Source: Verrucomicrobiia bacterium (lineage in GTDB: Bacteria; Verrucomicrobiota; Verrucomicrobiia; Palsa-1439). From it: a DNA stretch of 64,000 nucleotides. The translations under genes and the position numbers were made by a program. Within the stretch, counting starts at the first letter, position 1; the number at the start of each line of letters is the position of its first letter. Below, in pieces: positions 1 to 64,000 of the stretch. The notes beneath the pieces are model-generated. The model had not been told where the DNA came from, did not search any database, and saw only the letters and a program-made list of their open reading frames with translations. The stretch is taken from contig JAJVHY010000004.1 of NCBI GenBank assembly GCA_022072455.1, positions 248,001 to 312,000 of the forward strand. The letters run 5' to 3'.

Positions 1-554
1 CGGCAGAAGTGACGCGGAAGCCGGCCATGGTGGCGGAAGTAGTGCCGACAGTGATCGAACCACTCGTGCCGGCCATTCAACATCTCACGGCGGATTCCGG
101 GGCCGCCGCCGGGCCCACCGAAACAACCAGTGGTGCCGGCGGTCCGGTCGTGGCAGTGACCGTGGATTCGAGCGCAGTGGCGTTTGCGGTGCCGACCGTG
201 GGGAATGTCCTCGTGCCGCTGGGAAAAGCGCAGCCACCGCCTGCCCAACCGCTGGCCGCCGTGGTACCGCTGTCGTCGGTCCAATTCGAAACCGTTCAAG
301 CGACCGGGTTGAGCGGAAGTCGGCCCGCCCCAAGTTACCCCACTGAAGCGCTGCGCCGGCGGGAACAGGGACAGGTGACATTGGTGATTGATGTGGACGC
401 GCAGGGCCGCGTGACGGCGGTGACAATCAAGGAATCGTCGGGGTTTTCGCGGCTGGATCAGGCGGCGGTCGACCAGATTCGCCGGCGCTGGTTTTTTCCG
501 CCGAGTTCGGCGCCGCGGAAATTTGAGTGTCCGATCATTTTTCAACTTCAGTAA
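1..554 (+). CDS. TonB family protein, C-terminal part (5' truncated by window edge)
   Basis: The reading frame is open to the left edge, so only the C-terminal 180-odd residues are visible. It is the energy-transducing partner of the ExbB/ExbD motor, linking the inner-membrane proton gradient to outer-membrane receptors. A Pro/Val/Ala-rich periplasmic spacer is followed by a TonB C-terminal domain over the last 75 residues or so, with the typical YPTEALRRREQG start, a VTLVIDVDAQGRV strand and a DQAAVDQIRRRWFFPP helix/strand. The N-terminal membrane anchor must lie outside the window. The next gene starts 9 bases after the stop, in the same transcription unit as exbB and exbD. Family call is firm; the receptor served is unknown. 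Confidence 0.85.
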   Translation, partial: AEVTRKPAMVAEVVPTVIEPLVPAIQHLTADSGAAAGPTETTSGAGGPVVAVTVDSSAVAFAVPTVGNVLVPLGKAQPPPAQPLAAVVPLSSVQFETVQATGLSGSRPAPSYPTEALRRREQGQVTLVIDVDAQGRVTAVTIKESSGFSRLDQAAVDQIRRRWFFPPSSAPRKFECPIIFQLQ

Positions 555-563
555 GGACAATTT

Positions 564-1196
564 ATGCTCGCCAATATCATTGTTGCGTACTTCATCAAGG
601 GCGGCCCGATCATGTGGCCGATCCTGGTGTGCGCCATCGTCGCCATCGCGGTCGTCGGGGAACGCCTGGTCTGGTGGTGGTATCAAGCCCGGCTCCGCGA
701 CCACGCGAAGTTGATGAAAATCCTGGACGCGCTGCAGCGCGGGCAGGTCGAGGCGGCGGCGGCGTTGGCAAAAGGGTCGCGCGATCCGGTCATTCAAATG
801 GTGGACCACGGGTTGAACGATCATGAGACGTCGTTGCAAATCGCGATGCAAACGGCAGCGGGGGCCATTCTGCGACGGGCCGGGCGGTTCGTTCCGGTGC
901 TGGATACGCTCGTGACGCTCGCGCCATTGCTCGGCTTGCTCGGAACGGTGACCGGCATCATGCAATCATTCACGGCCATCGGCGCATCGGAGTTGGCCGT
1001 CAACAAGGTGACCGGCGGGATCGGGGAAGCGTTGATTGCCACGGCGTGCGGGCTGTGCATCGCGATTGTTGCCCTGGTGCCGTTGAATTATTTCTCCGGC
1101 AAGCTGGCGGGGTTGCAGTACGAACTGGAAACCGCCGCCTCCAACATCGAAGTAATGCTGAATCGGCTCAAAGGCCGCTCACGGGCCACGGACTAA
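564..1196 (+). CDS. exbB: MotA/TolQ/ExbB proton channel family protein
   Basis: A 210-residue inner-membrane subunit of the TonB-ExbB-ExbD motor. The first membrane segment (about residues 14-35, GGPIMWPILVCAIVAIAVV) is followed by a cytoplasmic helical region. Two further membrane helices lie in the C-terminal half, including the family-typical LVTLAPLLGLLGTVTGIMQSF stretch and the TGGIGEALIATACGL helix. An AAGGA-like ribosome site overlaps the preceding TonB stop codon and sits 6 bases before the ATG, indicating translational coupling. Length and topology fit ExbB better than the longer MotA. The two ExbD genes downstream support the assignment. Confidence 0.9.
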   Translation: MLANIIVAYFIKGGPIMWPILVCAIVAIAVVGERLVWWWYQARLRDHAKLMKILDALQRGQVEAAAALAKGSRDPVIQMVDHGLNDHETSLQIAMQTAAGAILRRAGRFVPVLDTLVTLAPLLGLLGTVTGIMQSFTAIGASELAVNKVTGGIGEALIATACGLCIAIVALVPLNYFSGKLAGLQYELETAASNIEVMLNRLKGRSRATD

Positions 1197-1201
1197 CACG
1201 C

Positions 1202-1609
1202 ATGCGGTTCACATCCCCAGTTCCCGGCAAGCGCGCGCGGATTGAAATCATCCCGTTGATTGACATCATGTTCTTTCTTCTCGCGTCTTTCATGCTGGTC
1301 AGCGTGAACATGACCAAAGTCGAAAACATCCCGGTCAATTTACCGGTGGCGCTAACCGGGCAGGCTGATTTCGGGGCCGACATGATTCACATCGCGGTCG
1401 ACAAGAACGGCGGCGCGTGGGTCGAAAAGCAACCGCTGACACCGCGGGAATTGAACACGGTTTTAACCAACCGGTTCCAGCACAACGCAAAATTGCCGGT
1501 CTTCATCGGCGGCGACGCGGACACGCCCCATGGTGAGATGGTCAAGGTGCTGGAGTTTGTCCGCCAAGCCGGGGTGCAGAAAATTTCGTTCACGGTGGCC
1601 CCGCGATGA
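1202..1609 (+). CDS. exbD: ExbD/TolR family biopolymer transport protein (first copy)
   Basis: A 135-residue protein with a short basic cytoplasmic N-terminus, then one membrane helix beginning IEIIPLIDIMFFLLASFM. That stretch carries the conserved Asp of ExbD/TolR (LIDIMFFLL), the residue that takes part in proton flow. The remainder is a periplasmic domain. The ATG at 1202 was chosen over a longer upstream reading because it places the basic tail and helix where the family has them. It overlaps the next gene by 4 bases (ATGA), so the two ExbD proteins are probably made together. Confidence 0.88.
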   Translation: MRFTSPVPGKRARIEIIPLIDIMFFLLASFMLVSVNMTKVENIPVNLPVALTGQADFGADMIHIAVDKNGGAWVEKQPLTPRELNTVLTNRFQHNAKLPVFIGGDADTPHGEMVKVLEFVRQAGVQKISFTVAPR

Positions 1610-2025
1610 AAATCATCTCACCCTTGCCGAAAAAACGCGGCCGGTTGGAGATCATCCCGTTGATTGACATCATGTTTTTCCTCTTGGCGGCGTTCATGAT
1701 GGTCAGCCTGCAAATGCAGCATCTGGTAAGCATCCAAGCCAGCCTGCCGACCGCGACGCAGGCCAAGTCCACGGCCAAACCGGACATGGCCAACATCCTC
1801 GTCACCCGCACCGGCCAAGTCGCGCTCGACGACCGGCCCATCTCGTTTCCGGAATTGCAGACGCACATCGCGCAAAAAATCGCCGCCAATCCCGCGTATC
1901 CGGTCTACATTTCTGGTCAAAAAGAAACGCCGCATGCTGCCATGATTTATGCACTGGATTTCGTGCGGCGGGCCGGCGCGCAAAAAGTCGCGTTTGCGGT
2001 CAAGGTGGCCACCGCCGCGCCATGA
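1606..2025 (+). CDS. exbD: ExbD/TolR family biopolymer transport protein (second copy)
   Basis: A 139-residue paralogue of the preceding gene, with the same layout: basic N-terminus, LEIIPLIDIMFFLLAAFMM membrane segment with the conserved Asp, then a periplasmic domain. Tandem exbD pairs are common in TonB loci of Gram-negative bacteria, where the two proteins may form a heterodimer in the ExbB pore; that is inference here. The start codon overlaps the first exbD stop, and its own stop overlaps the start of the coiled-coil gene, so four genes form one coupled operon. Confidence 0.88.
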   Translation: MKIISPLPKKRGRLEIIPLIDIMFFLLAAFMMVSLQMQHLVSIQASLPTATQAKSTAKPDMANILVTRTGQVALDDRPISFPELQTHIAQKIAANPAYPVYISGQKETPHAAMIYALDFVRRAGAQKVAFAVKVATAAP

Positions 2026-2540
2026 AAAATCCGCTGCAAACACTCTTGATTGGCCTGGCCTTGGGACTGTGCGCGCTCTGCGCCTGGCAGTGGCATAGCC
2101 AAGCGCTCCAACATAAACAACTCAGCGCCTTGAGCCAGACCAACTACGATCAGGAACTGGCGATTCAGAGTTACACCAACCAACTGGCAACATTGGATCA
2201 ACAAGTGGCGCAGTTGGACGCGCGCCTGACCGAATCCCAAGCCGTTATTCAGAGCAACCAACTCACCCTGGCCGGCTGGCAGCGTGAAGCCGCCAGCTTC
2301 AGCAACCAAGTCCACCAATACCAAGCCGCGCTCGCGCGGGCCGAAACCCAAATCCAGCAAGCCAACGAAATCATCCGACAACAAAACACCGCCCTCCAAG
2401 ACGTCGTGACCCAACGCGACGAATTCGTCGCCAAACTCAACGCCAGCATTCAGGAGCGCAACATCCTGGTCACCCAGTACAACGATCTTGTGAAACGCGT
2501 CCAAGAATTACAGGGCGACCAACCCGACAAAAAGAAATAG
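2022..2540 (+). CDS. Membrane-anchored coiled-coil protein of the ExbBD operon
   Basis: A 172-residue protein with an N-terminal hydrophobic segment (about residues 5-22, LQTLLIGLALGLCALCAW) that is an uncleaved anchor or signal. A long Gln/Asn-rich helical region with heptad-like spacing fills the rest, ending in a Lys-rich tail. No enzyme motif is visible. It overlaps exbD by 4 bases (ATGA), so it is co-translated with the motor genes and probably a periplasmic structural or scaffold component. I do not recognise a named family; it resembles generic SMC-like coiled-coil hypotheticals found at the end of TonB/ExbBD operons. Confidence 0.7.
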   Translation: MKNPLQTLLIGLALGLCALCAWQWHSQALQHKQLSALSQTNYDQELAIQSYTNQLATLDQQVAQLDARLTESQAVIQSNQLTLAGWQREAASFSNQVHQYQAALARAETQIQQANEIIRQQNTALQDVVTQRDEFVAKLNASIQERNILVTQYNDLVKRVQELQGDQPDKKK

Positions 2541-2572
2541 CCGCCGCTGGCGGGGGCCGTTATTCTGCGGCC

Positions 2573-4282
2573 ATGGAACTTCTCCCGTTTGGAACACTCC
2601 CGCCCTACCAACCCCGGCGGTTCGTGCCGGCCACCATCAACTGGAGCGACTGGGCGCAGATCGCGCCCCTCTTCGACGAACTCGAACGCCGGGCCGGCGC
2701 TCATGACCGCGAGGCGTGGTTGTTGGATTGGAGCGAACTCAACGCCGCGCTCGACGAAGAAGCCGCGCTCCGGTACATCGCCATGACGTGTCATACCGAC
2801 AACGCCGCCGCCGAACAGGCCTACCTCGAATTTGTCGAAAAAATCGAGCCCCAGCTGAAACCCCGGCAATTCGCCCTCAGCAAACTCTACGTCGCCCAAC
2901 CGGTGAACCAACCCCGGTACGCCGTGTTCAACCGCGATTTGGCCGTCGGCGTCGAGTTGTACCGGGACGAGAATGTGCCGCTGGAAACCGAAGAAGCTAA
3001 ACTGTCCCAACAATATCAAAAACTGGCCGGCGCGCTCACCGTGCAGTTTCGCGGCGAAGAAAAAACCCTCATTCAACTCTCCCGGTATCTCGAAGAACCC
3101 GACCGCACCCTCCGCCAAGAGGTCTGGGAATTGATCGCCAACCGGCGCCTCCAAGAGCGCGAGAATTTCGAAACCTTGTTCGACCAACTGCTCCAACTCC
3201 GCCTCCAAATCGCCGGCAACGCGGGGTGCCGGGATTACATCGAGTATGCGTTCCGCTCGAAGCGCCGGTTCGACTACACGGTGGAAGATTGCCGGCGGTT
3301 TCATGCGGCGGTGGAACGCGAAGTGGTGCCGTTGCTGCGCCAGCTCCAAGCCGAACGCCGCCGGCAACTCGGCCTGCCGGCGTTGCGCCCGTGGGATTTG
3401 GCGGTGGATCCGCTCAACCGGCCACCGTTGCGGCCGTTCACCGACGTGGAGAAACTGTCAACGGGCGCACAGGAGATTTTCAACCGGGTGGATCCGGAGT
3501 TGGGCGCGGACTACACGGTGCTGCGCGAGCGGCGGTTGCTGGATTTGGCGAACCGGAAAGGGAAAGCGCCGGGCGGTTATCAGTCCACGTTGAGCGAAGC
3601 GCGGCTGCCGTTCATTTTCATGAATGCGGTCGGGGTCCAACGCGACGTGGAGACGTTGCTGCACGAGGGCGGACACGCGTTTCATGCGCTGGCGACGAAA
3701 GACGAGGATTTGTACGCGTACCGGAGCAATGTGCCGATGGAATTTGCCGAGGTGGCGTCCATGAGCATGGAATTGCTCGGCGGCGAACACCTGGAGGTTT
3801 TCTACCCGGCGGCGGAAGCGCACCGGGCGCGGCGGTCGCATCTCGAAGACATCGTGACCATTCTCGCGTGGATCGCGACGGTGGACGCGTTTCAGGAATG
3901 GATTTACGCGCACCCCGGTCACTCGCGCCCCGATCGCGCGAAGGCTTGGAATGATCTGGTGACGCGGTTTGGCGGGGATGTGGATTGGACGGGCTACGAC
4001 GCGGCGCGCGCGCATGCCTGGCACCGGCAACTGCATATTTTTCTGCATCCGTTTTACTACATTGAGTACGGGATCGCGGAACTCGGCGCGTTGCAAGTCT
4101 GGGCCAACTCGCGGAAAGATAAACGGCGGGCACTGCAGGATTACCGGCGGGCGCTGGCTTTGGGCGGGTCGCGGCCGTTGCCGGAGTTGTTCGCGGCGGC
4201 GGGGTGCCGGTTTGATTTCAGCGCGGACACGATTCGGCCGTTGATGCAGATGATCGCGACTGAATTGGATTGCGCTCGCTAA
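2573..4282 (+). CDS. M3 family oligoendopeptidase
   Basis: A 569-residue zinc metallopeptidase of the oligoendopeptidase F type. The zinc site is the LLHEGGHAFHAL motif, with His364, Glu365 and His368. The third ligand lies about 25 residues on, in the EFAEVASMSMELL segment. Length fits the M3 oligoendopeptidase subfamily (about 560-600). There is no signal peptide, so it should act on peptides in the cytoplasm. The start follows the coiled-coil gene by 32 bases with only a weak ribosome site, and it may be read from the same transcript. Substrate specificity cannot be told from sequence. Confidence 0.9.
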   Translation: MELLPFGTLPPYQPRRFVPATINWSDWAQIAPLFDELERRAGAHDREAWLLDWSELNAALDEEAALRYIAMTCHTDNAAAEQAYLEFVEKIEPQLKPRQFALSKLYVAQPVNQPRYAVFNRDLAVGVELYRDENVPLETEEAKLSQQYQKLAGALTVQFRGEEKTLIQLSRYLEEPDRTLRQEVWELIANRRLQERENFETLFDQLLQLRLQIAGNAGCRDYIEYAFRSKRRFDYTVEDCRRFHAAVEREVVPLLRQLQAERRRQLGLPALRPWDLAVDPLNRPPLRPFTDVEKLSTGAQEIFNRVDPELGADYTVLRERRLLDLANRKGKAPGGYQSTLSEARLPFIFMNAVGVQRDVETLLHEGGHAFHALATKDEDLYAYRSNVPMEFAEVASMSMELLGGEHLEVFYPAAEAHRARRSHLEDIVTILAWIATVDAFQEWIYAHPGHSRPDRAKAWNDLVTRFGGDVDWTGYDAARAHAWHRQLHIFLHPFYYIEYGIAELGALQVWANSRKDKRRALQDYRRALALGGSRPLPELFAAAGCRFDFSADTIRPLMQMIATELDCAR

Positions 4283-4330
4283 CGCGTCTGGCTATTCTCC
4301 CGCTACGGTTTCACCAAGGAGGGACCGGTC

Positions 4331-4819
4331 GTGAAGTTTCGCTGCTTGCGTTGCAGCCAGAAAATTGGCGTCGAAGACCATGCCATTGGGGTGGTCATTG
4401 TGTGTCCAACCTGCGCCGAACGTCTCATCGTCCCTCCCCGACCGGATTCCGAGTTTGTGGAGGAAATCCCGGTCACCCTTGTGCCGCCCGCGCCGCCGGC
4501 AGCGCCACCGAATCTGGCCCGGCAGTTGATGACCCGACTCGTCGAGGGGTTGATCTTTCAGCGCAATCACATGCTGGAAACCCAGAATGCCGCCGCGGAA
4601 CAGATCGCGGCCATGGAACAGCGGGTGGCCGTCATCCAAACGAAATTGCAGCGGCGGCTGGCCTACTACGAGGAACGCATTGAGACGTTGGAGGCCGAGA
4701 ATTACTTGTTGCAGCACCGCAACAAACAGTTGCTGAAACAGGTCAAACAGGTGCCGCTCGGGACGCCCCCACGAATGGCGCGGAGCCGGTTAACTGACGA
4801 GGTGCTGCTGGGCGCGTAG
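4331..4819 (+). CDS. Zinc-ribbon protein with C-terminal coiled coil
   Basis: A 162-residue protein starting at GTG after a strong AAGGAGGG ribosome site 8 bases upstream. The first 35 residues form a zinc-ribbon-like fold with two CxxC pairs (CLRC and CPTC), followed by a Pro-rich linker and a helical coiled-coil region (about 70-140) rich in Glu, Gln and Leu. No catalytic motif is seen. It converges with the TPR gene and their 3' ends overlap by 30 bases. PVC bacteria have many such small zinc-ribbon proteins of unknown role; a nucleic-acid or protein scaffold function is only a guess. Confidence 0.65.
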   Translation: MKFRCLRCSQKIGVEDHAIGVVIVCPTCAERLIVPPRPDSEFVEEIPVTLVPPAPPAAPPNLARQLMTRLVEGLIFQRNHMLETQNAAAEQIAAMEQRVAVIQTKLQRRLAYYEERIETLEAENYLLQHRNKQLLKQVKQVPLGTPPRMARSRLTDEVLLGA

Positions 4820-5719
4820 CGCCTGTTCGTAGCACTCGACGGCTTCGTTGTAGCGTTCCAGCCGGTTGAACACCCCGCCCTTGCACAAGTACGCCATCGT
4901 CAGCGACTGATCGATCGCGATGGCTTTGTCATAGCATTCAATGGCTTCGTCGAGCCGGCCAAGTTTTTCCAGCGCGGCGCCTTTTTTCACAAACGCATCC
5001 GCATTGCCCGGGTCGAGAGCGATAATTTCGTCAAAGCAGCCGATGGCGGTGTCCACTTGTTTCAGATTTAACAACGCCTGACCTTTGCCGAGCAACAAGG
5101 CGACCCGCGCGGACATGTTCGACATCTGTTGCTCGACGGACGTGCCGTTGGTGGCCCCGTGCGCCGGGGTGTCGGTTTCAAGTTCATTCAAGCGCTGTTC
5201 CAAGCGATCCAGCGAAGAACGCAGCCGGGCGCTGCTTTGTTGCGCCGGGTCGAGTTGGGCCAGCCCGGTTTCGCCGCCGCCGAGGGGATTGACCGGCTGC
5301 ATGGCGAACGGGCCCGCTTGCCGGCGGTGAATGGCGCGCACGAGGAAGATGGCGCAGACCACCAGTCCCAGCACTCCCACGCAGGCAAACAGTCCAATAA
5401 CCGTCAGTGTGAATTGGCGGGAGCTTTGGAGATTGGCCACTTCCCGCTCGCGTTGGGCGGCGGCGGTGGTGACGACGGTTTGTTCGAGTTGCGCGAGCCG
5501 GGCTTCGAGTTCGGCGGACCGGCGTTTGGCTTCCGCTTCGGCCTCAGCGCGGGCCTGCTCGACGGCGCGCATCGTGGCGGCGTGTTGTTCCTGGATGGAT
5601 TTGTAGGTGTTGATGACGTTCTGCGACCAGAGCGCTTCTTCCGTGAGATTGGTCTCAGCCCCGCGCACCCCGCCCGCCAACAAGAGGACACCAACGACAA
5701 TGAAATTGATTTTTCTCAT
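4790..5719 (-). CDS. Signal-peptide, coiled-coil and TPR repeat membrane protein
   Basis: A 309-residue protein. Residues 1-20 are a signal peptide (INFIVVGVLLLAGGVRGA). Residues 35-100 are an Ala/Glu-rich coiled coil, and about 108-132 form a membrane helix. The C-terminal third (about 200-305) contains tetratricopeptide repeats recognisable from the A-x-x-x-F-D/Y-x-x-A-I/L-x-x-x-P/N pattern. The protein therefore displays a periplasmic coiled coil and a TPR domain across the inner membrane, a layout used for assembling complexes. Partners are unknown. It is transcribed toward the zinc-ribbon gene and the two genes overlap at their 3' ends. Confidence 0.75.
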   Translation of the reverse strand: MRKINFIVVGVLLLAGGVRGAETNLTEEALWSQNVINTYKSIQEQHAATMRAVEQARAEAEAEAKRRSAELEARLAQLEQTVVTTAAAQREREVANLQSSRQFTLTVIGLFACVGVLGLVVCAIFLVRAIHRRQAGPFAMQPVNPLGGGETGLAQLDPAQQSSARLRSSLDRLEQRLNELETDTPAHGATNGTSVEQQMSNMSARVALLLGKGQALLNLKQVDTAIGCFDEIIALDPGNADAFVKKGAALEKLGRLDEAIECYDKAIAIDQSLTMAYLCKGGVFNRLERYNEAVECYEQALRAQQHLVS

Positions 5720-5866
5720 ACCCCGACGCGCGCCAGCCTAGAAAAACACAAGCGCCGAATCAATCCTATTCCCTGCGGGCGCGCCCGGCTCCGGCCGTTG
5801 CTGGCCGCGATGTTCCTTGTTGACGCACCGGCAACCGCTCACTACTTTCCCGCCGGGTTGCCATCT

Positions 5867-7294
5867 ATGAATACTCCCAATTATCAGACGTATCGCGGTT
5901 TGCCGGCGGTGGCCGGCTTGTGCACTTTATCCGACGCGATGCGGACCGGGTTGTCCGTCGAAGAATGCGTCGGCCGGCTCAAACGCTATCATTACGCGCT
6001 GAAACGTCTCCACGGCATCTTCACCGCCCGCATTACCGCGGAGCCGATCTACGAACTCAAATCCGCCTTCAGCCTGCACGCCCACTACTGCGCCGAACAC
6101 GTCGCGGCCCTCCGCAAACGCGTCGGCGAAATGCGCGAGCCCCCGCTGCATCTCGATGTCGTCCCCAGCCCCGCATTGGAAATTCTCTTCGACGAAATCC
6201 TCGCCGCGCCGACCACCGAGGCGCTCGTGCTCGGCCTCTACGAAGTCGCGTTACCGGCGGTGGTGACGGGTCTGGAAAAACATCTGGCCGACACCAATCC
6301 CCTCGTGGATCATCCGTCGCTGCGTGTGTGCCGGTTTGCGTTGGTGGAACTGAACGAAGCCGCCGCCTTCGGCCGGCACGCCGTGACGTGTCTCGTGGAC
6401 GCCAAAATCCGGCAACAAGCCGCACCGTGGTTGACGTTGTTGGCCGATTGCCTCGCCGCCGCCGGTGGCCTCGACGGCACCGCACCCCCCGCGACCAACC
6501 CCATCACCCGGCAGTATTCAGCGAAGCCCTACAAGTACGACGGGGTGCCGAAACGCGACGAACGTTTCCCCGATCCCTACAACATGGGCGTCAACGCCGA
6601 AGTCTTCCTCTACAACCCGACTTTTCCGCCCGAGCCGAAGACGCTGATGATGTTCTACAAGCGCCTCCGGGAAATTGACGTCCCGGAAATGATGGCCAGC
6701 ATCCTCGCCGAAACCCCCGGCAAGCCGTGGGACTATTACCGGGACATGACCCGACAATTGTGGGACGAAGCCCGACACGCGCTGATGGGCGAAGTCGGCT
6801 TCGTGAATCTCGGGGTGGACTGGCACAAGGTGATGATCAATTTCACGTGGTCGCTCGGCCTCAACACGCAACTCAAACCCTGGGAACGCCACGCCGTGTT
6901 GTATTTCATCGAACAAGGCCTGATGCCCAAGACCGGCAAGCGGTTCGAGTGGGAAGTCGCCACCGCGTCGGCAAATCCCTTGGCGCGGCTGTTTCAGGAT
7001 TACGACTGGGCGGACGAAGTGTTGCACGCGAAAATTGGTCGCGATTGGTACGTGAGCGAATTCAAAACCCCGCAAGAAGCGGTCAAGTTTGGCGACGAAT
7101 GTTGGTCAAAGGTGCTGACTGGCTGGCGGAGTTGGAAAGAGCAAGGGTTGACGCAGCATCGCAACTGGTGGCCTGACGTCTACCGGGATGCCTGCGACAA
7201 ATGGGGCGTCCAACCCGACCCACAGATCCTTGCGTACCACGAAACCTACGAAGCGACTCGCGCTGATCTGAAAAACATCACCGGCTCGGCGTAG
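5867..7294 (+). CDS. Ferritin-like domain protein, conserved hypothetical
   Basis: A 475-residue cytoplasmic protein. The ATG at 5867 was chosen because the upstream extension of the frame runs antisense through the TPR gene. The helical N-terminal region has Glu/His pairs (HAHYCAEH, VELNEAAAFG). The middle holds a DEARHALMGEVGF motif, the ExxH signature of ferritin-like di-iron or di-manganese four-helix proteins. The C-terminal third is Trp-rich. The length is far above simple ferritins, and I know no characterised relative, so whether it binds metal or oxidises anything is open. It stands alone, in its own orientation between TPR and LamG genes. Confidence 0.6.
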   Translation: MNTPNYQTYRGLPAVAGLCTLSDAMRTGLSVEECVGRLKRYHYALKRLHGIFTARITAEPIYELKSAFSLHAHYCAEHVAALRKRVGEMREPPLHLDVVPSPALEILFDEILAAPTTEALVLGLYEVALPAVVTGLEKHLADTNPLVDHPSLRVCRFALVELNEAAAFGRHAVTCLVDAKIRQQAAPWLTLLADCLAAAGGLDGTAPPATNPITRQYSAKPYKYDGVPKRDERFPDPYNMGVNAEVFLYNPTFPPEPKTLMMFYKRLREIDVPEMMASILAETPGKPWDYYRDMTRQLWDEARHALMGEVGFVNLGVDWHKVMINFTWSLGLNTQLKPWERHAVLYFIEQGLMPKTGKRFEWEVATASANPLARLFQDYDWADEVLHAKIGRDWYVSEFKTPQEAVKFGDECWSKVLTGWRSWKEQGLTQHRNWWPDVYRDACDKWGVQPDPQILAYHETYEATRADLKNITGSA

Positions 7295-7345
7295 CAACGG
7301 GAAGTCGCGGTCAGGCAATATCGCGGGGAGTCCTTCGCGTGCAGC

Positions 7346-8404
7346 CTATTTCTGCGATTCGTAGATTTCCTGGATTTCCGATTCCTGCAACGCGCGGTCA
7401 AAGAGCATGACCTCGTCCACGAGACCAGCGGAGTGCGTGTTGGCCCCGGTCGCCCGGTGCGCCATGATGCGGAGGTTATCGGCGGTGTCCAAGATCGGCC
7501 CGCCGTTGCCTTCACCTTGAATCAAGCCCACGCCGGCTTCTTTTCCATCGAAGTAGAACTTAACCTTCTGCCCAGCGCCACGGGTTTCATCGTATGAAAA
7601 CGCCACGTGATGCCAGTCCCCCATCGGAATTTCCAAGCCTTTGGTGATGTAGCGCAGCAGCACACCCGGGTCTTGTCCGAAAATTACGTCCAGCACTCCG
7701 CTGTTATCAGCCGCAAAGAAAAATTGGCCCTTGTAGGCACCACCGCCCCGGTAATTACTGAGGACAATGGCGGATTTGCCGCGCGGTTGCACCCACGCGC
7801 AGCCGCTGAGTTGGCCGGTGGCCTTGTAGAGCCGCGACGGCCCCAGTTCTATGAAAGCGTCCGTGCCATCGAAGTCGTACGCCCCACCGGCCTTGCCCTT
7901 TGGCGTCCACCGCGCGCCTCGTACCGTGCCGCCGTTCTGCTTCCCGCTCCCATCGGTCACTGTGCCACCCTCGTCCCGGTCGAACGAATAGTGCAAGACC
8001 AACCCCTCCCGTAGCGCCGCGAGCAGCGCGCGACCGGGCAGCGCGACGCGCAACTCCCGGATCAGGGCAACACCGACTGCCACCTGGCCGAAGACCGTTT
8101 CGAGTTTGATCGGCCCCAGACTGATGACGCCTTTGAGTTGATCGCCATTCCGTAAATCGAGCGTTGCCGTTTCGTGATCGGCGCCCATTTTGATGGTCAG
8201 GAGCCGACTCAGCGGGACCGCCATCTTGGCGTAGGAGGTCTGCACGGATACCGCTTCGAGGCTGGGGATACCGATGAGGCGCGAGCCGTCAATGAGATCC
8301 AATTCAAGCCGCAGCGGATGTTCGATTTGTTCCGTGTCAGCCCCACCGGAACTGATCAGCGCGCTTGTCAAGAAAACCACCAGAAACCAAGGGAATCTTT
8401 TCAT
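7346..8404 (-). CDS. Secreted LamG-like (concanavalin A fold) protein
   Basis: A 352-residue protein starting at an ATG that gives a clean signal peptide (MKRFPWFLVVFLTSALISSGG). The first 120 residues after the signal look like a small beta domain. The C-terminal 220 residues form a LamG/jellyroll domain with the usual GLVLHYSFDRDEGGTVTD opening, the DGTDAFIELG strand, and a GLVDEVMLFDRALQESEI ending. Such domains bind carbohydrate or act as adhesion modules at the cell surface. There is no catalytic domain. It is followed on the same strand by the LamG-unrelated beta-helix gene, with no obvious coupling. Confidence 0.75.
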   Translation of the reverse strand: MKRFPWFLVVFLTSALISSGGADTEQIEHPLRLELDLIDGSRLIGIPSLEAVSVQTSYAKMAVPLSRLLTIKMGADHETATLDLRNGDQLKGVISLGPIKLETVFGQVAVGVALIRELRVALPGRALLAALREGLVLHYSFDRDEGGTVTDGSGKQNGGTVRGARWTPKGKAGGAYDFDGTDAFIELGPSRLYKATGQLSGCAWVQPRGKSAIVLSNYRGGGAYKGQFFFAADNSGVLDVIFGQDPGVLLRYITKGLEIPMGDWHHVAFSYDETRGAGQKVKFYFDGKEAGVGLIQGEGNGGPILDTADNLRIMAHRATGANTHSAGLVDEVMLFDRALQESEIQEIYESQK

Positions 8405-8469
8405 CGGAAGGGAACTCCTGTCTGGCGACAGTAGGTCTGCCGCCATGGTCCGTCAACCACCCTTTGCGA

Positions 8470-9705
8470 CTACAACCCGACAACCAAGCCGGCGGCGGCC
8501 ACACCGGTCTGACTCGCGTGGCGGATAATCCCGGTATTCTTGACGACGCTGCCGCCTGGTGTCCCGGCGCGTGCGAATACATTCTGAAGATTCAGGTGGC
8601 CGATTGTCCCGCAGTTGCGTACGAGATTGACCGGAGCGGGAAATTGGTTGACCAGCGTGACGTCGCTCAACTGCAGACTTTCGACGGTCGCGCCCGACTC
8701 GATGTGGATGTCATCGACGGGCACCGCGGTTTCGGTCCGGTGATAATCGCGCAGCGTCAGGTTCGAGACGACTGCGGGAGCATCAATCCAGATTTGGGAG
8801 AAGCCCGACCAAAGCGGCCCCGCCTGAGGTTTGGCCGTGCCCGCGGCGGATTTGGAACAAAAAACGCCTTCGATGGAAATATCGTCAAACGTGCTCGGCT
8901 CACCGGGATGGACTTTGTGATTGGTGAAGGAAACGACATTATGCCGATAGGTGCCGAAGATGTTGGCGAGTCTGACCCGGCGGATCGGTGAGCCCGCCGA
9001 GAGCAGGCGCACGCCGGTATAGCCATCTTGCGACCAGATGCCGTCCACGAGAATGTCGGTGATCGGGCCGCGGCTGAGTTCCGCGATGCTGCCGTCGTCG
9101 GCGTTCAACGCGACGAGGTCGTCATTGGTCGTGCCCTTGAGATTCCCGATGCGCCCTTCGTGGCAATTACCGTGGAGATGGACGCCGTCCATGTTCGCGC
9201 GCAGCAGATTGTAGTCGAACGTAATGTCTTCGATGGTGAACCGACGCAGATTCGCCGCCTGAAAACCGAACATCTCCGGATCTTTCAGCGTGAGGTTCGC
9301 CACTCGCAAGTCGGTGACCCGATTGAACTGCATCAGCACGCCGAGGTAGCGGCACGGATCGAACGGGACTTTCCAATTGCCAGTCTGATGGTATTCGCAG
9401 GTCTGGTGCGCGTTATTGCCATCCCAAATGCCGCCGGTCACGGTGATGCGTTGGTTGCCCCGCTCATGGTCGGCATTCGTGAGCATGTGCGCGTGAGCCT
9501 GATCAGCCAAACGGATCACGGCGTGCCGGTCCGCCGCGAGTGTCTGGCCGGAATGAATCAGCAGCGGCCGGCTGATCAGGTAACACACCGGCGGCGCCGG
9601 CAGCCAAACCGTTGCCGCGCCGCTGTTGAGTGCCGCCTGCAAGCCGGCGGTGTCATCGTGTTGACCATCGCCGACCACACCGGAAAAGTTGAGGGCTGAT
9701 CGCAT
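8470..9705 (-). CDS. Right-handed beta-helix protein (pectate lyase / polygalacturonase-like)
   Basis: A 411-residue protein with the N-terminal FSGVVGDGQHDDTAGLQAAL signature of the Pectate_lyase_3/GH28-type beta-helix superfamily, followed by repeating short beta-strand turns with NADDG- and HGNCHEG-type loops. The superfamily contains polysaccharide lyases, polygalacturonases and phage tailspikes. No signal peptide is visible at the chosen start, which is unusual for a polysaccharide-degrading enzyme. Catalytic residues cannot be assigned with confidence. Upstream lies the TerB/DUF697 gene on the same strand, separated by about 70 bases. Confidence 0.7.
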   Translation of the reverse strand: MRSALNFSGVVGDGQHDDTAGLQAALNSGAATVWLPAPPVCYLISRPLLIHSGQTLAADRHAVIRLADQAHAHMLTNADHERGNQRITVTGGIWDGNNAHQTCEYHQTGNWKVPFDPCRYLGVLMQFNRVTDLRVANLTLKDPEMFGFQAANLRRFTIEDITFDYNLLRANMDGVHLHGNCHEGRIGNLKGTTNDDLVALNADDGSIAELSRGPITDILVDGIWSQDGYTGVRLLSAGSPIRRVRLANIFGTYRHNVVSFTNHKVHPGEPSTFDDISIEGVFCSKSAAGTAKPQAGPLWSGFSQIWIDAPAVVSNLTLRDYHRTETAVPVDDIHIESGATVESLQLSDVTLVNQFPAPVNLVRNCGTIGHLNLQNVFARAGTPGGSVVKNTGIIRHASQTGVAAAGLVVGL

Positions 9706-9777
9706 GTTTCCGATGCTAACACGACACCCGCGGTTTGTGCAAAACCCGGTAACCCGGAAATCGCAGCGGCTGAAAAG

Positions 9778-10704
9778 CTAGGCCGACTGCGACCGGATGA
9801 GCGGCAGCAAGTCGGTGACACTGACCTGCCGGGCTTGCTGATCGATGGCGCCGGCGTGCTGGCCGTGCAGCGACTGAGCTTTGGTCTTGAATGCTTCGAA
9901 CAGTTCCCGGAGTTGCAGCGCCGAAAGCGTCCGTCCCCCGGCGTAGTATTTCTTCGCCATGTGACCCAACGCGTACGTCGTGGCAAAGGTCAGGCCGGAA
10001 CTGGCAGCTTGCTGGCCGAGGCCGCGCAACAAACCGCCCCCGGCTTTCCCCAGGAACCCACCCACCAGCTTGCGCGCATAGCCCTCGACCACCTGCGAGG
10101 TCAAGCCCACACCGGCAGTGGCGAGCAATTCCTTGATGTGGCCGCGCCCGAGTTGGTGGCCGTACCGGGCCCCGACCCGGTAGACCATCTTGATCTGCAA
10201 CGGCACAATCGCCATCGTCGCCAGTGACTCCGGCAGCAGTTCGAGCGCGGCATTGAGGATCGCATAGTTCAGGATGGTCTTATCCACTTCGGCGTCCACG
10301 TCGGCGGTGTTAGCCGGCAGCACCGGCGCGGTCACCGGGGCGGTGGCGACGGCTTCGGCTTGTTTTTCGAAAACCTGGGTCGCCCCGGCGGCAAGGCCCA
10401 ACACCGTCCGCAACTCGGAGAGAAATTGCTTTTCCGACTCGGTCAACGCCTCATCGGCCTCGGCCACACACACAGCCATTTCATAGGCCAGTTGCCGGTG
10501 CGCGTTGGCGGTCAGCAGGGCGGCGGCATCCCGCAAGGTGACCTGCCGCAATAGCACACGCTGGTAGAGGGCGCTGGCCCGCGCTTGTGGGAGGGTCTCG
10601 CAGATGCGCTTAATCTCAGCGCGCTCCCGGTCGTCCTTCCCGCCGTCGGCAAACGCCGCCATCAGGCAAATGGTCAGGATCGCGTCTTGTTCGGCCTGGT
10701 TCAT
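9778..10704 (-). CDS. TerB-like / DUF697-like two-domain protein
   Basis: A 308-residue protein. Residues 5-125 resemble the TerB (tellurite-resistance/stress) helical domain, with acidic FADGGKDDRERAEIKRI and CVAEADEALTESEKQFL repeats. Residues 150-270 resemble DUF697, with the ILNAALELLPESLATMAIVP hydrophobic segment, the LQIKMVYRVGARYG motif and a Gly-rich membrane-like stretch. Both families are associated with envelope or metal stress, but no biochemical role is settled. Its start overlaps the stop of the small membrane protein gene by 4 bases, so the two are expressed together. Confidence 0.65.
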   Translation of the reverse strand: MNQAEQDAILTICLMAAFADGGKDDRERAEIKRICETLPQARASALYQRVLLRQVTLRDAAALLTANAHRQLAYEMAVCVAEADEALTESEKQFLSELRTVLGLAAGATQVFEKQAEAVATAPVTAPVLPANTADVDAEVDKTILNYAILNAALELLPESLATMAIVPLQIKMVYRVGARYGHQLGRGHIKELLATAGVGLTSQVVEGYARKLVGGFLGKAGGGLLRGLGQQAASSGLTFATTYALGHMAKKYYAGGRTLSALQLRELFEAFKTKAQSLHGQHAGAIDQQARQVSVTDLLPLIRSQSA

Positions 10705-11063
10705 ACCGGCACCTCCCGGCGCAACAACCGCGCGATTGTGGCCACCGTCGCCAGAAGCATCAACGAGATCAAGACAGCAGTAGTCAATTTGTCTGCATTA
10801 CCCTGCGCGACGGCCAGCCAGCCAACCGTGGCACGCCAAGCGAAAATCAGAGTCAGAAGCCCGGTAATTCCCAGCGCCGCCTTCCTCGCCCAGCGCATGC
10901 CGCGCAGCCACAGCACGCCGCAGGCGATGGACAACGCGCCAAACACCCCCCCGGACATCAGGGCGGTCCTAGCCTTCTCCGGGTTCGAGAGATAGCCCAC
11001 CAACCCGATCAGGATGAGAAACACCCCGTAGCCAACCAACCATCTGCCCAATTCGATTTTCAT
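10701..11063 (-). CDS. Small four-helix membrane protein (TMEM14-like)
   Basis: A 120-residue protein with four predicted membrane helices at about 10-28, 36-54, 62-78 and 90-110. The first two with their GLVGYLSNPEKARTALMSGG linker resemble the UPF0136/TMEM14 family, but the match is by eye only. It is the first gene of a coupled pair with the TerB/DUF697 protein (ATGA overlap), suggesting both act at the inner membrane. No function is known. The gap of about 45 bases to the next gene downstream contains nothing I recognise. Confidence 0.55.
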   Translation of the reverse strand: MKIELGRWLVGYGVFLILIGLVGYLSNPEKARTALMSGGVFGALSIACGVLWLRGMRWARKAALGITGLLTLIFAWRATVGWLAVAQGNADKLTTAVLISLMLLATVATIARLLRREVPV

Positions 11064-11109
11064 ATTGTTCCAGAAATTTGACGTTAGACGCCACTGGTGT
11101 CGTCAGCGT

Positions 11110-13635
11110 TCACTTCGCCTCGGGCGCGGGCTGTTCCTGAAGACCCGCGTAAATGGCTTGGATGAATTGACCGTGGTACTTGTTCAGATTCTTGCCGGCC
11201 CCGTTGCGGCACATGACGATGATCAGGTCGTTGACGGGGTCAATCCGCAGCGTGGCATTCGAGGCCGCCATGTGTCCGAGGGTGGTTGGCGCCATCGCAG
11301 GTACGTCCCGGAAGAACATTGTGCCCAAGCCGTAAACGCCATCGACTGTCGCGCCTTGCTCGCGCAGGGGACGCGGCTGGAGCATCTCGAACTGTGCGGG
11401 GCCGAAGAAGCGCATGTTCCCGTAGGCGCCCTTGTTCAAGATCATCTGGGCGATGCGCGCGACCTCCAACGGCGTGGACATCGTCCCGTGGGTCGTCCAG
11501 CGCGTGTCGGTGTTTTGGCAGTCCAGCGGATCGAGCAGATGCTTCCGGTAGAATTGCGGCATGGCTTCGCCCGAGATTTGTTCCATGACTTTCCCGGCGA
11601 GGGCGATGTCAACGCCGTTGTAAATGTTCACACTGCCGATCGGCAGGCCTTCGACGTGTTCGGCCACGAGTTCTTCGAGGTCGTTCATCTCATCGCCCCA
11701 GTGGCCTTCGAGGCCGGTCGTGTGATTGAATAGACTCCGAATGGTCAGCGGCTTCACCGTCTTGGCCCCGCGAAATGGCGGAAGATATTTCTCCACCAGA
11801 TCGTCGGGATGCACCAAACCTTGGTCGGCCAACATCATCAGCAGCGTGCCGGTCATCAATTTGGTGATGGATTGCATGGCGCTCGGCGTGGTCACGGTCA
11901 TGGGTTGGCCGGCCCGGGTGCCATACGCCTTGTGCAACACCACCACGCCGTGCCGCACCACGCCGACCGCGAAGGCTTCATCGGTATCCGCCGCCCACGC
12001 TTGCAGAACTTCGTCGATCTTCTGGGGCGCGTCGGCTTTCATGCCGGCTTCCGCCAGCGGGCCGTCGCGCACCACGGGAGCGGGCTGGCCGGCGAGCGGT
12101 TTGGGGCAGACAAACGGACCCGGGAAAGCTTTGTCATTGCCATAGAGTTTGCGTTTCAGGTTCACCCACCATTGCCGGTCCAGCGCGGCGGGGTCGTTGA
12201 ACATGTTCGTACCGCCGGTGGAGTCAGCGAGACCGGCCAGCAGGATGGCACCGGCAGCGCGGCGCGTGAACGTCTCCGCCACGGATTGGCGCACGAAGTC
12301 GGTGAACAATTTGTCGCGATCGGTGAATTCCTTCGGCAGCCACGGCCGCAGGACATCACCGCTACCGGCGACTGGCGCGCCGTGCAACCATTCGACCTCT
12401 TTATCGAGCCGGTACAGCGTGCCGAACCGGTGAAACACCTTGCCGTCGGCCCGCGTGATCGTGGCCACCGCGCCGTAGCGGCCGGGCGTCTTGGCCTCGG
12501 TCACCGGCTGGTGGTTGGCATCGTAATAGGTGAATGTGCATTCATAATCACCAATCGCGGACGCCATGTCGCGGGGCTGCGCGAAATCCCCCCGCGGGAA
12601 CTGGCTGCCGGTAAAACAGTAGGCCGAGAAGGCAAACGGTTCGGCGAGCGCGCGGGTGAGACGGTCCGCCGCTTTCGGCCCGAGCAGGACGCCTTGCCCG
12701 GCCAGCTTGCCATCCACCATGTAGGTCAGCGGTCGGGTGCTTTGGGCCGGGACCAGTGCAATCGCGGCCCGACCGGTGGCACGCTGGTTGGCGGGCTTGA
12801 GCAAAACCTTGGTCAGTTCTTGGCCGGCGCTGAGCACCGTCACTTCCTTGCCGGCTAAAGTGGCTGGACCGTTCAGGACCAGATACTCCGCCACCCCGGC
12901 CGTCTGGATGCAGCCGGCAATTTGCTGGCGACTGCTGGGCCGCGTGGCGAGACGAATGCGGTGCATCCGATCGGAGTACTGGAACGTGCCGTCGGCCGGA
13001 TACCAGACCGCGTGAAATTGTTCGGCCCCGTCAAACTCGTCGCCAAAAAATTGCAGCCCCAGTTCCAGCCCCGGCTTGGGTTGCAGACCGATGTTCTCCC
13101 ATGGCAACAGCACTTCGATCTGGCAACCATCCGCCGTGCGACTACTGGCGGCGGCAACGGCCAGCGGTTTGGCCTTCAAGCCGGGATCACTGCGAAAATC
13201 GTACAGATGATGCCGCAGTAAGGGCTGATTCGGATCCATGCCGGGCGCGATGATGGTTTGATACATCTGTTTACCGCCGCGCTTGTCGGCGACATAAATC
13301 TCAATACAGTCGCCCTTGTACAATTCGGCGGCCTTGAGCGACTCAAGGAAGTGGTCATCCCGCAAGATCGCCAAGACCACGAGGCCTTTTTCGTTCCAAC
13401 CGACGCGGAACCGGCAGTCGTAGTCAGCCGGCGCGAGCGTCGCTCCATTTTTCGAGGCCAGCGTTTCCACGATCATCCCGCGTCGGCCCCAGTCATCAGC
13501 TTTACCATCAATGACGATGCCGGCGATGCGGGGGATATCGAACAGGGGCGGGCTAGAAGCGATTTGTCCGAAGGTGGCAGTGGTCACCCACAGAAATACC
13601 GAGATCGAGACGGAATATTTTTTGACGAATCGCAT
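11110..13635 (-). CDS. Secreted CBM9-like / class C beta-lactamase-fold serine hydrolase fusion
   Basis: An 841-residue protein. The ATG at 13635 gives a signal peptide (MRFVKKYSVSISVFLW...) and has a GGGGAG ribosome site 6 bases upstream. Residues about 30-230 resemble a family 9 carbohydrate-binding module, as found in xylan- and mannan-binding proteins. A central region of about 300 residues is unassigned. The C-terminal 270 residues form a beta-lactamase/penicillin-binding-protein-like serine hydrolase with the S-x-x-K motif Ser589-Ile-Thr-Lys592. The second motif reads YNG rather than the usual Y-x-N, so activity should be tested. An esterase or peptidase role in the periplasm is more likely than antibiotic resistance. 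Confidence 0.75.
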   Translation of the reverse strand: MRFVKKYSVSISVFLWVTTATFGQIASSPPLFDIPRIAGIVIDGKADDWGRRGMIVETLASKNGATLAPADYDCRFRVGWNEKGLVVLAILRDDHFLESLKAAELYKGDCIEIYVADKRGGKQMYQTIIAPGMDPNQPLLRHHLYDFRSDPGLKAKPLAVAAASSRTADGCQIEVLLPWENIGLQPKPGLELGLQFFGDEFDGAEQFHAVWYPADGTFQYSDRMHRIRLATRPSSRQQIAGCIQTAGVAEYLVLNGPATLAGKEVTVLSAGQELTKVLLKPANQRATGRAAIALVPAQSTRPLTYMVDGKLAGQGVLLGPKAADRLTRALAEPFAFSAYCFTGSQFPRGDFAQPRDMASAIGDYECTFTYYDANHQPVTEAKTPGRYGAVATITRADGKVFHRFGTLYRLDKEVEWLHGAPVAGSGDVLRPWLPKEFTDRDKLFTDFVRQSVAETFTRRAAGAILLAGLADSTGGTNMFNDPAALDRQWWVNLKRKLYGNDKAFPGPFVCPKPLAGQPAPVVRDGPLAEAGMKADAPQKIDEVLQAWAADTDEAFAVGVVRHGVVVLHKAYGTRAGQPMTVTTPSAMQSITKLMTGTLLMMLADQGLVHPDDLVEKYLPPFRGAKTVKPLTIRSLFNHTTGLEGHWGDEMNDLEELVAEHVEGLPIGSVNIYNGVDIALAGKVMEQISGEAMPQFYRKHLLDPLDCQNTDTRWTTHGTMSTPLEVARIAQMILNKGAYGNMRFFGPAQFEMLQPRPLREQGATVDGVYGLGTMFFRDVPAMAPTTLGHMAASNATLRIDPVNDLIIVMCRNGAGKNLNKYHGQFIQAIYAGLQEQPAPEAK

Positions 13636-13792
13636 GGCAACTCCCCTTGTTTTGGGGATGAGTACCAACTCTGTTGCCATTGGGAAATCTTTATTCACCC
13701 ACCCGCCGCACCGGTGGTGACGCGCGTGAAAAGCCAATCCTTGGACAAAAAAACAAAAGCACGCCCGCACCGTTCTGGTTAAGGTGACACGC
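13636..13792. promoter_or_regulatory. Divergent intergenic region
   Basis: This 157-base space separates the start of the minus-strand serine hydrolase from the start of the plus-strand beta-helix gene, so both promoters must lie here. An A-rich stretch (13746-13760) is present. I could not identify convincing -35/-10 pairs or an operator. Confidence 0.4.
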
Positions 13793-15700
13793 ATGACTAC
13801 TGCCATTCAGGAATTTTTCGTCAGTCCAACCGGCGCCGATACGAATGTCGGGACAGCGGCCGCACCATTCCAAACCCTCACCCGCGCGCGCGACGCGATT
13901 CGCGCCTGGAAAACGGCCAACGAAGGAAAATTACCGCCCGGCGGGATCCGCGTTCTACTCCAGACCGGTACCTACCAGCTGGCCGAGACGTTCACGCTCA
14001 CCCCGTCAGACTCCGGCGCCGCCGGCAAACCCATTCGTTATGAAGCCGCTCCCGGCGCCAAACCCGTCATCACCAGCGCCCGCGAAATTACCGGCTGGCG
14101 CAAATTGACCGAAGTGGTACCCGGCGTCACGGACGCGGCAAAAGGCAATCTCTTCGTCGCCGATGTGCCGAAAGGCTGGCGGCTCCATTACTTCTTCGTC
14201 AACGGCCAACGCCAGCAAGTCGCCCGCTGGCCCAACCATTACCGCTGGCGGGAATGGCCGGTCTACAAAGTTTACGACGACGCCGGCATGCAATGGCCGG
14301 ACGATGTGCCGGTCGACCATCTCCCCGACAACGGCGACACCGAGATGGTTCAATTGCCGGCGGAGTTTTGGAACATCCTCGTTTCCATCCGCCAACTCGA
14401 CCGCGCCCGGCGCGTCACCCAATTCGCCACCAACAACCCGGTCGTCCTCGCCAAAAAAATCCCGGACTGGATGCCGCATCAATTCGCCCTGCTCAACGCC
14501 CTCTGTCTGCTCGACGAACCCGGCGACTGGTGCGTGGACAGCGCTGCCGGCAAACTTTACTACTGGCCGCCCGACGGCACCATGGCCGGCAAGACCGCCA
14601 CCGCGCCCGCGCTCTACCGGCTCGTGGAGTTTGCCGGGGACGCCGAAGGCGGGCCGGTCGTGGGCCACGTCGAATTCAACGGCCTGACCTTTCACGGCAC
14701 CGACCGCGTCCCCGAGGACGAATGGCCCGCCCACTGGCTCAAGCGCAACTCTGAAATTTCCGATGCCGCCATCCACCTGACCGGCGTGCGCGATTGCGCC
14801 ATCACCAACTGCGTCATCACCGATGTCGGCGCGTGCGGCATCACCCTCGCGCACTGGGCGAAACGCGTGCGGATCGTCGGCAACAAGATCGGCCCCACCG
14901 GCTCCTGTGGGATTTACTCCCACGGTTGGGGTGCCGGGTCTCTCGACACCAACCGCGACAATGTCATCACCCGAAATTACATCCACGATCCCGGCAGCGC
15001 GCCCTACTGGCATGCCGCCGCGATCTCGCTCGTGGCCGCCAGCCGGCACACCATCACCCACAACTACCTCGAAAACCTACCCTACGCCGGCATCTCCATC
15101 GCCGAAAATATGTGCAAGGAAATTCCCACCGATCTCGCCACCCGGCAGTATCCCGCCCCGCGCGAGGCCGCCAACGCCTACAAACAATTTCGCTACACCG
15201 AGTTGCCGCATCGGCCGGCGTGGACCGAGCACAACGTCAAAGACATTCTCCATACCGGCGACAGTCGCATCGAACGGAATATCATTCACAACTACATGCT
15301 CAAACTCAACGACGGCGCGGCGTTGTACTGCTGGGGCGTCGGCGAAAACAACGTCTGGCGCGAGAACATCATCGCCCGCACGATCGACACCGAGAAAAGT
15401 TTTGGGATTTACATGGACGACGAAACCCATTTCGCGCTCGTCGAGGGCAATCGCATCTGGGGGCCGATTGCCCGGCCCTGGTTCGACAACAGCCATGATG
15501 CACTCGGCCAGCCGATTGCGGAAATGTGTGAGAATACCGACCCGCTGCCAACCGCCAGTGGCGGTTGCAGCAACACCTACCGGAACAACCTCGCCAGTCC
15601 CGTGGCAAAACCCGCCGGCTACGATGAGTTGCTGACGAAGATCGTGGCCGACGTGCAGAGCGCCGGCGGCTGGCCCGGCAAGCCCACCCCGCCCGCCTGA
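13793..15700 (+). CDS. Right-handed parallel beta-helix protein, putative glycoside hydrolase/lyase
   Basis: A 635-residue protein. The opening EFFVSPTGADTNVGTAAAPF, then RARDAIRAWK, LLQTGTYQL and the DSG-based strand are typical of large beta-helix carbohydrate enzymes, including the GH141 type. Repeats of NYIHDPG/NYLENLPYAG/NIIHNYM turns follow through residue 560. The ATG at 13793 was preferred to a GTG three codons earlier because AAGG precedes it at suitable distance. No signal peptide is visible. It opens the plus-strand carbohydrate locus. Exact activity is not assignable; an enzyme acting on fucose-, xylose- or uronate-containing glycans is a guess. Confidence 0.7.
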   Translation: MTTAIQEFFVSPTGADTNVGTAAAPFQTLTRARDAIRAWKTANEGKLPPGGIRVLLQTGTYQLAETFTLTPSDSGAAGKPIRYEAAPGAKPVITSAREITGWRKLTEVVPGVTDAAKGNLFVADVPKGWRLHYFFVNGQRQQVARWPNHYRWREWPVYKVYDDAGMQWPDDVPVDHLPDNGDTEMVQLPAEFWNILVSIRQLDRARRVTQFATNNPVVLAKKIPDWMPHQFALLNALCLLDEPGDWCVDSAAGKLYYWPPDGTMAGKTATAPALYRLVEFAGDAEGGPVVGHVEFNGLTFHGTDRVPEDEWPAHWLKRNSEISDAAIHLTGVRDCAITNCVITDVGACGITLAHWAKRVRIVGNKIGPTGSCGIYSHGWGAGSLDTNRDNVITRNYIHDPGSAPYWHAAAISLVAASRHTITHNYLENLPYAGISIAENMCKEIPTDLATRQYPAPREAANAYKQFRYTELPHRPAWTEHNVKDILHTGDSRIERNIIHNYMLKLNDGAALYCWGVGENNVWRENIIARTIDTEKSFGIYMDDETHFALVEGNRIWGPIARPWFDNSHDALGQPIAEMCENTDPLPTASGGCSNTYRNNLASPVAKPAGYDELLTKIVADVQSAGGWPGKPTPPA

Positions 15701-15849
15701 AATGACCAACTCGGAACCAGCACGTTGGATCACCACGAAATTCATAGGCACGCCCGATCCGTACACCTCCGGCCGTCTCGGAATATTGTCCAAGTGATGC
15801 CGGAGCCTGGGCTTTACCCCGCACGGGCCGGGTTGTTAGTTTGGCCGCC

Positions 15850-16452
15850 ATGAGCCGATGCGAAGAAATTGAATGGTGCAATGTGTGGATCACGAGCGCG
15901 CCGAGCTCGACCTTGCCGCGGGTCTTGCTCGTCGGCGATTCCATCACGCAATCCTATTACACCACCGTCGAGACCGAACTGGCCGGCAAGTATAGCTGCG
16001 CCCGACTGGCCACTTCCCGCAGCATTTGTGACCCCGTGTTCCGACGCGAACTGGATTTGGTCTTGGCGGATTACCGCTACGCGGCCATCCACTTCAACAA
16101 CGGTCTGCACGGCTGGGCTTACAGCGAGGCCGCGTACGCCGCGGCGCTCCCGCCGATCCTCGACACCCTCAGCGCCGCCGGCCGCGTCATCTGGGCCAGC
16201 ACCACGCCCATGCGCAATCCCAGCGACTTGAACACCTATGCTGACACGTTCCCCCGGATCCGGGAACGCAATCAAATTGCCGCCACCGCCGCCACCGCAC
16301 GCCAGATTCCAATCAATGATCTTTTCACCCTCGCCGAAGCCCACCCGGAGTACTACAGCCAGGACGGCGTGCATTTTCAGGAATCCGGCATGCAAGCTGC
16401 CGGCCGCCAAGTCGCCCGCATGATCCAGCACAGTGCGTGTCAGGCTTCGTGA
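15850..16452 (+). CDS. SGNH/GDSL-type hydrolase (putative carbohydrate esterase)
   Basis: A 200-residue hydrolase with the SGNH fold. The block I motif GDSIT carries Ser31. A FNNGLHGW segment carries the block III Asn. DGVHF near the end carries Asp172 and His175, completing the triad. No signal peptide is visible at the ATG at 15850. The stop is followed immediately by the ATG of the next gene (zero spacing), so it is co-translated with a glycosidase-like protein. Together with its place in a carbohydrate locus this suggests removal of acyl groups from oligosaccharides taken into the cell; the substrate is inferred only. Confidence 0.82.
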   Translation: MSRCEEIEWCNVWITSAPSSTLPRVLLVGDSITQSYYTTVETELAGKYSCARLATSRSICDPVFRRELDLVLADYRYAAIHFNNGLHGWAYSEAAYAAALPPILDTLSAAGRVIWASTTPMRNPSDLNTYADTFPRIRERNQIAATAATARQIPINDLFTLAEAHPEYYSQDGVHFQESGMQAAGRQVARMIQHSACQAS

Positions 16453-18156
16453 ATGAAACTTGGACTCTCGACTGACTTCGGCTCGCCGCATCACTGGCAA
16501 CGGCTCGTGGATTTCGCCGCGCGCCACGATGTGGATCGGCTCGTGTACTGGGGCAACTACTCCGTGCCCGGCGCCACGACGCCGTGCCTCTTCACCCCGT
16601 GGCCGGGCGCGGTCAGCGCGGAGCAACGCGCGCTCCGGCAAGGTGTCCGCGAGTCCATGACCAACGCCGCCCAGCTCACCCACCGCTCCGGCAAGGAGTT
16701 CTGGTACGTTTACCAAGTCCTGATGCTCCCGCCCGTCGAACAATCCCGGCAAGCTTGGCCGGCCTTGTTCAACGCCCACAGCGAACCGGACCTGGCGCAC
16801 CCCTTGGTCGAGGAAATCATCCACTACCAACTCGACGAAGCCCGCGCCATCGCGCCGCATTTGCACGGCTTGGAGTTGTGGATCATGGAAGGCGCGAACA
16901 TCATCTTGTCCCACCTCCGGCACCAATCGCTGACGCTCGAACAGATCGTCGAGCGTATCCTGGGAATCGTGGACAACTATTGCCGGGCGAAAGGACTGCG
17001 CCTCGCGGTGGACTTGCACACCGCCGGCGGTCACAAACCGACGCTCGACGCGATCCTCGCCGCCGCCCTGCGTCGCCCGCACGTGTTGGTCAGCGGCGAC
17101 AACGTCATCGGCGATTTCCATCTGCACCTCCCGTTCAACGCCCACCTCCAAAAAGCCGCGCGCACCAACCCGGTCCAAGTCCACTTCGATCTCAACGGCG
17201 AATACTGGGGACGCAACTTCACGCCGACCGTCGCCTTGGCGCAATACACCCGGCACGTCGCCGAAGCGCGCGCGTTGAACGCCGAGTACCTCGACGGCCG
17301 CATCGCGACGATTCACAACTGCGGGACGCCGCACGACCACGTGCTCCCCTCGCGCCGGCACTTCTACCCCGCGCTCCGGCAACTTCCGCCCGCCGCGCCC
17401 TTGCCGGCGAACATCGACGTCTGCTGCTTCGACACGCTCGGCGGCTTCAACGCCGAGTACTTCCTCCGCCACGCCCGCGACCCGTCGGTCCGGCCCGGCC
17501 CAGTGGTCCGGGAATTCCTCGCCGCCGAATTTGGCCCGGAAGTCGGCGCGCTCGCGTGGTTGCTGGAGAACCTCGAGCCGGTCAACGGCCGAATCTTTTT
17601 CTCCGACCAAAATTACAGCGGCGCGCAATCCCTGTTGCCGTACGAGTGGTTGATGCAGTTCTGGGCCATCGACCGGCATCTCACCACCCCCGCCGGCACG
17701 CCCTTGAACCCGACCGATGCCGGCGCGGCCTTTGCCGGCTGGCCGGTCCCCGTTGACCACTGCGTAGCCGGCCCGCAAGCCCAGATCGCCGAGAAACAAC
17801 TTGCCGTCGCCGAGACCCAAGCGTTCCACGAACTCGCCCGGCAAGCCACCACCCATTTCGCCCCGGCCCACCGCGAGTTCGTCATGCGCCAATTCGCCGA
17901 CCTCGTCCGCCGCGCCCGCGCCGGAGCAGTGTTGCTGGAAGCCATGACCCACCACTTCCATCTGCAAGCCGGCAAGACCAATGGCACGATCCCCGACCGG
18001 CAACGCCTCGCAGCATTGCTCGCCGAGATGCTGACACTGGCCGGCGAGTGGCGACACCATTACCCCGACGACCGCTGGAAATTCGCCGAGAGCCTGGAAA
18101 ACTGGCATAAGCTAATCACCTCAAAACTGACGACCGATCGCAGTCACACGCAGTGA
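16453..18156 (+). CDS. TIM-barrel glycoside-hydrolase-like protein (alpha-glucuronidase-like class)
   Basis: A 567-residue cytoplasmic protein. The N-terminal half has the alternating strand/helix pattern of a TIM barrel, with candidate catalytic acids in LELWIMEGAN and VHFDLNGEYWG. The C-terminal third is helical. The general look resembles alpha-glucuronidase-like proteins of environmental bacteria, and the gene at 54367-56028 belongs to the same broad class (compare its VEIQCAREYEGKG). No characterised family could be assigned with certainty. It follows the SGNH gene without a gap, suggesting joint processing of acylated oligosaccharides. Confidence 0.5.
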   Translation: MKLGLSTDFGSPHHWQRLVDFAARHDVDRLVYWGNYSVPGATTPCLFTPWPGAVSAEQRALRQGVRESMTNAAQLTHRSGKEFWYVYQVLMLPPVEQSRQAWPALFNAHSEPDLAHPLVEEIIHYQLDEARAIAPHLHGLELWIMEGANIILSHLRHQSLTLEQIVERILGIVDNYCRAKGLRLAVDLHTAGGHKPTLDAILAAALRRPHVLVSGDNVIGDFHLHLPFNAHLQKAARTNPVQVHFDLNGEYWGRNFTPTVALAQYTRHVAEARALNAEYLDGRIATIHNCGTPHDHVLPSRRHFYPALRQLPPAAPLPANIDVCCFDTLGGFNAEYFLRHARDPSVRPGPVVREFLAAEFGPEVGALAWLLENLEPVNGRIFFSDQNYSGAQSLLPYEWLMQFWAIDRHLTTPAGTPLNPTDAGAAFAGWPVPVDHCVAGPQAQIAEKQLAVAETQAFHELARQATTHFAPAHREFVMRQFADLVRRARAGAVLLEAMTHHFHLQAGKTNGTIPDRQRLAALLAEMLTLAGEWRHHYPDDRWKFAESLENWHKLITSKLTTDRSHTQ

Positions 18157-18256
18157 GAAAAAAGCGCAATGATTGGCTAAATAATCCAAGTCAATCGAAA
18201 CGCATATAGTTAGTGTCGAACAACCGCTCAGATTAAATTCGTCGAAGGAATCCACC

Positions 18257-21169
18257 ATGCTCAAACAAACCCTCTGCTTCCTCATGCTTGCCGGCGTCAG
18301 CCTGGCAGCCGAACCCAAATTCACCGCGACCGACCGCGGCGTGGTTGTCGAGACCGACCGGTACAAAGCCACGATCAGTTCCGGCGTGGTGGTCAGCTTC
18401 GTCAACAAGTTCACCAACGAAGAATACCTCGACGCCTCCGCCGATCTCAGCAAAGTGCTGCCGCATCTACCGACCGGCCTCGGCACGCAAGACGGCGAAG
18501 CCGCGTTCAAAGCCGCCGGCAAGCTGTTCGATTGGCCGTGGAACGAGCACGCCGCCAAAACCACCTGGCCCAACCAGCACCACACAACCCCCACCAGCCA
18601 GTTCAAGTATGATTTCAAAGACGGTAAAGCCGTGCTGACGTACAAAGGGCTTACCGACGGCACCACGAAGTTTGATGACGAAAGCTACGTCCTGACGGTC
18701 GAAGTGGATATAGAATTCGGTGACCTCGTCATCACGCCGGCCGTCAGTTCCCCGCGCAAAGGAGTCTACGGTGCCGCGCTGCCCGTCGCGCCGTTGTTTC
18801 CGACGACCACCATCGAAGCCCCGATCTTCGACGGCATGCAGGTGGACCGGCACATGGAACACAACCTCTACGTCAACGGCTGGCCGGGTTTCTGGGATTA
18901 CGGTTTCCTCGCCCTCAACGGCTACCGCACCGGCGCCGTCGGCGTCTGGTGTCAGGACAACGACCTCAAAATCCACAAACAACTCTACTATCTCGTGAAC
19001 GAACAGGGCCTCAGCTTTTCGCTCAACGCGATGAACAACCCGCCCTTCGAGAGCTACACCAAAGCCGAGCCGTTGAGCTGGCGCTTCCAAGCTTACGATA
19101 AGAGTTGGTCGCAAGCCGTCGCCCGCTACCGGCAATGGCGGAACAAAGTCACCCCCGCCGCCCCGCGCGCGCCGTGGACGCAACAACTCGCCTTCATGAA
19201 CAACAGTGTGGACGCCCGCGCCGGCTGGCTCGCGCCGGTCAAATCCTATTTCGAGAACAAACACCTCGACCGCACCGTCACCTTCGCCGCCACCATCCGC
19301 CGGCAACCCTTCGACCGCTTCCATGCCGACAACACACCTTATCAACCCGTCGAAAGCACCGACCCGAAAAAACCCTCCGTCCCCGGCTTCAAAGAAGACA
19401 TGGCCAACTGGAAAGCTTCCGGCGCCAAACTCATGGCCTACCTCCAACCGATGATCTTCGTCATCTCCGCTGAAGCCAAGACCGACCGCGAAAAAGCCGG
19501 GCTCGCCGGCCACTACCTTGCCGAAACCCGCAGCCCGTTCCAAGCCGACCCCAAACGCAAGGCCGTCCACGACCAACATCACCTCGGCGAACCCTCCTGG
19601 CAGCGCTGGTTCCTCGATTGGGTCAAAGAATACATCCAAGGCTACAATGCCGACGGCGTCTATCACGACCAATCCTATCATTGCCCGATGGACAACCGCG
19701 GCACCATCGCCACCACCAGCCCGCAAGGCATGGCCGATTATTTCAAAAAAGCCCAAGCCGAAAGCCCCAACTCCGTCCACGGCACCGAACACATGAATGA
19801 AGTCAACTCCCTCGGCACCTCCGTCGGCATCGGCTCCGGCATCCTCTGGGGTTCGCCCTCCGCCCTCCGCCACCAACGGATCAACCACGCCTCGCCGATC
19901 TCCAACGCCCTCCAGTACGAACGCGGTGCCACCTTCGGCTTCCCCCACTACAGCGACTTCGCCAAAGCCGGCCTCTCCACCCGTTACCACTGGGGCCTCG
20001 ACCTCATGGAAAAACGCGGCGACATGCCCGGTAATGAACTCCAAAACCGCAGCCTGTTCGGCGGCAACCTCATTCCCTTCCAATTCTGGCGCAACGAATA
20101 CTGGCTCGACCGCTGCCGCGCCACCACCTTCGTCTGGGAAGGCCTCCGCCAAGTTTTTCCCGAAGACTTCTCGCGCGACGTCTACTCCTATTACCGGGAC
20201 GCCAGTGGCCGCGACTACCGCATCGAAAAAATGCCTTGGGGCAGCCGCTTCGTCCGCCAGGACGGTCCCACCAACTCCCTCATCTACGCCCGCATCCACG
20301 GCGTCACCGAAGTCGCCGACTTCGATGGCGCAGTGGCCGGCTGGTACTGCTACAAACCCGGCCGCATCGCCGGACTCCATCCCGACCGGTACTACATCGT
20401 TGACCCCAATCTCAAACGCCCCGCCGCCTACTGGGGGCCGGGCCACTGGTCCGTGAGCGGCCTCCGCGAGAGCTACGTCGAAGACGCCTTCGCCAACGAA
20501 AAATTCGCCTACCTCAAAATCCGTCCCAATCCCTACATTGGCGCGGTGCTCACCTACGACACGGTCATGTTGCACTCCCCCGTCCCCATCAAGAAAGTCC
20601 TCGTCGGCGGCCGCCCGTTCACCTCGGTTGCCCGGCTCAAGGACGCCGAAGGTAAGGACACGGATGATTACCGGATTGGCGAAATTCGCACGCCGTCCGA
20701 CGTCGTCGTCTTCTTCGACGAACCTGCCGACTCCATCACCGGCAAGGACTTCGTCCATACCCGAGTCGTCTCCGCGGATACCGCCACGGAAATGTTCGAC
20801 TCCCAATTCTTCAACGCCCAGATCACCGTCACCACCAACAAAGCCGGCAGCCTCGGCGTCGCCGCCCCGGCCACCCTTCAACTCGTCCCGAAACGCACCC
20901 AAACCCACATCCTCGTCAAAACCCCCGGCGAAGGCAACCAGACCGGCCGACTCAAGGTCAACGTTGGCGGCGGTTTGGCCAGCCTCGATGTCAACGCGCA
21001 AGCCCGCCCGTTCGTTACCGAGCCCGGCCGCACCCAGCCGATCACTGTCCCCATGCTGCCCGGCGAAACCGCGCTCTTAACGTTCCACTCCGAATCCGGT
21101 GTAACCTGCACCTTTGAATGGAAAACAGCCGAGCAACTGAAAGCCGAAGCCGCGACCACGAAAGAATAA
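18257..21169 (+). CDS. Large secreted glycoside-hydrolase-like protein (DUF6259-like)
   Basis: A 970-residue protein with a signal peptide (MLKQTLCFLMLAGVSLAAE) and an AAGGAA ribosome site 6 bases before the ATG. An N-terminal beta-sandwich (about 25-280) is followed by a TIM-barrel-like core with GYNADGVYHDQSYHCP and VHGTEHMNEV, candidate sites for catalytic acids, and a C-terminal beta region. The layout resembles DUF6259-type glycosidases, which are mostly uncharacterised. Its 3' end overlaps or abuts the alpha-galactosidase gene. It probably attacks an exported or cell-surface glycan whose products feed the following cytoplasmic enzymes. Confidence 0.6.
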   Translation: MLKQTLCFLMLAGVSLAAEPKFTATDRGVVVETDRYKATISSGVVVSFVNKFTNEEYLDASADLSKVLPHLPTGLGTQDGEAAFKAAGKLFDWPWNEHAAKTTWPNQHHTTPTSQFKYDFKDGKAVLTYKGLTDGTTKFDDESYVLTVEVDIEFGDLVITPAVSSPRKGVYGAALPVAPLFPTTTIEAPIFDGMQVDRHMEHNLYVNGWPGFWDYGFLALNGYRTGAVGVWCQDNDLKIHKQLYYLVNEQGLSFSLNAMNNPPFESYTKAEPLSWRFQAYDKSWSQAVARYRQWRNKVTPAAPRAPWTQQLAFMNNSVDARAGWLAPVKSYFENKHLDRTVTFAATIRRQPFDRFHADNTPYQPVESTDPKKPSVPGFKEDMANWKASGAKLMAYLQPMIFVISAEAKTDREKAGLAGHYLAETRSPFQADPKRKAVHDQHHLGEPSWQRWFLDWVKEYIQGYNADGVYHDQSYHCPMDNRGTIATTSPQGMADYFKKAQAESPNSVHGTEHMNEVNSLGTSVGIGSGILWGSPSALRHQRINHASPISNALQYERGATFGFPHYSDFAKAGLSTRYHWGLDLMEKRGDMPGNELQNRSLFGGNLIPFQFWRNEYWLDRCRATTFVWEGLRQVFPEDFSRDVYSYYRDASGRDYRIEKMPWGSRFVRQDGPTNSLIYARIHGVTEVADFDGAVAGWYCYKPGRIAGLHPDRYYIVDPNLKRPAAYWGPGHWSVSGLRESYVEDAFANEKFAYLKIRPNPYIGAVLTYDTVMLHSPVPIKKVLVGGRPFTSVARLKDAEGKDTDDYRIGEIRTPSDVVVFFDEPADSITGKDFVHTRVVSADTATEMFDSQFFNAQITVTTNKAGSLGVAAPATLQLVPKRTQTHILVKTPGEGNQTGRLKVNVGGGLASLDVNAQARPFVTEPGRTQPITVPMLPGETALLTFHSESGVTCTFEWKTAEQLKAEAATTKE

Positions 21170-21171
21170 CC

Positions 21172-23229
21172 TTGTCCGCCACCAAGATCACCACGCTCGA
21201 TCAACCGCAGCCCGGCTGGCGTTATCACTCCGGCACCGTCCTCTACACCGAGCGGTTCCGTGACGGACGCCTCATCGCCGCCTCGTTGCAGGATACCGGC
21301 GTACCGTGGTATCCGCGCGATGAAGATGCCGGCACGCCGGCATTCGATCTCCAAGTGGATGGCGAGTCATTGTACTTCGGCTGGGAAATTGCCGGGAATG
21401 CGGACGGCCGGCTCGTGTTGAAACACACGCGCAAGCCGGTCACGCTCGAAATCACGACCGTGCCCGGCGGCGACGGATTCTTTCGCCGGAGCATGAAGCT
21501 CACGAACACCTCCGCCACCGCCACACTCGGCCTGACTTCCGTTGCGCCACTGACCGGCTTGCTCTGGCCGATGGCCGACAATCTCCGCGAAAACCTCCAC
21601 GAGTCCGGCAGTGTGCCATACCGGATCGGCCGGATGCTCGACAACGAATGGGGTAACGAAGGCAACTTCGTCTGGCAGGACATCCCGCTCTCCACCGAAC
21701 TCGCCTTCGGCGCGCGACGCGGTAAGAGTGGTCATGCCGGCCCGTTTGTCATCGCGCACAACAACGTTTACGGCGGCTACTTCATCGCCGCGCTCGCGTG
21801 GTCGGCCAACTGGCGGATGAGTTTCACCGACAACTCGCTCCGCAACGGCACGACCAGCCTGCTGTTCTCCATTTCACCCACCGGCCCCGCGCCGCTGCGC
21901 CTGCTCGCGCCCGGCGAAAGCACGCAGTTGCCGGACGTGCATTTTGGGATGAACCACACGAGTTTCGACGACGCCGTCCAAAGCTGGCACCGGTATCTCC
22001 GCCGGCATGTCCTCCGGCAAGTCGCGCCGCAGCCGGTCATCTACAATCACTGGGGCTACCTCGAACACGAGATGACCGAACCCGGCCTGATCCGCGAGGT
22101 GGACATTGCGGCGGAGATCGGCGCGGAGGTGTTCATCGTGGATGCCGGCTGGTACGCCGACGCCAACACGCCCTGGTGGGAAACCACCGGCGACTGGAAA
22201 GCCGGCAATCGCTTACCCAACGATCTCTTCCCGGTCTTCGCCCACGCGCGCAAGAAAGGGTTGGGCTGCGGCCTCTGGTGCGAGGTCGAAAGCGCCGGCA
22301 AAGAGTCGAAGCTGGCGAAGGAACATCCCGACTGGTTCATCCGCCGGTATGGCCAGCCCGTGCAACGCATCCTCGATCTTACCAAGCCAGCCGTGCGCGA
22401 GTACGTCGAGACGACCATCTTCCATCTCATCGAGCGGTATGAACTCGAGTTGTTCCGGCTCGACTACAACGTCGAAGCGTGGGACGGCGGTTTCAACCAG
22501 CAAGAAAACACGCTCTGGCGGCATTGCGAGGCGATCTACGAAATCTTCGACAAAGTCCGGCAACGTTTCCCGAAGTTGCAGCTTGAGAACTGTTCCAGCG
22601 GCGGCGGCCGGCACGACCTCGGCATGCTGAGCCGGTTCACGACCACGTGGACGTCCGACTGGATGAAGATGCCGCGTACCGTCCGCATCCTCAACGGCAC
22701 AAGCATCGCGTTGCCGCCCGAGTACCTCGACCGGATGTTCGGTATCTGCATGAACGGCAGTCACCGGGGCAACGTCGAGACGCAACTCCAACTGCTCATG
22801 CTCTGCCACCCCACGCTCTCCGGCCTCACGCCAACTCTCGCCGAAGCAAATCCTGAATTACTGGCGCTGGTGAAGAAGTACGTCGGCATCTACAAGAACT
22901 TCGTCCGCCCGTTCCATCGCGACGCGCGAATCTATCATCACACCCCGGTCATCCCCGGCGGCGACGCCTCCGGTTGGTGTGCCATTGAAACCGTCGCGAG
23001 CGACCGGAGTCGCGCCGTGGCCGGTGTGTTCCGGTTGGTGAATGCGGTGGAGGATTCGTACCGGCTGTGTTTCCGGGGACTCGACCCCGCACGCCGGTAT
23101 CGCGTCACGACAGAGCCGGGCGGGCTGGTCGCGGTCGTGGATGGATTCACGCTGCAGCAACAAGGCGTGACCATCCGGCTCGATACGCCACTGACTTCCC
23201 AACTCCTGCTTGGCACAGCCGTGGACTGA
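21172..23229 (+). CDS. Alpha-galactosidase, GH36 (first copy)
   Basis: A 685-residue enzyme that hydrolyses terminal alpha-galactosyl residues. The N-terminal super-sandwich is followed by a TIM barrel with the nucleophile in RLDYN (Asp431 from this start) and the acid/base in TSDWMK (Asp496). The NCSSGGGRHD motif typical of GH36 lies between them. The TTG at 21172, two bases after the preceding stop, is the best start by position. An ATG at 21118 would overlap the previous gene by 52 bases. No signal peptide is present, so it acts in the cytoplasm. Linkage specificity (melibiose, raffinose, galactomannan) cannot be told. Confidence 0.85.
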   Translation: MSATKITTLDQPQPGWRYHSGTVLYTERFRDGRLIAASLQDTGVPWYPRDEDAGTPAFDLQVDGESLYFGWEIAGNADGRLVLKHTRKPVTLEITTVPGGDGFFRRSMKLTNTSATATLGLTSVAPLTGLLWPMADNLRENLHESGSVPYRIGRMLDNEWGNEGNFVWQDIPLSTELAFGARRGKSGHAGPFVIAHNNVYGGYFIAALAWSANWRMSFTDNSLRNGTTSLLFSISPTGPAPLRLLAPGESTQLPDVHFGMNHTSFDDAVQSWHRYLRRHVLRQVAPQPVIYNHWGYLEHEMTEPGLIREVDIAAEIGAEVFIVDAGWYADANTPWWETTGDWKAGNRLPNDLFPVFAHARKKGLGCGLWCEVESAGKESKLAKEHPDWFIRRYGQPVQRILDLTKPAVREYVETTIFHLIERYELELFRLDYNVEAWDGGFNQQENTLWRHCEAIYEIFDKVRQRFPKLQLENCSSGGGRHDLGMLSRFTTTWTSDWMKMPRTVRILNGTSIALPPEYLDRMFGICMNGSHRGNVETQLQLLMLCHPTLSGLTPTLAEANPELLALVKKYVGIYKNFVRPFHRDARIYHHTPVIPGGDASGWCAIETVASDRSRAVAGVFRLVNAVEDSYRLCFRGLDPARRYRVTTEPGGLVAVVDGFTLQQQGVTIRLDTPLTSQLLLGTAVD

Positions 23230-23236
23230 CACTGAT

Positions 23237-24070
23237 ATGCAAGGTTGCACTGGCGAACTCATGCGGCGCGTCAAACGGCGGGATTTTCTCCTGACCGGCT
23301 GCATCATGGATTCACGTTCGGGAGCGGTGGTCGAGATGTACCACGATTGCGGGTACGACGTCGTGATGATTGACCGCGAACACACCTTGCTCAACAGCGA
23401 GACCATCTTGGAACACATCCGCCTCGCGCGCGCGCTGGGCATGCCGTGCATGGTGCGCGCCGCAGATGCGAGTTATCACGAGATTTGCCGGGTGCTGGAT
23501 CAAGCGCCGGACGGCTTCTACGTCCCGCGCATTCGCAGTCGGGCGGAGGTTGAACACGTGGTGCGCACGGCCAAGTATGCGCCCCTCGGCCAACGCGGCT
23601 TGGGCGGCAGCACTTGCCCCGCCGGCAAGTACATGGGCTGGCCGACTGTAGTTGAGCAGGTCGAGTTCGTGAATCAGAACCTCGTGATCGGCATCCAGAT
23701 CGAGACGGCGGAGGCGTTGGCGGATCTGGACGGGATTCTTTCGGTTCCCGGCATTGATGTGGCGGTGGTGGGCAATGATGATCTATCGCTCGGCATGGGC
23801 ATTGTCGGGCAACTGGATCATCCCGACTACATTGCCGCAGTGACCCGCGTGATCGCCGCCTGCGAGCGGCACGGCGTCTTGCCGGGGATTGCTTGTGGCG
23901 ATCCGGCGCGATTACGTTTTTGGAAGGACCGGGGCATGCGGGTGTTTTGGGTGGCAGCCGACATCTGTTTAATGTGGGATGCCGCGCGCCGGCAAATCAA
24001 CGGCGTCCGCGCCGCTGTCGCGGCCGCAACGCCCCCACCCCAATCCACCGGCCCCAACGCCAATGTCTGA
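23237..24070 (+). CDS. HpcH/HpaI aldolase/citrate lyase family protein
   Basis: A 277-residue class II aldolase that splits or forms 2-keto-3-deoxy sugar acids with a divalent metal. The conserved IDREH motif, the RAAD segment with the substrate-binding Arg, the IGIQIETAEAL metal-binding Glu and a VVGNDDLSLGMGI loop are all visible. The ATG at 23237 lies 8 bases after the alpha-galactosidase stop. Family members include 2-keto-3-deoxy-L-rhamnonate aldolase and 4-hydroxy-2-oxoheptanedioate aldolase. Beside sugar enzymes and an SDR, the sugar-acid role is more likely, though that is inferred. Its 3' end overlaps the next gene by 8 bases. Confidence 0.88.
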   Translation: MQGCTGELMRRVKRRDFLLTGCIMDSRSGAVVEMYHDCGYDVVMIDREHTLLNSETILEHIRLARALGMPCMVRAADASYHEICRVLDQAPDGFYVPRIRSRAEVEHVVRTAKYAPLGQRGLGGSTCPAGKYMGWPTVVEQVEFVNQNLVIGIQIETAEALADLDGILSVPGIDVAVVGNDDLSLGMGIVGQLDHPDYIAAVTRVIAACERHGVLPGIACGDPARLRFWKDRGMRVFWVAADICLMWDAARRQINGVRAAVAAATPPPQSTGPNANV

Positions 24071-25046
24071 CCGGCCCGTCATAGTCCGCCTAGACGTGCG
24101 CAGTCTGCCAATGAGCGACGCCGAACGCCAACTCTTGGAAGCGGTCCCGCACCGGCTGGTCGAAGTGCCCGAAAGCGATCCCGAAATCGTCCGGGCGGCG
24201 GAGGTGGTGATGGTGGTCAGCAGCCCGCTCCCGGCGCCCCTGATTGCCGGCATGCAACACTGCCGGCTCATCTCCCGCATTGGGACCGGGGTGGACAAGA
24301 TTGCCGTCGCCAGCGCCACCCAGGCGGGAATCATCGTCAACAACCTGCCGGGGGCGTTCACCGACGAAGTGGCCGATCACACGCTGGCGTTGCTGTTGGC
24401 GATGGCGCGGCGGGTGCCGCAGTTGGATCGCGCGGCCCGCCAAGGCCACCGGCCCGCTGGCACAGCCGGCATTCACCGCCTCGCCGGGCAAACGGTCGGC
24501 ATCATCGGGTTCGGCAACATCGGCCGAGCCGTCGCGAAACGTTGCCAAGCTTTTGGCCTCCGCGTGATTGCCTGTGATCCCTTTCTGCCGACGGCGGATG
24601 TTCCGCTGGTGAAATTGCCGGCGCTGTTGGCGGAAGCGGATTTCATCTGCCCGCTCTGTCCGTTGACGGAAGAAACCCGCGGACTGCTGGCGTTGCCGGA
24701 ATTTTGGCAGATGAAACGAACCGCGATTCTGATCAACACCGGCCGCGGCGAGTTGGTCAATGAGGATGACTTGACGGTGGCGTTGCGCGAGGGACTGATT
24801 CAATCCGCCGCGCTGGATGTCTTCGGGATCGTCAACGTGTTTGACGGGGCTGGCTTCTCCACGGCGCATCCGTTATTTCATCTCGACAACGTGCTCCTGA
24901 CGCCCCATTTCGGCTCTGCCTCCGTCGAGTCCGCCCATGACTGCCGGCGCCGCGCCGCGCAAGCGGCGGTGGATGTGCTCAGTGGCCGGTGGCCCGAGCA
25001 TCCTGTTAATCCCGAAGTCCACCCCCGCCTCCCGCTCCAGAAATGA
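24063..25046 (+). CDS. D-isomer-specific 2-hydroxyacid dehydrogenase
   Basis: A 327-residue NAD(P)-dependent dehydrogenase related to phosphoglycerate and glyoxylate/hydroxypyruvate reductases. The Rossmann motif GFGNIG starts at Gly149. The catalytic Arg is in NTGRGEL (Arg228), and the catalytic His is in LLTPHFG (His282). The ISRIGTGVDKI segment is the family's substrate-side signature. The start overlaps the aldolase by 8 bases and the stop overlaps the beta-propeller gene by 4, so it is translated within the same operon. In this setting it could reduce the glyoxylate, pyruvate or hydroxypyruvate released by the aldolase; no direct evidence for substrate. Confidence 0.88.
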   Translation: MSDRPVIVRLDVRSLPMSDAERQLLEAVPHRLVEVPESDPEIVRAAEVVMVVSSPLPAPLIAGMQHCRLISRIGTGVDKIAVASATQAGIIVNNLPGAFTDEVADHTLALLLAMARRVPQLDRAARQGHRPAGTAGIHRLAGQTVGIIGFGNIGRAVAKRCQAFGLRVIACDPFLPTADVPLVKLPALLAEADFICPLCPLTEETRGLLALPEFWQMKRTAILINTGRGELVNEDDLTVALREGLIQSAALDVFGIVNVFDGAGFSTAHPLFHLDNVLLTPHFGSASVESAHDCRRRAAQAAVDVLSGRWPEHPVNPEVHPRLPLQK

Positions 25047-26278
25047 AAATTCAACTTGATCTTCCGCAAGGCGAACATCGGCAGTTGAAATTCGACGACC
25101 GCCACCGCCTCCGTTTGGCCGACAGCGCGGCCGGCGAGTTTATCTCCGCCGCCGTCAAACTGGCCAACCCCGCGCCGGTCCGCGTGAGTTGGCTCGCGCA
25201 ATGGACCGCCCCGCAACACTGGGAGAAATTCGCCGGCAACCCCATTTACACTCCGGCCCTGACCGGCTGGAACAACTGGGTCAACGGCGTTTCCATCATC
25301 CCCTTACCGGACGGGCAGACATACCGGATGTATTACGCCGGTCACAAAGGTCAGGGTATCGGCTTTGCTGAAGCCGCTGTCAGCGAACCGACGCAGTGGA
25401 AAGATCACGGCGGCCCCGTGCTCAAACCGCGCGGCGACAACTGGGAGGGCGACTTCATCAACCAACCCCGCGTCGTGAAAGTCACCGACACCCATTGGCG
25501 GATGTACTACACCGGCTGGGGCTTCCAAGGTGCCGGCTCGCCGTGGGCCACAGGCCTGGCGGAATCTTTCGACGGCGGCCGCACGTGGAAGCGTTATCAA
25601 GACGACCCGATCATCGAACGCGGCCCACTCGGCTCCGCGGATGATGGCGCGGCCATGGTGCCGTCGTTGTTGCGCGTCGGCGACCGCTGGCTGATGTGGT
25701 ACACCAGCGTCAAAGTCACCACCAACAACGCCCAACACATTCACCTCTGCCTGGCCGAATCGCCCGACGGCATTCACTGGACGAAATACGAAAAAAATCC
25801 CGTCCTCACCGACCCGCTCGCCCACGAAGTCCCGCGCAGCGTCATCTCCCGGCCCTACGTGCGCCATGACGACGGCGTCTTCCGCCTCTGGTATTCGTAC
25901 GGCCGACCGGGCTATCGCATCTACTACGCCGAGAGTCTCGATGGCTGCGAATGGGAACTTTCCCCGGTCGCACCCGTGCTCGGCCCGTCGCCCAAGCCGG
26001 CTTGGGATGACGACATCGTCGAATACCCCGAAGTCCAAATCGTCAACGGCGAATACCGGCTCTGGTTTTGCGGCAACGGTTTTGGTTCCGTCGGCTACGC
26101 CACCGGCAAACCCGAGACGAGCGTCACGCTGTTCGTGCGAACCAGTGCCGGAGCCGACTGGCGTGAAATCACACGCGATAACCAGATCACCCCGACGTCG
26201 TATCTTCAGATCAAGGCCGTGTTGCGTTCGAGCAATCCGAAGCTCAGCCCGGCGCTGAATTCGATTACCATCGAGTGA
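25043..26278 (+). CDS. Five-bladed beta-propeller glycosidase-like protein (GH43/GH130 clan)
   Basis: A 411-residue protein. After an N-terminal beta domain (about 1-70), repeated blades begin with patterns such as RMYYAGHKGQGIGFAEA, RMYYTGWGFQG and WLMWYTSVKV, characteristic of the GH43/62/32/68/117/130 five-bladed propeller. No signal peptide is seen. GH130 members phosphorolyse beta-mannosides, and GH43 members cleave arabinosides or xylosides; I cannot tell which applies. It overlaps the dehydrogenase by 4 bases, and the next gene's ATG shares a base with its stop (TGATG). Confidence 0.72.
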   Translation: MKIQLDLPQGEHRQLKFDDRHRLRLADSAAGEFISAAVKLANPAPVRVSWLAQWTAPQHWEKFAGNPIYTPALTGWNNWVNGVSIIPLPDGQTYRMYYAGHKGQGIGFAEAAVSEPTQWKDHGGPVLKPRGDNWEGDFINQPRVVKVTDTHWRMYYTGWGFQGAGSPWATGLAESFDGGRTWKRYQDDPIIERGPLGSADDGAAMVPSLLRVGDRWLMWYTSVKVTTNNAQHIHLCLAESPDGIHWTKYEKNPVLTDPLAHEVPRSVISRPYVRHDDGVFRLWYSYGRPGYRIYYAESLDGCEWELSPVAPVLGPSPKPAWDDDIVEYPEVQIVNGEYRLWFCGNGFGSVGYATGKPETSVTLFVRTSAGADWREITRDNQITPTSYLQIKAVLRSSNPKLSPALNSITIE

Positions 26279-28671
26279 TGATCACACCCGCAGAAATGTT
26301 AGAACGCGATACTTGGTTCGCCGCCGCGTTTGGTGGCGTCACCGCTCCGGTAACGGACACCGAGCCCTACCTCGTGCAGATTGCCAATCAATGGGGACAG
26401 GCCAAACAAAACCAGAGCTTGGTCGGCCGCCTGCTGAACATTGCCGGCACGGAATACCGGCGTGGGCTCGCCTGCCATGCGTTGAGCCGGATCGCCGTGC
26501 GCTTGCCGGGGCCAGCCGCGAAGTTCGCCGCGACCGTCGGTGTGGACAGCAATCAGGAGTGGACGATGCCGGGGCGTGGCAATGTCGAGTTCATGGTGCG
26601 CGTGGCCGGGACGTCGGTGTTCCAAAGCCCGGTCATGTGCGAAGGCCGCGCGGGCCTGCCGGTCAATGTGGCATTGAACGGGGCACGCGAGTTTCACCTC
26701 GAAGTCGGCGATGCCGGGCTGGGCATCGGGTGCTGTCAGGGCGATTGGTGCGACGCGCGGGTGAATTTGGAAGATGGACGTGAGTTCTGGCTCGGTGATC
26801 TGGCGTTGTTGCCGGACCCGCGCAAAGGACCGCACCTCGCCGCGTGGCCGTTCAGTTTCACCTACGCCGACAAGTCGTCGCGCGAACTGCTCCCGACGTG
26901 GCGAATGGATGGGCCACTGACTTGGACAGACCCGGTCACGAAACTCCAAGTAAGATGCGTCGCCAAGAAGTATGAGGATTTTCCGACGGTCGAGTGGACG
27001 CTCTATTTCAAGAATACCGGCACGACCGACACGCCGATCATCGAGAACATCCAAGCGCTCGACTGCCGGCTGGAACGCGAGCCGGGCGCGGAGTTTCTGC
27101 TGCATCACGCGGTCGGCTCGCCTTCGACACCCGGTGACTATGGGCCGCGCGAGACACTGCTGGGCAAGAACGTGAGCAAACGCATCACCACCAACGGCGG
27201 ACGCGGCAGCAACAGCGATTGGCCGTACTTTAATCTCGAAGCCGGCAAGGAAGGCACGATCATCGCCGTCGGCTGGCCGGGCCAATGGGCGGCGGAATTC
27301 ACTCGTGATGAGCTGAACGGCATCCGCCTCGTGGCCGGACAGGAGACGACGCACTTCATGCTGCATCCGGGCGAGGAAGTGCGGACGCCGCTGATCGTCC
27401 TGCAATTCTGGCAGGGCGGCGATTGGATCCGCGCGCAGAACATTTGGCGCCGCTGGATGATCGCGCACAACTTGCCGAAACCGTTACCGGCGCCGATGAC
27501 GCTGGGGTGTTCGTCGCGGTTGTTCGAGGAGATGACGAAGGCCAACGAAGAAAACCAGATCGCCTGCGTCGAGCGGTACCGGGAGCAGCAGTTGCCGATT
27601 GATTACTGGTGGATGGATGCCGGCTGGTATCCGTGTCGCGGCGCGTGGCCCAACACCGGCACGTGGGAAGTGGACCAGACCCGGTTTCCGCGCGGCTTCA
27701 AACCGGTCCGCGAGCATGCCGGCAAGATCATCGTTTGGTTCGAGCCCGAACGCGTCGCGCCCGACACTTGGCTCACGAAAAATCACCCCGACTGGCTGCT
27801 CGGCGGCACCTTGCTGAATCTCGGCAATCCCGATGCGTGGCACTGGCTCGTCAATCACATCGATCGGCTCATCACCGAAAACGGCATTGATCTCTACCGG
27901 CAAGACTTCAACATCGACCCGCTCCCGTTTTGGCAGAAGAACGACGCGCCCGACCGGCAAGGCATCACCGAAATCAAACACGTCACCGGTTACCTGGCGT
28001 ATTGGGATGAACTCCGGCAGCGGCATCTCGGTATCTTGATCGATGCGTGTGCGTCCGGCGGCCGCCGGAACGACCTCGAATCCATGCGCCGCGCCGTCCC
28101 GCTCTGGCGCACCGATTGTCCCTACGATCCCGTCGCTACACAGAGCCAGACGTATGGCATCTCGTTCTGGCTGCCCTACCACGGCACCGGCACCGTCGCG
28201 TGTGGCAATGTTCCGTACCTCGGCGCGGGCTGGACGCCGGTCGAACCGTATGCGTTCTGGAGCAACGTCACCCCCAGCACTGTCTTCACTGCCGACATCC
28301 GCGAAAATCTCGACTTCGCCGCGTTGCGTCGGCTCATCGCCCAACGCGCCGAAGTCGTCCGGCATTGCTACGGCGACTACTACCCGCTCACGCCGTACAC
28401 CCTGGAAAACCATCTTTGGATGGGCTGGCAATTCCACGATGGTGATGCCGGCTGTGTGCAGATGTTCCGCCGGGCCGGTAGTCCGTTCGAGGCGGCGCGG
28501 TTCAAACTTCACGGCCTTGACCCTGATGCCCGGTACGAAGTTCGAAATCTTGATGAGTTGCAGCCGCAGGCATTCTCCGGTAAGGAACTTTTGGAACTCG
28601 GCTTGCGGATTGTGATTGAAGCTCAGCCGGGCTATGCCGTCTTCACTTACAAGCATTTGGAAACCACATGA
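26278..28671 (+). CDS. NPCBM-domain alpha-galactosidase, GH36-type (second copy)
   Basis: A 797-residue protein. Residues about 10-180 form an NPCBM (novel putative carbohydrate-binding module), recognised by the conserved RGLACHALSRIAVRL and GVDSNQEW strands. The rest is a GH36-type melibiase: YWWMDAGWYP opens the catalytic barrel, Asp543 in YRQDFN is the probable nucleophile, and Asp613 in WRTDCPY the acid/base. The ACASGGRRND segment sits between. The ATG at 26278 overlaps the previous stop by one base; a GTG three bases earlier is possible. It has no signal peptide despite the binding module. A second alpha-galactosidase in one operon suggests two linkages or chain lengths. Confidence 0.85.
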   Translation: MITPAEMLERDTWFAAAFGGVTAPVTDTEPYLVQIANQWGQAKQNQSLVGRLLNIAGTEYRRGLACHALSRIAVRLPGPAAKFAATVGVDSNQEWTMPGRGNVEFMVRVAGTSVFQSPVMCEGRAGLPVNVALNGAREFHLEVGDAGLGIGCCQGDWCDARVNLEDGREFWLGDLALLPDPRKGPHLAAWPFSFTYADKSSRELLPTWRMDGPLTWTDPVTKLQVRCVAKKYEDFPTVEWTLYFKNTGTTDTPIIENIQALDCRLEREPGAEFLLHHAVGSPSTPGDYGPRETLLGKNVSKRITTNGGRGSNSDWPYFNLEAGKEGTIIAVGWPGQWAAEFTRDELNGIRLVAGQETTHFMLHPGEEVRTPLIVLQFWQGGDWIRAQNIWRRWMIAHNLPKPLPAPMTLGCSSRLFEEMTKANEENQIACVERYREQQLPIDYWWMDAGWYPCRGAWPNTGTWEVDQTRFPRGFKPVREHAGKIIVWFEPERVAPDTWLTKNHPDWLLGGTLLNLGNPDAWHWLVNHIDRLITENGIDLYRQDFNIDPLPFWQKNDAPDRQGITEIKHVTGYLAYWDELRQRHLGILIDACASGGRRNDLESMRRAVPLWRTDCPYDPVATQSQTYGISFWLPYHGTGTVACGNVPYLGAGWTPVEPYAFWSNVTPSTVFTADIRENLDFAALRRLIAQRAEVVRHCYGDYYPLTPYTLENHLWMGWQFHDGDAGCVQMFRRAGSPFEAARFKLHGLDPDARYEVRNLDELQPQAFSGKELLELGLRIVIEAQPGYAVFTYKHLETT

Positions 28672-29471
28672 AACCATTGAAAGTCCTGGTCACCGGCGCG
28701 GGGACCGGCATTGGGCGCGAGATCGCGCTGGAGTTTGCCCGGCACGGCGCAAAGGTGGCGCTGCATTATTCCCAGAGCGGACGCGGCGCGAAATCCGCGG
28801 TGCGCGCCATCGGTAAAAACGCGGCGGCGTTTCAGGCGGATTTTCGTGACGTCACCGCCATCCGGCAACTCGCCCGGCAAGCCGTGAAATTTCTCGGCGG
28901 CCTCGACGTGCTCGTCAACAATGCCGGGATTACGATGAACCTTGCCTTCGACAAGGTGACACCGGAACAGTGGGACACGCTCTATCAGGTCAACGTCCGC
29001 GCGCAGTTTTTTCTGACGCAAGCCGTCTTGCCGGCGTTGACGAAGAGCCGCGGGGCGATTGTGAATATCACCTCGATTCACGCCTTTCAGGGATTCACGG
29101 AACATGCGGTGTATGCCGGCACGAAGGGCGCGATTGTCGCCTACACGCGCGAACTCGCCATCGAACTCGCGCCGCGCGGCATCCGCGTCAACGCCATTGC
29201 CCCCGGCGCAGTCGCGGTCGAAAATCACCAAAAAGTGATTCCGAACTTCGACCCCCAGGCAATTGGCAAACTGATTCCGGCCGGATTCATGGCCACGCCG
29301 CGTGATGTCGCCAACGCCGTGCGCTTTCTCGCGTCCCCCGCCGCCCGGTATTTCCTCGGGCAGACATTGATCATGGACGGCGGCACGACCGCGTGGATGC
29401 CGTTCAGCGAAGATTACCGGGAGCCGATGCGCGGGCTGACATTTGGGAAGGGATATGTCCCGGGCATCTGA
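28668..29471 (+). CDS. Short-chain dehydrogenase/reductase (SDR)
   Basis: A 267-residue NAD(P)-dependent oxidoreductase with complete classical SDR motifs: TGAGTGIG near residue 9, NNAG at 84-87, and the catalytic Ser136, Tyr149 and Lys153 with normal spacing. Start overlaps the alpha-galactosidase stop by 4 bases (ATGA). Next to an HpcH/HpaI aldolase it may oxidise an aldose or a 2-keto-3-deoxy acid, as in non-phosphorylative sugar pathways, but specificity cannot be read from motifs. Its 3' end overlaps the following gene by 17 bases. Confidence 0.9.
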   Translation: MKPLKVLVTGAGTGIGREIALEFARHGAKVALHYSQSGRGAKSAVRAIGKNAAAFQADFRDVTAIRQLARQAVKFLGGLDVLVNNAGITMNLAFDKVTPEQWDTLYQVNVRAQFFLTQAVLPALTKSRGAIVNITSIHAFQGFTEHAVYAGTKGAIVAYTRELAIELAPRGIRVNAIAPGAVAVENHQKVIPNFDPQAIGKLIPAGFMATPRDVANAVRFLASPAARYFLGQTLIMDGGTTAWMPFSEDYREPMRGLTFGKGYVPGI

Positions 29472-30372
29472 ACTGCGCTTTCCCGACGGGACGCGGCTCC
29501 GGTTGCTCGTGCGGGGCGGGCGGGTGTTGGGTTTGTACGCGCCCGGCAGCGCGGAGAATTTTCTTTGGAACAACCCGCGTCCGCCGAAAAGTGGCTGGCC
29601 CAATCCCGGCGGGGACCGAACGTGGTTGGCGCCGGAAGCCGATTTGTTTGTGCAGCCGGGCGGTGCGTATGTGGTGACGCCCACGGTTGATCCCGGCCGC
29701 TACCGGATCGCGGGCGCGACGTTGGTGAATCGCGCCCGTGTCAAAAACTGGCGCACCGGCCAGACGGCCACGTTCACCATTCGCAAGACCGTCGCACCGG
29801 CGGCGAATCCGCTGCGGTACGAGCGGCAGTTAACCAAGCGCGTGAGTTATGCCGGGTACACCTTGCGGACGGAGGTGACCGGCGCGGCGTTTGAAGTCGG
29901 TCTCTGGCAATTACTGCAATTACCGCACGGCGGCGAGATGTTGGTGCCGACGTACCGGCGCGCGGAACCGGTAACCTACTTCGGGCAGGTTGCCGGGCGG
30001 GATTTGTCGGTGACGGCGGGGACGGTGCGGTACCGGATGCGTGCATCGGGCGTGCAGAAGATTGGGATTCGCGCGGCGGTGTTGACCGGACGCGTGGGGT
30101 ATTTGACTAAGTCGCAATTGGTGGTTCGGAATTTTTTGGTGAATCCGTCCGGCGAGTACGTGGACACGCCGTGGGAGGATCGCGCCGACCGTACGGTGGC
30201 GTTTCAGGCGTGCAACGTGAATACGCCGGTTTGGGGCGCGTTTAGTGAACTCGAACATCATGTCCCCGCCACCACGGGCCGGGACGAATCCCAAGTCTGG
30301 GCGTTTCGCGGGCCGCCGGACGTGTTGAGCGAAGTTGCAGCCCGCTTATTAGGAGGTAATCTGTCGGCATGA
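29455..30372 (+). CDS. Mutarotase-like beta-sandwich protein (aldose epimerase-related)
   Basis: A 305-residue cytoplasmic protein. Its start overlaps the SDR gene by 17 bases, with GGGAAGGG just upstream. The pattern of beta strands, the NPRPPKSGWPNPGGDRTWLAPE segment (which resembles the active-site approach of galactose mutarotases) and the late FSELEHH motif fit a galactose-mutarotase-like fold, as in the DUF6786-type proteins often found with sugar oxidoreductases. Catalytic His/Glu could not be assigned, so the function may be binding or epimerisation of a sugar. It ends in an ATGA overlap with the PhyH gene. Confidence 0.5.
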   Translation: MSRASELRFPDGTRLRLLVRGGRVLGLYAPGSAENFLWNNPRPPKSGWPNPGGDRTWLAPEADLFVQPGGAYVVTPTVDPGRYRIAGATLVNRARVKNWRTGQTATFTIRKTVAPAANPLRYERQLTKRVSYAGYTLRTEVTGAAFEVGLWQLLQLPHGGEMLVPTYRRAEPVTYFGQVAGRDLSVTAGTVRYRMRASGVQKIGIRAAVLTGRVGYLTKSQLVVRNFLVNPSGEYVDTPWEDRADRTVAFQACNVNTPVWGAFSELEHHVPATTGRDESQVWAFRGPPDVLSEVAARLLGGNLSA

Positions 30373-31172
30373 GACTCACCCCAACGCAAGTGGCTACTTA
30401 TCGGCAAGAAGGTTTTCTCCTCTACCAGCAACCGGTGTTGCCGGAGAAAAAGTTTACTGGCTTGAAGAATTGTTTCGAGAACTTGCTCGCGGCGTTGCCG
30501 GACGATGTGCGGCCGGAATCCATGGACGTGCCGCATTTCATGCACCCGGAATTGTTCGAGTGGTTGTTTGCCGACGAAGTGCTCGATCTCGTCGAGCCGA
30601 TCATCGGGCCGGACATCGTCTTGTTCAGCAGCCACTTCATCTGCAAACCGAAAGGCAACGGGAAGCGGGTGCCGTGGCACGAGGATTCGGCGTACTGGAA
30701 GGGGATGATTGATCCGATGGAAGTTTGCACGGTCTGGCTGGCGATTGATCCGTCCACCCCGGCCAATGGCTGCATGTATGTGATCCCGCGCACCCACAAT
30801 GCCGGCAAAAAAGGTTTCTCCGATTACGACCCAGTGGACGCCGGCAAGAATGTCTTTCCGACCGAGATCACGGCGACACAGCGAAATGACAAACTGGCCG
30901 TCGCGTGCGAACTCCAACCGAATCAGGCGAGCTTGCACGACGGGCGGATCATTCACGGCAGTCCGCCGAACACGAGCACGATTCGCCGGTGCGGTTACAC
31001 GATGCGGTATATGCCGGCGACGGTGAAGTTGACCGGCAATTATGTGGACGCGTATCACCAGGTTTACCTGGCGCGCGGGCGCGACCGGGCCGGCAACAAG
31101 TTTGCTGATCCGTCGAAGAGCTACCCGGAGATCGCGCGGTACCGCGAGGTTTCCGGCAAGCGCGGTCATTGA
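30369..31172 (+). CDS. Phytanoyl-CoA dioxygenase (PhyH) family protein, first copy
   Basis: A 267-residue Fe(II)/2-oxoglutarate oxygenase. The iron triad is visible as His104 and Asp106 (PWHEDSAYW) with the distal His196 (GRIIHGSPPN), followed by the 2-oxoglutarate-binding Arg in TIRRCGYTMRYM. An AGGAGG ribosome site (near 30350) precedes the ATG by 11 bases, inside the preceding gene. Bacterial PhyH proteins hydroxylate diverse small molecules; in carbohydrate loci they may act on methyl groups, but the substrate is unknown. Coupled by ATGA overlap to the upstream gene. Confidence 0.85.
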   Translation: MRLTPTQVATYRQEGFLLYQQPVLPEKKFTGLKNCFENLLAALPDDVRPESMDVPHFMHPELFEWLFADEVLDLVEPIIGPDIVLFSSHFICKPKGNGKRVPWHEDSAYWKGMIDPMEVCTVWLAIDPSTPANGCMYVIPRTHNAGKKGFSDYDPVDAGKNVFPTEITATQRNDKLAVACELQPNQASLHDGRIIHGSPPNTSTIRRCGYTMRYMPATVKLTGNYVDAYHQVYLARGRDRAGNKFADPSKSYPEIARYREVSGKRGH

Positions 31173-31174
31173 CG

Positions 31175-34100
31175 ATGAAGCGAAGTCTCTTGTTGCTAAC
31201 GTTGGCCGGCGCGGTGAATGCCGCGCCACCGAAAAGTCCGCTGTCAGCCGACGCGTTCTGGCGGCAACCACCGCAAGCGGGACCGCAGACGCTCTTGCTC
31301 TGGCAACTGGATGGTGAAGAAACCGGCCCGGCGGCTGACCCGGTCGGTGAACTGGAGAAAAAACTCAAATCCTCCCTCGATGACATTCGCTTCGACGAAG
31401 AGTTGACTGATCCAACCCGACGGCCGTACATCGGCTATGGGTTGCAGGGCGATGCCAAGTTGGATCGCGCGGGCCGGTTCGGCGGCGGCGTCCGCCTCGC
31501 CGGCAAGGGCTGGATTCAGTCGCAGCGTGTGGATGCGCAGGGTGGGGTCACGTTGGATTTCTGGGTCAACCCGGATCCGCAAGCGCCGGCCGCGCCCCTG
31601 GTGTTGATCGGCGATCAGCCGGTCGTGGAGCGCACCGCAACCGGGCAGGTTCAATTGGGTTCGTTGGTTCACCCGCGCCGTGTGCCGGCCAATGAGTGGA
31701 CCCATTTGGCGGTCCGTCTCGGGCCGGCCGGGATGCCGACACTGTTCGTGAACGGCACGCCCGCCGCCAACACCCAGCCGCGCCTCATTCCCACCGCGGT
31801 GCCGGTGTTCAGTCTCGGCAAGGGGTTGGTCGGGCGGATTGACGCGGTGCGCCTGACTGCCGGGATGTATCCGTTTTATGAATTGGAGGAGACGGCGCAG
31901 TTCACCACGCACCCGCTGGAAAAATCGCCGCCGTATTTTGTGTTCCGCCGGCCGCTCGTAGTGGAAGCGCCATTCGATGACGGCACCGCCGCCGGGGTGC
32001 GGGGGCGGGCGTTGGATTTAGGGACGGTAGGTAAGGATGGGTTGGTGATCGGGAATCAGTTCCCGCTGCAACGCGGCAGTGTCGAGTTTTGGGTGATGCC
32101 GCAGGATTGGGAGAATCTGTTCACCGCCAAACTGTCGCCGAGCGAGGTGCCGTGGTTGCCGATTTTGCGCTACGGGCCGGCCTTGCGGACGTTGTCGCTG
32201 GCGCAAGGCAAGTTCAGTCTCGATACCGGCGCGAAGTTGGCGACGGTGCCCTTCCGCCCCGGCAAATGGACGCATGTGTTGTGTTCCTGGAATGCCGGAG
32301 CGGTGGCGGTGTATCTCGATGGCCGGCCACAACCACTCGCCCAAGTCAGCTTCGCCGGTAACGCGCCGGCCAAGGAGGGCGTCGAGTATGCACTGACGCT
32401 GTTGCCGAGCAATACGTTGATCGATGAGTTGCGGGTGTATCCGTGGGCGTTGACCGGCTTGGAAGCGGCGAATGCGTACCACCGCTTTTTCACCAACCCG
32501 GCTGAGCCCTTGACGGCGATGCCGTTTGTGCAGGCGAACCCGAGTTACGATTATTATCGGAAATATCTCCACGTCGGGGCGTCGTGTTTACCGATAGACA
32601 ACATCGAGCCGACGAAGGTGACGATTCGGATTTTTCACCGCGGGGGCGAAAAGTTGATCTGGACGGGTTTGGACATTCCGCTGAACGCATCGTTGCAAGG
32701 CGGCAGCGGGGTGCCGTGCGACCTGGAGTTTGGTGAGTATCCGATTGAAGTGGACGCGTTGGCCGCGGATGGGCGGGTCTTGAAGACGTTGAAGACGGCC
32801 TACCGGCGGGAAAAGCCAGTCTGGTGGCAGAATGAGCTCGGGAAGAATCGCCCCGTGCCGAAGCCGTGGACGCCGGTCCAGGTCGCGGGTCCGGCGGCGA
32901 CGGTGTGGAGCGGGACGGTGCAACTTGCGCCCGGCGGGTTACCGGTGTGGGAGACGTTGGCTGGCCCGCCGCAACTCCGCGCCAAGATCGCCGGACAGGA
33001 CGAAGTCTTGACCGGGACGGCCGGGACGTTTGGGGCAGACGCCACTTGGACCAATACGCTGACCGGCGGCGGAGTTTCCGCGACAGTAACCGGATCAGTG
33101 GAGTATGACGGGTTGATCAAATGTGCGGTGACGTTGAATGAGCCGACGAAGCTGGAAGCGCTCACGTTGGATTTTCCATTGAAACCAGAAATGGCGGCGC
33201 AGTTGATTGTGAATGGCGGCGGCCACAAGTTCCGCGCGTCGTGGAATGTGCAGATGGTGGGCGAGAAACCGGGGCTGCACTGGAACAGCCGGACCGGGCG
33301 GCCAGGGCACAAGGGCGTCGCGTTCGGGAATTTCTGTCCGATTGTTTGGCTTGGGAACGATGAGCGGGGCGTGTGTTTCTTCGGCGAGAATGATCAGGGG
33401 TGGACACCGAATGGGAATGTGGCCGCGCAGGAGGTGATTCGCACCAATGACACGGTGGTGTACCGGATGAATATCATTTCGCAGCCGGTCACCAACAATG
33501 CGCCGCGGACGTTTACGTTCTACGTGCAGCCGACGCCGACGAAGCCGTTGCCGGAAGGGTGGCGCGGTTACAATCGCGGCGGGTTCAACGGCTCGAACGC
33601 AGTGTACGAAGCGATTGATGCGTTTGTCAGCCCGACGCTGACGATTCCGAGTAATACGAGCTATCACGCCGGCATCACGTTCAAGTTGGAGCCAACGGAT
33701 TGCGAGTCGGCGGCTTTCAACGCGAAGGCGATTCGGGCGAAGTTTGGGAAATCGAACCCGGTCATTTTCTACATTGACGCGAGCTGGCCGCAACTCGGGC
33801 CGAGCATGGGCGAATACCGGGAAGGGTTGTTTTGGACGGGGCGGCTGACATGGTCGCGCGAGGTCGAGGATTACATGGTCTGGGTAATCAATGAATATCT
33901 CCGGCGGGGTATTATTGACGGCATTTATATTGATGACACGTCGCTGGGTTCGACGCGGGCGTTGTACTCGACGGCGTATGTGATGCCGAATGGCGCGACG
34001 CAGCCGGGTTTCAGCACGATGGGATTCCGGCGGTTTCTGCAGCGCGTCTGGGTGCTCTTCGAGCAGTACGGCAAACAGCCGCATATCGTGCCGCACATGA

Positions 34101-34918
34101 CGTATTGTTTCGAGATTCCAGCGTTGTCGTTCGCCTCGGCGGTGGTCAACGGTGAAGACCGGGACATTTATCCGTTCGCAACGCATTCGTTCATTGATTC
34201 GTGGAGCGCCGCCGAAGTGCGGATCATGGGCAGCTCGCCAAAATGGGGATTCATCAATTTCTGGAAGCCCGGTGTGTACACCAAACCGACATGGCCGCCC
34301 GACCCGAAAATTCCACCATGGATGCACTGGCAATCGCGGGCGATGCACGCGTTGATGATTCCGCATGATTACTGGTACCTCTGGGTCTATCCCACGAGCC
34401 GGACGATTGAAGGACCGTTGGTGAAATTTGGGATCGCCGACCCGGCCGTGCGGTTCATTCCGTACTGGAAACTCGACGGTGTGGCTGCGGCCACCGGTAA
34501 TTCCATTTTGTTATCCGTCTACACCAAGAAAGATCGGGCACTGCTGATCGTCAGTAATCTCTCCAAGCAGGAAGAGGATGTGACCGTCACGGTTGATCCC
34601 CAAAAACTTTTCGGGCGCGTGCCGAAAACGGAAGTGCAATGGAAAGACGTGGATAGTTCACTCATCGGCCCCGAAGGCACCGTCGCCACAAAGGCGGACC
34701 TGAACAAGATCAACCTCGAAGATCACGGCATCAACGATCTGACCGGCCCCAGCCTGCGGAAGTTGGAGGACAGCGCGGTCGGAGATTTCCTCCAAGGCGA
34801 TTCCCCGCGCGAGAAACAACAGAAACATCTCGCCCTGCGGGTTGAGAATGGCGCGGTGAAACTGGTGGTGCGGAAGCAGGACTTCCGGTTGTTGGAAGTC
34901 AGTTTGCCGCGCGAGTGA
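31175..34918 (+). CDS. Secreted LamG-containing glycoside-hydrolase-like protein (DUF6067-like)
   Basis: A 1247-residue protein with signal peptide (MKRSLLLLTLAGAVNA). Two LamG-like concanavalin A modules are seen at about 40-250 and 260-450 (GGVRLAGKGWIQ, GKWTHVLCSWNAG, LPSNTLIDELRVYPWAL). The C-terminal half resembles DUF6067-type glycosidases, with a WLGNDERGVCFFGENDQGW segment and a TIM-barrel core with DGIYIDDTSLG and VVNGEDRDIYP as candidate acid sites. The catalytic mechanism has not been shown for the family, as far as I know. It follows PhyH within 2 bases and converges with the PEP-CTERM gene, overlapping it by 20 bases. Confidence 0.65.
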   Translation: MKRSLLLLTLAGAVNAAPPKSPLSADAFWRQPPQAGPQTLLLWQLDGEETGPAADPVGELEKKLKSSLDDIRFDEELTDPTRRPYIGYGLQGDAKLDRAGRFGGGVRLAGKGWIQSQRVDAQGGVTLDFWVNPDPQAPAAPLVLIGDQPVVERTATGQVQLGSLVHPRRVPANEWTHLAVRLGPAGMPTLFVNGTPAANTQPRLIPTAVPVFSLGKGLVGRIDAVRLTAGMYPFYELEETAQFTTHPLEKSPPYFVFRRPLVVEAPFDDGTAAGVRGRALDLGTVGKDGLVIGNQFPLQRGSVEFWVMPQDWENLFTAKLSPSEVPWLPILRYGPALRTLSLAQGKFSLDTGAKLATVPFRPGKWTHVLCSWNAGAVAVYLDGRPQPLAQVSFAGNAPAKEGVEYALTLLPSNTLIDELRVYPWALTGLEAANAYHRFFTNPAEPLTAMPFVQANPSYDYYRKYLHVGASCLPIDNIEPTKVTIRIFHRGGEKLIWTGLDIPLNASLQGGSGVPCDLEFGEYPIEVDALAADGRVLKTLKTAYRREKPVWWQNELGKNRPVPKPWTPVQVAGPAATVWSGTVQLAPGGLPVWETLAGPPQLRAKIAGQDEVLTGTAGTFGADATWTNTLTGGGVSATVTGSVEYDGLIKCAVTLNEPTKLEALTLDFPLKPEMAAQLIVNGGGHKFRASWNVQMVGEKPGLHWNSRTGRPGHKGVAFGNFCPIVWLGNDERGVCFFGENDQGWTPNGNVAAQEVIRTNDTVVYRMNIISQPVTNNAPRTFTFYVQPTPTKPLPEGWRGYNRGGFNGSNAVYEAIDAFVSPTLTIPSNTSYHAGITFKLEPTDCESAAFNAKAIRAKFGKSNPVIFYIDASWPQLGPSMGEYREGLFWTGRLTWSREVEDYMVWVINEYLRRGIIDGIYIDDTSLGSTRALYSTAYVMPNGATQPGFSTMGFRRFLQRVWVLFEQYGKQPHIVPHMTYCFEIPALSFASAVVNGEDRDIYPFATHSFIDSWSAAEVRIMGSSPKWGFINFWKPGVYTKPTWPPDPKIPPWMHWQSRAMHALMIPHDYWYLWVYPTSRTIEGPLVKFGIADPAVRFIPYWKLDGVAAATGNSILLSVYTKKDRALLIVSNLSKQEEDVTVTVDPQKLFGRVPKTEVQWKDVDSSLIGPEGTVATKADLNKINLEDHGINDLTGPSLRKLEDSAVGDFLQGDSPREKQQKHLALRVENGAVKLVVRKQDFRLLEVSLPRE

Positions 34919-37900
34919 TCCGGCGGCGGCCCACGAGCCACAACACCCCGGCTACTCCCACCAACAGGAACGTCGTTGGCTCTGGGATCACAATGATGCT
35001 GATCGTGCCGGTCACCCCCAATTGGGTCGTGTCCCATCCGAGACTGCCAGAGAGAGCGGGCAGATTGGTCAGGGCAAAATCCCCGGTCCAGGTGCCGCCG
35101 AAAAGGGTGAAGGTGTCGCCGTCCGCCAGCGCGGCGCCGATGTTGGTGACAGACAACGTCCCGCCAAGCGTGAAGGCGCCGAGGACGCGAATGAAATCAT
35201 TGCTGCCGGCGACGTTGTCTTTGTTCAATTCCAACAGCGTGGTGCCAGCAAGGGTAAGGTCGTTGCTGAAAGTCAGGGTGCCGATGGAGAAACCAGGAGC
35301 GATGACACCGTTGACGGTGGTGTGGCCGGTGATGGTGCCGGTGCCGCGAAGAGTCGCTGCGGGGGCAATGGTCAGGCCGGCTTGGAAGTAGTGGTGGCCG
35401 GTGCCGCCAGTGGTGAGATTCAAACTGGCGGCCTGGAGGCCGTCACCGACGGCCAGGGCGGTGGCGTTGCTGTAGAAGGTGCGCTGGACCGAAAGGGTGC
35501 CGGCATTGAGACTGACCCGGTTGGCCACGCCGGTCACCATCAGGGTCGCGGCGTTGACGGTCCCACCGCTCAAGATCAATTGATTGCTCCGAGCCGCCCC
35601 GGAGCCGAGGGTCAACTGATTGCCCAGCAGATCCCACGTCCCGCCATTGCTCACCGTGACGATGTTGTTCGACGAACCGCTGCCGACAATCGCCGCCCCG
35701 CCACTGAGCAACGTCGCATTCGAGACCGCCAGCGTATTGAACCCAGACCGCGGCCCGCCAATCGTCAACACGCTATTGGATGCCGTTCCGCCGCCGAGTA
35801 CCTGGTAGAAGTTACCGGTCGAGCCGTTGTTACCGATGGTGAGAGCGCCGACGCGAACAGAGCCGCCGTTGCTGATCACCAAGCCATTCGCCGTCGCGTC
35901 CAACGTGTTGCCGACGTTGATCGCGGACGCCGCAAGCACACCGCCGTTGGCCAACGTCACGACGTTGTTGACCGCTGCATTGGTGCCCACCACAAACACA
36001 GCGCTGTTCGTAAAGATCGAACTGTTGCCCACGACTTGAATCACCTGATTGCTGCGCCCGTTGCCGGCGATGTAGGACCGGACCGCCGTGGTCGCACGGA
36101 AGGTACCATTGCTGACGGCGATGAAATCATTCACCCCGGCCGTCAGCTCCCCATACGTCAATGTCCCGCCATTCACGTACAGCGTTGCGGTGCCGAGTAC
36201 ACCGCTGACAAGGGCGTCCACTGTGGCACCGCTCCGCACATCCAACGTACCCGCAAAATCTGTGTTGTTTCCTTGCAGGGTCAAGGTGCCCGTGCCGCCG
36301 CCGGTCGCGTTGCTGATGGCCAACGTGTTGCCAGACTGGAGGGTCACGTTGGTAAATAATGCCACCAAGCCACCCGCCCCCGCGCCCGTCCTGGAAAAGA
36401 TCAGTGCGGCATCATCTGTGACCGTGACCTCATTGAATCGATACATGATCCCGGCGGCGCTGGTGATGTTGCCGGCCAAGCGGAGGCTGGCATTGTTGGT
36501 CGAGAAATCCAAACTTTGGAACGTCAGCGTCCCAGTCCCCCCTCCGGAACCGTTGCGATTGGTCATCACCGCAGCGCCCTCAATCCGGACGATGCCGCCA
36601 ATCAAGCTGGCGCCCGCGCCGGCATTGAAATCCAGATGGAGCGTACCGGCCAACTGTACGACTGCGTTGGTCAATGCGTTGAGGCCCACGGTCGAATTGA
36701 GCCAGCCGCCGGACTTGATCGTGGTGGTGCTGGTTCCCAACCCATACGCCGTTGTCAGACTCAACGTCGCTCCGTCACTGATCGTCACAGTCGCCGTTCC
36801 CATGGAGTTACTGGCGGCCGCCACCAAGATGCTGCCAGAGCGAATATCCAACTTTCCCAACATTCCACTATTGTTGCCCAAAACCGTCAACGTGCCGGTC
36901 CCAGCGCCGGTCGCATTGGTGACGGTCAGCGTGCTGCCAGCATCCACTTCCAAGCTGTCGAACTGCGCATCCATGGAGACCGCTGCAGCTGAAAAGAACA
37001 AAGTCCCGCTGTTCGTCACCACGGCTTTGGACATCCGAAACGTGAACAAGCCCGAGCCGGCTGTTTTGGACAAAGTCAGCGTCTTGCCACCAACAGTGAA
37101 ATCCAGTTTGTCATTGATATAAATTTGTCCGCCCCCCACCGCCGCTTCCAGCGTGGAGTCATCCCAGACTTGCAGTTCGCCACCGACCACTTTCGTGCCC
37201 GACGTGGCACTCGGTGCCGAGTAGAGCAGCTTGCCGCCATTGAGGCGCACCACCGCATTGGAGAGGTGCCCGCTTGGAAGACTTGAGAATATCGCGGTGG
37301 GTAGATCCATCACCCCGCCTTGGTTGAGACTGACCGTGTTCCCGCTCAAGCCGTAGATCGTATTCAAAAAGAGAATTCCGCCATCATTGACATTGACCAG
37401 CGCACTCCCCATCGCATTACTTGCACCCGGCGTCACAATCGCACCTGCCCGAATGTCCACCGTTCCTAACATGTTCGGGTTGCTCTCCAAGAACGTCATG
37501 GTGGCCGCATTGCCGGTGGTATTGGTGATATACAGCGTCGCGTTTGAAAGAGTCACATTGGAGAACTGCACCTGCACCCCGGTGCCGCCCTGCCGCGCCA
37601 ACGCAACCGATGCATCATTGGTGATACTAACTGAATCAATCCGGAAGGTCGCCGCACCAAGGGCAGCCGCCTCGCTGCCAAAAGTCAGCGTCTTGTTGGC
37701 CTCCACAAAATCCAATGAGCCATACGTAAAGATCGGACCGCCACCGGTCTGCCGATGGGTGATGGTGGAGTTATTCCAAACCTGTAACTCCCCGCCCATC
37801 AGATAGGTGGAAGTTCCAATCGAGGTGTTGCTAATGACACCGCCGTTCAACCGGATCACCGCGCCTCGGAGCAAATCCGTCGCCGGCGTCATTGTCAGAG

Positions 37901-38216
37901 TGGCCCCATCGTTTAACGTCACAGTGGCGCCGCTCAGCCCAAACGCCAGATTGCCGGCCGCCAGAACGCCGGCGCTGTCCACGTTGATGAAATCGTTACT
38001 GGCGGCGTAGGCCGTCTGCAGACTGACCGTGCCATTGGTAATGACAACATTATCGGCGACATTTGTATTGCCGGGATTGCTGGCGGTACCCCACGTGGCA
38101 TTGACGTTGTACCCGCCGCTGGCCGTGTTGGTGTAATCTGCTGCGTGGCCCAGCGTGGCCACCAAGACCAAACTTGCCAAGCCACCAGCGAAATAGTTGA
38201 AAATTCGTCGCCTCAT
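34899..38216 (-). CDS. PEP-CTERM surface protein with autotransporter-type beta-strand repeats
   Basis: A 1105-residue exported protein. The ATG at 38216 gives a signal peptide (MRRRIFNYFAGGLASLVLVATLGHA) and has GGGAAG 8 bases upstream. The body is Gly/Asn/Thr/Ser-rich and contains repeated GTGTLTLQGNN-x7-LDVRSGATV units, the autotransporter-associated beta-strand repeat, predicted to form a long beta-helix or solenoid. It ends in a PEP-CTERM sorting signal: VIPEPTTFLLVG, a hydrophobic helix and an RRR tail. Such proteins are processed by an exosortase (EpsH) and linked to extracellular polymer; no exosortase gene is in the window. The repeats are protein-level and not a CRISPR. Confidence 0.85.
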   Translation of the reverse strand: MRRRIFNYFAGGLASLVLVATLGHAADYTNTASGGYNVNATWGTASNPGNTNVADNVVITNGTVSLQTAYAASNDFINVDSAGVLAAGNLAFGLSGATVTLNDGATLTMTPATDLLRGAVIRLNGGVISNTSIGTSTYLMGGELQVWNNSTITHRQTGGGPIFTYGSLDFVEANKTLTFGSEAAALGAATFRIDSVSITNDASVALARQGGTGVQVQFSNVTLSNATLYITNTTGNAATMTFLESNPNMLGTVDIRAGAIVTPGASNAMGSALVNVNDGGILFLNTIYGLSGNTVSLNQGGVMDLPTAIFSSLPSGHLSNAVVRLNGGKLLYSAPSATSGTKVVGGELQVWDDSTLEAAVGGGQIYINDKLDFTVGGKTLTLSKTAGSGLFTFRMSKAVVTNSGTLFFSAAAVSMDAQFDSLEVDAGSTLTVTNATGAGTGTLTVLGNNSGMLGKLDIRSGSILVAAASNSMGTATVTISDGATLSLTTAYGLGTSTTTIKSGGWLNSTVGLNALTNAVVQLAGTLHLDFNAGAGASLIGGIVRIEGAAVMTNRNGSGGGTGTLTFQSLDFSTNNASLRLAGNITSAAGIMYRFNEVTVTDDAALIFSRTGAGAGGLVALFTNVTLQSGNTLAISNATGGGTGTLTLQGNNTDFAGTLDVRSGATVDALVSGVLGTATLYVNGGTLTYGELTAGVNDFIAVSNGTFRATTAVRSYIAGNGRSNQVIQVVGNSSIFTNSAVFVVGTNAAVNNVVTLANGGVLAASAINVGNTLDATANGLVISNGGSVRVGALTIGNNGSTGNFYQVLGGGTASNSVLTIGGPRSGFNTLAVSNATLLSGGAAIVGSGSSNNIVTVSNGGTWDLLGNQLTLGSGAARSNQLILSGGTVNAATLMVTGVANRVSLNAGTLSVQRTFYSNATALAVGDGLQAASLNLTTGGTGHHYFQAGLTIAPAATLRGTGTITGHTTVNGVIAPGFSIGTLTFSNDLTLAGTTLLELNKDNVAGSNDFIRVLGAFTLGGTLSVTNIGAALADGDTFTLFGGTWTGDFALTNLPALSGSLGWDTTQLGVTGTISIIVIPEPTTFLLVGVAGVLWLVGRRRITRAAN

Positions 38217-38472
38217 GCGGTTGCTTCCCGTAGGGGTTGGAACATCAATTGCGAATTTCCTCATGTAATTGTCCGGCACTTATTACCCTCACCAATGGGT
38301 AAATCATAGCATATCTGGTCGAAGGTGTTTGAATTTTTTAATCCATATGATGAGTTTTTTGCATCGGCTGCGAGCGAAAGTTGCGGGCGCACAAAATCGC
38401 GGCGGGGACACTGCGCCCACAACGGCTTTCGAGAGCTTGTCAATCAGCCACCGGCCGTTACACTGCCGCGCC
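38217..38472. promoter_or_regulatory. AT-rich divergent intergenic region with small inverted repeat
   Basis: A 256-base, comparatively AT-rich space between the divergent PEP-CTERM and PhyH starts. It holds a TTACCC / GGGTAA inverted repeat (38283-38288 and 38297-38302) and, on the minus strand, a TATGAT hexamer (38303-38308) suitable for a -10 of the PEP-CTERM gene. No matching -35 was convincing. Confidence 0.35.
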
Positions 38473-39258
38473 ATGAAACCGTGCACACTTTCCCCCGACC
38501 AAATTGACCATTTCATCACCGACGGCTGCACCATCCTCCGCGACGCCTTCCCGGCGCACGTGGCGGCGGATGTCCGCGAATTTCTTTGGAACGAAATCGG
38601 CCTCAGCCCCACCGATCCTTCCGGCTGGACCAAACACGTCATCCACCTCCAAAAAACCTTCAACCACGGCCCCTTTGCCGCCGCGTACACTGACCGGATC
38701 TGGGGTGCGTTCGACGACGTCCTCGGCGCTGGGCGGTACGTGAAGCAGACCCATCTCGGTTGGTGGCCGATCTGTTTTCCCGGTTTCGAGAAAGCCCCGT
38801 GGCAACCGCCGACGACAGGCTGGCATGTGGATGGCATCCAATTCCATCATCACGTCCATTCGCCTGATCAAGGACTCCTGCCGATTTTCCTTTTCTCCGA
38901 CATGGGGCCGGGCGACGGCGGCACCGCCTTCAGTGTCGGCTCCCATAAAATCACCGCGCAGATTTTGGCCGAAGCCGAGCCGGCCGGCCTCGATGTCCAC
39001 GCACTGTGCCAACGGGTCCTGAGTCGTCCCGGTGCGTTGGCCAATGTGCTGCCGGCCATCGGTCAAGCCGGCGACGTCGTCTTGCTCCATCCCTTCATGC
39101 TGCACGCCCGTAGTCCAAACGTCGGTCAATCCGTTCGCTTTCTCTGCAACCCCTGCGTCTCGCTGCATGAACCAATGAATCTCAACCGCACCAACCCGGC
39201 CGACTACTCGCCCGTCGAGCGAGCCATCGTGCAGGCGCTCGCGGCTCCCCGTTCGTAG
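38473..39258 (+). CDS. Phytanoyl-CoA dioxygenase (PhyH) family protein, second copy
   Basis: A 261-residue Fe(II)/2-oxoglutarate oxygenase. The iron site is His118 and Asp120 (GWHVDG) with His211 (MLHARSPN), followed by Arg for 2-oxoglutarate. The ATG at 38473 was chosen because the upstream frame reads through the AT-rich promoter region. Similarity to the 30369 copy is limited to the catalytic pattern, so the two probably act on different compounds. It stands upstream of a broken dipeptidase gene and an aspartase gene, but with an 83-base gap and no overlap. Confidence 0.82.
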   Translation: MKPCTLSPDQIDHFITDGCTILRDAFPAHVAADVREFLWNEIGLSPTDPSGWTKHVIHLQKTFNHGPFAAAYTDRIWGAFDDVLGAGRYVKQTHLGWWPICFPGFEKAPWQPPTTGWHVDGIQFHHHVHSPDQGLLPIFLFSDMGPGDGGTAFSVGSHKITAQILAEAEPAGLDVHALCQRVLSRPGALANVLPAIGQAGDVVLLHPFMLHARSPNVGQSVRFLCNPCVSLHEPMNLNRTNPADYSPVERAIVQALAAPRS

Positions 39259-39341
39259 TACGGCAGGCAGTCCGACGGAGTGCCGTTGGGGCGGCGCCAT
39301 TTTACTTGCCATCGCACGTCCGCAAATCGCAAGTTAATCGC

Positions 39342-39719
39342 ATGGACAGCGACCTGACACTGACGTCGATCCAGGAGGAGCGGGCGGCAAAGTTGCATCG
39401 CGACAGCGTGGTCATTGATGTGCATGCCGATGTCCACTTGGAAGTGTTGCGCCGCCGCGGCCGGGGGGAAACGCAAGTCATGCGCCGATTGTATTATGAC
39501 TGGTGGCGCGAGGCGGGCCTCGGCGCGGTGGGACTCACCACGATGGCCAAGTTCGGCCCGGAACCGTATCCCTACTCCACCAGCCCCGCGCGGAATTTCC
39601 TGTTGATGACCGACGCCATCGCCGGGGAAATCGCGGAAAAACCCCGGGGGCTGGTCGCGCGCGGTCACGACGACGCCACCATTCGCGGCAAACCGGGGGA
39701 ACTTCCTGCGAGTTATTGA
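39342..39719 (+). pseudogene. Membrane dipeptidase (M19) N-terminal fragment
   Basis: A 125-residue reading frame matching only the N-terminal third of an M19 renal-type dipeptidase, which is normally 330-400 residues. The VVIDVHADVHLEVLRRRG segment carries the first metal-binding His-x-Asp. Homology continues to about RGHDDATIRGK and then stops at TGA, with an aspartase gene starting 30 bases later. The metal-binding residues of the central and C-terminal parts are absent, so it cannot be active. It looks like a deletion remnant; the missing part is not visible downstream. Confidence 0.65.
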
Positions 39720-39749
39720 ACAGATCCGGCAAGTAGCGCAATAAGGAAC

Positions 39750-41099
39750 ATGATGATGCAACGGAACGAACACGACCTGCTGGGTGATGTTCCAGTCCCG
39801 GCTGACTCCCTCTACGGTGCCCAGACACAGCGCGCTGTGGAAAATTTCCCGCTCTACGGCGCCCGCCGCATTGGTGATTTCCCGGCGCTGATCAACGCCC
39901 TGATGTTCATCAAGCAGGCGGCGGCGGACGTTAACGCCACCATCGGCGATTTGGATCCGGTCATCGCGAAAGCGATCAGCGAGTCCGCCACAAAAGTCCG
40001 CCGCGAAAGTTTGTCTGACGCTTTTCCCATTCACTACCTGCACGGCGGTGGCGGCACCAGCGCGAACATGAATGCCAATGAAGTGCTGGCAAATCTCGCC
40101 GAAGAACAGCTCGGCGGTCAGCGCGGTCAGTATCGTCGCGTCCACCCCAACGATCACGTCAACCGCAACCAATCCACCAATGACGTTTATCCTGCCGCCT
40201 GTCACATCGCCGTCATCTTGACCTGGCCGGCACTGCACACGGCGCTGGAGTCGTTGGCCAGCGAGTTGGAACGACAAGCCGCACAACTTGCCGGCCAAGC
40301 ACGCATTGCCCGCACGTGTTTGCAAGATGCCGTCGCGATTTCCTTTGCCGACCTGCTCGGTGGTTATGTTCAAGTCATCCGCCGCTGCACCGCGCGCGTG
40401 CAGACGGCGGTGAACACCCTGCATGCCGTTCCGCTGGGCGGCACCATCTGCGGACGCGCCAGCGATGTGCCCCCGGCCTATCTCAAAGCGATTGTCCCCC
40501 GACTCGCGCACGTGACCGGCGACCCCGCGTACCGGCAGAGCGCGAATCTATTCGATGCCGCGCAGAATCTCGACGACTTGGCGGCGGTCTCCGGCACGCT
40601 GGCTCTGCTGGCGAGCAGTTTGATCAAGATCGCCCAGGATTTCCGCCTGATGAACTCTGGTCCCGAAACCGGTTTCAGTGAAATCACCCTGCCGCCCGTC
40701 CAACCCGGTTCGTCCATCATGCCGGGCAAGATCAATCCGGTCATCCCAGAGTATCTCATCCAAGCCTGTTTCAAAGTCGTCGGCAACGATCTCACCTGTC
40801 AGAGCGGAGTCCGGCATGGCGAACTCGATCTGAACGTCTGGGAAAGCGTCGTGGTGTTCAGCGTGCTCGAATCCATGCCCTTGCTGCAATCTGCCGTGGA
40901 AGTGTTCACCACGCGCTGCGTCGCCGGCATTCAGGTTCATCCCGCGCGCAACACCGCCAACGCGCAAACGCTCATCCCGCGGCTCACCGAACTGATGAAA
41001 CGCCACGGCTACTCCACCGTCAGCCAAGTCTGCCACGACGCGGGACAGGATCACGAAAAACTTAAAGCGCTGCTCAAGGATCGGTTCGGTGACGACTAG
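39750..41099 (+). CDS. aspA: Aspartate ammonia-lyase
   Basis: A 449-residue member of the fumarase/aspartase superfamily, removing ammonia from L-aspartate to give fumarate. The superfamily signature GSSIMPGKINPV lies at about 320-331. The following VIPEYLIQACFKVVGND favours aspartase over fumarase C, though the two are hard to separate by eye. The substrate-binding TSANMNANEV and HVNRNQSTNDVYP segments are intact. Three consecutive ATGs occur at the start; AAGGA upstream fits any of them. It lies between a truncated dipeptidase and PrpD/AstE fragments, the only undamaged member of what looks like a former amino-acid catabolic cluster. Confidence 0.85.
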   Translation: MMMQRNEHDLLGDVPVPADSLYGAQTQRAVENFPLYGARRIGDFPALINALMFIKQAAADVNATIGDLDPVIAKAISESATKVRRESLSDAFPIHYLHGGGGTSANMNANEVLANLAEEQLGGQRGQYRRVHPNDHVNRNQSTNDVYPAACHIAVILTWPALHTALESLASELERQAAQLAGQARIARTCLQDAVAISFADLLGGYVQVIRRCTARVQTAVNTLHAVPLGGTICGRASDVPPAYLKAIVPRLAHVTGDPAYRQSANLFDAAQNLDDLAAVSGTLALLASSLIKIAQDFRLMNSGPETGFSEITLPPVQPGSSIMPGKINPVIPEYLIQACFKVVGNDLTCQSGVRHGELDLNVWESVVVFSVLESMPLLQSAVEVFTTRCVAGIQVHPARNTANAQTLIPRLTELMKRHGYSTVSQVCHDAGQDHEKLKALLKDRFGDD

Positions 41100-41107
41100 T
41101 CCGCCCG

Positions 41108-41345
41108 TCACGGCACGGTTGGCGGAGTTTGTCGCGACCTTCCTGCGAGGAGCGTCCTGCAGTTTGCCGGGCCACCCCAAGCCGGCATTCTCGGCGTGAC
41201 CAGGCGCACCGCTGCGCTTACCGTCGCGCATGTCAACGGCTTCGCTTCGCACCTGCTGGATTTCGACGACGTGGACATGCAATGGATCGCGCATCCCAGC
41301 GTCACGGTGTCGCCGGCGGTTTTGGCCGCAAATGGAACACATCAC
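41108..41345 (+). pseudogene. MmgE/PrpD family fragment (frameshifted)
   Basis: Two frames together read like the N-terminal part of an MmgE/PrpD (2-methylcitrate dehydratase-like) protein: RLAEFVATF near 41120 and, after a frame change, AGILGVTRRTAALTVAHVNG, then FASHLLDFDDVDMQW and HPSVTVSPAVLAANG to about 41345. The His-x-Pro motif of the HPS segment is kept. Only about 75 codons of a normally 450-residue protein are present, so this is a remnant. Confidence 0.55.
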
Positions 41346-41440
41346 GGCACCGCACGACGGAATTGTCATCGGCTTCCGCACGGTCGCTCGCATCCGCCCC
41401 GGCGACTGGAGTATCTGGATCGGCCGGTTACTCGATTAGC
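41336..41440 (+). pseudogene. Succinylglutamate desuccinylase/aspartoacylase C-terminal fragment
   Basis: About 33 codons (APHDGIVIGFRTVARIRPGD...IGRLLD) ending at TAG 41440 resemble the C-terminal tail of AstE/aspartoacylase-type proteins, which finish with an APHDGIVIG-like biotinyl-lipoyl-like strand. The catalytic domain is missing. It joins directly to the PrpD fragment, so two genes have been fused by deletion. Identification is from a short motif only. Confidence 0.4.
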
Positions 41441-43313
41441 CGAGCAACTCGCGCAATTGTTTCAACTGCGCCGCCTCTACCGGACGCTCCGTGAATGTCG
41501 CGTCCTCGCGAATGGACGCCCATAAGGGTGGGGTAAATTTCATCCCAGCGACTTCTTCCGCCCAAAACGCGACGATCTTCGGCCCGCGCACAAAAAAGCC
41601 ATTCCCCGGCAACCGCACCCCATCAAAGGCAAACGGCTGCACTGACCAATTCACGACGATCTCCGTCCCGTCACTCAGCACCGTTTTTTCGACCGTGCCA
41701 TCCGTCGTCAACCACCCGTGGCCGGCCACCACCGCGTCCACCGTCAGCCGGTGTAAATGTCCGAGCACTGCAAATGACTTCCGCACAAAGCCGGCATTTT
41801 TCGCCCAGAAATCCCCGTTAAAAAAATAGTACGGCGGCTGCCCGCTTCGCAACGCCGCCAAAAACATCAACGGCGCATTCTCCGCCTGCGAACACGACTG
41901 ATGTTGATACGCCGTCAAGATGTCCCGGTACACCGCGCCAAAAATTGGCACCGGGCGCGCGCCCATCTCCACAGTCCACCCCTTCGCGCCCGTCTCCGCG
42001 TACGGAATCTGCAATACGCCCTCCCAATAATCCATATGCTCCACACCCCACGACGTCCCGGCCTCCGATCCGAACACCCCAAACATCGCCCGCGCATAAT
42101 CCATTAACGCGATCTTGTCCTGCAAATCATCATGCCGCGACCGCGGATGCCGGTCGCTGTAACACTCGTACAAATGCACCGCTGTCGTCGTGTCCACAAA
42201 CAGCGCATCCCACCCATACCGGCGTTTCATCTCCGGCAAGTTTCGCTGCGCAAACCGCAACGCCTCCGCACTGCACTGAATGTAACACTGCCCGCCCGTC
42301 CAAATGCCGCCTGCCTGCAACTTCCCCTCCGCCGTCACGCACACCGACTCCCCATCCCCAAACGACGGTGCGACCTGATAGATGTCCTGATAATTATCGT
42401 GTCCGCCCACGGAATACCCCAACGCCTTGATCGCATCACTCGCCGCGCGCAACGCCACATCGCCGCCCGCCCGTTCATTCGCCGGTAGGAAATCCGGATG
42501 CAACCGGTCGTACCCTTCCTTCCCCCAACCCCAAAAAATCGCCATCGCCCGATCCACGCCCGTCGCCTGTAACTCCCGGCAGTGCTCCGCCACCTGCGCG
42601 AACGTATTACTGCACCGCTCCGGCTGCCCATCGCGCCGGGAATAATTGTGGAACTTAATATTCGCCCCGCCGACCAGATTCCGCGCCGCCGGTCGCTGCG
42701 ACAGGGGAATCAATTTCTTCCGCGCCAACTCCACCCGGCGAAACTCCCGCGCCGCATCGAGCCAGTGTTCGCCGTCGAGGAACACAATCTCCATCCGCAA
42801 CGGCACTCCTGTGGGATCGCGCAACCATTCCGGTATCCACCTTTGTCCTTGGGGCGTCCCGACTAATTGAAACTGCAAATACGGATGCTCACAAATCCCC
42901 ACGACCGTCCCGCGCCCCGGCCGGCAAGCCGCCCAAAACCCCATCGTCAAACCGGCCACATAAAACAGCTTGAACGTCGCCTGCGCCGTCACGCCGGACG
43001 CCGACAACCACATCCCCTCCATCATCGGCAAAACCAACCCCGAGCCTTTGTCCTGAACATCCAACGCAAACAACTCCGGTACGATCTGCAACGGCGGCGC
43101 GCCGGCCGCTACGCGCATCCGTTCCGGCAATGTCGTCCCCTCCGGGACTGGCTCATGAATTTCCAACTGCACCCGGTTGCCGGCGGCTGTCACGCGCAAT
43201 TCGACTGCGCGCGCCCCCGTCGTCCGCAACACAAAACCTGTGGGGGTTTGTTCCCGTGTGCCGGTCAGTGGAGTGCCCTTGATGGCCAACCATGTTTCGA
43301 TGCCCTTGATCAT
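41436..43313 (-). CDS. Glycoside-hydrolase-like protein (DUF5696 / GH101-GH129 type)
   Basis: A 625-residue protein without signal peptide. A beta-sandwich (about 1-200) precedes a TIM barrel. Candidate catalytic acids are Asp374 in DALFVDTTTA and Glu417 in GSEAGTSWG, the arrangement seen in GH101/GH129-type alpha-N-acetylgalactosaminidases and DUF5696 proteins. A C-terminal beta domain follows. The call rests on fold pattern, not on identity to a known enzyme. It overlaps the end of the AstE fragment by a few bases on the opposite strand. It is not obviously part of an operon, and a tRNA gene lies 100 bases upstream. Confidence 0.55.
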   Translation of the reverse strand: MIKGIETWLAIKGTPLTGTREQTPTGFVLRTTGARAVELRVTAAGNRVQLEIHEPVPEGTTLPERMRVAAGAPPLQIVPELFALDVQDKGSGLVLPMMEGMWLSASGVTAQATFKLFYVAGLTMGFWAACRPGRGTVVGICEHPYLQFQLVGTPQGQRWIPEWLRDPTGVPLRMEIVFLDGEHWLDAAREFRRVELARKKLIPLSQRPAARNLVGGANIKFHNYSRRDGQPERCSNTFAQVAEHCRELQATGVDRAMAIFWGWGKEGYDRLHPDFLPANERAGGDVALRAASDAIKALGYSVGGHDNYQDIYQVAPSFGDGESVCVTAEGKLQAGGIWTGGQCYIQCSAEALRFAQRNLPEMKRRYGWDALFVDTTTAVHLYECYSDRHPRSRHDDLQDKIALMDYARAMFGVFGSEAGTSWGVEHMDYWEGVLQIPYAETGAKGWTVEMGARPVPIFGAVYRDILTAYQHQSCSQAENAPLMFLAALRSGQPPYYFFNGDFWAKNAGFVRKSFAVLGHLHRLTVDAVVAGHGWLTTDGTVEKTVLSDGTEIVVNWSVQPFAFDGVRLPGNGFFVRGPKIVAFWAEEVAGMKFTPPLWASIREDATFTERPVEAAQLKQLRELLG

Positions 43314-43413
43314 GCCGCCTTCGTAGCCGCCCCGGCTGATCCCGGCAAACAGAAAATCGCCAGCCGCTTCTTTCTGGCATCACTCGGCTGCTTGTGCCAA
43401 AATCCAACCGTGA

Positions 43414-43490
<77 letters not shown>

Positions 43491-43553
43491 ATCTCTTGGT
43501 CGATATCCTGCCAACCACGTTCAACGCGGCTGGTCGCCTTGGTGGCGACTGAA

Positions 43554-43582
43554 TTGACTTTGCCAGCGGGCACGGCTAACGT
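43554..43582 (+). promoter_or_regulatory. Possible promoter ahead of the tRNA-Ser fragment
   Basis: TTGACT (43554-43559) is followed after 17 bases by TAACGT (43577-43582), with the tRNA-Ser fragment beginning 16 bases further. The -10 match is weak. It supports the idea that the fragment was once a real, expressed tRNA gene. Confidence 0.25.
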
Positions 43583-43597
43583 CACCGCTGCTGCGTC

Positions 43598-43642
43598 GGA
43601 GGGGTGCCAGAGCGGTTGAACGGGCTGGTCTCGAAAACCGGA
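43598..43642 (+). pseudogene. tRNA-Ser (CGA) 5' fragment
   Basis: The first about 45 bases match a bacterial tRNA-Ser: acceptor 5' strand GGAGGGG, a Ser-type D arm (TGCCAGAGCGGTTGAACGG) and a complete anticodon stem-loop with CTCGAAA, anticodon CGA. Homology ends right after the anticodon stem. The variable arm, T arm and 3' acceptor strand are missing, and I found no matching 3' half in the window. A tRNA cut at this point is what an integrated or excised element, or a deletion, would leave. Confidence 0.7.
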
Positions 43643-43647
43643 AACGG

Positions 43648-43786
43648 CACTTTTTGACATTCTCGAATTTTCCTCAATGAAGTGAGAATTTCCACGCCGG
43701 CTTATGTGAAGTCCACTTTTTAACATTTGCGATGCTTTGCGGAGATTTGCGCCAACTTGAGGTTGAATTGCCAATTTTTGCCAATT
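43648..43786. repeat. Short direct and inverted repeats next to the truncated tRNA-Ser
   Basis: CACTTTTTGACATT (43648-43661) recurs with one mismatch at 43714-43727. TTGCCAATT occurs twice with a 10-base period (43768-43776, 43778-43786). An ATTCTC / GAGAAT inverted repeat (43659-43664, 43684-43689) lies between. The 7 bases TCTCGAA of the tRNA anticodon loop also recur at about 43661-43667. The cluster resembles recombinase arm sites, but no recombinase gene is in the window. Confidence 0.4.
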
Positions 43787-43919
43787 GAGATCCAAAGATC
43801 TTGTGGTTGGTTTTGACTGTTCGTCGAGGCGGTACATGATGGTGACTACACTAAGACACCACTTGTCCGATGTGCCGCATTCAAGCCCGGACCATTGCGT
43901 CCGTATGAGTTGTGAGTTC

Positions 43920-44453
43920 TCATGGGGGTGGGGTCGCCGGTGAGGTCGCTTGGGCCTGTTCTCGAGCCAACATCAGTGCGGCAATGTCGGCGGGAGTGAA
44001 GCGGCCGCGCTCGGCCGGAGTGCGTAGGCGTCTCTTCTTCCGTGCATGGCGTTTCGAGACCCTGGGTTGAGGCGCGACCTCGGTGGGGATGGGTAAGGCG
44101 TACCGGCCATGGTGCCAGTGTGGATTCGTTGGACCACGCGCGTGGATGCCGGCGCAATAGCGACTACAACACTTCTGTAAGGTTCCTCGACCCGTTGCGC
44201 GTGGGGTGAACTCAACACGGCACACCGGGCAGGCTGCCCGTCGCGAACGCGCTTTCAGGTATTGGCGCCAGCACGCCACGCTGCAGTATTTCTGTTTCTC
44301 GTGGTTCGTGTAAAACCACCTTCTGCATACCGAGCATTGGTGGTCCTGTGAACGGACCGGGATTTTGGTCTTTTGGCCTGGTTTTAGAAGGAAATCGAAC
44401 CGGTTATTCCCCGCGATATGCCGCTTGCGTTCTGGCCGGGTGAATGTGACCAC
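43920..44453 (-). CDS. Cysteine-rich zinc-finger protein
   Basis: A 177-residue basic protein starting at GTG. It has several zinc-ribbon knuckles: CSVCRRWF...KYCSVACWR, CPVCRVEF and CCSRYCAG, followed by a His-rich HWHHG segment and a basic Pro-rich tail. Such two- or three-knuckle proteins are frequent in phage and mobile-element DNA, but I cannot name the family. Its start lies 9 bases after the stop of a second cysteine-rich gene on the same strand. Base composition is lower in GC than the flanking glycosidase genes, and it sits beside the broken tRNA-Ser, so an acquired origin is possible. Confidence 0.5.
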   Translation of the reverse strand: MVTFTRPERKRHIAGNNRFDFLLKPGQKTKIPVRSQDHQCSVCRRWFYTNHEKQKYCSVACWRQYLKARSRRAACPVCRVEFTPRATGRGTLQKCCSRYCAGIHARGPTNPHWHHGRYALPIPTEVAPQPRVSKRHARKKRRLRTPAERGRFTPADIAALMLAREQAQATSPATPPP

Positions 44454-44462
44454 GGCAGTCCC

Positions 44463-44633
44463 TTACCTCTTCTCAATGCATGGTTTAGCACACTCGCGAC
44501 ACCACATCCGGACATTGAGTCGCGAGTCGCAGGTCGCGCAAGCGGCCTCGGTCACATGTGCCCCACAGTGAGCACAGCGCCCAATTCGCTCGTGGAGTTT
44601 GCGTCCAACCAGTGGTTTTCGGGTCATGCTCAT
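44463..44633 (-). CDS. Small cysteine-rich zinc-ribbon protein (56 residues)
   Basis: A 56-codon gene starting at ATG 44633 (a second ATG lies two codons on) after GAGAGAATT. The protein has four cysteine pairs or near-pairs: CAHC, CATC, CREC and a single Cys at CIEK. The regular spacing of about 10-15 residues indicates a double zinc ribbon. It is basic and has no hydrophobic segment. The stop is 9 bases before the GTG of the next cysteine-rich gene, so the two form a small operon. The function is unknown. Confidence 0.5.
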   Translation of the reverse strand: MSMTRKPLVGRKLHERIGRCAHCGAHVTEAACATCDSRLNVRMWCRECAKPCIEKR

Positions 44634-44930
44634 AATTCTCTCGCCATGTGTTCACGGCCCAGCGTTTGGCCGGGCTCTACTACAGAAAAATGGCGGACAC
44701 CGGCTTAGGCGGGCGGTGCTTATCGGGCGGATGGTGGAGGCGCAGAGACAGTAGTTGGTGGGGGCACATCGGGTTGAGTTGGTCGACTCACGACCAGCCG
44801 GCCGTGAGGCAGTCCCCATTTATACTGTTCATGGGACTCGATCCTCAACAGAACAATGGTAATTCGCACCTGACTACCCCGCTGGGATTCCCCGCGGCGG
44901 AGTGCTCGACCCAACAACTGGAGACAACCA
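44634..44930. other. Intergenic region without recognised gene
   Basis: About 300 bases between the divergent cysteine-rich pair and the chimeric methyltransferase frame. Readings in all frames lack family motifs and look like chance. The only clear signal is a GGAG ribosome site near 44918 preceding ATG 44931. Confidence 0.4.
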
Positions 44931-45440
44931 ATGATGACTGCCCAACAACGCCGCTTCCTCGGGATCTTGCTCGAAGAACTAAGCGTCCCGCAACGCGCCG
45001 GGGTGACCACAAGGGAAGCGGTCGCCGCGCTCCTCGCCGTGGAAGAACGCCTGACGAAGGTGGGAGTGCGATCCCGCGTCAATCTCGTCAAAGGGAACTT
45101 CTATACTGACCCATTGCCAAAGGGATGCGATCTGGCTTGGGTGAGCGCCATCGTTCACCAGAATTCCCGCCAGCAGAATCGGCAGTTGTTCCGGAAGATC
45201 TATCGAGCGTTGGATGCCGGCGGGCGTATTGCGATTCGGGATATTCTGATGGAAGAGTCGCGCACGGCCCCAATCTCGGGCGCGCTGTTCGCCGTCAACA
45301 TGCTGGTGGGAACGGAGGGTGGCGGCACGTTTACCTTCGCCGAACTGCGCGACGACCTGAAAGCGGCGGGTTTCGTTGGGGCCAAGGTGGTGCGGCAGGA
45401 TGCGGGGATGAATGCAGTGGTTGTGGCGACAAAAAGATAA
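44931..45440 (+). pseudogene. Chimeric frame: unknown N-terminus fused to methyltransferase C-terminus
   Basis: A 169-codon frame with its own ribosome site and ATGATG start. Residues 1 to about 49 form a helical segment (RRFLGILLEELSVPQRAG...) unlike any methyltransferase. From about residue 50 (near 45078) it reads as the C-terminal 115 residues of a SAM-dependent small-molecule methyltransferase (NFYTDPLPKGCDLAWVSAI, IHQNSR-like VHQNSR, IAIRDILM, TEGGGTFTFAELRDDL). The SAM-binding glycine motif is absent, so the enzyme should be inactive. The fusion is in frame and might still be translated, but a deletion remnant is the simplest view. Confidence 0.6.
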
Positions 45441-45441
45441 T

Positions 45442-46038
45442 CTACCGATTCTCCATCCGGAGCATGACCTCATTCCGGCGCAGAAACGGCAAAGTCCACG
45501 GCGGATCGAAATAGCCGTAGATCGGCGATGACACAACTTTCAGCCCTTGGGCTGTTGTCCAGGCGCTCAATCGTTCCAGCGACTCGGACTCGTTCTGCGC
45601 ATTGCGCCAACCGCTGAATCGCAGCACGGCGAACCGCCCCGGTTCCTGTTCCCGCACCGTCAATGCGCCATCCGCAGGCTTGGGAACTTGGGACGCCGTC
45701 ATTGAGGCGGGCATGACGAACGCCATGGTTTGGTTCGAGTCGCAGGCAGACATGAAAACCGGCGTAGTCATGGCGATCTTCTGCTTGGCTTCATTCTGGC
45801 CGGTGATGAACCGGAACAATCGCATGAAGCCGTTGTCTGCGCTGTTCCCGCCGCGCATCATGGGGGTTTCCACCACCGTCAATGTTGGGTAATCCCGCAA
45901 CTCGAACTTGCCATCCGTCCGGACGACCGTGTAGGGCGCAGACTCGTAACCGGCCCGCGACGTCCGATAGCTCAGAATAGCCAAGCCAATGACTGCCGCA
46001 AGACAGACCAACAGAATCATCATCATTTTCCGTTTCAA
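45442..46038 (-). CDS. SOUL heme-binding family protein
   Basis: A 198-residue protein with a single N-terminal membrane helix or signal (MMMILLVCLAAVIGLAIL), and then a SOUL/HBP domain recognised by YTVVRTDGKFELRDYP, FMRLFRFITGQN, IAMTTPVFM and the C-terminal YGYFDPPWTLPFLRRNEV. SOUL proteins bind heme or other tetrapyrroles. A TTG start at 46038 is favoured because AGGGA lies 6 bases upstream, overlapping the aldo/keto reductase stop; an ATG four codons later would also do. The pair is transcribed as one unit. Confidence 0.88.
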   Translation of the reverse strand: MKRKMMMILLVCLAAVIGLAILSYRTSRAGYESAPYTVVRTDGKFELRDYPTLTVVETPMMRGGNSADNGFMRLFRFITGQNEAKQKIAMTTPVFMSACDSNQTMAFVMPASMTASQVPKPADGALTVREQEPGRFAVLRFSGWRNAQNESESLERLSAWTTAQGLKVVSSPIYGYFDPPWTLPFLRRNEVMLRMENR

Positions 46039-46045
46039 AATGTCC

Positions 46046-47032
46046 CTAGCGATTGACTGCCTTCATCGATTCCGCCGGATACCGATCCCCGGCCGTCATG
46101 CCGACAGGCAACTTCTCGTCGATCTCCTTCAACTCCGATTTCGTCAACTTGACTTCGACGGCTTCGATATTCTCTTCCAAGTATTTTCGCCGCTTGGTGC
46201 CCGGTATCGGCACGATGTCACCGCCTTGCGCCAGCAGCCATGCCAGCGCCAGTTGCGCAGGTGAGCATTTCTTGCGTTTCGCCAACGCTTCCAACCGCCG
46301 GACGATCTCCAGATTTTTGCGCAGGTTCTCGCCTTGGAAGCGAGGAGTGTTCGATCGCCAGTCCCCCTGCTGTAAATCTTCCGCAACCTTGATTTTCCCG
46401 CTCAGGAACCCGCGCCCCAACGGACTGTAGGGGACGAACGCAATGCCCAACTTGCGGCAAGTCGGCAGGATTTCCGCCTCCACATCCCGCGTCCATAGCG
46501 AATACTCGGTTTGCAGCGCCGCGATCGGATGAACCTTCACAGCCCGATGAATGGTTGCAGGAGCGGCCTCGGACATTCCCAGCCACCGAACCTTACCGGC
46601 TTGCACCAACTCGCTCATCGCGCCAATGGTGTCCTCGATCGGCACCTGCGGATCAACCCGATGCTGGTAATACAGGTCGATGATGTCGACGCCCAGCCGC
46701 TGGAGGCTGCCATCGCAGGCGGACTTCACATATTTGGGGTGCCCGCTGACGCCGATAAACTTGCCCTGTTCGTCCCGTACATTGCCGAACTTGGTCGCGA
46801 GGAACACCTCCGCCCGCCGGTCTTTGATGGCTTGGCCGACGAGCCGTTCGTTCTTGCCGCAGCCGTACATGTCGGCGGTATCGAGAAAGTTGAGGCCGAG
46901 ATCGAGAGCCCGGTGGATGGTCGCGATGGATTCAACGTCATCTTGAGTGCCGTAGAACTCGGACATGCCCATGCAACCGAGACCGAGGGCGGAGACTTGT
47001 GGGCCGTTCTTACCAAGCGTTCGTGTTTTCAT
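46046..47032 (-). CDS. Aldo/keto reductase
   Basis: A 328-residue NADPH-dependent TIM-barrel oxidoreductase. The catalytic tetrad is visible: Asp and Tyr in [13 protein letters not shown], Lys in LATKFGN, and His in YYQHRVDP. The C-terminal NADPH loop contains [13 protein letters not shown]. It is of the YajO/AKR13 type common in bacteria, reducing aldehydes and ketones or detoxifying carbonyls. A GGAGG ribosome site lies 10 bases before the ATG. Followed by the SOUL gene after 7 bases. Confidence 0.92.
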
Positions 47033-47108
47033 TTCTTAAATTTCCTCCAAACAGTTTACCACTAACTTGGTGATGATTGCAGACTCTTCAAGTGCTAGGC
47101 ATGAGGTC

Positions 47109-47276
47109 ATGCCCCGCGCCATTCTCCATGTGGACATGGATGCGTTCTACGCATCGGTCGAGATGCGGGATAACCCTGACCTGCTGGGCAAACCAGTCAT
47201 CGTTGGAGCAGGCCCGCACGAACGGAGAGTGGTTTCCGTATGTTATGTACCATCCCGTGATAGACTCTGGACTTGA
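47109..47276 (+). pseudogene. DNA polymerase IV (DinB) N-terminal fragment
   Basis: The first 43 codons match the start of Y-family polymerases: [16 protein letters not shown], with the metal-binding Asp residues, then [11 protein letters not shown] and a short stretch to about 47240. The rest of the palm, thumb and little finger is missing; the frame runs into unrelated sequence and stops at TGA 47276. A full protein would have about 350 residues. A secreted hypothetical protein gene begins 50 bases later. It is a non-functional remnant. Confidence 0.7.
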
Positions 47277-47325
47277 CGATCAGATCTTGCGGAGTCTAAT
47301 GGGCCATATCTGCTTTGGAGTTGTC

Positions 47326-47976
47326 ATGATTCGTTTCGCAATTTCTAGCGCTCTTTCCTCCGCCATGGCAATCGCCTGCGCGTGGGGAGAACCACCGCCC
47401 AAGCTTCCGACCTTGCCAGACAACGTCCTGCTGTTCAGGCGGCTGCACGTCAACGATTCCTTGATGAGGGCGGAAGCCTTTTCGATGCTAATTCCTACTG
47501 ACTGGAAGGTTGAGGGTGGGATCGTCTGGCGACCTAATCCATCCAAACCAGCAACTGCTGTCATGCGCCTGTCCAGCCCCGATGGACGCCGTCAGTTAGA
47601 GATTCTCCCACAACTACCTTTCGTTGATGGGGCACGCGAAGCCGCCGTGGCATCAGCACGAATGGCCGGGCCCAATGCAACAGCCCTCATGGCGGCACGT
47701 TTTGCCGAAGGGAACTTGAGCTTTGGCAACGAAGTGCGGCGACGAGTCGATACGCCGGCGGCTTTCGTACGACAGGTCGTTCTGCCACGTTTCCGCGCCG
47801 ACCTGCAAGGTGTACACATTGTAAAGGAAGAGGATTTACCAAAGGTCGCCGAAGCCACCGCCGCCGCGCAACAGCAAGCCCCGCCCGACTATTGGGCTTT
47901 CGACGGCGTACATCCGACCGCCGCCGGCTTCGCATTGATGGCGCGGACGTGGCTGGATGCAGTGAGTGGCCGGTGA
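47326..47976 (+). CDS. Exported hypothetical protein with SGNH-hydrolase C-terminal tail (chimera)
   Basis: A 216-residue protein. An ATG at 47326 with GGAG upstream gives a signal peptide (FAISSALSSAMAIACA). Residues about 30-185 are an unrecognised periplasmic domain (LIPTDWKVEGGIVW, DTPAAFVRQVVLPRFR). The last 28 residues (FDGVHPTAAGFALMARTWL) are the Asp-x-x-His C-terminal block of a SGNH/GDSL esterase, but the rest of the esterase, including its Ser, is missing. The product is therefore a natural in-frame chimera or deletion scar. It may still be exported; esterase activity is not expected. Confidence 0.55.
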   Translation: MIRFAISSALSSAMAIACAWGEPPPKLPTLPDNVLLFRRLHVNDSLMRAEAFSMLIPTDWKVEGGIVWRPNPSKPATAVMRLSSPDGRRQLEILPQLPFVDGAREAAVASARMAGPNATALMAARFAEGNLSFGNEVRRRVDTPAAFVRQVVLPRFRADLQGVHIVKEEDLPKVAEATAAAQQQAPPDYWAFDGVHPTAAGFALMARTWLDAVSGR

Positions 47977-48191
47977 TATCGAAACCGGTTAAACGGTTCG
48001 TCCGGTACATCCCGCCGAAGAACCCATCCCAAAACCACCGGCGGGTGGCGGAGGAATTCCTCGTGGGAGAGGTTCTGAGCTTGCGTTAACAACATAATCA
48101 CGAAAGCCCAGTAAACGGTCTGCCATATTCATTTAATAGGTTGTCCCGATAAGGGGCCATGTTATTCTCATTTCTGGTGGGAGACGCGACG
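47977..48191. other. Intergenic region without recognised gene
   Basis: A 215-base space before the fusion gene. It contains no motif-bearing frame. The right end has a GGGAG ribosome site (48179-48183) that serves the next start. Confidence 0.4.
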
Positions 48192-51100
48192 ATGGAACAA
48201 CAGGAACTCAATGCGATGAACGGGCGATCGGAACCCGCGTTCGCTTGGCGCGAACAAGTCCAGCGGCGCGTGCGCGGCCTGCTCGCCGAACACGGGTTGA
48301 CCGCTCGCCAGTGGACTCTTGAGGAATGGCGGCAAGCCAAGAACGTCCGTCGCCAATTGCTGCGGCAAGCCATGACGGAGGCCTCGTCCGCCTTTATGCG
48401 ACCCGGCTCCCTCCCCGCAGCTCCGAGGATTCTCCGTGAGACTTCGTTCGACGGATTCCGCGTTCAGAACATTGTCATCGAATCGCTCCCCGGCCGACTG
48501 GTCGGCCTCAATCTGTTTCTTCCGGCCGACAAGGAGCCGTTTGTGCCGGTGTTGTGTCCCTGCGGGCACGGCCCGAAGTGGCAGGACGATCACCAGATTG
48601 CGCCGCAGGTGCTGGCGCAGAACGGCTTCGCCGCGGCGCTTTTCGACGCACCGATGTTCGGCGAGCAAAGTCGGAACAACGATCATTTTCTCCAAGGTGC
48701 CCAGATGCAGATGGTGGGACAGTGGAGCGGGTTCTTTTTCCTGACCGACCCTGTTTGCGTCGCCAACTACCTCGCCACACGAGAAGACGTCACGCTCCGG
48801 CACGGGCTCGGCGTCACGGGGGTATCGGGCGGCGGCGTCATTGCCCAGCTTCTCGCGCAAATTGACGACCGGGTCCGAGCGATCGTGCCAGTTTGCGCCG
48901 TTTCCGCCCTAGCCGGTTATATTCTCGACGGATTCTATACCGGGTGTCCGGAGGACTATCTCATCGGCCAACTGCGACTGGGCATGGACTTGGACGATTG
49001 GCTGTGCATGGCCGCGCCGGTGCCGTGCCTGGTGATCGGCGGCATGCGCGATCCGGCCATCACTCCGGAGACAATCGAGACCTCGGTCGAAAAAGCGCGC
49101 CGGTTCTATGAACTGGAAGGCGCCGTCGGGAATCTGGCTTTGTTTTTCGACGACTGTCCCCACAAATATACGGTTCCAATGGCAGTCGAAGCCGCCGGCT
49201 GGTTTCGCCGCCGGCTTCTGAACGATTCGGAGGCCGTCAACCGCCGCGCCGTTGATCTGCTGCCGCGGGAGCAATTGGATTGCGGGACCGGCGCGACCAC
49301 CGAGGGAATGTTCGATTCGATCCGCAGGGAGGTCCGCCGATTGCAGGATGGGCGGCGGAGTGATACGAGCGACTCGGCCCTTCTCGAGGTCCTCGCCATC
49401 GAACTGCCTTCTTCCCCAGGGCACTGCGAGACGGTTCCTCGCGCTACCAAGTGGGGCAAGGAAGGTCTGTCGCGGAAGCGGGTCGCCCTTTCGGGCGACA
49501 TCTCCCTGCCGGTGCTGCAGCTGGAACGGCCCGTGCCGGAGAGTGGAACGATTGTTGGTTTTTCCGACGGCGACAAGTTCCAACTACTGAAGCGGCTGGC
49601 GCAGGTCTCAGGTGTCCGGCGAATCGTGGCCGCCGACCTGCGCGGATTCGGCGAACTGACGCCGGCCCCGTCGGACTACGACACGAACAGTTGGTGTTCC
49701 ATCGACTGCGCGCTATCGGATCTCCTGCTCGCATGCGGAGAAACTGCCATCGGCCAACAGACGCGAGACGCTTGGCGAACGCTCGACGCGGTGGCGCGGG
49801 ACAGTGCGGTCTCCGGCGAGCTGATGGTGATGGGATCGGGGGAAGCCGCCCTGCCGGCGTTGTTCGCGGGCCTTCTGCATCCGCGCGTCACAAGGATCGT
49901 GCTGGACTCGTTCCCTTGCAGTTTTGCGATGCTGGCGACGGCCGAAAGGATTCGCTGGAAGCGGTATCAGTATCTACCCGGCGTGTTGAAGCGGTTCGAT
50001 CTGCCGGAGCTTCTTGCCTCGCGCCGCGAGAAGAAGTTCTTGGTGGTCAATCCCTGTGACGGTCTGAAGCGGCCACTCGATGAGATTGCGGCGCTCGCGC
50101 TTTACGACCGGGACGCCGGCAACACCGCGGTGCATGTCGCTTTCGGGTCGGCTGACCTGGCCGCCGCCATCCGTCAGTGGATCGAGACGCCGGTGCCGGC
50201 AGCCGAGCCGCTCGACCCGACCCCGGCGATTCGCGGGGGCCGCCCGGTGCGCGTCCGCCCCTTCCCGTGCAAACTGCTCGGGGCCGATCTGACCGGTCTC
50301 GGCGAGCTCTACCAAGTGCAGGAATCGCTGGCGACAAAGACGCTGTTCCGCCACTACGGCATCGGGAAACCCGTCATGGCGAAAACGTTTGAGCAAAAAA
50401 TGCGCGACCGGTTTGGCGCGCGGTTTGCGCTCGGTTTGACGTCGGGTTCCGCCGCGCTTTTCTGCGCCATGGCCGGTCTCAACATCGGCCCCGGCGACGA
50501 GGTGATTCTGCCGGCCTTCAGTTGGTACTCCTGCTTCAACGCCATCCTCCGGTTCGGGGCGATGCCCGTGTTCTGCGGCATTGACCGGACGATGAATCTC
50601 GATCCGTCCGACTTCGAGCGCAGGATCACCCCGCGCACCAAGGCGGTCATCGTGGTTCATTACCAGGGCGGTCCGGCCCGCATGGACGAAATCATGGCCA
50701 TCGCGCGCCGGACCGGCGTCAAAGTTGTCGAGGACTGTGCGCAGGCGATCGGCGCCTCCTACCGCGGCCATCTGCTCGGCACTATCGGCGATGTGGCGAC
50801 GTTCAGCTTTCAAGGCAACAAGATCCTCACCGCCGGCGAGGGCGGCCTGATCGCCACCGGCGATGCGCTGGTGTTCGAGCGGGCGGTGCGCTTCCACGAC
50901 CTTGGCCACTTCAGGCCTGTGTTTGCCGGCCAGGTTGGTCAGGACGCAAAAGTACCGCAGTTCGCGGGCGAACAGTTCAGAATGAGCGAACTGACTGCGG
51001 CGGTCATGAACGCGCAACTCGACCGGCTGGACTGGATCGTCAGCCGGTGCCGGCGCCGGTGGCGCATGGTCAAGGAACTGGTGCAGCGTGAAGTTCCGGA

Positions 51101-51461
51101 GATCATGTTCCGTGATTCTCCCTGTGCGGATGGAGACGCCGGCATCACCCTGTTCGTGGACCGGGGAACCGCCGCGGCCGGTAAAGGGTTTCTCGACGCG
51201 CTGGCGGCGGAGGGCATTGCCGTTGGCCCGTCGTCCGGGATGTCCAATCTCCTGCGCGAGGAATACGTTCAGGCGCGACGCACTGTCCACCCGGCGCTGC
51301 CGCCGTTGGCGTCCGCGGGAGAAAAGTACGCCGCTGAGCTCTTGGCCGCGACGGAACAGATGGTGCAGCGCATGACGCCGATCGCAATCGGTCCGCGCTA
51401 TTCCGAGCAGGATGCGCGGGACATCGCCGCGGCAATCGTCAAGCTGGCGCGCGCGCTGTAA
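48192..51461 (+). CDS. Alpha/beta-hydrolase - DegT/DnrJ/EryC1 aminotransferase fusion
   Basis: A 1089-residue protein. ATG 48192 has GGGAG 8 bases upstream; an ATG 33 bases earlier lacks one. Residues about 75-370 form an acetyl-xylan-esterase-like alpha/beta hydrolase with nucleophile elbow G-V-S212-G-G-G, and its Asp and His in RDPAITPE and DCPHKYTVP. A second, degenerate hydrolase-like region follows (about 430-680), in which GSGEAALP replaces the nucleophile elbow. Residues about 710-1089 are a complete PLP aminotransferase of the DegT family with Lys877 in FSFQGNKILTAGEGG and HYQGGPARMDEI. I know of no described fusion of these. It could esterify or deacylate and then transaminate one sugar substrate; that is inferred. 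Confidence 0.75.
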   Translation: MEQQELNAMNGRSEPAFAWREQVQRRVRGLLAEHGLTARQWTLEEWRQAKNVRRQLLRQAMTEASSAFMRPGSLPAAPRILRETSFDGFRVQNIVIESLPGRLVGLNLFLPADKEPFVPVLCPCGHGPKWQDDHQIAPQVLAQNGFAAALFDAPMFGEQSRNNDHFLQGAQMQMVGQWSGFFFLTDPVCVANYLATREDVTLRHGLGVTGVSGGGVIAQLLAQIDDRVRAIVPVCAVSALAGYILDGFYTGCPEDYLIGQLRLGMDLDDWLCMAAPVPCLVIGGMRDPAITPETIETSVEKARRFYELEGAVGNLALFFDDCPHKYTVPMAVEAAGWFRRRLLNDSEAVNRRAVDLLPREQLDCGTGATTEGMFDSIRREVRRLQDGRRSDTSDSALLEVLAIELPSSPGHCETVPRATKWGKEGLSRKRVALSGDISLPVLQLERPVPESGTIVGFSDGDKFQLLKRLAQVSGVRRIVAADLRGFGELTPAPSDYDTNSWCSIDCALSDLLLACGETAIGQQTRDAWRTLDAVARDSAVSGELMVMGSGEAALPALFAGLLHPRVTRIVLDSFPCSFAMLATAERIRWKRYQYLPGVLKRFDLPELLASRREKKFLVVNPCDGLKRPLDEIAALALYDRDAGNTAVHVAFGSADLAAAIRQWIETPVPAAEPLDPTPAIRGGRPVRVRPFPCKLLGADLTGLGELYQVQESLATKTLFRHYGIGKPVMAKTFEQKMRDRFGARFALGLTSGSAALFCAMAGLNIGPGDEVILPAFSWYSCFNAILRFGAMPVFCGIDRTMNLDPSDFERRITPRTKAVIVVHYQGGPARMDEIMAIARRTGVKVVEDCAQAIGASYRGHLLGTIGDVATFSFQGNKILTAGEGGLIATGDALVFERAVRFHDLGHFRPVFAGQVGQDAKVPQFAGEQFRMSELTAAVMNAQLDRLDWIVSRCRRRWRMVKELVQREVPEIMFRDSPCADGDAGITLFVDRGTAAAGKGFLDALAAEGIAVGPSSGMSNLLREEYVQARRTVHPALPPLASAGEKYAAELLAATEQMVQRMTPIAIGPRYSEQDARDIAAAIVKLARAL

Positions 51462-51503
51462 GTATGTGCACCCGGCAAGAATATAAGAATGTGGGAGAAC
51501 AGC

Positions 51504-53669
51504 ATGAAACGAATCTTGGGTATGTGCTTAACCATGGCGGTGCTGACAATGCTGAGCGTGACGAAAGTCGGCGGCGCTGAGTTGAAGGTCGGCACGTTTG
51601 AGGCGGACATCACCCCGCCCCTAGGCACTGTTGCCCCTTACGGCATGGGCCCGGCCTTCAACCGTGTCACCGATCCGCTCTACGCCAAGGGCATCGTAAT
51701 CCTGCCCGCGGGGCAGGAGCCGATTGTGCTCTGCGCGCTGGATTGGGTTTCACTGGCAGGCTCGGGTTACGACGCCTTCCGCGAGGCCCTCGCCAAGGCG
51801 GTGGGCACCAAGGTTCAGCGCGTCAGCGTCCACGTGATCCACGTCCACGGCGCGCCGTGTTGCGATTTCGCGACCGAGGAGTTGGCGGCGGCGCACGGCT
51901 GCGGTGGGTTGCACTTCAACGTCGAGGCGGGCCGGGCCGCGGTCGCGGCAACCGCCGAGGCTGCCCGGCAAACCCTCGCCAAGGCCGTGCCCATCACGCA
52001 TGTCGGCGTCGGCAAGGGCCGGGTCGAGAAGGTCGCCTCCACGCGCCGCCTCATCGGCGACGACGGCAAGATGAAGTACTGGCGCGGCAGCGGGCCCGCG
52101 CGTGACCCGATCATGTTCGACCTTCCCGAGGGGTTGATCGACCCGGACGTGCGCCTCATCGCCTTGTGGAACGGCGACCAACCCGTCGCGGCTCTGACGT
52201 ACTACGCCACGCACCCCATGAGCCACTACGGCGATGGCGAGCTCAGCGCCGACTTCGTGGGCATCGCCCGCAAGATGCGTGACGAGGCGGTCCGCGGCGT
52301 CAGACACATTTACTTCAACGGCGGGGGCGGCAACATCGCCCCGGGCAAGTACAACACCGATGGCTTGGGCAGCCGGCCCGTGCTCGCCCAGCGGCTGGCC
52401 GCAGGCATGGCGGCCGCCTGGGACCAGGCGAAACTCAATCGGCAGCCGCTGAAGGCTGGCGATGTCGCCTGGCGTTTCGCCCCCATCCAGTTGCCCCTCA
52501 AGCCCAACCTGACCGAGGAATCCCTGCTCAAGAAGCTTGACGACTCCAAGATCGATAAGCTCGAGCGCGTCTTTATCGCCGAGGATCTGGTGTTCGTCCG
52601 CCGCAATAGCGGAGCGGCACCCATCGAGCTGTCGCGCCTGACCTTGGGGCCCGCCGAGGTCGTGAATTACCCGGGCGAGCCGGTCATCGAGTATCAGTTG
52701 GCGGCCCAAGCAATGCGGCCAGACCGCTTCGTGTGCTTTGCCGGCTATGCGGAATATGGGCCGGTTTACATCAGCACGGAGCTAGGCCACTTTCAGGGCG
52801 GCTTCGAGGCCGAACGCTGGTGTCGGACCTCCGCTTTGGCGGAGCGGGTCCTGATCACCGCCACACGCAAGCTGCTCGACGCCCCGCCGGTCCCCGAGCC
52901 CTCGGCCCAGATCCCGGCCGGGGCCAGCCCCTACATGCGGGCCGTGCTGGAAGACCGCCCCAGCGCGTACTTCCGACTGGGCGAATCCGATCACGCCGCC
53001 GGTTTGCGCGACAGCTCCCAACCCCCGCGCGCCCCCGGCGCGTACTACGGCAGCCCGAAACTCGGCGAGCCCGGGGCCATCGCGGGCGATGCGGATACGG
53101 CCATCCGTCTCGACGGCCAGAAGACTTGGGGTCTCGCCAGCACGACGCTGGCCAACATAACCATCAAGGCCAGCTTCACCGCCGAAGTGTGGGCAAAGTC
53201 CGCCACGCCAGCATTCAACTCCATGGCGTGGTTCGTCAGCAAGCGCGGGCCCGATGGCCTGATCTTCGGTCCGGACGTGTTCACTGAGGGCGGCAAGACC
53301 ATGCAGCGCCTCTCCGCGTGGGTTTTGGATGACCAAGGTCGAAGCGACGCCGCCATCCGCGGCCCGGCCCTGCCCGATACCTTCGATGTTAAGCGCTGGC
53401 ACCACTACGCCGTGACCTACGACGCCGCCAGCGACACGGCCGTGATCTACCTCGACGGCCAGGAGTACGCAACGCGCCGCAACCTGCTGACAGCCACCGG
53501 CGGGAAGCGCTCCCCGCAGACCCAGATCAATCTGGTGTTCGGTCGCGACGACGCCATGGCCGGCCGCTTCGGCGACGGCTGGCTCGATGAGGTCGCGGTG
53601 TATGCCCACGTCCTCACCTCGGAGCGCATCCAGGCGCACTACCGCGCCGGACGGCGAGAGCAACCGTGA
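51504..53669 (+). CDS. Secreted neutral-ceramidase-like protein with C-terminal LamG domain
   Basis: A 721-residue protein with signal peptide (MKRILGMCLTMAVLTMLSVTKVGG). Residues about 30-430 resemble the neutral/alkaline ceramidase fold, with VGTFEADITPP, the His-x-His-like HVIHVHGAP and the THPMSHYGDGELSADF segment. The nucleophile region of ceramidases, GDVSPN, is replaced by GGNIAPGKYN without Ser, so classical ceramidase activity is doubtful. Residues about 480-715 form a LamG domain (WHHYAVTYDAASDTAVIYLDG). A GGGAGA ribosome site precedes ATG 51504. The stop overlaps the creatininase start (GTGA). Confidence 0.7.
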   Translation: MKRILGMCLTMAVLTMLSVTKVGGAELKVGTFEADITPPLGTVAPYGMGPAFNRVTDPLYAKGIVILPAGQEPIVLCALDWVSLAGSGYDAFREALAKAVGTKVQRVSVHVIHVHGAPCCDFATEELAAAHGCGGLHFNVEAGRAAVAATAEAARQTLAKAVPITHVGVGKGRVEKVASTRRLIGDDGKMKYWRGSGPARDPIMFDLPEGLIDPDVRLIALWNGDQPVAALTYYATHPMSHYGDGELSADFVGIARKMRDEAVRGVRHIYFNGGGGNIAPGKYNTDGLGSRPVLAQRLAAGMAAAWDQAKLNRQPLKAGDVAWRFAPIQLPLKPNLTEESLLKKLDDSKIDKLERVFIAEDLVFVRRNSGAAPIELSRLTLGPAEVVNYPGEPVIEYQLAAQAMRPDRFVCFAGYAEYGPVYISTELGHFQGGFEAERWCRTSALAERVLITATRKLLDAPPVPEPSAQIPAGASPYMRAVLEDRPSAYFRLGESDHAAGLRDSSQPPRAPGAYYGSPKLGEPGAIAGDADTAIRLDGQKTWGLASTTLANITIKASFTAEVWAKSATPAFNSMAWFVSKRGPDGLIFGPDVFTEGGKTMQRLSAWVLDDQGRSDAAIRGPALPDTFDVKRWHHYAVTYDAASDTAVIYLDGQEYATRRNLLTATGGKRSPQTQINLVFGRDDAMAGRFGDGWLDEVAVYAHVLTSERIQAHYRAGRREQP

Positions 53670-54370
53670 ATCAGGCGCTGCGTTTCGAGAACCTCTACGG
53701 CGAGGAACTCGATCGCGCGATTGCCCGACTGCCGCTGGCTTGGGTTCCGCTGGGGATCCTCGAGCGCCACGGTGAGCACCTGCCGTGGGGGCTCGACGGA
53801 ATCAAGGCCCACGGGGTTTGTTTGCACCTAGCGCAACGGCTCGGCGGGGTGGTGTTACCGGCGTGTCATCTGGCCGGCGTCCACGAACCCTGGCTGCCAG
53901 ACCCGGCGGCGGCCCGAAAACTGATGGCGAAGGTCCGCGATTTCTACCTGTCGGAAGCGACCCTGCGGATGCTACTCGAGGACACCGGCCGCGGGTTGGC
54001 ACAGGTCGGCTTCCGCATGATTGTGTTTTATACCGGGCACTACCCGCAATTGCAGATTCACGTCGTCAACGATGTCGCCCAGCGACTCACCGCCGCGGGT
54101 GTGGCGCAGGTCGTCGGCTTCGATGAGCTGACCTTCTTTGGCGATGGCGATCACGCGGGCAAGTGGGAGTCGTCGATCTACCTGGCCTTGGGCGGTGAGT
54201 TTCGCCGGGCCGCGCTGCGCGATGAGCATCGCGACCGCACCGGGTACTGGTACTCCAACAGCCCACCGCACCAAGCCAGCCTCGAATTTGGGCAACAGGC
54301 CCTCGCCCGCATCTCCGCCCACTTTGAACAACTGGTAACGGAGCACAGAAAATTGCTATTGCGGGGCTAG
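53666..54370 (+). CDS. Creatininase family amidohydrolase
   Basis: A 234-residue metal-dependent amidase. Metal ligands of the family are present: Glu33, His35 and Asp44 in ILERHGEHLPWGLDG, and a later His and Glu in DGDHAGKWESS. The GTG start lies in a GTGA overlap with the ceramidase-like gene. Creatininase-family members hydrolyse cyclic or formyl amides (creatinine, 2-amino-5-formylamino compounds, mycofactocin precursor). The substrate here is unknown. Its 3' end overlaps a converging gene by 4 bases. Adjacent amide- and amine-handling genes hint at breakdown of an N-acyl or amino compound. Confidence 0.82.
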   Translation: MNQALRFENLYGEELDRAIARLPLAWVPLGILERHGEHLPWGLDGIKAHGVCLHLAQRLGGVVLPACHLAGVHEPWLPDPAAARKLMAKVRDFYLSEATLRMLLEDTGRGLAQVGFRMIVFYTGHYPQLQIHVVNDVAQRLTAAGVAQVVGFDELTFFGDGDHAGKWESSIYLALGGEFRRAALRDEHRDRTGYWYSNSPPHQASLEFGQQALARISAHFEQLVTEHRKLLLRG

Positions 54371-56028
54371 CCCTCCACTTGCCGGCGAATCCGCGCCACC
54401 GACGCGCCCATACCGGGCTGTTCAATCATTCCCTTGTCCCGCACATACCGGCAATACGTGTCCCGGTACAGCGTCGGACAATCATTCCGCGTCGCCGCCA
54501 GTTGCCGGTACTCCGCCCAAGCCGCATCGTATCGCCGCAGCGCCGCCCGGATTCGCGCACTCGCGTCCTCCAAAAACATCACCGTCCAACCGGCGGCGAT
54601 GATCTCGTACAAAATCCGGCCATACGCGCACGACGTGTGAATGAACGACCGCGTCGCTTCAGCGCCCGTGGCAATCTCCCCGGCCACCGTTTCCATCTCC
54701 CGCCATAACCGGACCGCCTCCTCGCGTTCGGCCAGAATCTCCTCCACCCGCCCGGCCTTTTTCACCGTCGCCACGGCCTTCGCCATTGAACTGGCCGGGT
54801 CTTCGACGCCGCCGAGAAATTCGTCGCGCGTCCACCATGTATCGACGCCGCCCTTGACGCTGGCGAGGCCGCGCACCACCGCCGCCGCGGATTTCCGGCA
54901 AATCGTTTCGATGCGCTGCTGATCCCGGTCGTTGAACCCGTTCTCCGCTGCAAACGCGCGAATCAACTCGCTGTCTTGCCGGGAGGGATCCTGCGCCCAT
55001 TTCGCCAACACGTACGCGTTGAGCGCGCACCAAAATTCATTTCGGATGTACGGCCCGCGCCAGCCGCCGCCCCGCGCCCACGTCCAGAGCCCGGCCAAGC
55101 TCGATGTTCCGACCAACTCCCGCAACGACCGCGGGACGCCGGCCGGCATCAGGTTGGCGTCTTCCTCAAATCCATCAATCACGCCCCCGGCAATGTAGTT
55201 CGGGTACGCGCCTTTGCCTTCGTACTCGCGGGCACACTGGATTTCCACGAGTTGTGGGTGCCGGCCGCGACCCAGGGGCGGGCTGAACTTGTGGGTCCGG
55301 TGAAAATCGTTGACGCAATGTTTGAGGCTGAACCACAAGTTCGGATGCGGCTCGACCTGGTTGGAAACCGCCTCGTACATGTCGGCATCCACGTCAATCC
55401 CGCTCAACCATCCCCGGTACATCAGCCGCCGCCCGTGTTTCACGCAGATGGTTTCGCGCATGAGGTTGATCATCGCGACGTGGCTGGCGACTCCGTTGAC
55501 AATGGGATCGCCGCCGGTGTGATACGGCAAATCGTGCAGATACGTTTCGCCGACGCGCGCGACGATGCCGTCCAATTCCGGGAACCGCTCGAAGATGGCG
55601 TCAATCAAGTGGCGAACGAGGTTCTGGACGCGCGGGTCGTGAATGCTGGGGGCGAACTCGCCTTTCACGTCGTGCTCGAACGATTTCGCTTTGTGCTGGG
55701 CCAGGTCGGCGAGATGCAACCGCACGAGTTCGCGGGGCAACACGATAAAATCGCTTTTGGCCAGACACAGCAGTCCGGCCGCCTTGACGCGGCGGAACTG
55801 CGTTTCCAATTCCATCGCTTTCGCCTCGACCCACCGGCGCGCCGCCGAGCCGGCCGGGAAGATGCGCGGATCAAACTGGTCCCACGTCACCGCCCCTTGC
55901 ACTGGTACCACCAGAATTTGGCCGGTGTACCCGAGGCGCGCGAGATGAGCGGGTTCGGTGAACGCTGATGTGCAGGGCGCTTCCCCGGGCGTGTGGTGGA
56001 CCATGTCGTAGACGGCAAGTGATTTCAT
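54367..56028 (-). CDS. TIM-barrel glycoside-hydrolase-like protein (alpha-glucuronidase-like class)
   Basis: A 553-residue cytoplasmic protein, same broad class as the gene at 16453. Candidate catalytic acids occur in IVARVGETYLHDLPYHTGGDP and VEIQCAREYEGKG. The C-terminal half is helical with conserved Trp/Arg pairs, such as GLWTWARGGGWRGP. The start overlaps the URO-D-like gene stop by 4 bases, so it is the last gene of the minus-strand operon. Its own stop overlaps the creatininase stop. An alpha-glucuronidase activity is a guess from fold and context. Confidence 0.5.
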   Translation of the reverse strand: MKSLAVYDMVHHTPGEAPCTSAFTEPAHLARLGYTGQILVVPVQGAVTWDQFDPRIFPAGSAARRWVEAKAMELETQFRRVKAAGLLCLAKSDFIVLPRELVRLHLADLAQHKAKSFEHDVKGEFAPSIHDPRVQNLVRHLIDAIFERFPELDGIVARVGETYLHDLPYHTGGDPIVNGVASHVAMINLMRETICVKHGRRLMYRGWLSGIDVDADMYEAVSNQVEPHPNLWFSLKHCVNDFHRTHKFSPPLGRGRHPQLVEIQCAREYEGKGAYPNYIAGGVIDGFEEDANLMPAGVPRSLRELVGTSSLAGLWTWARGGGWRGPYIRNEFWCALNAYVLAKWAQDPSRQDSELIRAFAAENGFNDRDQQRIETICRKSAAAVVRGLASVKGGVDTWWTRDEFLGGVEDPASSMAKAVATVKKAGRVEEILAEREEAVRLWREMETVAGEIATGAEATRSFIHTSCAYGRILYEIIAAGWTVMFLEDASARIRAALRRYDAAWAEYRQLAATRNDCPTLYRDTYCRYVRDKGMIEQPGMGASVARIRRQVEG

Positions 56029-57302
56029 GTGGGGCAGACTGATTGGGAGGGTTCGGCCGCATCGCTAAATTCCGCGACTGCCTCGTACATCGCGATGATG
56101 TTTTCGGGGGGCACATCCGGCAGGATGTTGTGGACGGTGTTGAAAACGAACCCGCCCCCCGCCGCGAAGATCTCCAGCCGTTCCTGAACGTGCTCCTTCA
56201 CTTGCCGGGGCGTGCCCCGGTTGAGCACCGTGCGCGTGTCGCACCCGCCGCCCCAAAAGGTGATGTCGCGGCCAAACTCGCGTTTCAGCGCGGCTGGCTC
56301 CATCCGGTAACAAGTGGTCTGCACCGGATTGATGATCTCCAACCCGGCCTCGATCAAGTCCGGCAAGTATTCATGGATCGAACCACACGAGTGCAGGAAC
56401 GTGTGCATCTGGCTATGCCGGTGAACATAGTCATACAACTGCGCGTGCCGGCGTTTGAAGAACCGCCGGTACGTGTCGCCAGACATGAACGGGCCGGTAT
56501 CCATCCCCAGATCATCGCCGAAGCGGACGATGTCCACCACGTCACCGACCGCCGCGCAGACTTTCGCCAGCGTGGCCAGATGCACCTCCATCAACGCGTC
56601 GAGCAACTGCTCCACCGCCGCCGGTTCCGCCACGAGATCCATGAGGAAATTATCCATCCGCCGGAGAAACGTGCCCCACTCAAACAGATTGCAGCCGCAC
56701 ACGAGCATGAGGGCGCGGTCGCTGGATTGCCGGAGCGCGAGGGCGTTGGCGCGAAGTCGGCTCCAGAAATCCGGCTGGCCGGCCTGGTCCCACGGACTGT
56801 GCGCGAGCGCCGCCCAATGCACGAGCTTCATCGCCGCCGGCAAGGCTTTCCGAATATCAGCGGGATAACCGTCTACCCACGGGAAACAAGTCTGATCGAA
56901 GAAATTCATATCCGGCAACTGGGTCGCGATCTCGGTGCCATCCGGTGCGACCGTATTCCAGCCACCGCCCGGCATCGGTCGCGGATGAAACCACGCCGGA
57001 TATTGCGCCGCGCTGCCGTCAAACAAGGTGACATCGTACCAGTCGCCGGCTTGCGTATTGAAGGTGCGTCCTACGTCCACAACATCAATCTGGAATCGGT
57101 CGAGGATCGCGTCTTCCGGCTGCGCGAGCTGTTGCACCACGTCGTAAACGCGCGTGTGCCCGGCGACGAGACCGAGATGCTTTTTCACTCGTCCGTAGGC
57201 GATGGCAGAGATCCCAGAACTCGGCGTCGCTCCCAGATCGATCGGTACGCGGTCGGGTTGCCGGTGTGCGATGGCCGCCAGAATCCGTTCGCGCGAGTTC
57301 AC
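56025..57302 (-). CDS. URO-D superfamily protein, corrinoid-methyltransferase-like
   Basis: A 425-residue protein of the uroporphyrinogen decarboxylase superfamily. Its FLHSCGSI motif (His304 and Cys306), followed by Cys in WGGGCDTRTVLNRGTP, matches the zinc-binding pattern of the MtaA/MtbA-type corrinoid methyltransferases rather than heme biosynthesis. The GTG start at 57302 is in a GTGA overlap with the fatty acid hydroxylase gene and follows GGAAG. No corrinoid protein or activase gene is in the window. A role in demethylating a methoxylated compound is plausible, but the sequence does not prove it. Confidence 0.7.
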   Translation of the reverse strand: MNSRERILAAIAHRQPDRVPIDLGATPSSGISAIAYGRVKKHLGLVAGHTRVYDVVQQLAQPEDAILDRFQIDVVDVGRTFNTQAGDWYDVTLFDGSAAQYPAWFHPRPMPGGGWNTVAPDGTEIATQLPDMNFFDQTCFPWVDGYPADIRKALPAAMKLVHWAALAHSPWDQAGQPDFWSRLRANALALRQSSDRALMLVCGCNLFEWGTFLRRMDNFLMDLVAEPAAVEQLLDALMEVHLATLAKVCAAVGDVVDIVRFGDDLGMDTGPFMSGDTYRRFFKRRHAQLYDYVHRHSQMHTFLHSCGSIHEYLPDLIEAGLEIINPVQTTCYRMEPAALKREFGRDITFWGGGCDTRTVLNRGTPRQVKEHVQERLEIFAAGGGFVFNTVHNILPDVPPENIIAMYEAVAEFSDAAEPSQSVCPT

Positions 57303-58273
57303 TTCTGTTCTTCCGGTAAATTGGCGCCCGTCCCCGCCGGCAAGCCGTCGCGGAAGGTGCCGAACCACTTGTCGAGCGGGATGCCGGACTCGCCGTAATT
57401 GCACTCGAAATACCGGTGATGGAGGTAATGGAAATACGAGCCGGTCGGCAACTTGCCGTTGAGCAGCGGGCCTTCAAATCCATGGTGTCCCGCCGCCGGC
57501 GTCAGCGCGGTGTGTTGCGCATTGAACAGAAAATGAATCGGATGTGAGGGCACAATCCAATGAATCAGCACCACGCTGAAATACAGGAGGTGCTCGACCG
57601 GATGCATGGCCAAACCCGACCACGGACCGGGGTTCACGTTCTTGTGGTGGAGGTAATGGACGTATCTGTAGAGCGGCTTCCAGTGGATCGCCCGGTGAAT
57701 CCAGTAGAAATGAAACTCGCGCCAAAACGGGATCGCACAGAGCCACACCGCGCAGTAAATGGGATGTTCGCGCCAGCTAACGTACGGCACATGATGATTC
57801 GCCGCCGCCCACATGTACCAGACTTCGTACGCCGTCCAGATCGGCACGCCGCTGGCGCAACTCCAGAAAATGTTGTCCCAGAGTTGATCCTTGAAGGTGA
57901 AATTCCGGTCGTTCGTGCGCAACCAGCGCGCGTCGTATTTTCGGTCTGTACCCTGCGCTTTGAAGGTGTAAAGCAACAGATGCCAGCCGCCCGCCACCAT
58001 CCAAATCAACACCAGATTCCGCAAGACCATTTGGGCGATCCAGTCCCACCGGAATTCCGCGCACCGTTCCAAGTCCGGCTGGAAGTAGAACCAGCACACG
58101 ACGGTGATGAGCAGGTAAACTGAATTCCAAGGCCACAGAAATCCCGGATACGAGAGCAGCCATTTCGCGAGGTCTTTGGCGCGCGGCGGCCAAGCGAATA
58201 CCGGCGCATATTTCACCGGATAATCGGGCCGCCATTCCCCCTTCGCGTTGCGGATTCCGGAATCGGAGCTCAT
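57299..58273 (-). CDS. Fatty acid hydroxylase / sterol desaturase superfamily membrane protein
   Basis: A 324-residue integral membrane protein with helices at about 45-65, 85-105, 150-175 and 225-245. The His boxes of the di-iron FA_hydroxylase family are complete: HRAIH, HYLHH, HPVEHLLYF-type and HYLHHRYFECNYG. The family inserts or removes O2-derived groups on lipid chains, sterols or carotenoids. It overlaps the Gfo/Idh/MocA gene and the URO-D-like gene by 4 bases each. Finding such an enzyme inside a sugar-metabolism operon is unusual; substrate unknown. Confidence 0.85.
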   Translation of the reverse strand: MSSDSGIRNAKGEWRPDYPVKYAPVFAWPPRAKDLAKWLLSYPGFLWPWNSVYLLITVVCWFYFQPDLERCAEFRWDWIAQMVLRNLVLIWMVAGGWHLLLYTFKAQGTDRKYDARWLRTNDRNFTFKDQLWDNIFWSCASGVPIWTAYEVWYMWAAANHHVPYVSWREHPIYCAVWLCAIPFWREFHFYWIHRAIHWKPLYRYVHYLHHKNVNPGPWSGLAMHPVEHLLYFSVVLIHWIVPSHPIHFLFNAQHTALTPAAGHHGFEGPLLNGKLPTGSYFHYLHHRYFECNYGESGIPLDKWFGTFRDGLPAGTGANLPEEQK

Positions 58274-59532
58274 GGGTGGAGCATAGTCGAATCGCCAAGA
58301 CTGCGGAAGAATGAACGTGAGCGCGGTCGCAACCTTCCGGCATCGGTAGCCAAAGACTGGGCTTCGGGTCGCCCTCGTTGCAAGTTCACAATCCGCGCCA
58401 GTTTTTTCCAGTAGGCGCCAACCTCCACCACCCGATTCGAATTCATGGCTTGATCAATAGCAAAGCAGGTTGCTGCCGAGGCGAAAGCGTCGTCCATTCC
58501 GGTGGCGGGGGGCCGGCGTTTGAGCATGCTGTCGGCCAGTTCCGTGGCCAGCACCTCGTCGCCACCGCCGTGCCCGCCGCTGGCACCCGCGTCCAAGCGC
58601 TGGAGAGGTTCGTCGAACCCAACCCGCCGCAGCTCGATCGTGCCGGCAAAGACATCCGCGCGAATGGCGCCTTCTGAACCCAAAATATACATGCGCCGTT
58701 CGGAGATTCCCGCATGGCAGTTGGCGTGGAACGTGGCGCGGACACCGTTTTCGTATTCGATAATCGCGACTTGGTTATCGACAATGTCCTTGACGGAGGT
58801 GAAGGGGTTAAGCCCGACCAGCCCGCCCCATGTGTAATAGGCCTTTTTCCCGTCCTTATTTTTTCCGAGCCGCCGGCTGTGTCGCTTGTTTTTTGGGAGG
58901 TAGAAATTCAAGCCGCCGAACGAAGCGACGCGGCGGGCGCGACTGCCGGTCATCCAGTTGGCCAGATCGATGTCATGGCAGCACTTTTCCAACAAATGCG
59001 TCCCGGCGTACTTCGTCAGCCGACGCCAATCGCCCATGATGTAGCCGCCATGATTGAAGTCGATCGTCTCATTGAATTCCATGCTGATGATGTCGCCGAT
59101 CACTTTTTCGTCCAGGAGCCGACGGATGGCCCGGTAATGAGGGGAATAACGAAGAGTAAAGCCGATATTGAACATCTTGCCGCTCTGACGCCAGGTGCGG
59201 TACATGTCCAAACAGTCCGCCAGATTCGTCGCTAGAGGTTTTTGGCAGAAGACATCTTTCCCCGCCCGGAATGCATCAATCACCTGGTCGCGGTGAAAAC
59301 AGTTCCAGGAAGCGATCATGACCCAATTGATATCAGGCGCGGCCAGCAAGGATTGATGGTCCGGATAGACGGTGGCTTGCTTGCCGGCCAGCTTGACTGC
59401 GGCTTTCACGGAGCGCGGGTCCGGATCGAAGATCCCGCGTATCTGCAGACGGGCATCCTTTTTCAGCAGCAGTGACGCCACACCCCGGCCCGCGGACCCA
59501 GCTCCAATCAATCCAATTCCAATCGTTTTCAT
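58270..59532 (-). CDS. Gfo/Idh/MocA family oxidoreductase
   Basis: A 420-residue NAD(P)-dependent dehydrogenase of the glucose-fructose oxidoreductase/inositol dehydrogenase type. The Rossmann motif GLIGAGSAGRG starts at about residue 6. The usual E-K-P motif reads C-Q-K-P-L-A in the expected position. The C-terminal beta-sheet domain contains the ACNGVRATFHANC-type strands. The ATG at 59532 gives the Rossmann motif at the N-terminus; an upstream extension of 16 codons is unlikely. It overlaps the next gene by 4 bases. It probably oxidises a sugar or cyclitol handled by the same operon. Confidence 0.88.
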   Translation of the reverse strand: MKTIGIGLIGAGSAGRGVASLLLKKDARLQIRGIFDPDPRSVKAAVKLAGKQATVYPDHQSLLAAPDINWVMIASWNCFHRDQVIDAFRAGKDVFCQKPLATNLADCLDMYRTWRQSGKMFNIGFTLRYSPHYRAIRRLLDEKVIGDIISMEFNETIDFNHGGYIMGDWRRLTKYAGTHLLEKCCHDIDLANWMTGSRARRVASFGGLNFYLPKNKRHSRRLGKNKDGKKAYYTWGGLVGLNPFTSVKDIVDNQVAIIEYENGVRATFHANCHAGISERRMYILGSEGAIRADVFAGTIELRRVGFDEPLQRLDAGASGGHGGGDEVLATELADSMLKRRPPATGMDDAFASAATCFAIDQAMNSNRVVEVGAYWKKLARIVNLQRGRPEAQSLATDAGRLRPRSRSFFRSLGDSTMLHP

Positions 59533-59645
59533 ATGCAGTTTTACCAAGCAAATCGCCGGCCGAAGTCCGTGCCGGCGCATACGTGTGAATGATCGAGGAC
59601 GTAGAAGCGCCGGGGGGACATTTCGTCAAACCGGCGCAGGTGATC

Positions 59646-60725
59646 CTACGGCCACGGATAGCCGTAGCGGTATCCGTACGGGGAGTCTTTTCCCCTTCCC
59701 GTAGCGTCTTGATCGACGACCGTGGAGGCAATCTCGCGCCCGCCCCGGGCGAAATCCACACGGAAGCTCTCATTTCCCGGCTGCGTATTGTAGACCGGGT
59801 TAAACACCATCTCGTACTCGATGGGCATCAACCTCCAAACGGCACCAATGCCAAGGACTGAGTTGAAGCTTGTCCACGATCCTGACACCGCCACGCCTCC
59901 GGTCGTTGTGCAACTACTCCGGGGTACCCATCGTCCCGACCCCTCCGTGGCAACGACATTCACGCCATCGCCGATGCCATCCTTGCCGAGATGCGGGGTG
60001 TAGTAGGTAATGGGACGGGTTCCGACCATGGTCGGCCCCCAGTAAGAAATGTCGATGGAGAAGATCCGCAACCCGTAATTGAGTCTGTAACTCCACAATC
60101 CCTTCCGTGCACGCGCCGCAATAGTATTACTTGCATCTAAATGGGTCGCGGTGCCGCTCATGCTGTAGTCGCCCGAGTTTTGCCACGACCAGTTGATCCA
60201 ATTGAAAGGGCCACTCACCCTGCTTCGATTGCTGCTGGGACACCAAAGAATGCCCTTCGGCGCCACGAATCGTCCCGCGCCTAGGAAATTATTGGTCGCC
60301 AACAACCCGGTAGCAGTGTCTATAGTGTCGATTCCCGCGTAGTCCCGGTAGAATCGGAAGGCCGTACTCCAAGTATAGCCCGGCTGTCTGCCGAGATAAA
60401 CATAACCATTGGCTGTCGCCAGTCCGCGTGGAAGCCAGTCGTCGTAGTCACTGGCGTAATTCTGTGCGGCGATGTAAAGCTGTCTCTGATTGCTGAGGCA
60501 GGCCACGCGGCGGGCACGCTCTCTGGCTTGGCCGAGAGCGGGAAGAAGCAGCGCGGCGAGCACCGCGATGATCGCGATCACGACCAGCAGTTCGATGAGG
60601 GTGAACCCCGCCACTTTGCGCTTCGACACGGCCAGCGCGGTTGTGAGCCTTTCGTCCAGCCGACTGACCAGCAACCGGACACTTCCTCTTAGCGGCCGCT
60701 GGGCTTCAGCATTCAATCCGATCAT
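59646..60725 (-). CDS. Prepilin-type cleavage/methylation protein (type II secretion pseudopilin-like), downstream copy
   Basis: A 359-residue protein, if the ATG at 60725 is used, following 7 bases after the first prepilin gene. It carries the class III leader [35 protein letters not shown], with cleavage between Gly and Phe and a long helix. The C-terminal domain is of the DUF1559/prepilin-family type seen in numerous copies in Planctomycetes, Lentisphaerae and Verrucomicrobia. A GTG nearer the FTLIE site could be the true start, because the leader is otherwise unusually long. Probably a secretion or surface filament subunit; its relation to the sugar genes is unknown. Confidence 0.72.
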
Positions 60726-60732
60726 GGCCTCA

Positions 60733-61401
60733 TCACTTCCAATTCGTGATGTCATCCACTGAGTTCGCCTGCGAATTCCAATCATAACTGCTGTCCACGG
60801 AATGCGGCAGATACGTGACGGAATCCGGACCGTAGGACCACAGATCGAACGAAGTCACGTTCACCTGACCGCCCGTGCTGAAACACATTCTAACACCACT
60901 AACATTCAACAAAGCGTAGGTTGCCACGGAACGCACCGGGGACGTACAGTAGTAATTGATGGGTGTGCCCCACGGGTCGACGATCACAGTCATCGATGCC
61001 GTATTCGTCCCGTAGCCCGTGGTGACCAAATTTGTCTGATCCTTACGAAACTGATAGTAACTCTTGGCTCCATTTGTGGGACACAGTTGAGCGACCAAGA
61101 GTCCTGAGTTATTGACCTCCGCCGTGAAGCGGCGGGACTTCTCTGAAGGCTGATTATTGATCCAGGAGATCCGCACTAGCGAACTGGTCGGATAGCGACC
61201 GTAATCGTTTTTGTAATTGTCGATAGCCACCTCCAGTGAAGCAAAGTCCAATTGGAGCTGCGACCTCATCATCTTCTGGTCAACGTACTTCACCGTACCA
61301 ATCAACACCGCCACCAGGGTCAGGATAATCGCCATCACCGCCAACATTTCGATCAGGGTGAACGCACACACCGAACCGCGCACCGTTTCCACCGACTTCA
61401 C
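60733..61401 (-). CDS. Prepilin-type cleavage/methylation protein, upstream copy
   Basis: About 223 residues from a GTG at 61401 (a TTG at 61500 would extend it; both are weak). The leader [27 protein letters not shown] is a class III signal with a cleavable Phe and a long hydrophobic helix. It continues with a [14 protein letters not shown] segment typical of pseudopilin GspG-like proteins. It is the first gene of a run of seven minus-strand genes. The assignment of the start is uncertain, the family call is not. Confidence 0.7.
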
Positions 61402-61527
61402 GGTGCCACGGCGAAACTGTCGTTGTCGCGCTTTGTTGATCACGATCCTTGCTCGACTCCTGCAGTTGGCTCTGCCACCTTCATTAGTGATCCGTTGCAA
61501 GCTACCATGCGGCGACAGCCTCCTGCC

Positions 61528-61556
61528 TTGACGATTTCATCTATTAGTAGCATGAT
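61528..61556 (+). promoter_or_regulatory. Predicted promoter of araC-type gene, leaderless
   Basis: TTGACG (61528-61533) and CATGAT (61551-61556), 17 bases apart, lie so that transcription would begin at or very near ATG 61563. No ribosome site precedes that ATG. A leaderless transcript is possible; prediction by eye only. Confidence 0.3.
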
Positions 61557-61562
61557 CTGAGC

Positions 61563-62486
61563 ATGCGCCGGCTGGCCACCAAACCGTTGATCCCACTCAT
61601 GCGATTCCGCGATGGCGCGCTGAATCAGCCCCCTTTCATTCATGCCGGGCATGGCGTCTTTGACGGGCAACCGCTGGCGGTGCATCGCCATGATTTTGCC
61701 GAGATTGCCGTCGCGCTCGCGGGCGAAGCGTATCACTTGGAAAATGGCCGATCCTGTCCGTTGCGTCCCGGCGACGTCATTATTATCACAGGCGACACCG
61801 CGCACGGCTTCCTGCAGCCCCGAAAGTTTGAGATTTGCAATGTGGCCTTTCGGCTCCGGGTACTGAAACCCCATCAACCCTGGCTGGGCAAGATCCCGGG
61901 GTATGCCGCGCTGTTCAGACCCCCGCCCGGGAGGCGCAAGCCTGGAACGATTCGTCAACCGCTACACCTCACTCCGCGCGACTTGGGACACGTTGCGGAT
62001 CTGCTGCGCGCCCTGGAGAAGGAGTGCCGGTCGGAGCGCTCGGGCTATGAATCGATGATGACCGGCCTGTTTCTTCAACTCGTTACAGTTTTGGCGCGGG
62101 CCTGCACCCCGGAGCAGGTGACGCAGGGGCCGAACGAGCGGGTTACGGCGGTAATCGGACACATGGAAGAGCACTATGCCGAGAGGTTGACGCTTGCCGA
62201 TCTCGCGAAAGTCACACATGCGTCGCCCAGCACGCTCATGCGGCTCTTTCGCCAGGCCACCGGCGTGTCGCCGGTTGACTATCTGATCCGTACGCGCATC
62301 TGGAAGGCTTGTGAACATCTGGGCAATCCCACCCAATCCATCAAGGATATCGCCTTTGCCGTGGGCTTCAATGACACAAACTATTTCTCGCGCCAGTTCT
62401 ATCGTGTCATGCGCACCGCTCCCAGCAAATACAGGGCCGAGATCCACGGCCCCGGCGCGCCCCGCAGTCCGCTGCATCATCGGTGA
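61563..62486 (+). CDS. AraC family transcriptional regulator
   Basis: A 307-residue regulator. Residues about 20-120 form a cupin-like sugar-binding domain (HAGHGVFDGQPLAVHRHDF, LRPGDVIIITGDTAHGF). The C-terminal 100 residues form the AraC double helix-turn-helix (LTLADLAKVTHASPSTLMRLF, IKDIAFAVGFNDTNYFSRQF). It is divergent from the prepilin genes, from which 61 bases of possible promoter separate it, and it is the natural candidate to control the operon running from 61401 to 54367. The ligand is unknown, probably a sugar. Confidence 0.92.
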   Translation: MRRLATKPLIPLMRFRDGALNQPPFIHAGHGVFDGQPLAVHRHDFAEIAVALAGEAYHLENGRSCPLRPGDVIIITGDTAHGFLQPRKFEICNVAFRLRVLKPHQPWLGKIPGYAALFRPPPGRRKPGTIRQPLHLTPRDLGHVADLLRALEKECRSERSGYESMMTGLFLQLVTVLARACTPEQVTQGPNERVTAVIGHMEEHYAERLTLADLAKVTHASPSTLMRLFRQATGVSPVDYLIRTRIWKACEHLGNPTQSIKDIAFAVGFNDTNYFSRQFYRVMRTAPSKYRAEIHGPGAPRSPLHHR

Positions 62487-62861
62487 TGGCGGGTTGCCCT
62501 CCATTGGAGGAGAATGGAGGTAACGCCAGATGCGAGCCAGACTGCAGCCGGCAAAGGCTGGTTCCGCGTCCGTTGGAGTTGTTGACAACGTCCCGATTAT
62601 CCAAGGCAAACAGATCGCCACACTACCAAACGAAAAAGACACTCCCTTGACTGTCGGGGCGTTTCGCGCAACAAAGCGACAGGACACCGTGGCTACACGA
62701 CATGAGCCTCACTAATTCGCCCCGATCGTCTTTGGCTTGTTGCCGGCAACATCTTCGCTGCACGATTTGGCCGGGAACTTCCAGTCTGGGTTGTCGCAAA
62801 CACCCCGGTCGCGTTCGACCAGCGACGGCTGAACGGTCTGGGTGAGGGTCGTGTATAGGGG
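62487..62861. other. Intergenic region with weak coding traces
   Basis: About 375 bases. On the plus strand a strong GGAGGT ribosome site (62515-62520) sits 8 bases before ATG 62530, opening a 61-codon frame without recognised motifs. On the minus strand a frame ending TAG near 62716 reads ERDRGVCDNPDWKFPAKSCS and similar, which could be a gene tail. Neither is supported beyond this. Confidence 0.3.
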
Positions 62862-63923
62862 CTATCCGTTGACGAGCCGGCGCGCTTCGGTTTCACTCTG
62901 GCACCAACTCATGATGTACAGGCCGTCCGCGCCGACAGCGTCGATGAGCGGCGCAACTTCCGCGGGGGTGACGCCGATGGCTTGCACACTCTTGCCGGCA
63001 GCTTTGATGCGCCGGTAGAGGTCGTACCATTGCGGTGAACCGCCGCCGGGCAGACCGGCTTGCGGTGTCCATTCAATGGCGTCGAGCGGTTCGATTGCCA
63101 ACAGCGCGTCGAGGTGCTGGAGCGCGTTTGTGCCATCGAGGTGATACATCGAGTAATCCAGCCACGCGCATTGTTCGGTCAGCGCCGGGACGACGAATTC
63201 GCGGAACATGTCGGGGCTGATCATGCAGCAGAAATCGCACTGCACCTTCGCGACTTTACCCGGCCCCCACAGGCCAAACGCCGTGAACGTCGTGCCGCCC
63301 CACGGGTCGCGGACGTACGGCAACATCGCGTCGTAGGTCTCGAAGAAGAGTTGGTTGATGCGCGCGATCTGCGCTTTCACCCACTCAGGGCGTTCGAGCA
63401 AATCGATCAGCAGCAACTGGCCGGCGCGGAGCTGGGCGAGCGTGTCGATGTTCTCGATCAGGTCCGGCAAGCCGACCAGATACCGGCCGTGGTTCTCGCG
63501 GACGCCGTGCGCCAACACGTCGATGTGCCGGTGCCACCACGCGCCGGTGCGGTCGAGCTGAAGCGGCGGATGCGTGTCGGGATCGTGGATGACCGGTTCG
63601 TACCAGAGCGTATCCGGCGCCGGGTGACCAATCGCACCGAGAAATAATCCGAGACTGCCCGGCCCGCCGATGCACGTCCAAAACGCCGGGAACGCTGCGC
63701 CGCCACAGTACGTGCGCGACAGATCGTAGAGCGCCCGGTGCGCCCAGTAGTCGGCATCCGTCCAACCGGCGAGGGGCTCACGTACTTCCGGTTTCGGAAT
63801 GTCTTCCCACGGTTTGTCCTTCGGCGCAAACGCGGCCAGGGCGAGGCCGCGATGTTCCCACCACGCGGTCAATGCTTGCCGGGCTTGTGGCCAGTCCGGC
63901 TTCCAGCGGAGGGTGTCAGTCAT
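62862..63923 (-). CDS. URO-D superfamily protein, second copy
   Basis: A 353-residue protein. N-terminal WW-rich segment, then FLGAIGHPAPDTLWYEPVI and the late YSMYHLDGTNALQHLD with DAIEWTPQAGLPGG mark it as a URO-D superfamily member of the type common in PVC genomes next to sugar genes. The zinc HxCG motif of the 56025 copy is absent; HLDG stands in its position, so it belongs to a different subgroup. The start overlaps the stop of the upstream gene by 4 bases (ATGA). Role unknown; a methyl-transfer or sugar-binding function is only a guess. Confidence 0.65.
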   Translation of the reverse strand: MTDTLRWKPDWPQARQALTAWWEHRGLALAAFAPKDKPWEDIPKPEVREPLAGWTDADYWAHRALYDLSRTYCGGAAFPAFWTCIGGPGSLGLFLGAIGHPAPDTLWYEPVIHDPDTHPPLQLDRTGAWWHRHIDVLAHGVRENHGRYLVGLPDLIENIDTLAQLRAGQLLLIDLLERPEWVKAQIARINQLFFETYDAMLPYVRDPWGGTTFTAFGLWGPGKVAKVQCDFCCMISPDMFREFVVPALTEQCAWLDYSMYHLDGTNALQHLDALLAIEPLDAIEWTPQAGLPGGGSPQWYDLYRRIKAAGKSVQAIGVTPAEVAPLIDAVGADGLYIMSWCQSETEARRLVNG

Positions 63924-64000
63924 CTTGGGCCGTATTTCTCGGCGGTGTCGTCGGCGTGGTTGTACACGAGCTTGCCGGCTTTGACGAACGGCGTCGCCAA
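63920..64000 (-). CDS. C-terminal end of an upstream gene (truncated by window edge)
   Basis: The last 26 codons of a reading frame open to the right edge, ending at TGA 63920-63922 in an ATGA overlap with the URO-D gene. The visible tail (TPFVKAGKLVYNHADDTAEK) has no identifiable motif. It shows the URO-D gene is part of a longer minus-strand operon. Confidence 0.5.
   Translation of the reverse strand: MATPFVKAGKLVYNHADDTAEKYGPR

What the first reader, a model, noticed from the sequence alone, without database searches (positions are those of the whole stretch)
43598..43786. tRNA-Ser broken after the anticodon stem, next to recombinase-like repeats
The 5' 45 bases of tRNA-Ser(CGA) are perfect in structure, then sequence changes to a short run with direct and inverted repeats. 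No 3' half or integrase is present in the window. This is a likely scar of integration or excision, or a tRNA with a far-away second half.
Basis: partly seen in the sequence, partly recalled or inferred. Interest (0 to 1): 0.5.

Follow-up and report, generated by a model that had tools for sequence, protein, structure and literature searches.

The report
Stranded tRNA half marking island's edge
The broken tRNA is the left edge of mobile DNA that cut into a serine tRNA gene and rebuilt it 115 kb away with its own copy of the first half, so the working tRNA now lies behind the element's DNA instead of its own promoter; such islands are known but rare.

Summary
Window 43598-43639 is an exact 42-bp copy of bases 1-42 of tRNA-Ser(CGA). 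The intact gene lies outside the window, same strand, 114.7 kb downstream (C1:406280-406370). A 392-aa tyrosine recombinase sits beside it, divergent, 102 bp from its 5' end. So this is an attachment site, not a split tRNA. The element recombined at the anticodon loop and supplied the tRNA's 5' half; the stranded half kept the original upstream DNA.

Relatives repeat the arrangement. In 17 of 17 pairs compared, the shared stretch starts at tRNA base 1 or 2 and ends 0-6 bases after the anticodon loop. Two relatives have contigs of both the empty and the occupied site. One integrase clade (99/94 support) has 16 rows of this type, 5 unclear, none of the other types.

Islands leaving a 5' tRNA fragment are a known minority (159 of 3919 in Islander). 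This is a new, clade-wide case in uncultured Verrucomicrobiota. The 115 kb is probably not one simple element: it holds a second left end, in a broken transposase gene at C1:386215, and one strong right end.

The parts
43598..43639 (+). Stranded 5' half of tRNA-Ser(CGA), left attachment site: exact copy of bases 1-42 of the intact gene at C1:406280-406370
43554..43582 (+). Candidate original promoter of tRNA-Ser(CGA), TTGACT-N17-TAACGT, left behind upstream of the half; a like pattern (TTGACT-N17-TAGCAG) stands upstream of the orphan half in relative G008
   Evidence: read by eye; the consensus scan did not list it
43640..43790 (+). Left end of the element, with direct repeats and two TTGCCAA boxes (43768, 43778) that also occur at the right end (C1:406206, 406216); probably integrase arm-binding sites
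43414..43490 (+). Intact tRNA-Arg(TCT) upstream of the junction, outside the element (context)
43640..64000 (.). Part of the 114.7-kb interval between the two tRNA-Ser copies that lies in this window; the interval runs on to C1:406279

Best explanation
The half tRNA is the left junction (attL) of DNA integrated by a tyrosine recombinase of one Verrucomicrobiota clade. The enzyme recombines attP on a circular element with attB in the anticodon loop of a tRNA gene. AttP carries a copy of tRNA bases 1 to about 42, so integration leaves the chromosome's own 5' half on the left and rebuilds a full tRNA on the right, from the element's 5' half plus the chromosome's 3' half. The working tRNA then lies behind the element's right arm, opposite the integrase gene, and must be transcribed from element DNA or by read-through. 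Shown: the 42-bp repeat, the intact gene, the integrase, shared arm boxes, recurrence in relatives, contigs of empty and occupied sites in two relatives. Inferred: strand-exchange position, attP form, source of tRNA transcription. The 115 kb here probably holds two elements: remains of one whose left end is in the window, and a 20-kb defence-carrying one (C1:386215-406279) whose left end is fused to a transposase gene at a core-like sequence.
For: 42-bp exact direct repeat and intact tRNA on the same strand. Recombinase 102 bp from the tRNA 5' end, divergent, with a Phage_integrase domain. TTGCCAA pairs at both ends. Of 19 tRNAs next to a related integrase or its remnant that were searched, 14 have an orphan 5' half in the same genome, 7 of them on the same contig (checked; Ser-CGA of the own genome). 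17 of 17 pairs: shared stretch from base 1 or 2 to 0-6 bases past the anticodon loop. Contigs of the empty attB and the occupied attR, identical from tRNA base 1 on, in G009 (Ser-GGA) and G002 (Tyr). Clade 99/94: 16 five-prime type, 5 unclear, 0 of the other types. Right flank of the Thr element matches relatives' DNA beside an intact tRNA-Thr. Targets share a GGT-N7-ACC anticodon stem: 9 of the 12 nearest, against 1 of 30 background tRNAs, with the bias told in the full report.
Against: No genome with an empty tRNA-Ser(CGA) and both flanks of this locus was found among the ten relatives' loci compared. In GC the 94 kb next to the half equals the left flank (0.61), not the 20-kb element (0.57), and in tetranucleotides it is somewhat nearer to that flank; the other six same-contig pairs span 7.7-39 kb; so one 115-kb element is doubtful. 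The end profiles were built with this locus's own ends in them. No promoter was recognised in front of the rebuilt tRNA. Two of the 19 tRNAs gave neither an orphan half nor an empty site. In G009 an identical integrase region is followed by Ser-GGA in one contig and a Ser-GCT half in another, the switch at base 27-28, which a crossover in the anticodon loop does not explain.
Confidence: 0.92

Rival explanations
1. One large 115-kb genomic island, including the 94 kb of sugar-degradation and other metabolic genes as cargo, integrated in a single event.
For: One 42-bp direct repeat bounds the whole interval; a 24-bp stretch with the arm boxes is 92% alike at the far left and far right ends.
Against: A second left end of the same family sits at C1:386215 in a truncated transposase gene; the six other same-contig pairs are 7.7-39 kb; the 94 kb resembles the left flank in GC.
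Confidence: 0.25
2. Two elements: one inserted at the tRNA, a second at a core-like site in a transposase gene within it or nearby; recombination between their right junctions or a deletion then removed the first element's integrase end.
For: Two left ends and one strong right end in 134 kb; two transposase homologues run on past the break, which falls in GAAAACCGG, a stretch also found where the tRNA half meets the left end; the lost C-terminal part was not found in the 134 kb.
Against: No intermediate seen; the order of events is inferred.
Confidence: 0.6
3. A split or trans-spliced tRNA whose 3' half is encoded far away.
For: Only the 5' half is in the window.
Against: A complete tRNA-Ser(CGA) is in the genome; no lone 3' half of it among the five genome matches; the half is followed by an element end with relatives in other genomes.
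Confidence: 0.01
4. A chance or segmental duplication of part of a tRNA gene, without an integrase.
For: A short tRNA piece alone could arise so.
Against: Integrase, arm boxes, orientation, and the same break after the anticodon loop in 17 of 17 pairs.
Confidence: 0.01

Closest known systems
Genomic islands with a 5' tDNA fragment (Islander database, PMC4383910; passages and section 5 read)
   Same: Tyrosine integrase in a tRNA gene, anticodon-centred crossover, 5' fragment upstream of the intact gene, same orientation; 159 of 3919 islands there.
   Different: Here an integrase clade of uncultured Verrucomicrobiota keeps this side over Ser, Thr, Tyr, Leu, Arg and SeC tRNAs; the parts of the paper that I read give only a count for the class.
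Usual 3'-restoring tRNA islands
   Same: Same target genes, same enzyme family; related integrases in this class lie beside tRNAs in that way (28 of 95).
   Different: There the tRNA keeps its original promoter; the archaeal review PMC8371274 (passages read) says so for bacteria 'with very few exceptions', citing Williams 2002, which was not held. Here the upstream DNA is replaced.
tRNA-dependent lysogeny in mycobacteriophages (PMC10865867; abstract and outline read)
   Same: Integration takes over the supply of a tRNA.
   Different: There the host tRNA is not rebuilt and the phage carries a whole tRNA gene; here half a gene is supplied and the tRNA is rebuilt at the junction.
Phage satellites (P4-like, PICI; recalled, with abstract starts)
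   Same: The 7.7-kb element of this genome and a 12.3-kb one carry integrase, excisionase-like gene, primase or primase-polymerase-like genes and terminase genes; defence genes in the 20-kb one.
   Different: Helper and packaging untested; a large terminase subunit is present, and no capsid gene was named among the proteins scanned, which are not all of each element.

Membership tests
tRNA-gene genomic island, 5'-fragment class (Islander criteria) | Fragment is an end of the tRNA gene and matches an intact copy | tested here: met
   bases 1-42, 100%
tRNA-gene genomic island, 5'-fragment class (Islander criteria) | 5' fragment lies upstream of the intact tRNA in the same orientation | tested here: met
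   C1:291598 and C1:406280, both +
tRNA-gene genomic island, 5'-fragment class (Islander criteria) | Tyrosine integrase gene inside the interval | tested here: met
   C1:404999-406177
tRNA-gene genomic island (supporting feature) | Empty site known | tested here: inconclusive
   not for this locus; contigs of it for G009 Ser-GGA and G002 Tyr
Phage satellite | Integrase, replication genes, packaging gene, no structural genes | tested here: inconclusive
   fits the 7.7-kb and 12.3-kb elements as far as scanned; no terminase named in the Pfam, PADLOC or PHROGs scans of 20-kb-element proteins, but PHROGs was run on only two of them besides the integrase
Phage satellite | Mobilised by a helper phage | not testable with these tools
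   needs culture
Split or trans-spliced tRNA | Separate 3' half gene and no intact gene | tested here: not met
   intact gene present

The most novel reading that the evidence does not exclude
These elements hold host tRNAs under their own control. The roughly 45-160 bp between integrase and tRNA would be a shared switch: it holds the presumed arm sites of the integrase, the start of the integrase gene and whatever drives the rebuilt tRNA, so that integrase or excisionase binding would lower the supply of one Ser, Thr, Tyr, Leu, Arg or SeC tRNA until excision gives the gene back its own promoter.
Probability: 0.2. Interest if true: 0.65.

Novelty: new member of a known kind. Interest (0 to 1): 0.42.

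Why it matters
Most tRNA islands leave the tRNA under its own promoter. Here an integrase clade does the opposite over six tRNA families, which allows a test of how an element can safely take over a host tRNA's transcription and why this side is rare. It also gives precise ends for a family of satellite-like, defence-carrying elements in little-studied Verrucomicrobiota, and shows that lone 5' halves of tRNAs can mark element edges.

Tried and rejected
Rejected: split tRNA (intact copy); chance duplication; excision scar (right junction stands). The consensus promoter scan listed neither the presumed original promoter nor one in front of the rebuilt tRNA. A T-run 14-16 bases after base 39 of the half recurs in 10 of 17 left ends, but no steady hairpin precedes it, so I do not call it a terminator. 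Synteny of the flanks of this locus in ten relatives' loci and three further ones: none convincing. Integrase relatives in phage and plasmid records were distant, at most 31% identity; in viral contigs 25-33%. Papers: the searches listed no paper whose title or abstract start names this clade; Williams 2002 was not held, so its account of 5' sites was not read.

Rows dropped before counts: eleven re-fetched copies of loci (L174-L179, L184, L187, L191, L192, L198) before the 95 integrase loci; the 95 are a selection from the matches, whose listing was cut, and include one pair with identical protein (L014, L063). Proteins covering under 250 model positions were left out of the tree (92 rows kept), and under 300, plus ten named rows, out of that (80 rows): eight long branches, among them four of the 3'-fragment type and two of the 3'-end type, and two copies. 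The 3'-fragment class and three added 5'-type rows were set by hand from BLAST ranges. In one search Thr-CGT was taken out of the background because it is a target.

Full report
What is there. Window 43598-43639 (C1:291598-291639 of the genome) equals bases 1-42 of tRNA-Ser(CGA) letter for letter; identity stops at both ends of that stretch. The genome holds an intact tRNA-Ser(CGA) at C1:406280-406370, same strand, 114.7 kb downstream and outside the window. The genome's three other matches to it are two full-length tRNAs of 71 and 78% identity and a 32-base stretch of another tRNA. A 392-aa tyrosine recombinase (Phage_integrase) lies on the minus strand at C1:404999-406177, its start codon 102 bp from the tRNA's first base. 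Paired TTGCCAA boxes lie 10 bp apart at window 43768 and 43778 and again at C1:406206 and 406216.

How it most likely works. The enzyme exchanges strands at the anticodon loop. In the 17 orphan/intact pairs compared, the shared stretch begins at base 1 (base 2 in two pairs) and ends 0-6 bases beyond the loop, never short of it. Four pairs carry 1-3 mismatches, seven match for 1-6 further bases upstream, and two are halves beside an integrase, one of them compared with another genome's gene. Because the element carries the tRNA's 5' half, the chromosome's own 5' half is stranded on the left with its upstream DNA, and a full gene is rebuilt on the right. Upstream of the stranded half a candidate promoter TTGACT-N17-TAACGT stands at 43554-43582; relative G008's orphan has TTGACT-N17-TAGCAG, and the Thr orphan on C19 of this genome TTGACC-N17-TATGAT (read by eye; the scan did not list the first). 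Upstream of the rebuilt genes lies element DNA, in most family members with like arm boxes. That the tRNA is now transcribed from element DNA follows from the anatomy and is not shown.

Relatives. Of 57 genomes (the own one included) 43 have an integrase match at E 0.001. Of 384 genomes of the class (the own one included; four candidates scored in each at most) 97 match the clade profile at 1e-60. I classed 95 integrase loci, a selection of these matches: 22 have an intact tRNA within 300 bp with its 5' end towards the integrase, 28 with its 3' end, 45 neither. By hand three of the 45 joined the first type (two with a 5' half only, one with 24 tRNA bases at a contig end), 19 formed a third type, a 3' part of a tRNA beside the integrase, and 23 stay unclear. 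In the careful tree one clade (99/94) holds 16 rows of the 5' type, two of them by-hand rows, 5 unclear and none of the others; the 5' type needs 8 changes against a shuffled mean of 20.2, 0 of 500 as low. In the fuller quick tree a 21-row clade (support 91) gives the same counts with slightly different members. Outside that clade the 5' type recurs; of those, L020 and L021 have an orphan half, and L188, L189, L190, L196, L217 and L222 were not checked for one.

Orphan halves. Nineteen tRNAs beside such an integrase (16) or a remnant of one (3) were searched; a twentieth, in G004 (L081), was not. Fourteen have an orphan 5' half in their genome: seven on the same contig, at 7.7, 12.3, 13.6, 16.4, 20.2, 39.1 and 114.7 kb, and seven on other contigs. 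Of the other five, two have an empty-site contig, one has a matching half beside a different integrase, and two have nothing. In G009 (tRNA-Ser-GGA) and G002 (tRNA-Tyr) an empty and an occupied contig are identical from tRNA base 1 to the end of the shorter one and differ upstream. The empty contigs end about 30 bases after the tRNA, as at a fork of the assembly, so reads are needed to make this firm. Right-flank synteny with intact loci holds for the C19 Thr and the G020 Ser-TGA elements, whose left flanks gave no match; G020 Arg-TCT has a short left-flank match and no right one; the SeC element has one weak left match and the Leu element none.

Target choice. The anticodon stem ends in GGT and resumes with ACC in 9 of the 12 nearest targets and 7 of 10 other 5'-type ones, against 10 of 28 for the 3'-end type and 1 of 30 in the background (p 4.5e-6 for 9 of 12). 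The background comes from the best-scoring of 87 tRNAs of two genomes, which leaves out most Ser, Leu and Tyr genes, and kinship is not corrected for; this is a lead, not proof.

The 115 kb. Profiles of the ends find two left ends (C1:291634 and C1:386216) and one strong right end in 134 kb; these were in the profiles, so the news is that there is no further strong one, the next having E 0.02. The second left end breaks a transposase gene within GAAAACCGG, a stretch also found where the tRNA half meets the first left end; two homologues run on past that point. From there to the tRNA lie 20 kb with type III restriction-modification, AbiE, macro-domain and primase-like genes. The 94 kb before it has the GC of the left flank (0.613-0.615 against 0.612-0.614; 20-kb element 0.569); its tetranucleotide distance is 0.107-0.144 to that flank, 0.139-0.157 to the 20-kb element and 0.193-0.206 to the right flank. 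Of its genes I scanned eleven, finding ordinary enzymes such as a GH95 glycosidase, a fucosidase and an aldo/keto reductase. I read this as two elements and a rearrangement; whether the 94 kb can move with them is open.

What the elements are. The 7.7-kb element on C19 carries integrase, an excisionase-like gene, a primase, a gene with a weak primase-polymerase match, an ERCC4 nuclease and a large terminase subunit; the 12.3-kb one in G010 has both terminase subunits. They look like phage satellites; helper use is untested, and not every gene was scanned.

Known or new. Islander counts 159 islands with a 5' tRNA fragment among 3919 (section 5 read). The archaeal review says that bacterial tRNAs keep their original promoter with very few exceptions (passage). 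So the kind is known and rare; the clade-wide, many-target habit in Verrucomicrobiota was named in no title or abstract start listed by the eight searches that ran. One observation stays unexplained: in G009 the same integrase region, 3200 bp identical, is followed by tRNA-Ser(GGA) in one contig and by a Ser(GCT) half and a left end in another, the switch lying at base 27-28.

Noticed in passing
L140:13700-14040 (G000:C19, right after tRNA-Thr): About 340 bp between the intact tRNA-Thr(CGT) and a second copy of its 3' end hold a small ORF that looks by eye like a GIY-YIG nuclease; the same tRNA seems to have been hit on both sides.
   Followed up: partly
L150 (G009:C86) and L098 (G008:C132): An integrase followed by a tRNA-Ser(GCT) 5' half and a left end, without a 3' half: attP of a circle or a tandem junction.
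   Followed up: partly
C1:385205-386269 (L009): Transposase gene (DUF772, DDE) cut at a tRNA-core-like sequence by an element's left end.
   Followed up: partly
left ends of 10 of 17 elements, 14-16 bases after base 39 of the half: A recurring run of T at a fixed distance from the tRNA half; meaning unknown.
   Followed up: partly
L034 (G006) and L038 (G007): tRNA-Ser(TGA) and tRNA-Ser(CGA) genes close together and on opposite strands.
   Followed up: no

Follow-up and report, generated by a model that had tools for sequence, protein, structure and literature searches.

The window analysed here is a 64,000-nucleotide stretch of the genome of a Verrucomicrobiia bacterium (GenBank assembly GCA_022072455.1, contig JAJVHY010000004.1, positions 248,001 to 312,000), a draft assembly of 36 contigs. 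Its forward strand carries a single frame of 1089 codons that links an alpha/beta-hydrolase part to a DegT-type aminotransferase part (Table 1). The translation is uninterrupted by any stop or frameshift from 48192 to 51461, as an earlier note on this DNA had stated, and the codon-position composition is unchanged across the junction of the two parts. The longest possible frame starts 33 nt further upstream; an SD-like sequence (GGGAG) precedes the ATG at 48192 only, and there is none before the upstream start. Two other genes of the window, both on the reverse strand, were noticed by eye. The one at 11110-13806 combines an N-terminal carbohydrate-binding-like domain with a serine beta-lactamase-like/esterase domain (SAMQSITK) and is a possible fusion, and the one at 34899-38279 looks like a large repetitive autotransporter-like secreted protein with a PEP-CTERM-like end.

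Table 1. Features of the fused gene, its neighbours and the associated amidohydrolase pairs. Coordinates refer to the window unless a locus is named.
Feature	Coordinates	Strand	Remarks
Fused gene	48192..51461	+	1089 aa; alternative ATG at 48159 gives 1100 aa; full-length homologue at L118
Alpha/beta-hydrolase domain 1, CE19/BT1017-like	48417..49226	+	residues ~76-345; resembles PDB 6goc by sequence and fold
Ser212 codon, predicted nucleophile	48825..48827	+	elbow GVSGGG; 20/20 homologues
Asp287 codon, predicted triad acid	49050..49052	+	invariant, 20/20 homologues
His324 codon, predicted triad base	49161..49163	+	invariant, 20/20 homologues
Second alpha/beta-hydrolase-like domain, degenerate	49425..50186	+	residues ~412-665; strands and helices in the model; no serine elbow
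Linker, TPVPAAEPLDPTPAIRG	50187..50237	+	residues 666-682; same length in L118, aligned without a gap
GTG codon 668	50193..50195	+	in frame; sole plausible site inside the gene from which a free DegT could be translated
DegT/DnrJ/EryC1/StrS aminotransferase, complete	50238..51458	+	residues 683-1089; PF01041; fold like Fic25, KdnA, perosamine synthase
Lys877 codon, predicted PLP Schiff-base lysine	50820..50822	+	motif SFQxNK; invariant in the DegT alignment
Next gene downstream, 27 nt away	51489..53669	+	C-terminal LamG-like domain, Laminin_G_3 E 7.5e-17; context only
Creatininase-family gene	53666..54370	+	PF02633 E 4.8e-22; context only
AH1-AH2 pairs	L118:8679-10246, L122:3445-4982, L174:3187-4724, L176:5868-7402, L179:1876-3416, others		AH1 without HxH, AH2 with HxH

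Residues 1-665 belong to a family of proteins of about 650-750 aa for which Verrucomicrobiota and members of further phyla have stand-alone genes. Pfam yields only weak alpha/beta-hydrolase matches in this part. The one significant PDB sequence match is BT1017 (6goc; phmmer E 4.4e-15, residues 49-316), and the AlphaFold2 model of the hydrolase half (pLDDT 88.9, pTM 0.90) also finds 6goc as its best Foldseek match (E 4.1e-17); acetyl xylan esterases and CE15 glucuronoyl esterases come next. Resemblance to the BT1017 type of CE19 is therefore seen in both sequence and fold, with about 21% of residues identical in the part that aligns. Only one member of CE19 has been characterised functionally (PMC10483417); BT1017 is a pectin methylesterase which removes methyl esters from uronates, and its Ser282-Asp352-His388 triad was established by mutation (PMC7939467). 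The window protein shares the GXSXGG elbow and the Ser-Asp-His order, with Ser212 aligned to the GSGGG serine of 6goc (Ser282) and a spacing of 75/37 residues versus 70/36 in BT1017 (PMC7939467). The zinc ligands of BT1017 are His201, His244, Cys315 and Cys317 (PMC7939467). At or near these positions the window protein has His126 and Cys252, which align, and His165, which is off by at most one residue; the second cysteine has no counterpart in the alignment, and a conserved Glu254 lies nearby. Among 20 homologues, His126 is present in all, His165 and Glu254 in 19 each, and 19 have Cys or Asp at position 252. The label "acetyl-esterase-like" given in the earlier note calls for a correction: BT1017, the closest esterase to have been characterised, is a methylesterase and not an acetylesterase, and "carbohydrate esterase", with a methylesterase as nearest kin, is the more fitting term for this hydrolase.

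The second hydrolase domain has MGSGEA where a nucleophile elbow would be expected, and the position of Ser549 is freely variable among relatives, in keeping with the degeneracy noted before. Judging from these sequence features, domain 1 is proposed to be the active serine esterase copy and domain 2 a catalytically dead one. The tandem hydrolase layout is not new, since TBR22_41900 of Luteitalea has already been described: according to that description it likewise consists of a CE19 domain followed by a variant second alpha/beta-hydrolase domain, but it has 634 residues, lacks a DegT half and is known from prediction only (PMC10483417). BT1017, in contrast, carries a signal peptide together with a DUF3826 domain and possesses neither a second hydrolase domain nor an aminotransferase. 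A hydrophobic N-terminus, present in many distant homologues, is absent from the window protein as well as from those nearest to it, so the fused protein is probably cytoplasmic. A hydrolase paralogue in the window's own genome (contig C1, 384092-385075) gives a match containing one in-frame TAG; it is possibly a decayed copy, or the match overruns the gene end. A tandem duplication was seen in a 744-aa protein of another locus (L103:12834-15068), which has two uroporphyrinogen-decarboxylase-like (URO-D) stretches.

The C-terminal half is matched by Pfam PF01041 (DegT_DnrJ_EryC1) at residues 731-1080 (E 4.3e-72; 243.8 bits versus a cut-off of 19.8). This full domain with its invariant lysine bears out the earlier reading of a complete PLP aminotransferase, and both Ser212 (TGVSGGG) and Lys877 (QGNKILT) lie where that reading had put them. 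In ColD/E1 dehydratases a histidine takes the place of the PLP-binding lysine; because Lys877 is invariant, the DegT half is not a dehydratase of this type. It begins with GGRPVR (682), apparently its natural start, as a GGxPV motif is likewise found near the start of unfused homologues. No NCBIfam equivalog scored above its cut-off for this half (best 182 bits versus 375). The closest PDB folds are Fic25 (8gyh), KdnA (5k8b), GDP-perosamine synthase and ArnB, which have the same DegT fold and PLP lysine at 28-31% identity in the fold alignment. All four differ from the window protein in being single-domain enzymes with no hydrolase fused.

Unfused hydrolases end, and unfused DegTs begin, at the position of the linker, and a motif E..DP..AI.GG.PV is common to the window and L118 proteins. 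The junction proposed earlier is confirmed as such, but its boundary falls at residues ~666-682 and not at 680-720. The full chain, modelled as a monomer, reached a pLDDT of 85.2 and a pTM of 0.63 (hydrolase alone: 0.90). Because of this low pTM, and because residues 667-673 of the linker fall below a pLDDT of 50, there is no support for a rigid channel; the channelled step suggested in the earlier note is not backed by a model that has a flexible, low-confidence linker and no confident interface. Translation might also begin inside the linker, at GTG 668 (nt 50193), and release a free, normally dimerising DegT besides the fused form. This codon has no SD-like sequence upstream, which is weak evidence against it since such sites precede just 8 of the 42 window genes, but the aligned codon in L118 (CAA) is no start codon, and the internal start is improbable.

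The same architecture was found at L118 (CAIQQO010000149.1), a contig of the uncultured bacterium isolate LJ_bin-0733, which is distantly related and was independently assembled. Its ORF at 5318-8680 (1120 aa) aligns over its full length with the window protein (49% identity). It was reached by a search with an alignment of the hydrolase only, while a whole-protein scan of the genome collection gave no match. No third fused frame was detected in overlapping sets of 57, 384, 388, 297 and 387 genomes (about 1,500 genome searches); the collection was scanned for fused frames with two peptide patterns only, with the caveat that more fusions could exist. One might suspect that faulty assembly or an overlooked stop codon merged two neighbouring genes, given the draft state of the source genome and the fact that its closest relative with an unfused pair, G466, encodes each half in a gene of its own, the two lying on different contigs (hydrolase 40%, DegT 49% identical). 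Against this, both modules are complete to their natural termini, codon-position composition is even at the junction, and L118 carries an in-frame fusion of identical layout whose linker is equally long. The accident would have been needed twice in the same register, and such an artefact is extremely improbable. The earlier note had named a case against the fusion, namely homologues always split at this point and a junction explained by error; L118 shows the opposite. The gene is a true fusion in which both enzymes are complete, and it encodes a rare two-enzyme protein.

In the hydrolase tree the window, L118, L119, L120 and G466 sequences form a clade with a support of 100/100, and in the DegT tree the window, L118 and G466 group together (SH-aLRT 99). 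The hydrolase tree places the window sequence with the unfused L119 (93/94). A hydrolase clade made of the fused pair, window and L118, is not rejected (p-AU 0.058), and one fusion with later loss therefore cannot be distinguished from two events. At L119 and L120 the hydrolase is present and the matching DegT absent. As the earlier note had supposed, no description of an esterase-DegT fusion was found in the open-access papers searched, among which most subscription journals are missing. No PDB chain spanning both modules occurs among the top fold matches of either half. Each module is of a known family, and their combination appears to be a new domain combination within the literature covered. 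PtTamH offers a parallel as a natural di-domain of a PLP transaminase and a thioester reductase, partners in one pathway (PMC9594044); its transaminase and partner families are different and its domain order is reversed relative to the window protein.

Two Amidohydrolase_2 genes (AH1, AH2) lie directly downstream of the fused gene at L118, a Gfo/Idh/MocA gene overlaps its start, and two heparinase-II/III-like proteins are encoded nearby. The order hydrolase-AH1-AH2, with a stand-alone hydrolase, occurs in eight Opitutae/Verrucomicrobia loci (L122, L124, L125, L129, L130, L133, L136, L140), and at L120 one gene intervenes between the hydrolase and the pair. A DegT takes the same place in the window's own genome (C11, L174), G647 (C445, L179) and G466 (C9, L175). 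These DegTs are paralogues, 32-36% identical, and fall outside the fused clade. In G466 AH1 and AH2 form a single 529-aa ORF (L175:3726-5315). The N-terminal HxH metal motif is found in AH2 at 17 of 17 loci and in AH1 at none of them, and the two are possibly an active/inactive enzyme pair; the nearest PDB relatives of AH2 are ACMSD-type decarboxylases, a weak match (E 2.6e-05). The window genome has its AH1-AH2 pairs on other contigs, away from the fused gene. The N-terminal part of the gene next downstream of the fused one (51489..53669) is weakly like a C4 gene beside AH1-AH2 (28% across 95 aa when compared with the L176 gene). The earlier note's account of the fusion had not seen this amidohydrolase operon, which emerged from L118 and the other loci. 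The recurrence of hydrolase and DegT in one slot upstream of AH1-AH2 is the best explanation of their fusion.

Other gene neighbourhoods of DegTs were also observed. In G466 (L110:2460-6338) the fused-clade DegT is followed by a 409-aa gene (1-nt overlap, no Pfam match) and then by a phosphoglucosamine-mutase-family gene; the 409-aa gene might be a marker of the pathway, and no relative of it was found in the window's own genome. At L081, L094 and L110 a protein of ~620-670 aa with an RDLG[VI]PVK.. N-terminus and weak propeller matches is encoded beside DegT genes in several Verrucomicrobiota. This beta-propeller-like gene does not occur in the neighbourhood of the fused gene in the window.

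From the frame, domains, catalytic residues, conserved fusion and operon linkage we infer the following activities, substrate, direction and step order. A CE19-type tandem hydrolase, a flexible linker of ~17 residues and a complete DegT aminotransferase would make up one cytoplasmic chain, which would have originated by fusion of two genes that each recur directly upstream of AH1-AH2. The esterase half would take an ester (methyl or acyl) off an intracellular sugar or sugar-acid derivative, or open it. The DegT half would then perform a keto/amino exchange on this intermediate or the one that follows it, drawing on glutamate or a comparable donor, and AH2, paired with AH1, may carry out a subsequent metal-dependent hydrolysis or decarboxylation. 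It is probable that the esterase-DegT polypeptide acts with AH1-AH2 in one sugar pathway, and most likely the fusion joins two partners of one such cytoplasmic pathway. Removal of an acyl group from an acylated sugar or amino sugar, as the earlier note suggested, fits as one of several possibilities but is not singled out, the closest characterised esterase acting on uronate methyl esters (PMC7939467).

A catabolic direction is favoured, since the Gfo/Idh/MocA and heparinase-II/III-like neighbours at L118 suggest catabolism of a uronate- or amino-sugar-containing polymer. Because phosphoglucosamine mutase adjoins the unfused G466 DegT, in a gene run suggestive of amino-sugar biosynthesis, a biosynthetic role has to be weighed as well: the DegT half would help to make a modified nucleotide amino sugar, on which the esterase half would trim or edit an acyl group. 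The solved DegTs that come nearest, KdnA, perosamine synthase and ArnB, indeed act in biosynthesis. The L118 neighbours, amidohydrolases included, nevertheless look catabolic, the nucleotide-sugar equivalogs of NCBIfam stayed below their cut-offs, and the relatives of the esterase are polysaccharide-degrading enzymes (PMC7939467, PMC10483417), which makes biosynthesis unlikely. The fusion could also be a co-expression device only, in which two enzymes with separate substrates share an operon slot with no coupling. The flexible linker and the interdomain arrangement, modelled without confidence, would suit such a device, as would L119 and L120, where an unfused hydrolase without the matching DegT implies that a genome need not always combine the two activities. 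On the other hand, two lineages have kept the fusion at ~49% identity and both hydrolase and DegT are associated with the same amidohydrolase pair, and a mere co-expression device seems rather doubtful. With the joint cytoplasmic sugar pathway as the preferred reading, a more specific proposal is put forward tentatively: the fused esterase-transaminase and AH1-AH2 might together make up an intracellular route, so far undescribed, by which Verrucomicrobiota and related bacteria process an esterified amino or keto sugar acid, with ester cleavage and transamination physically coupled on one chain.

A conserved fusion is strong evidence of two enzymes working together. This one ties CE19, a poorly characterised esterase class, to DegT aminotransferases, a group plentiful in these bacteria but still without assigned functions there, and together with the amidohydrolase pair it provides a concrete four-part candidate pathway. 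It also suggests that part of the CE19-like family moved into the cytoplasm.
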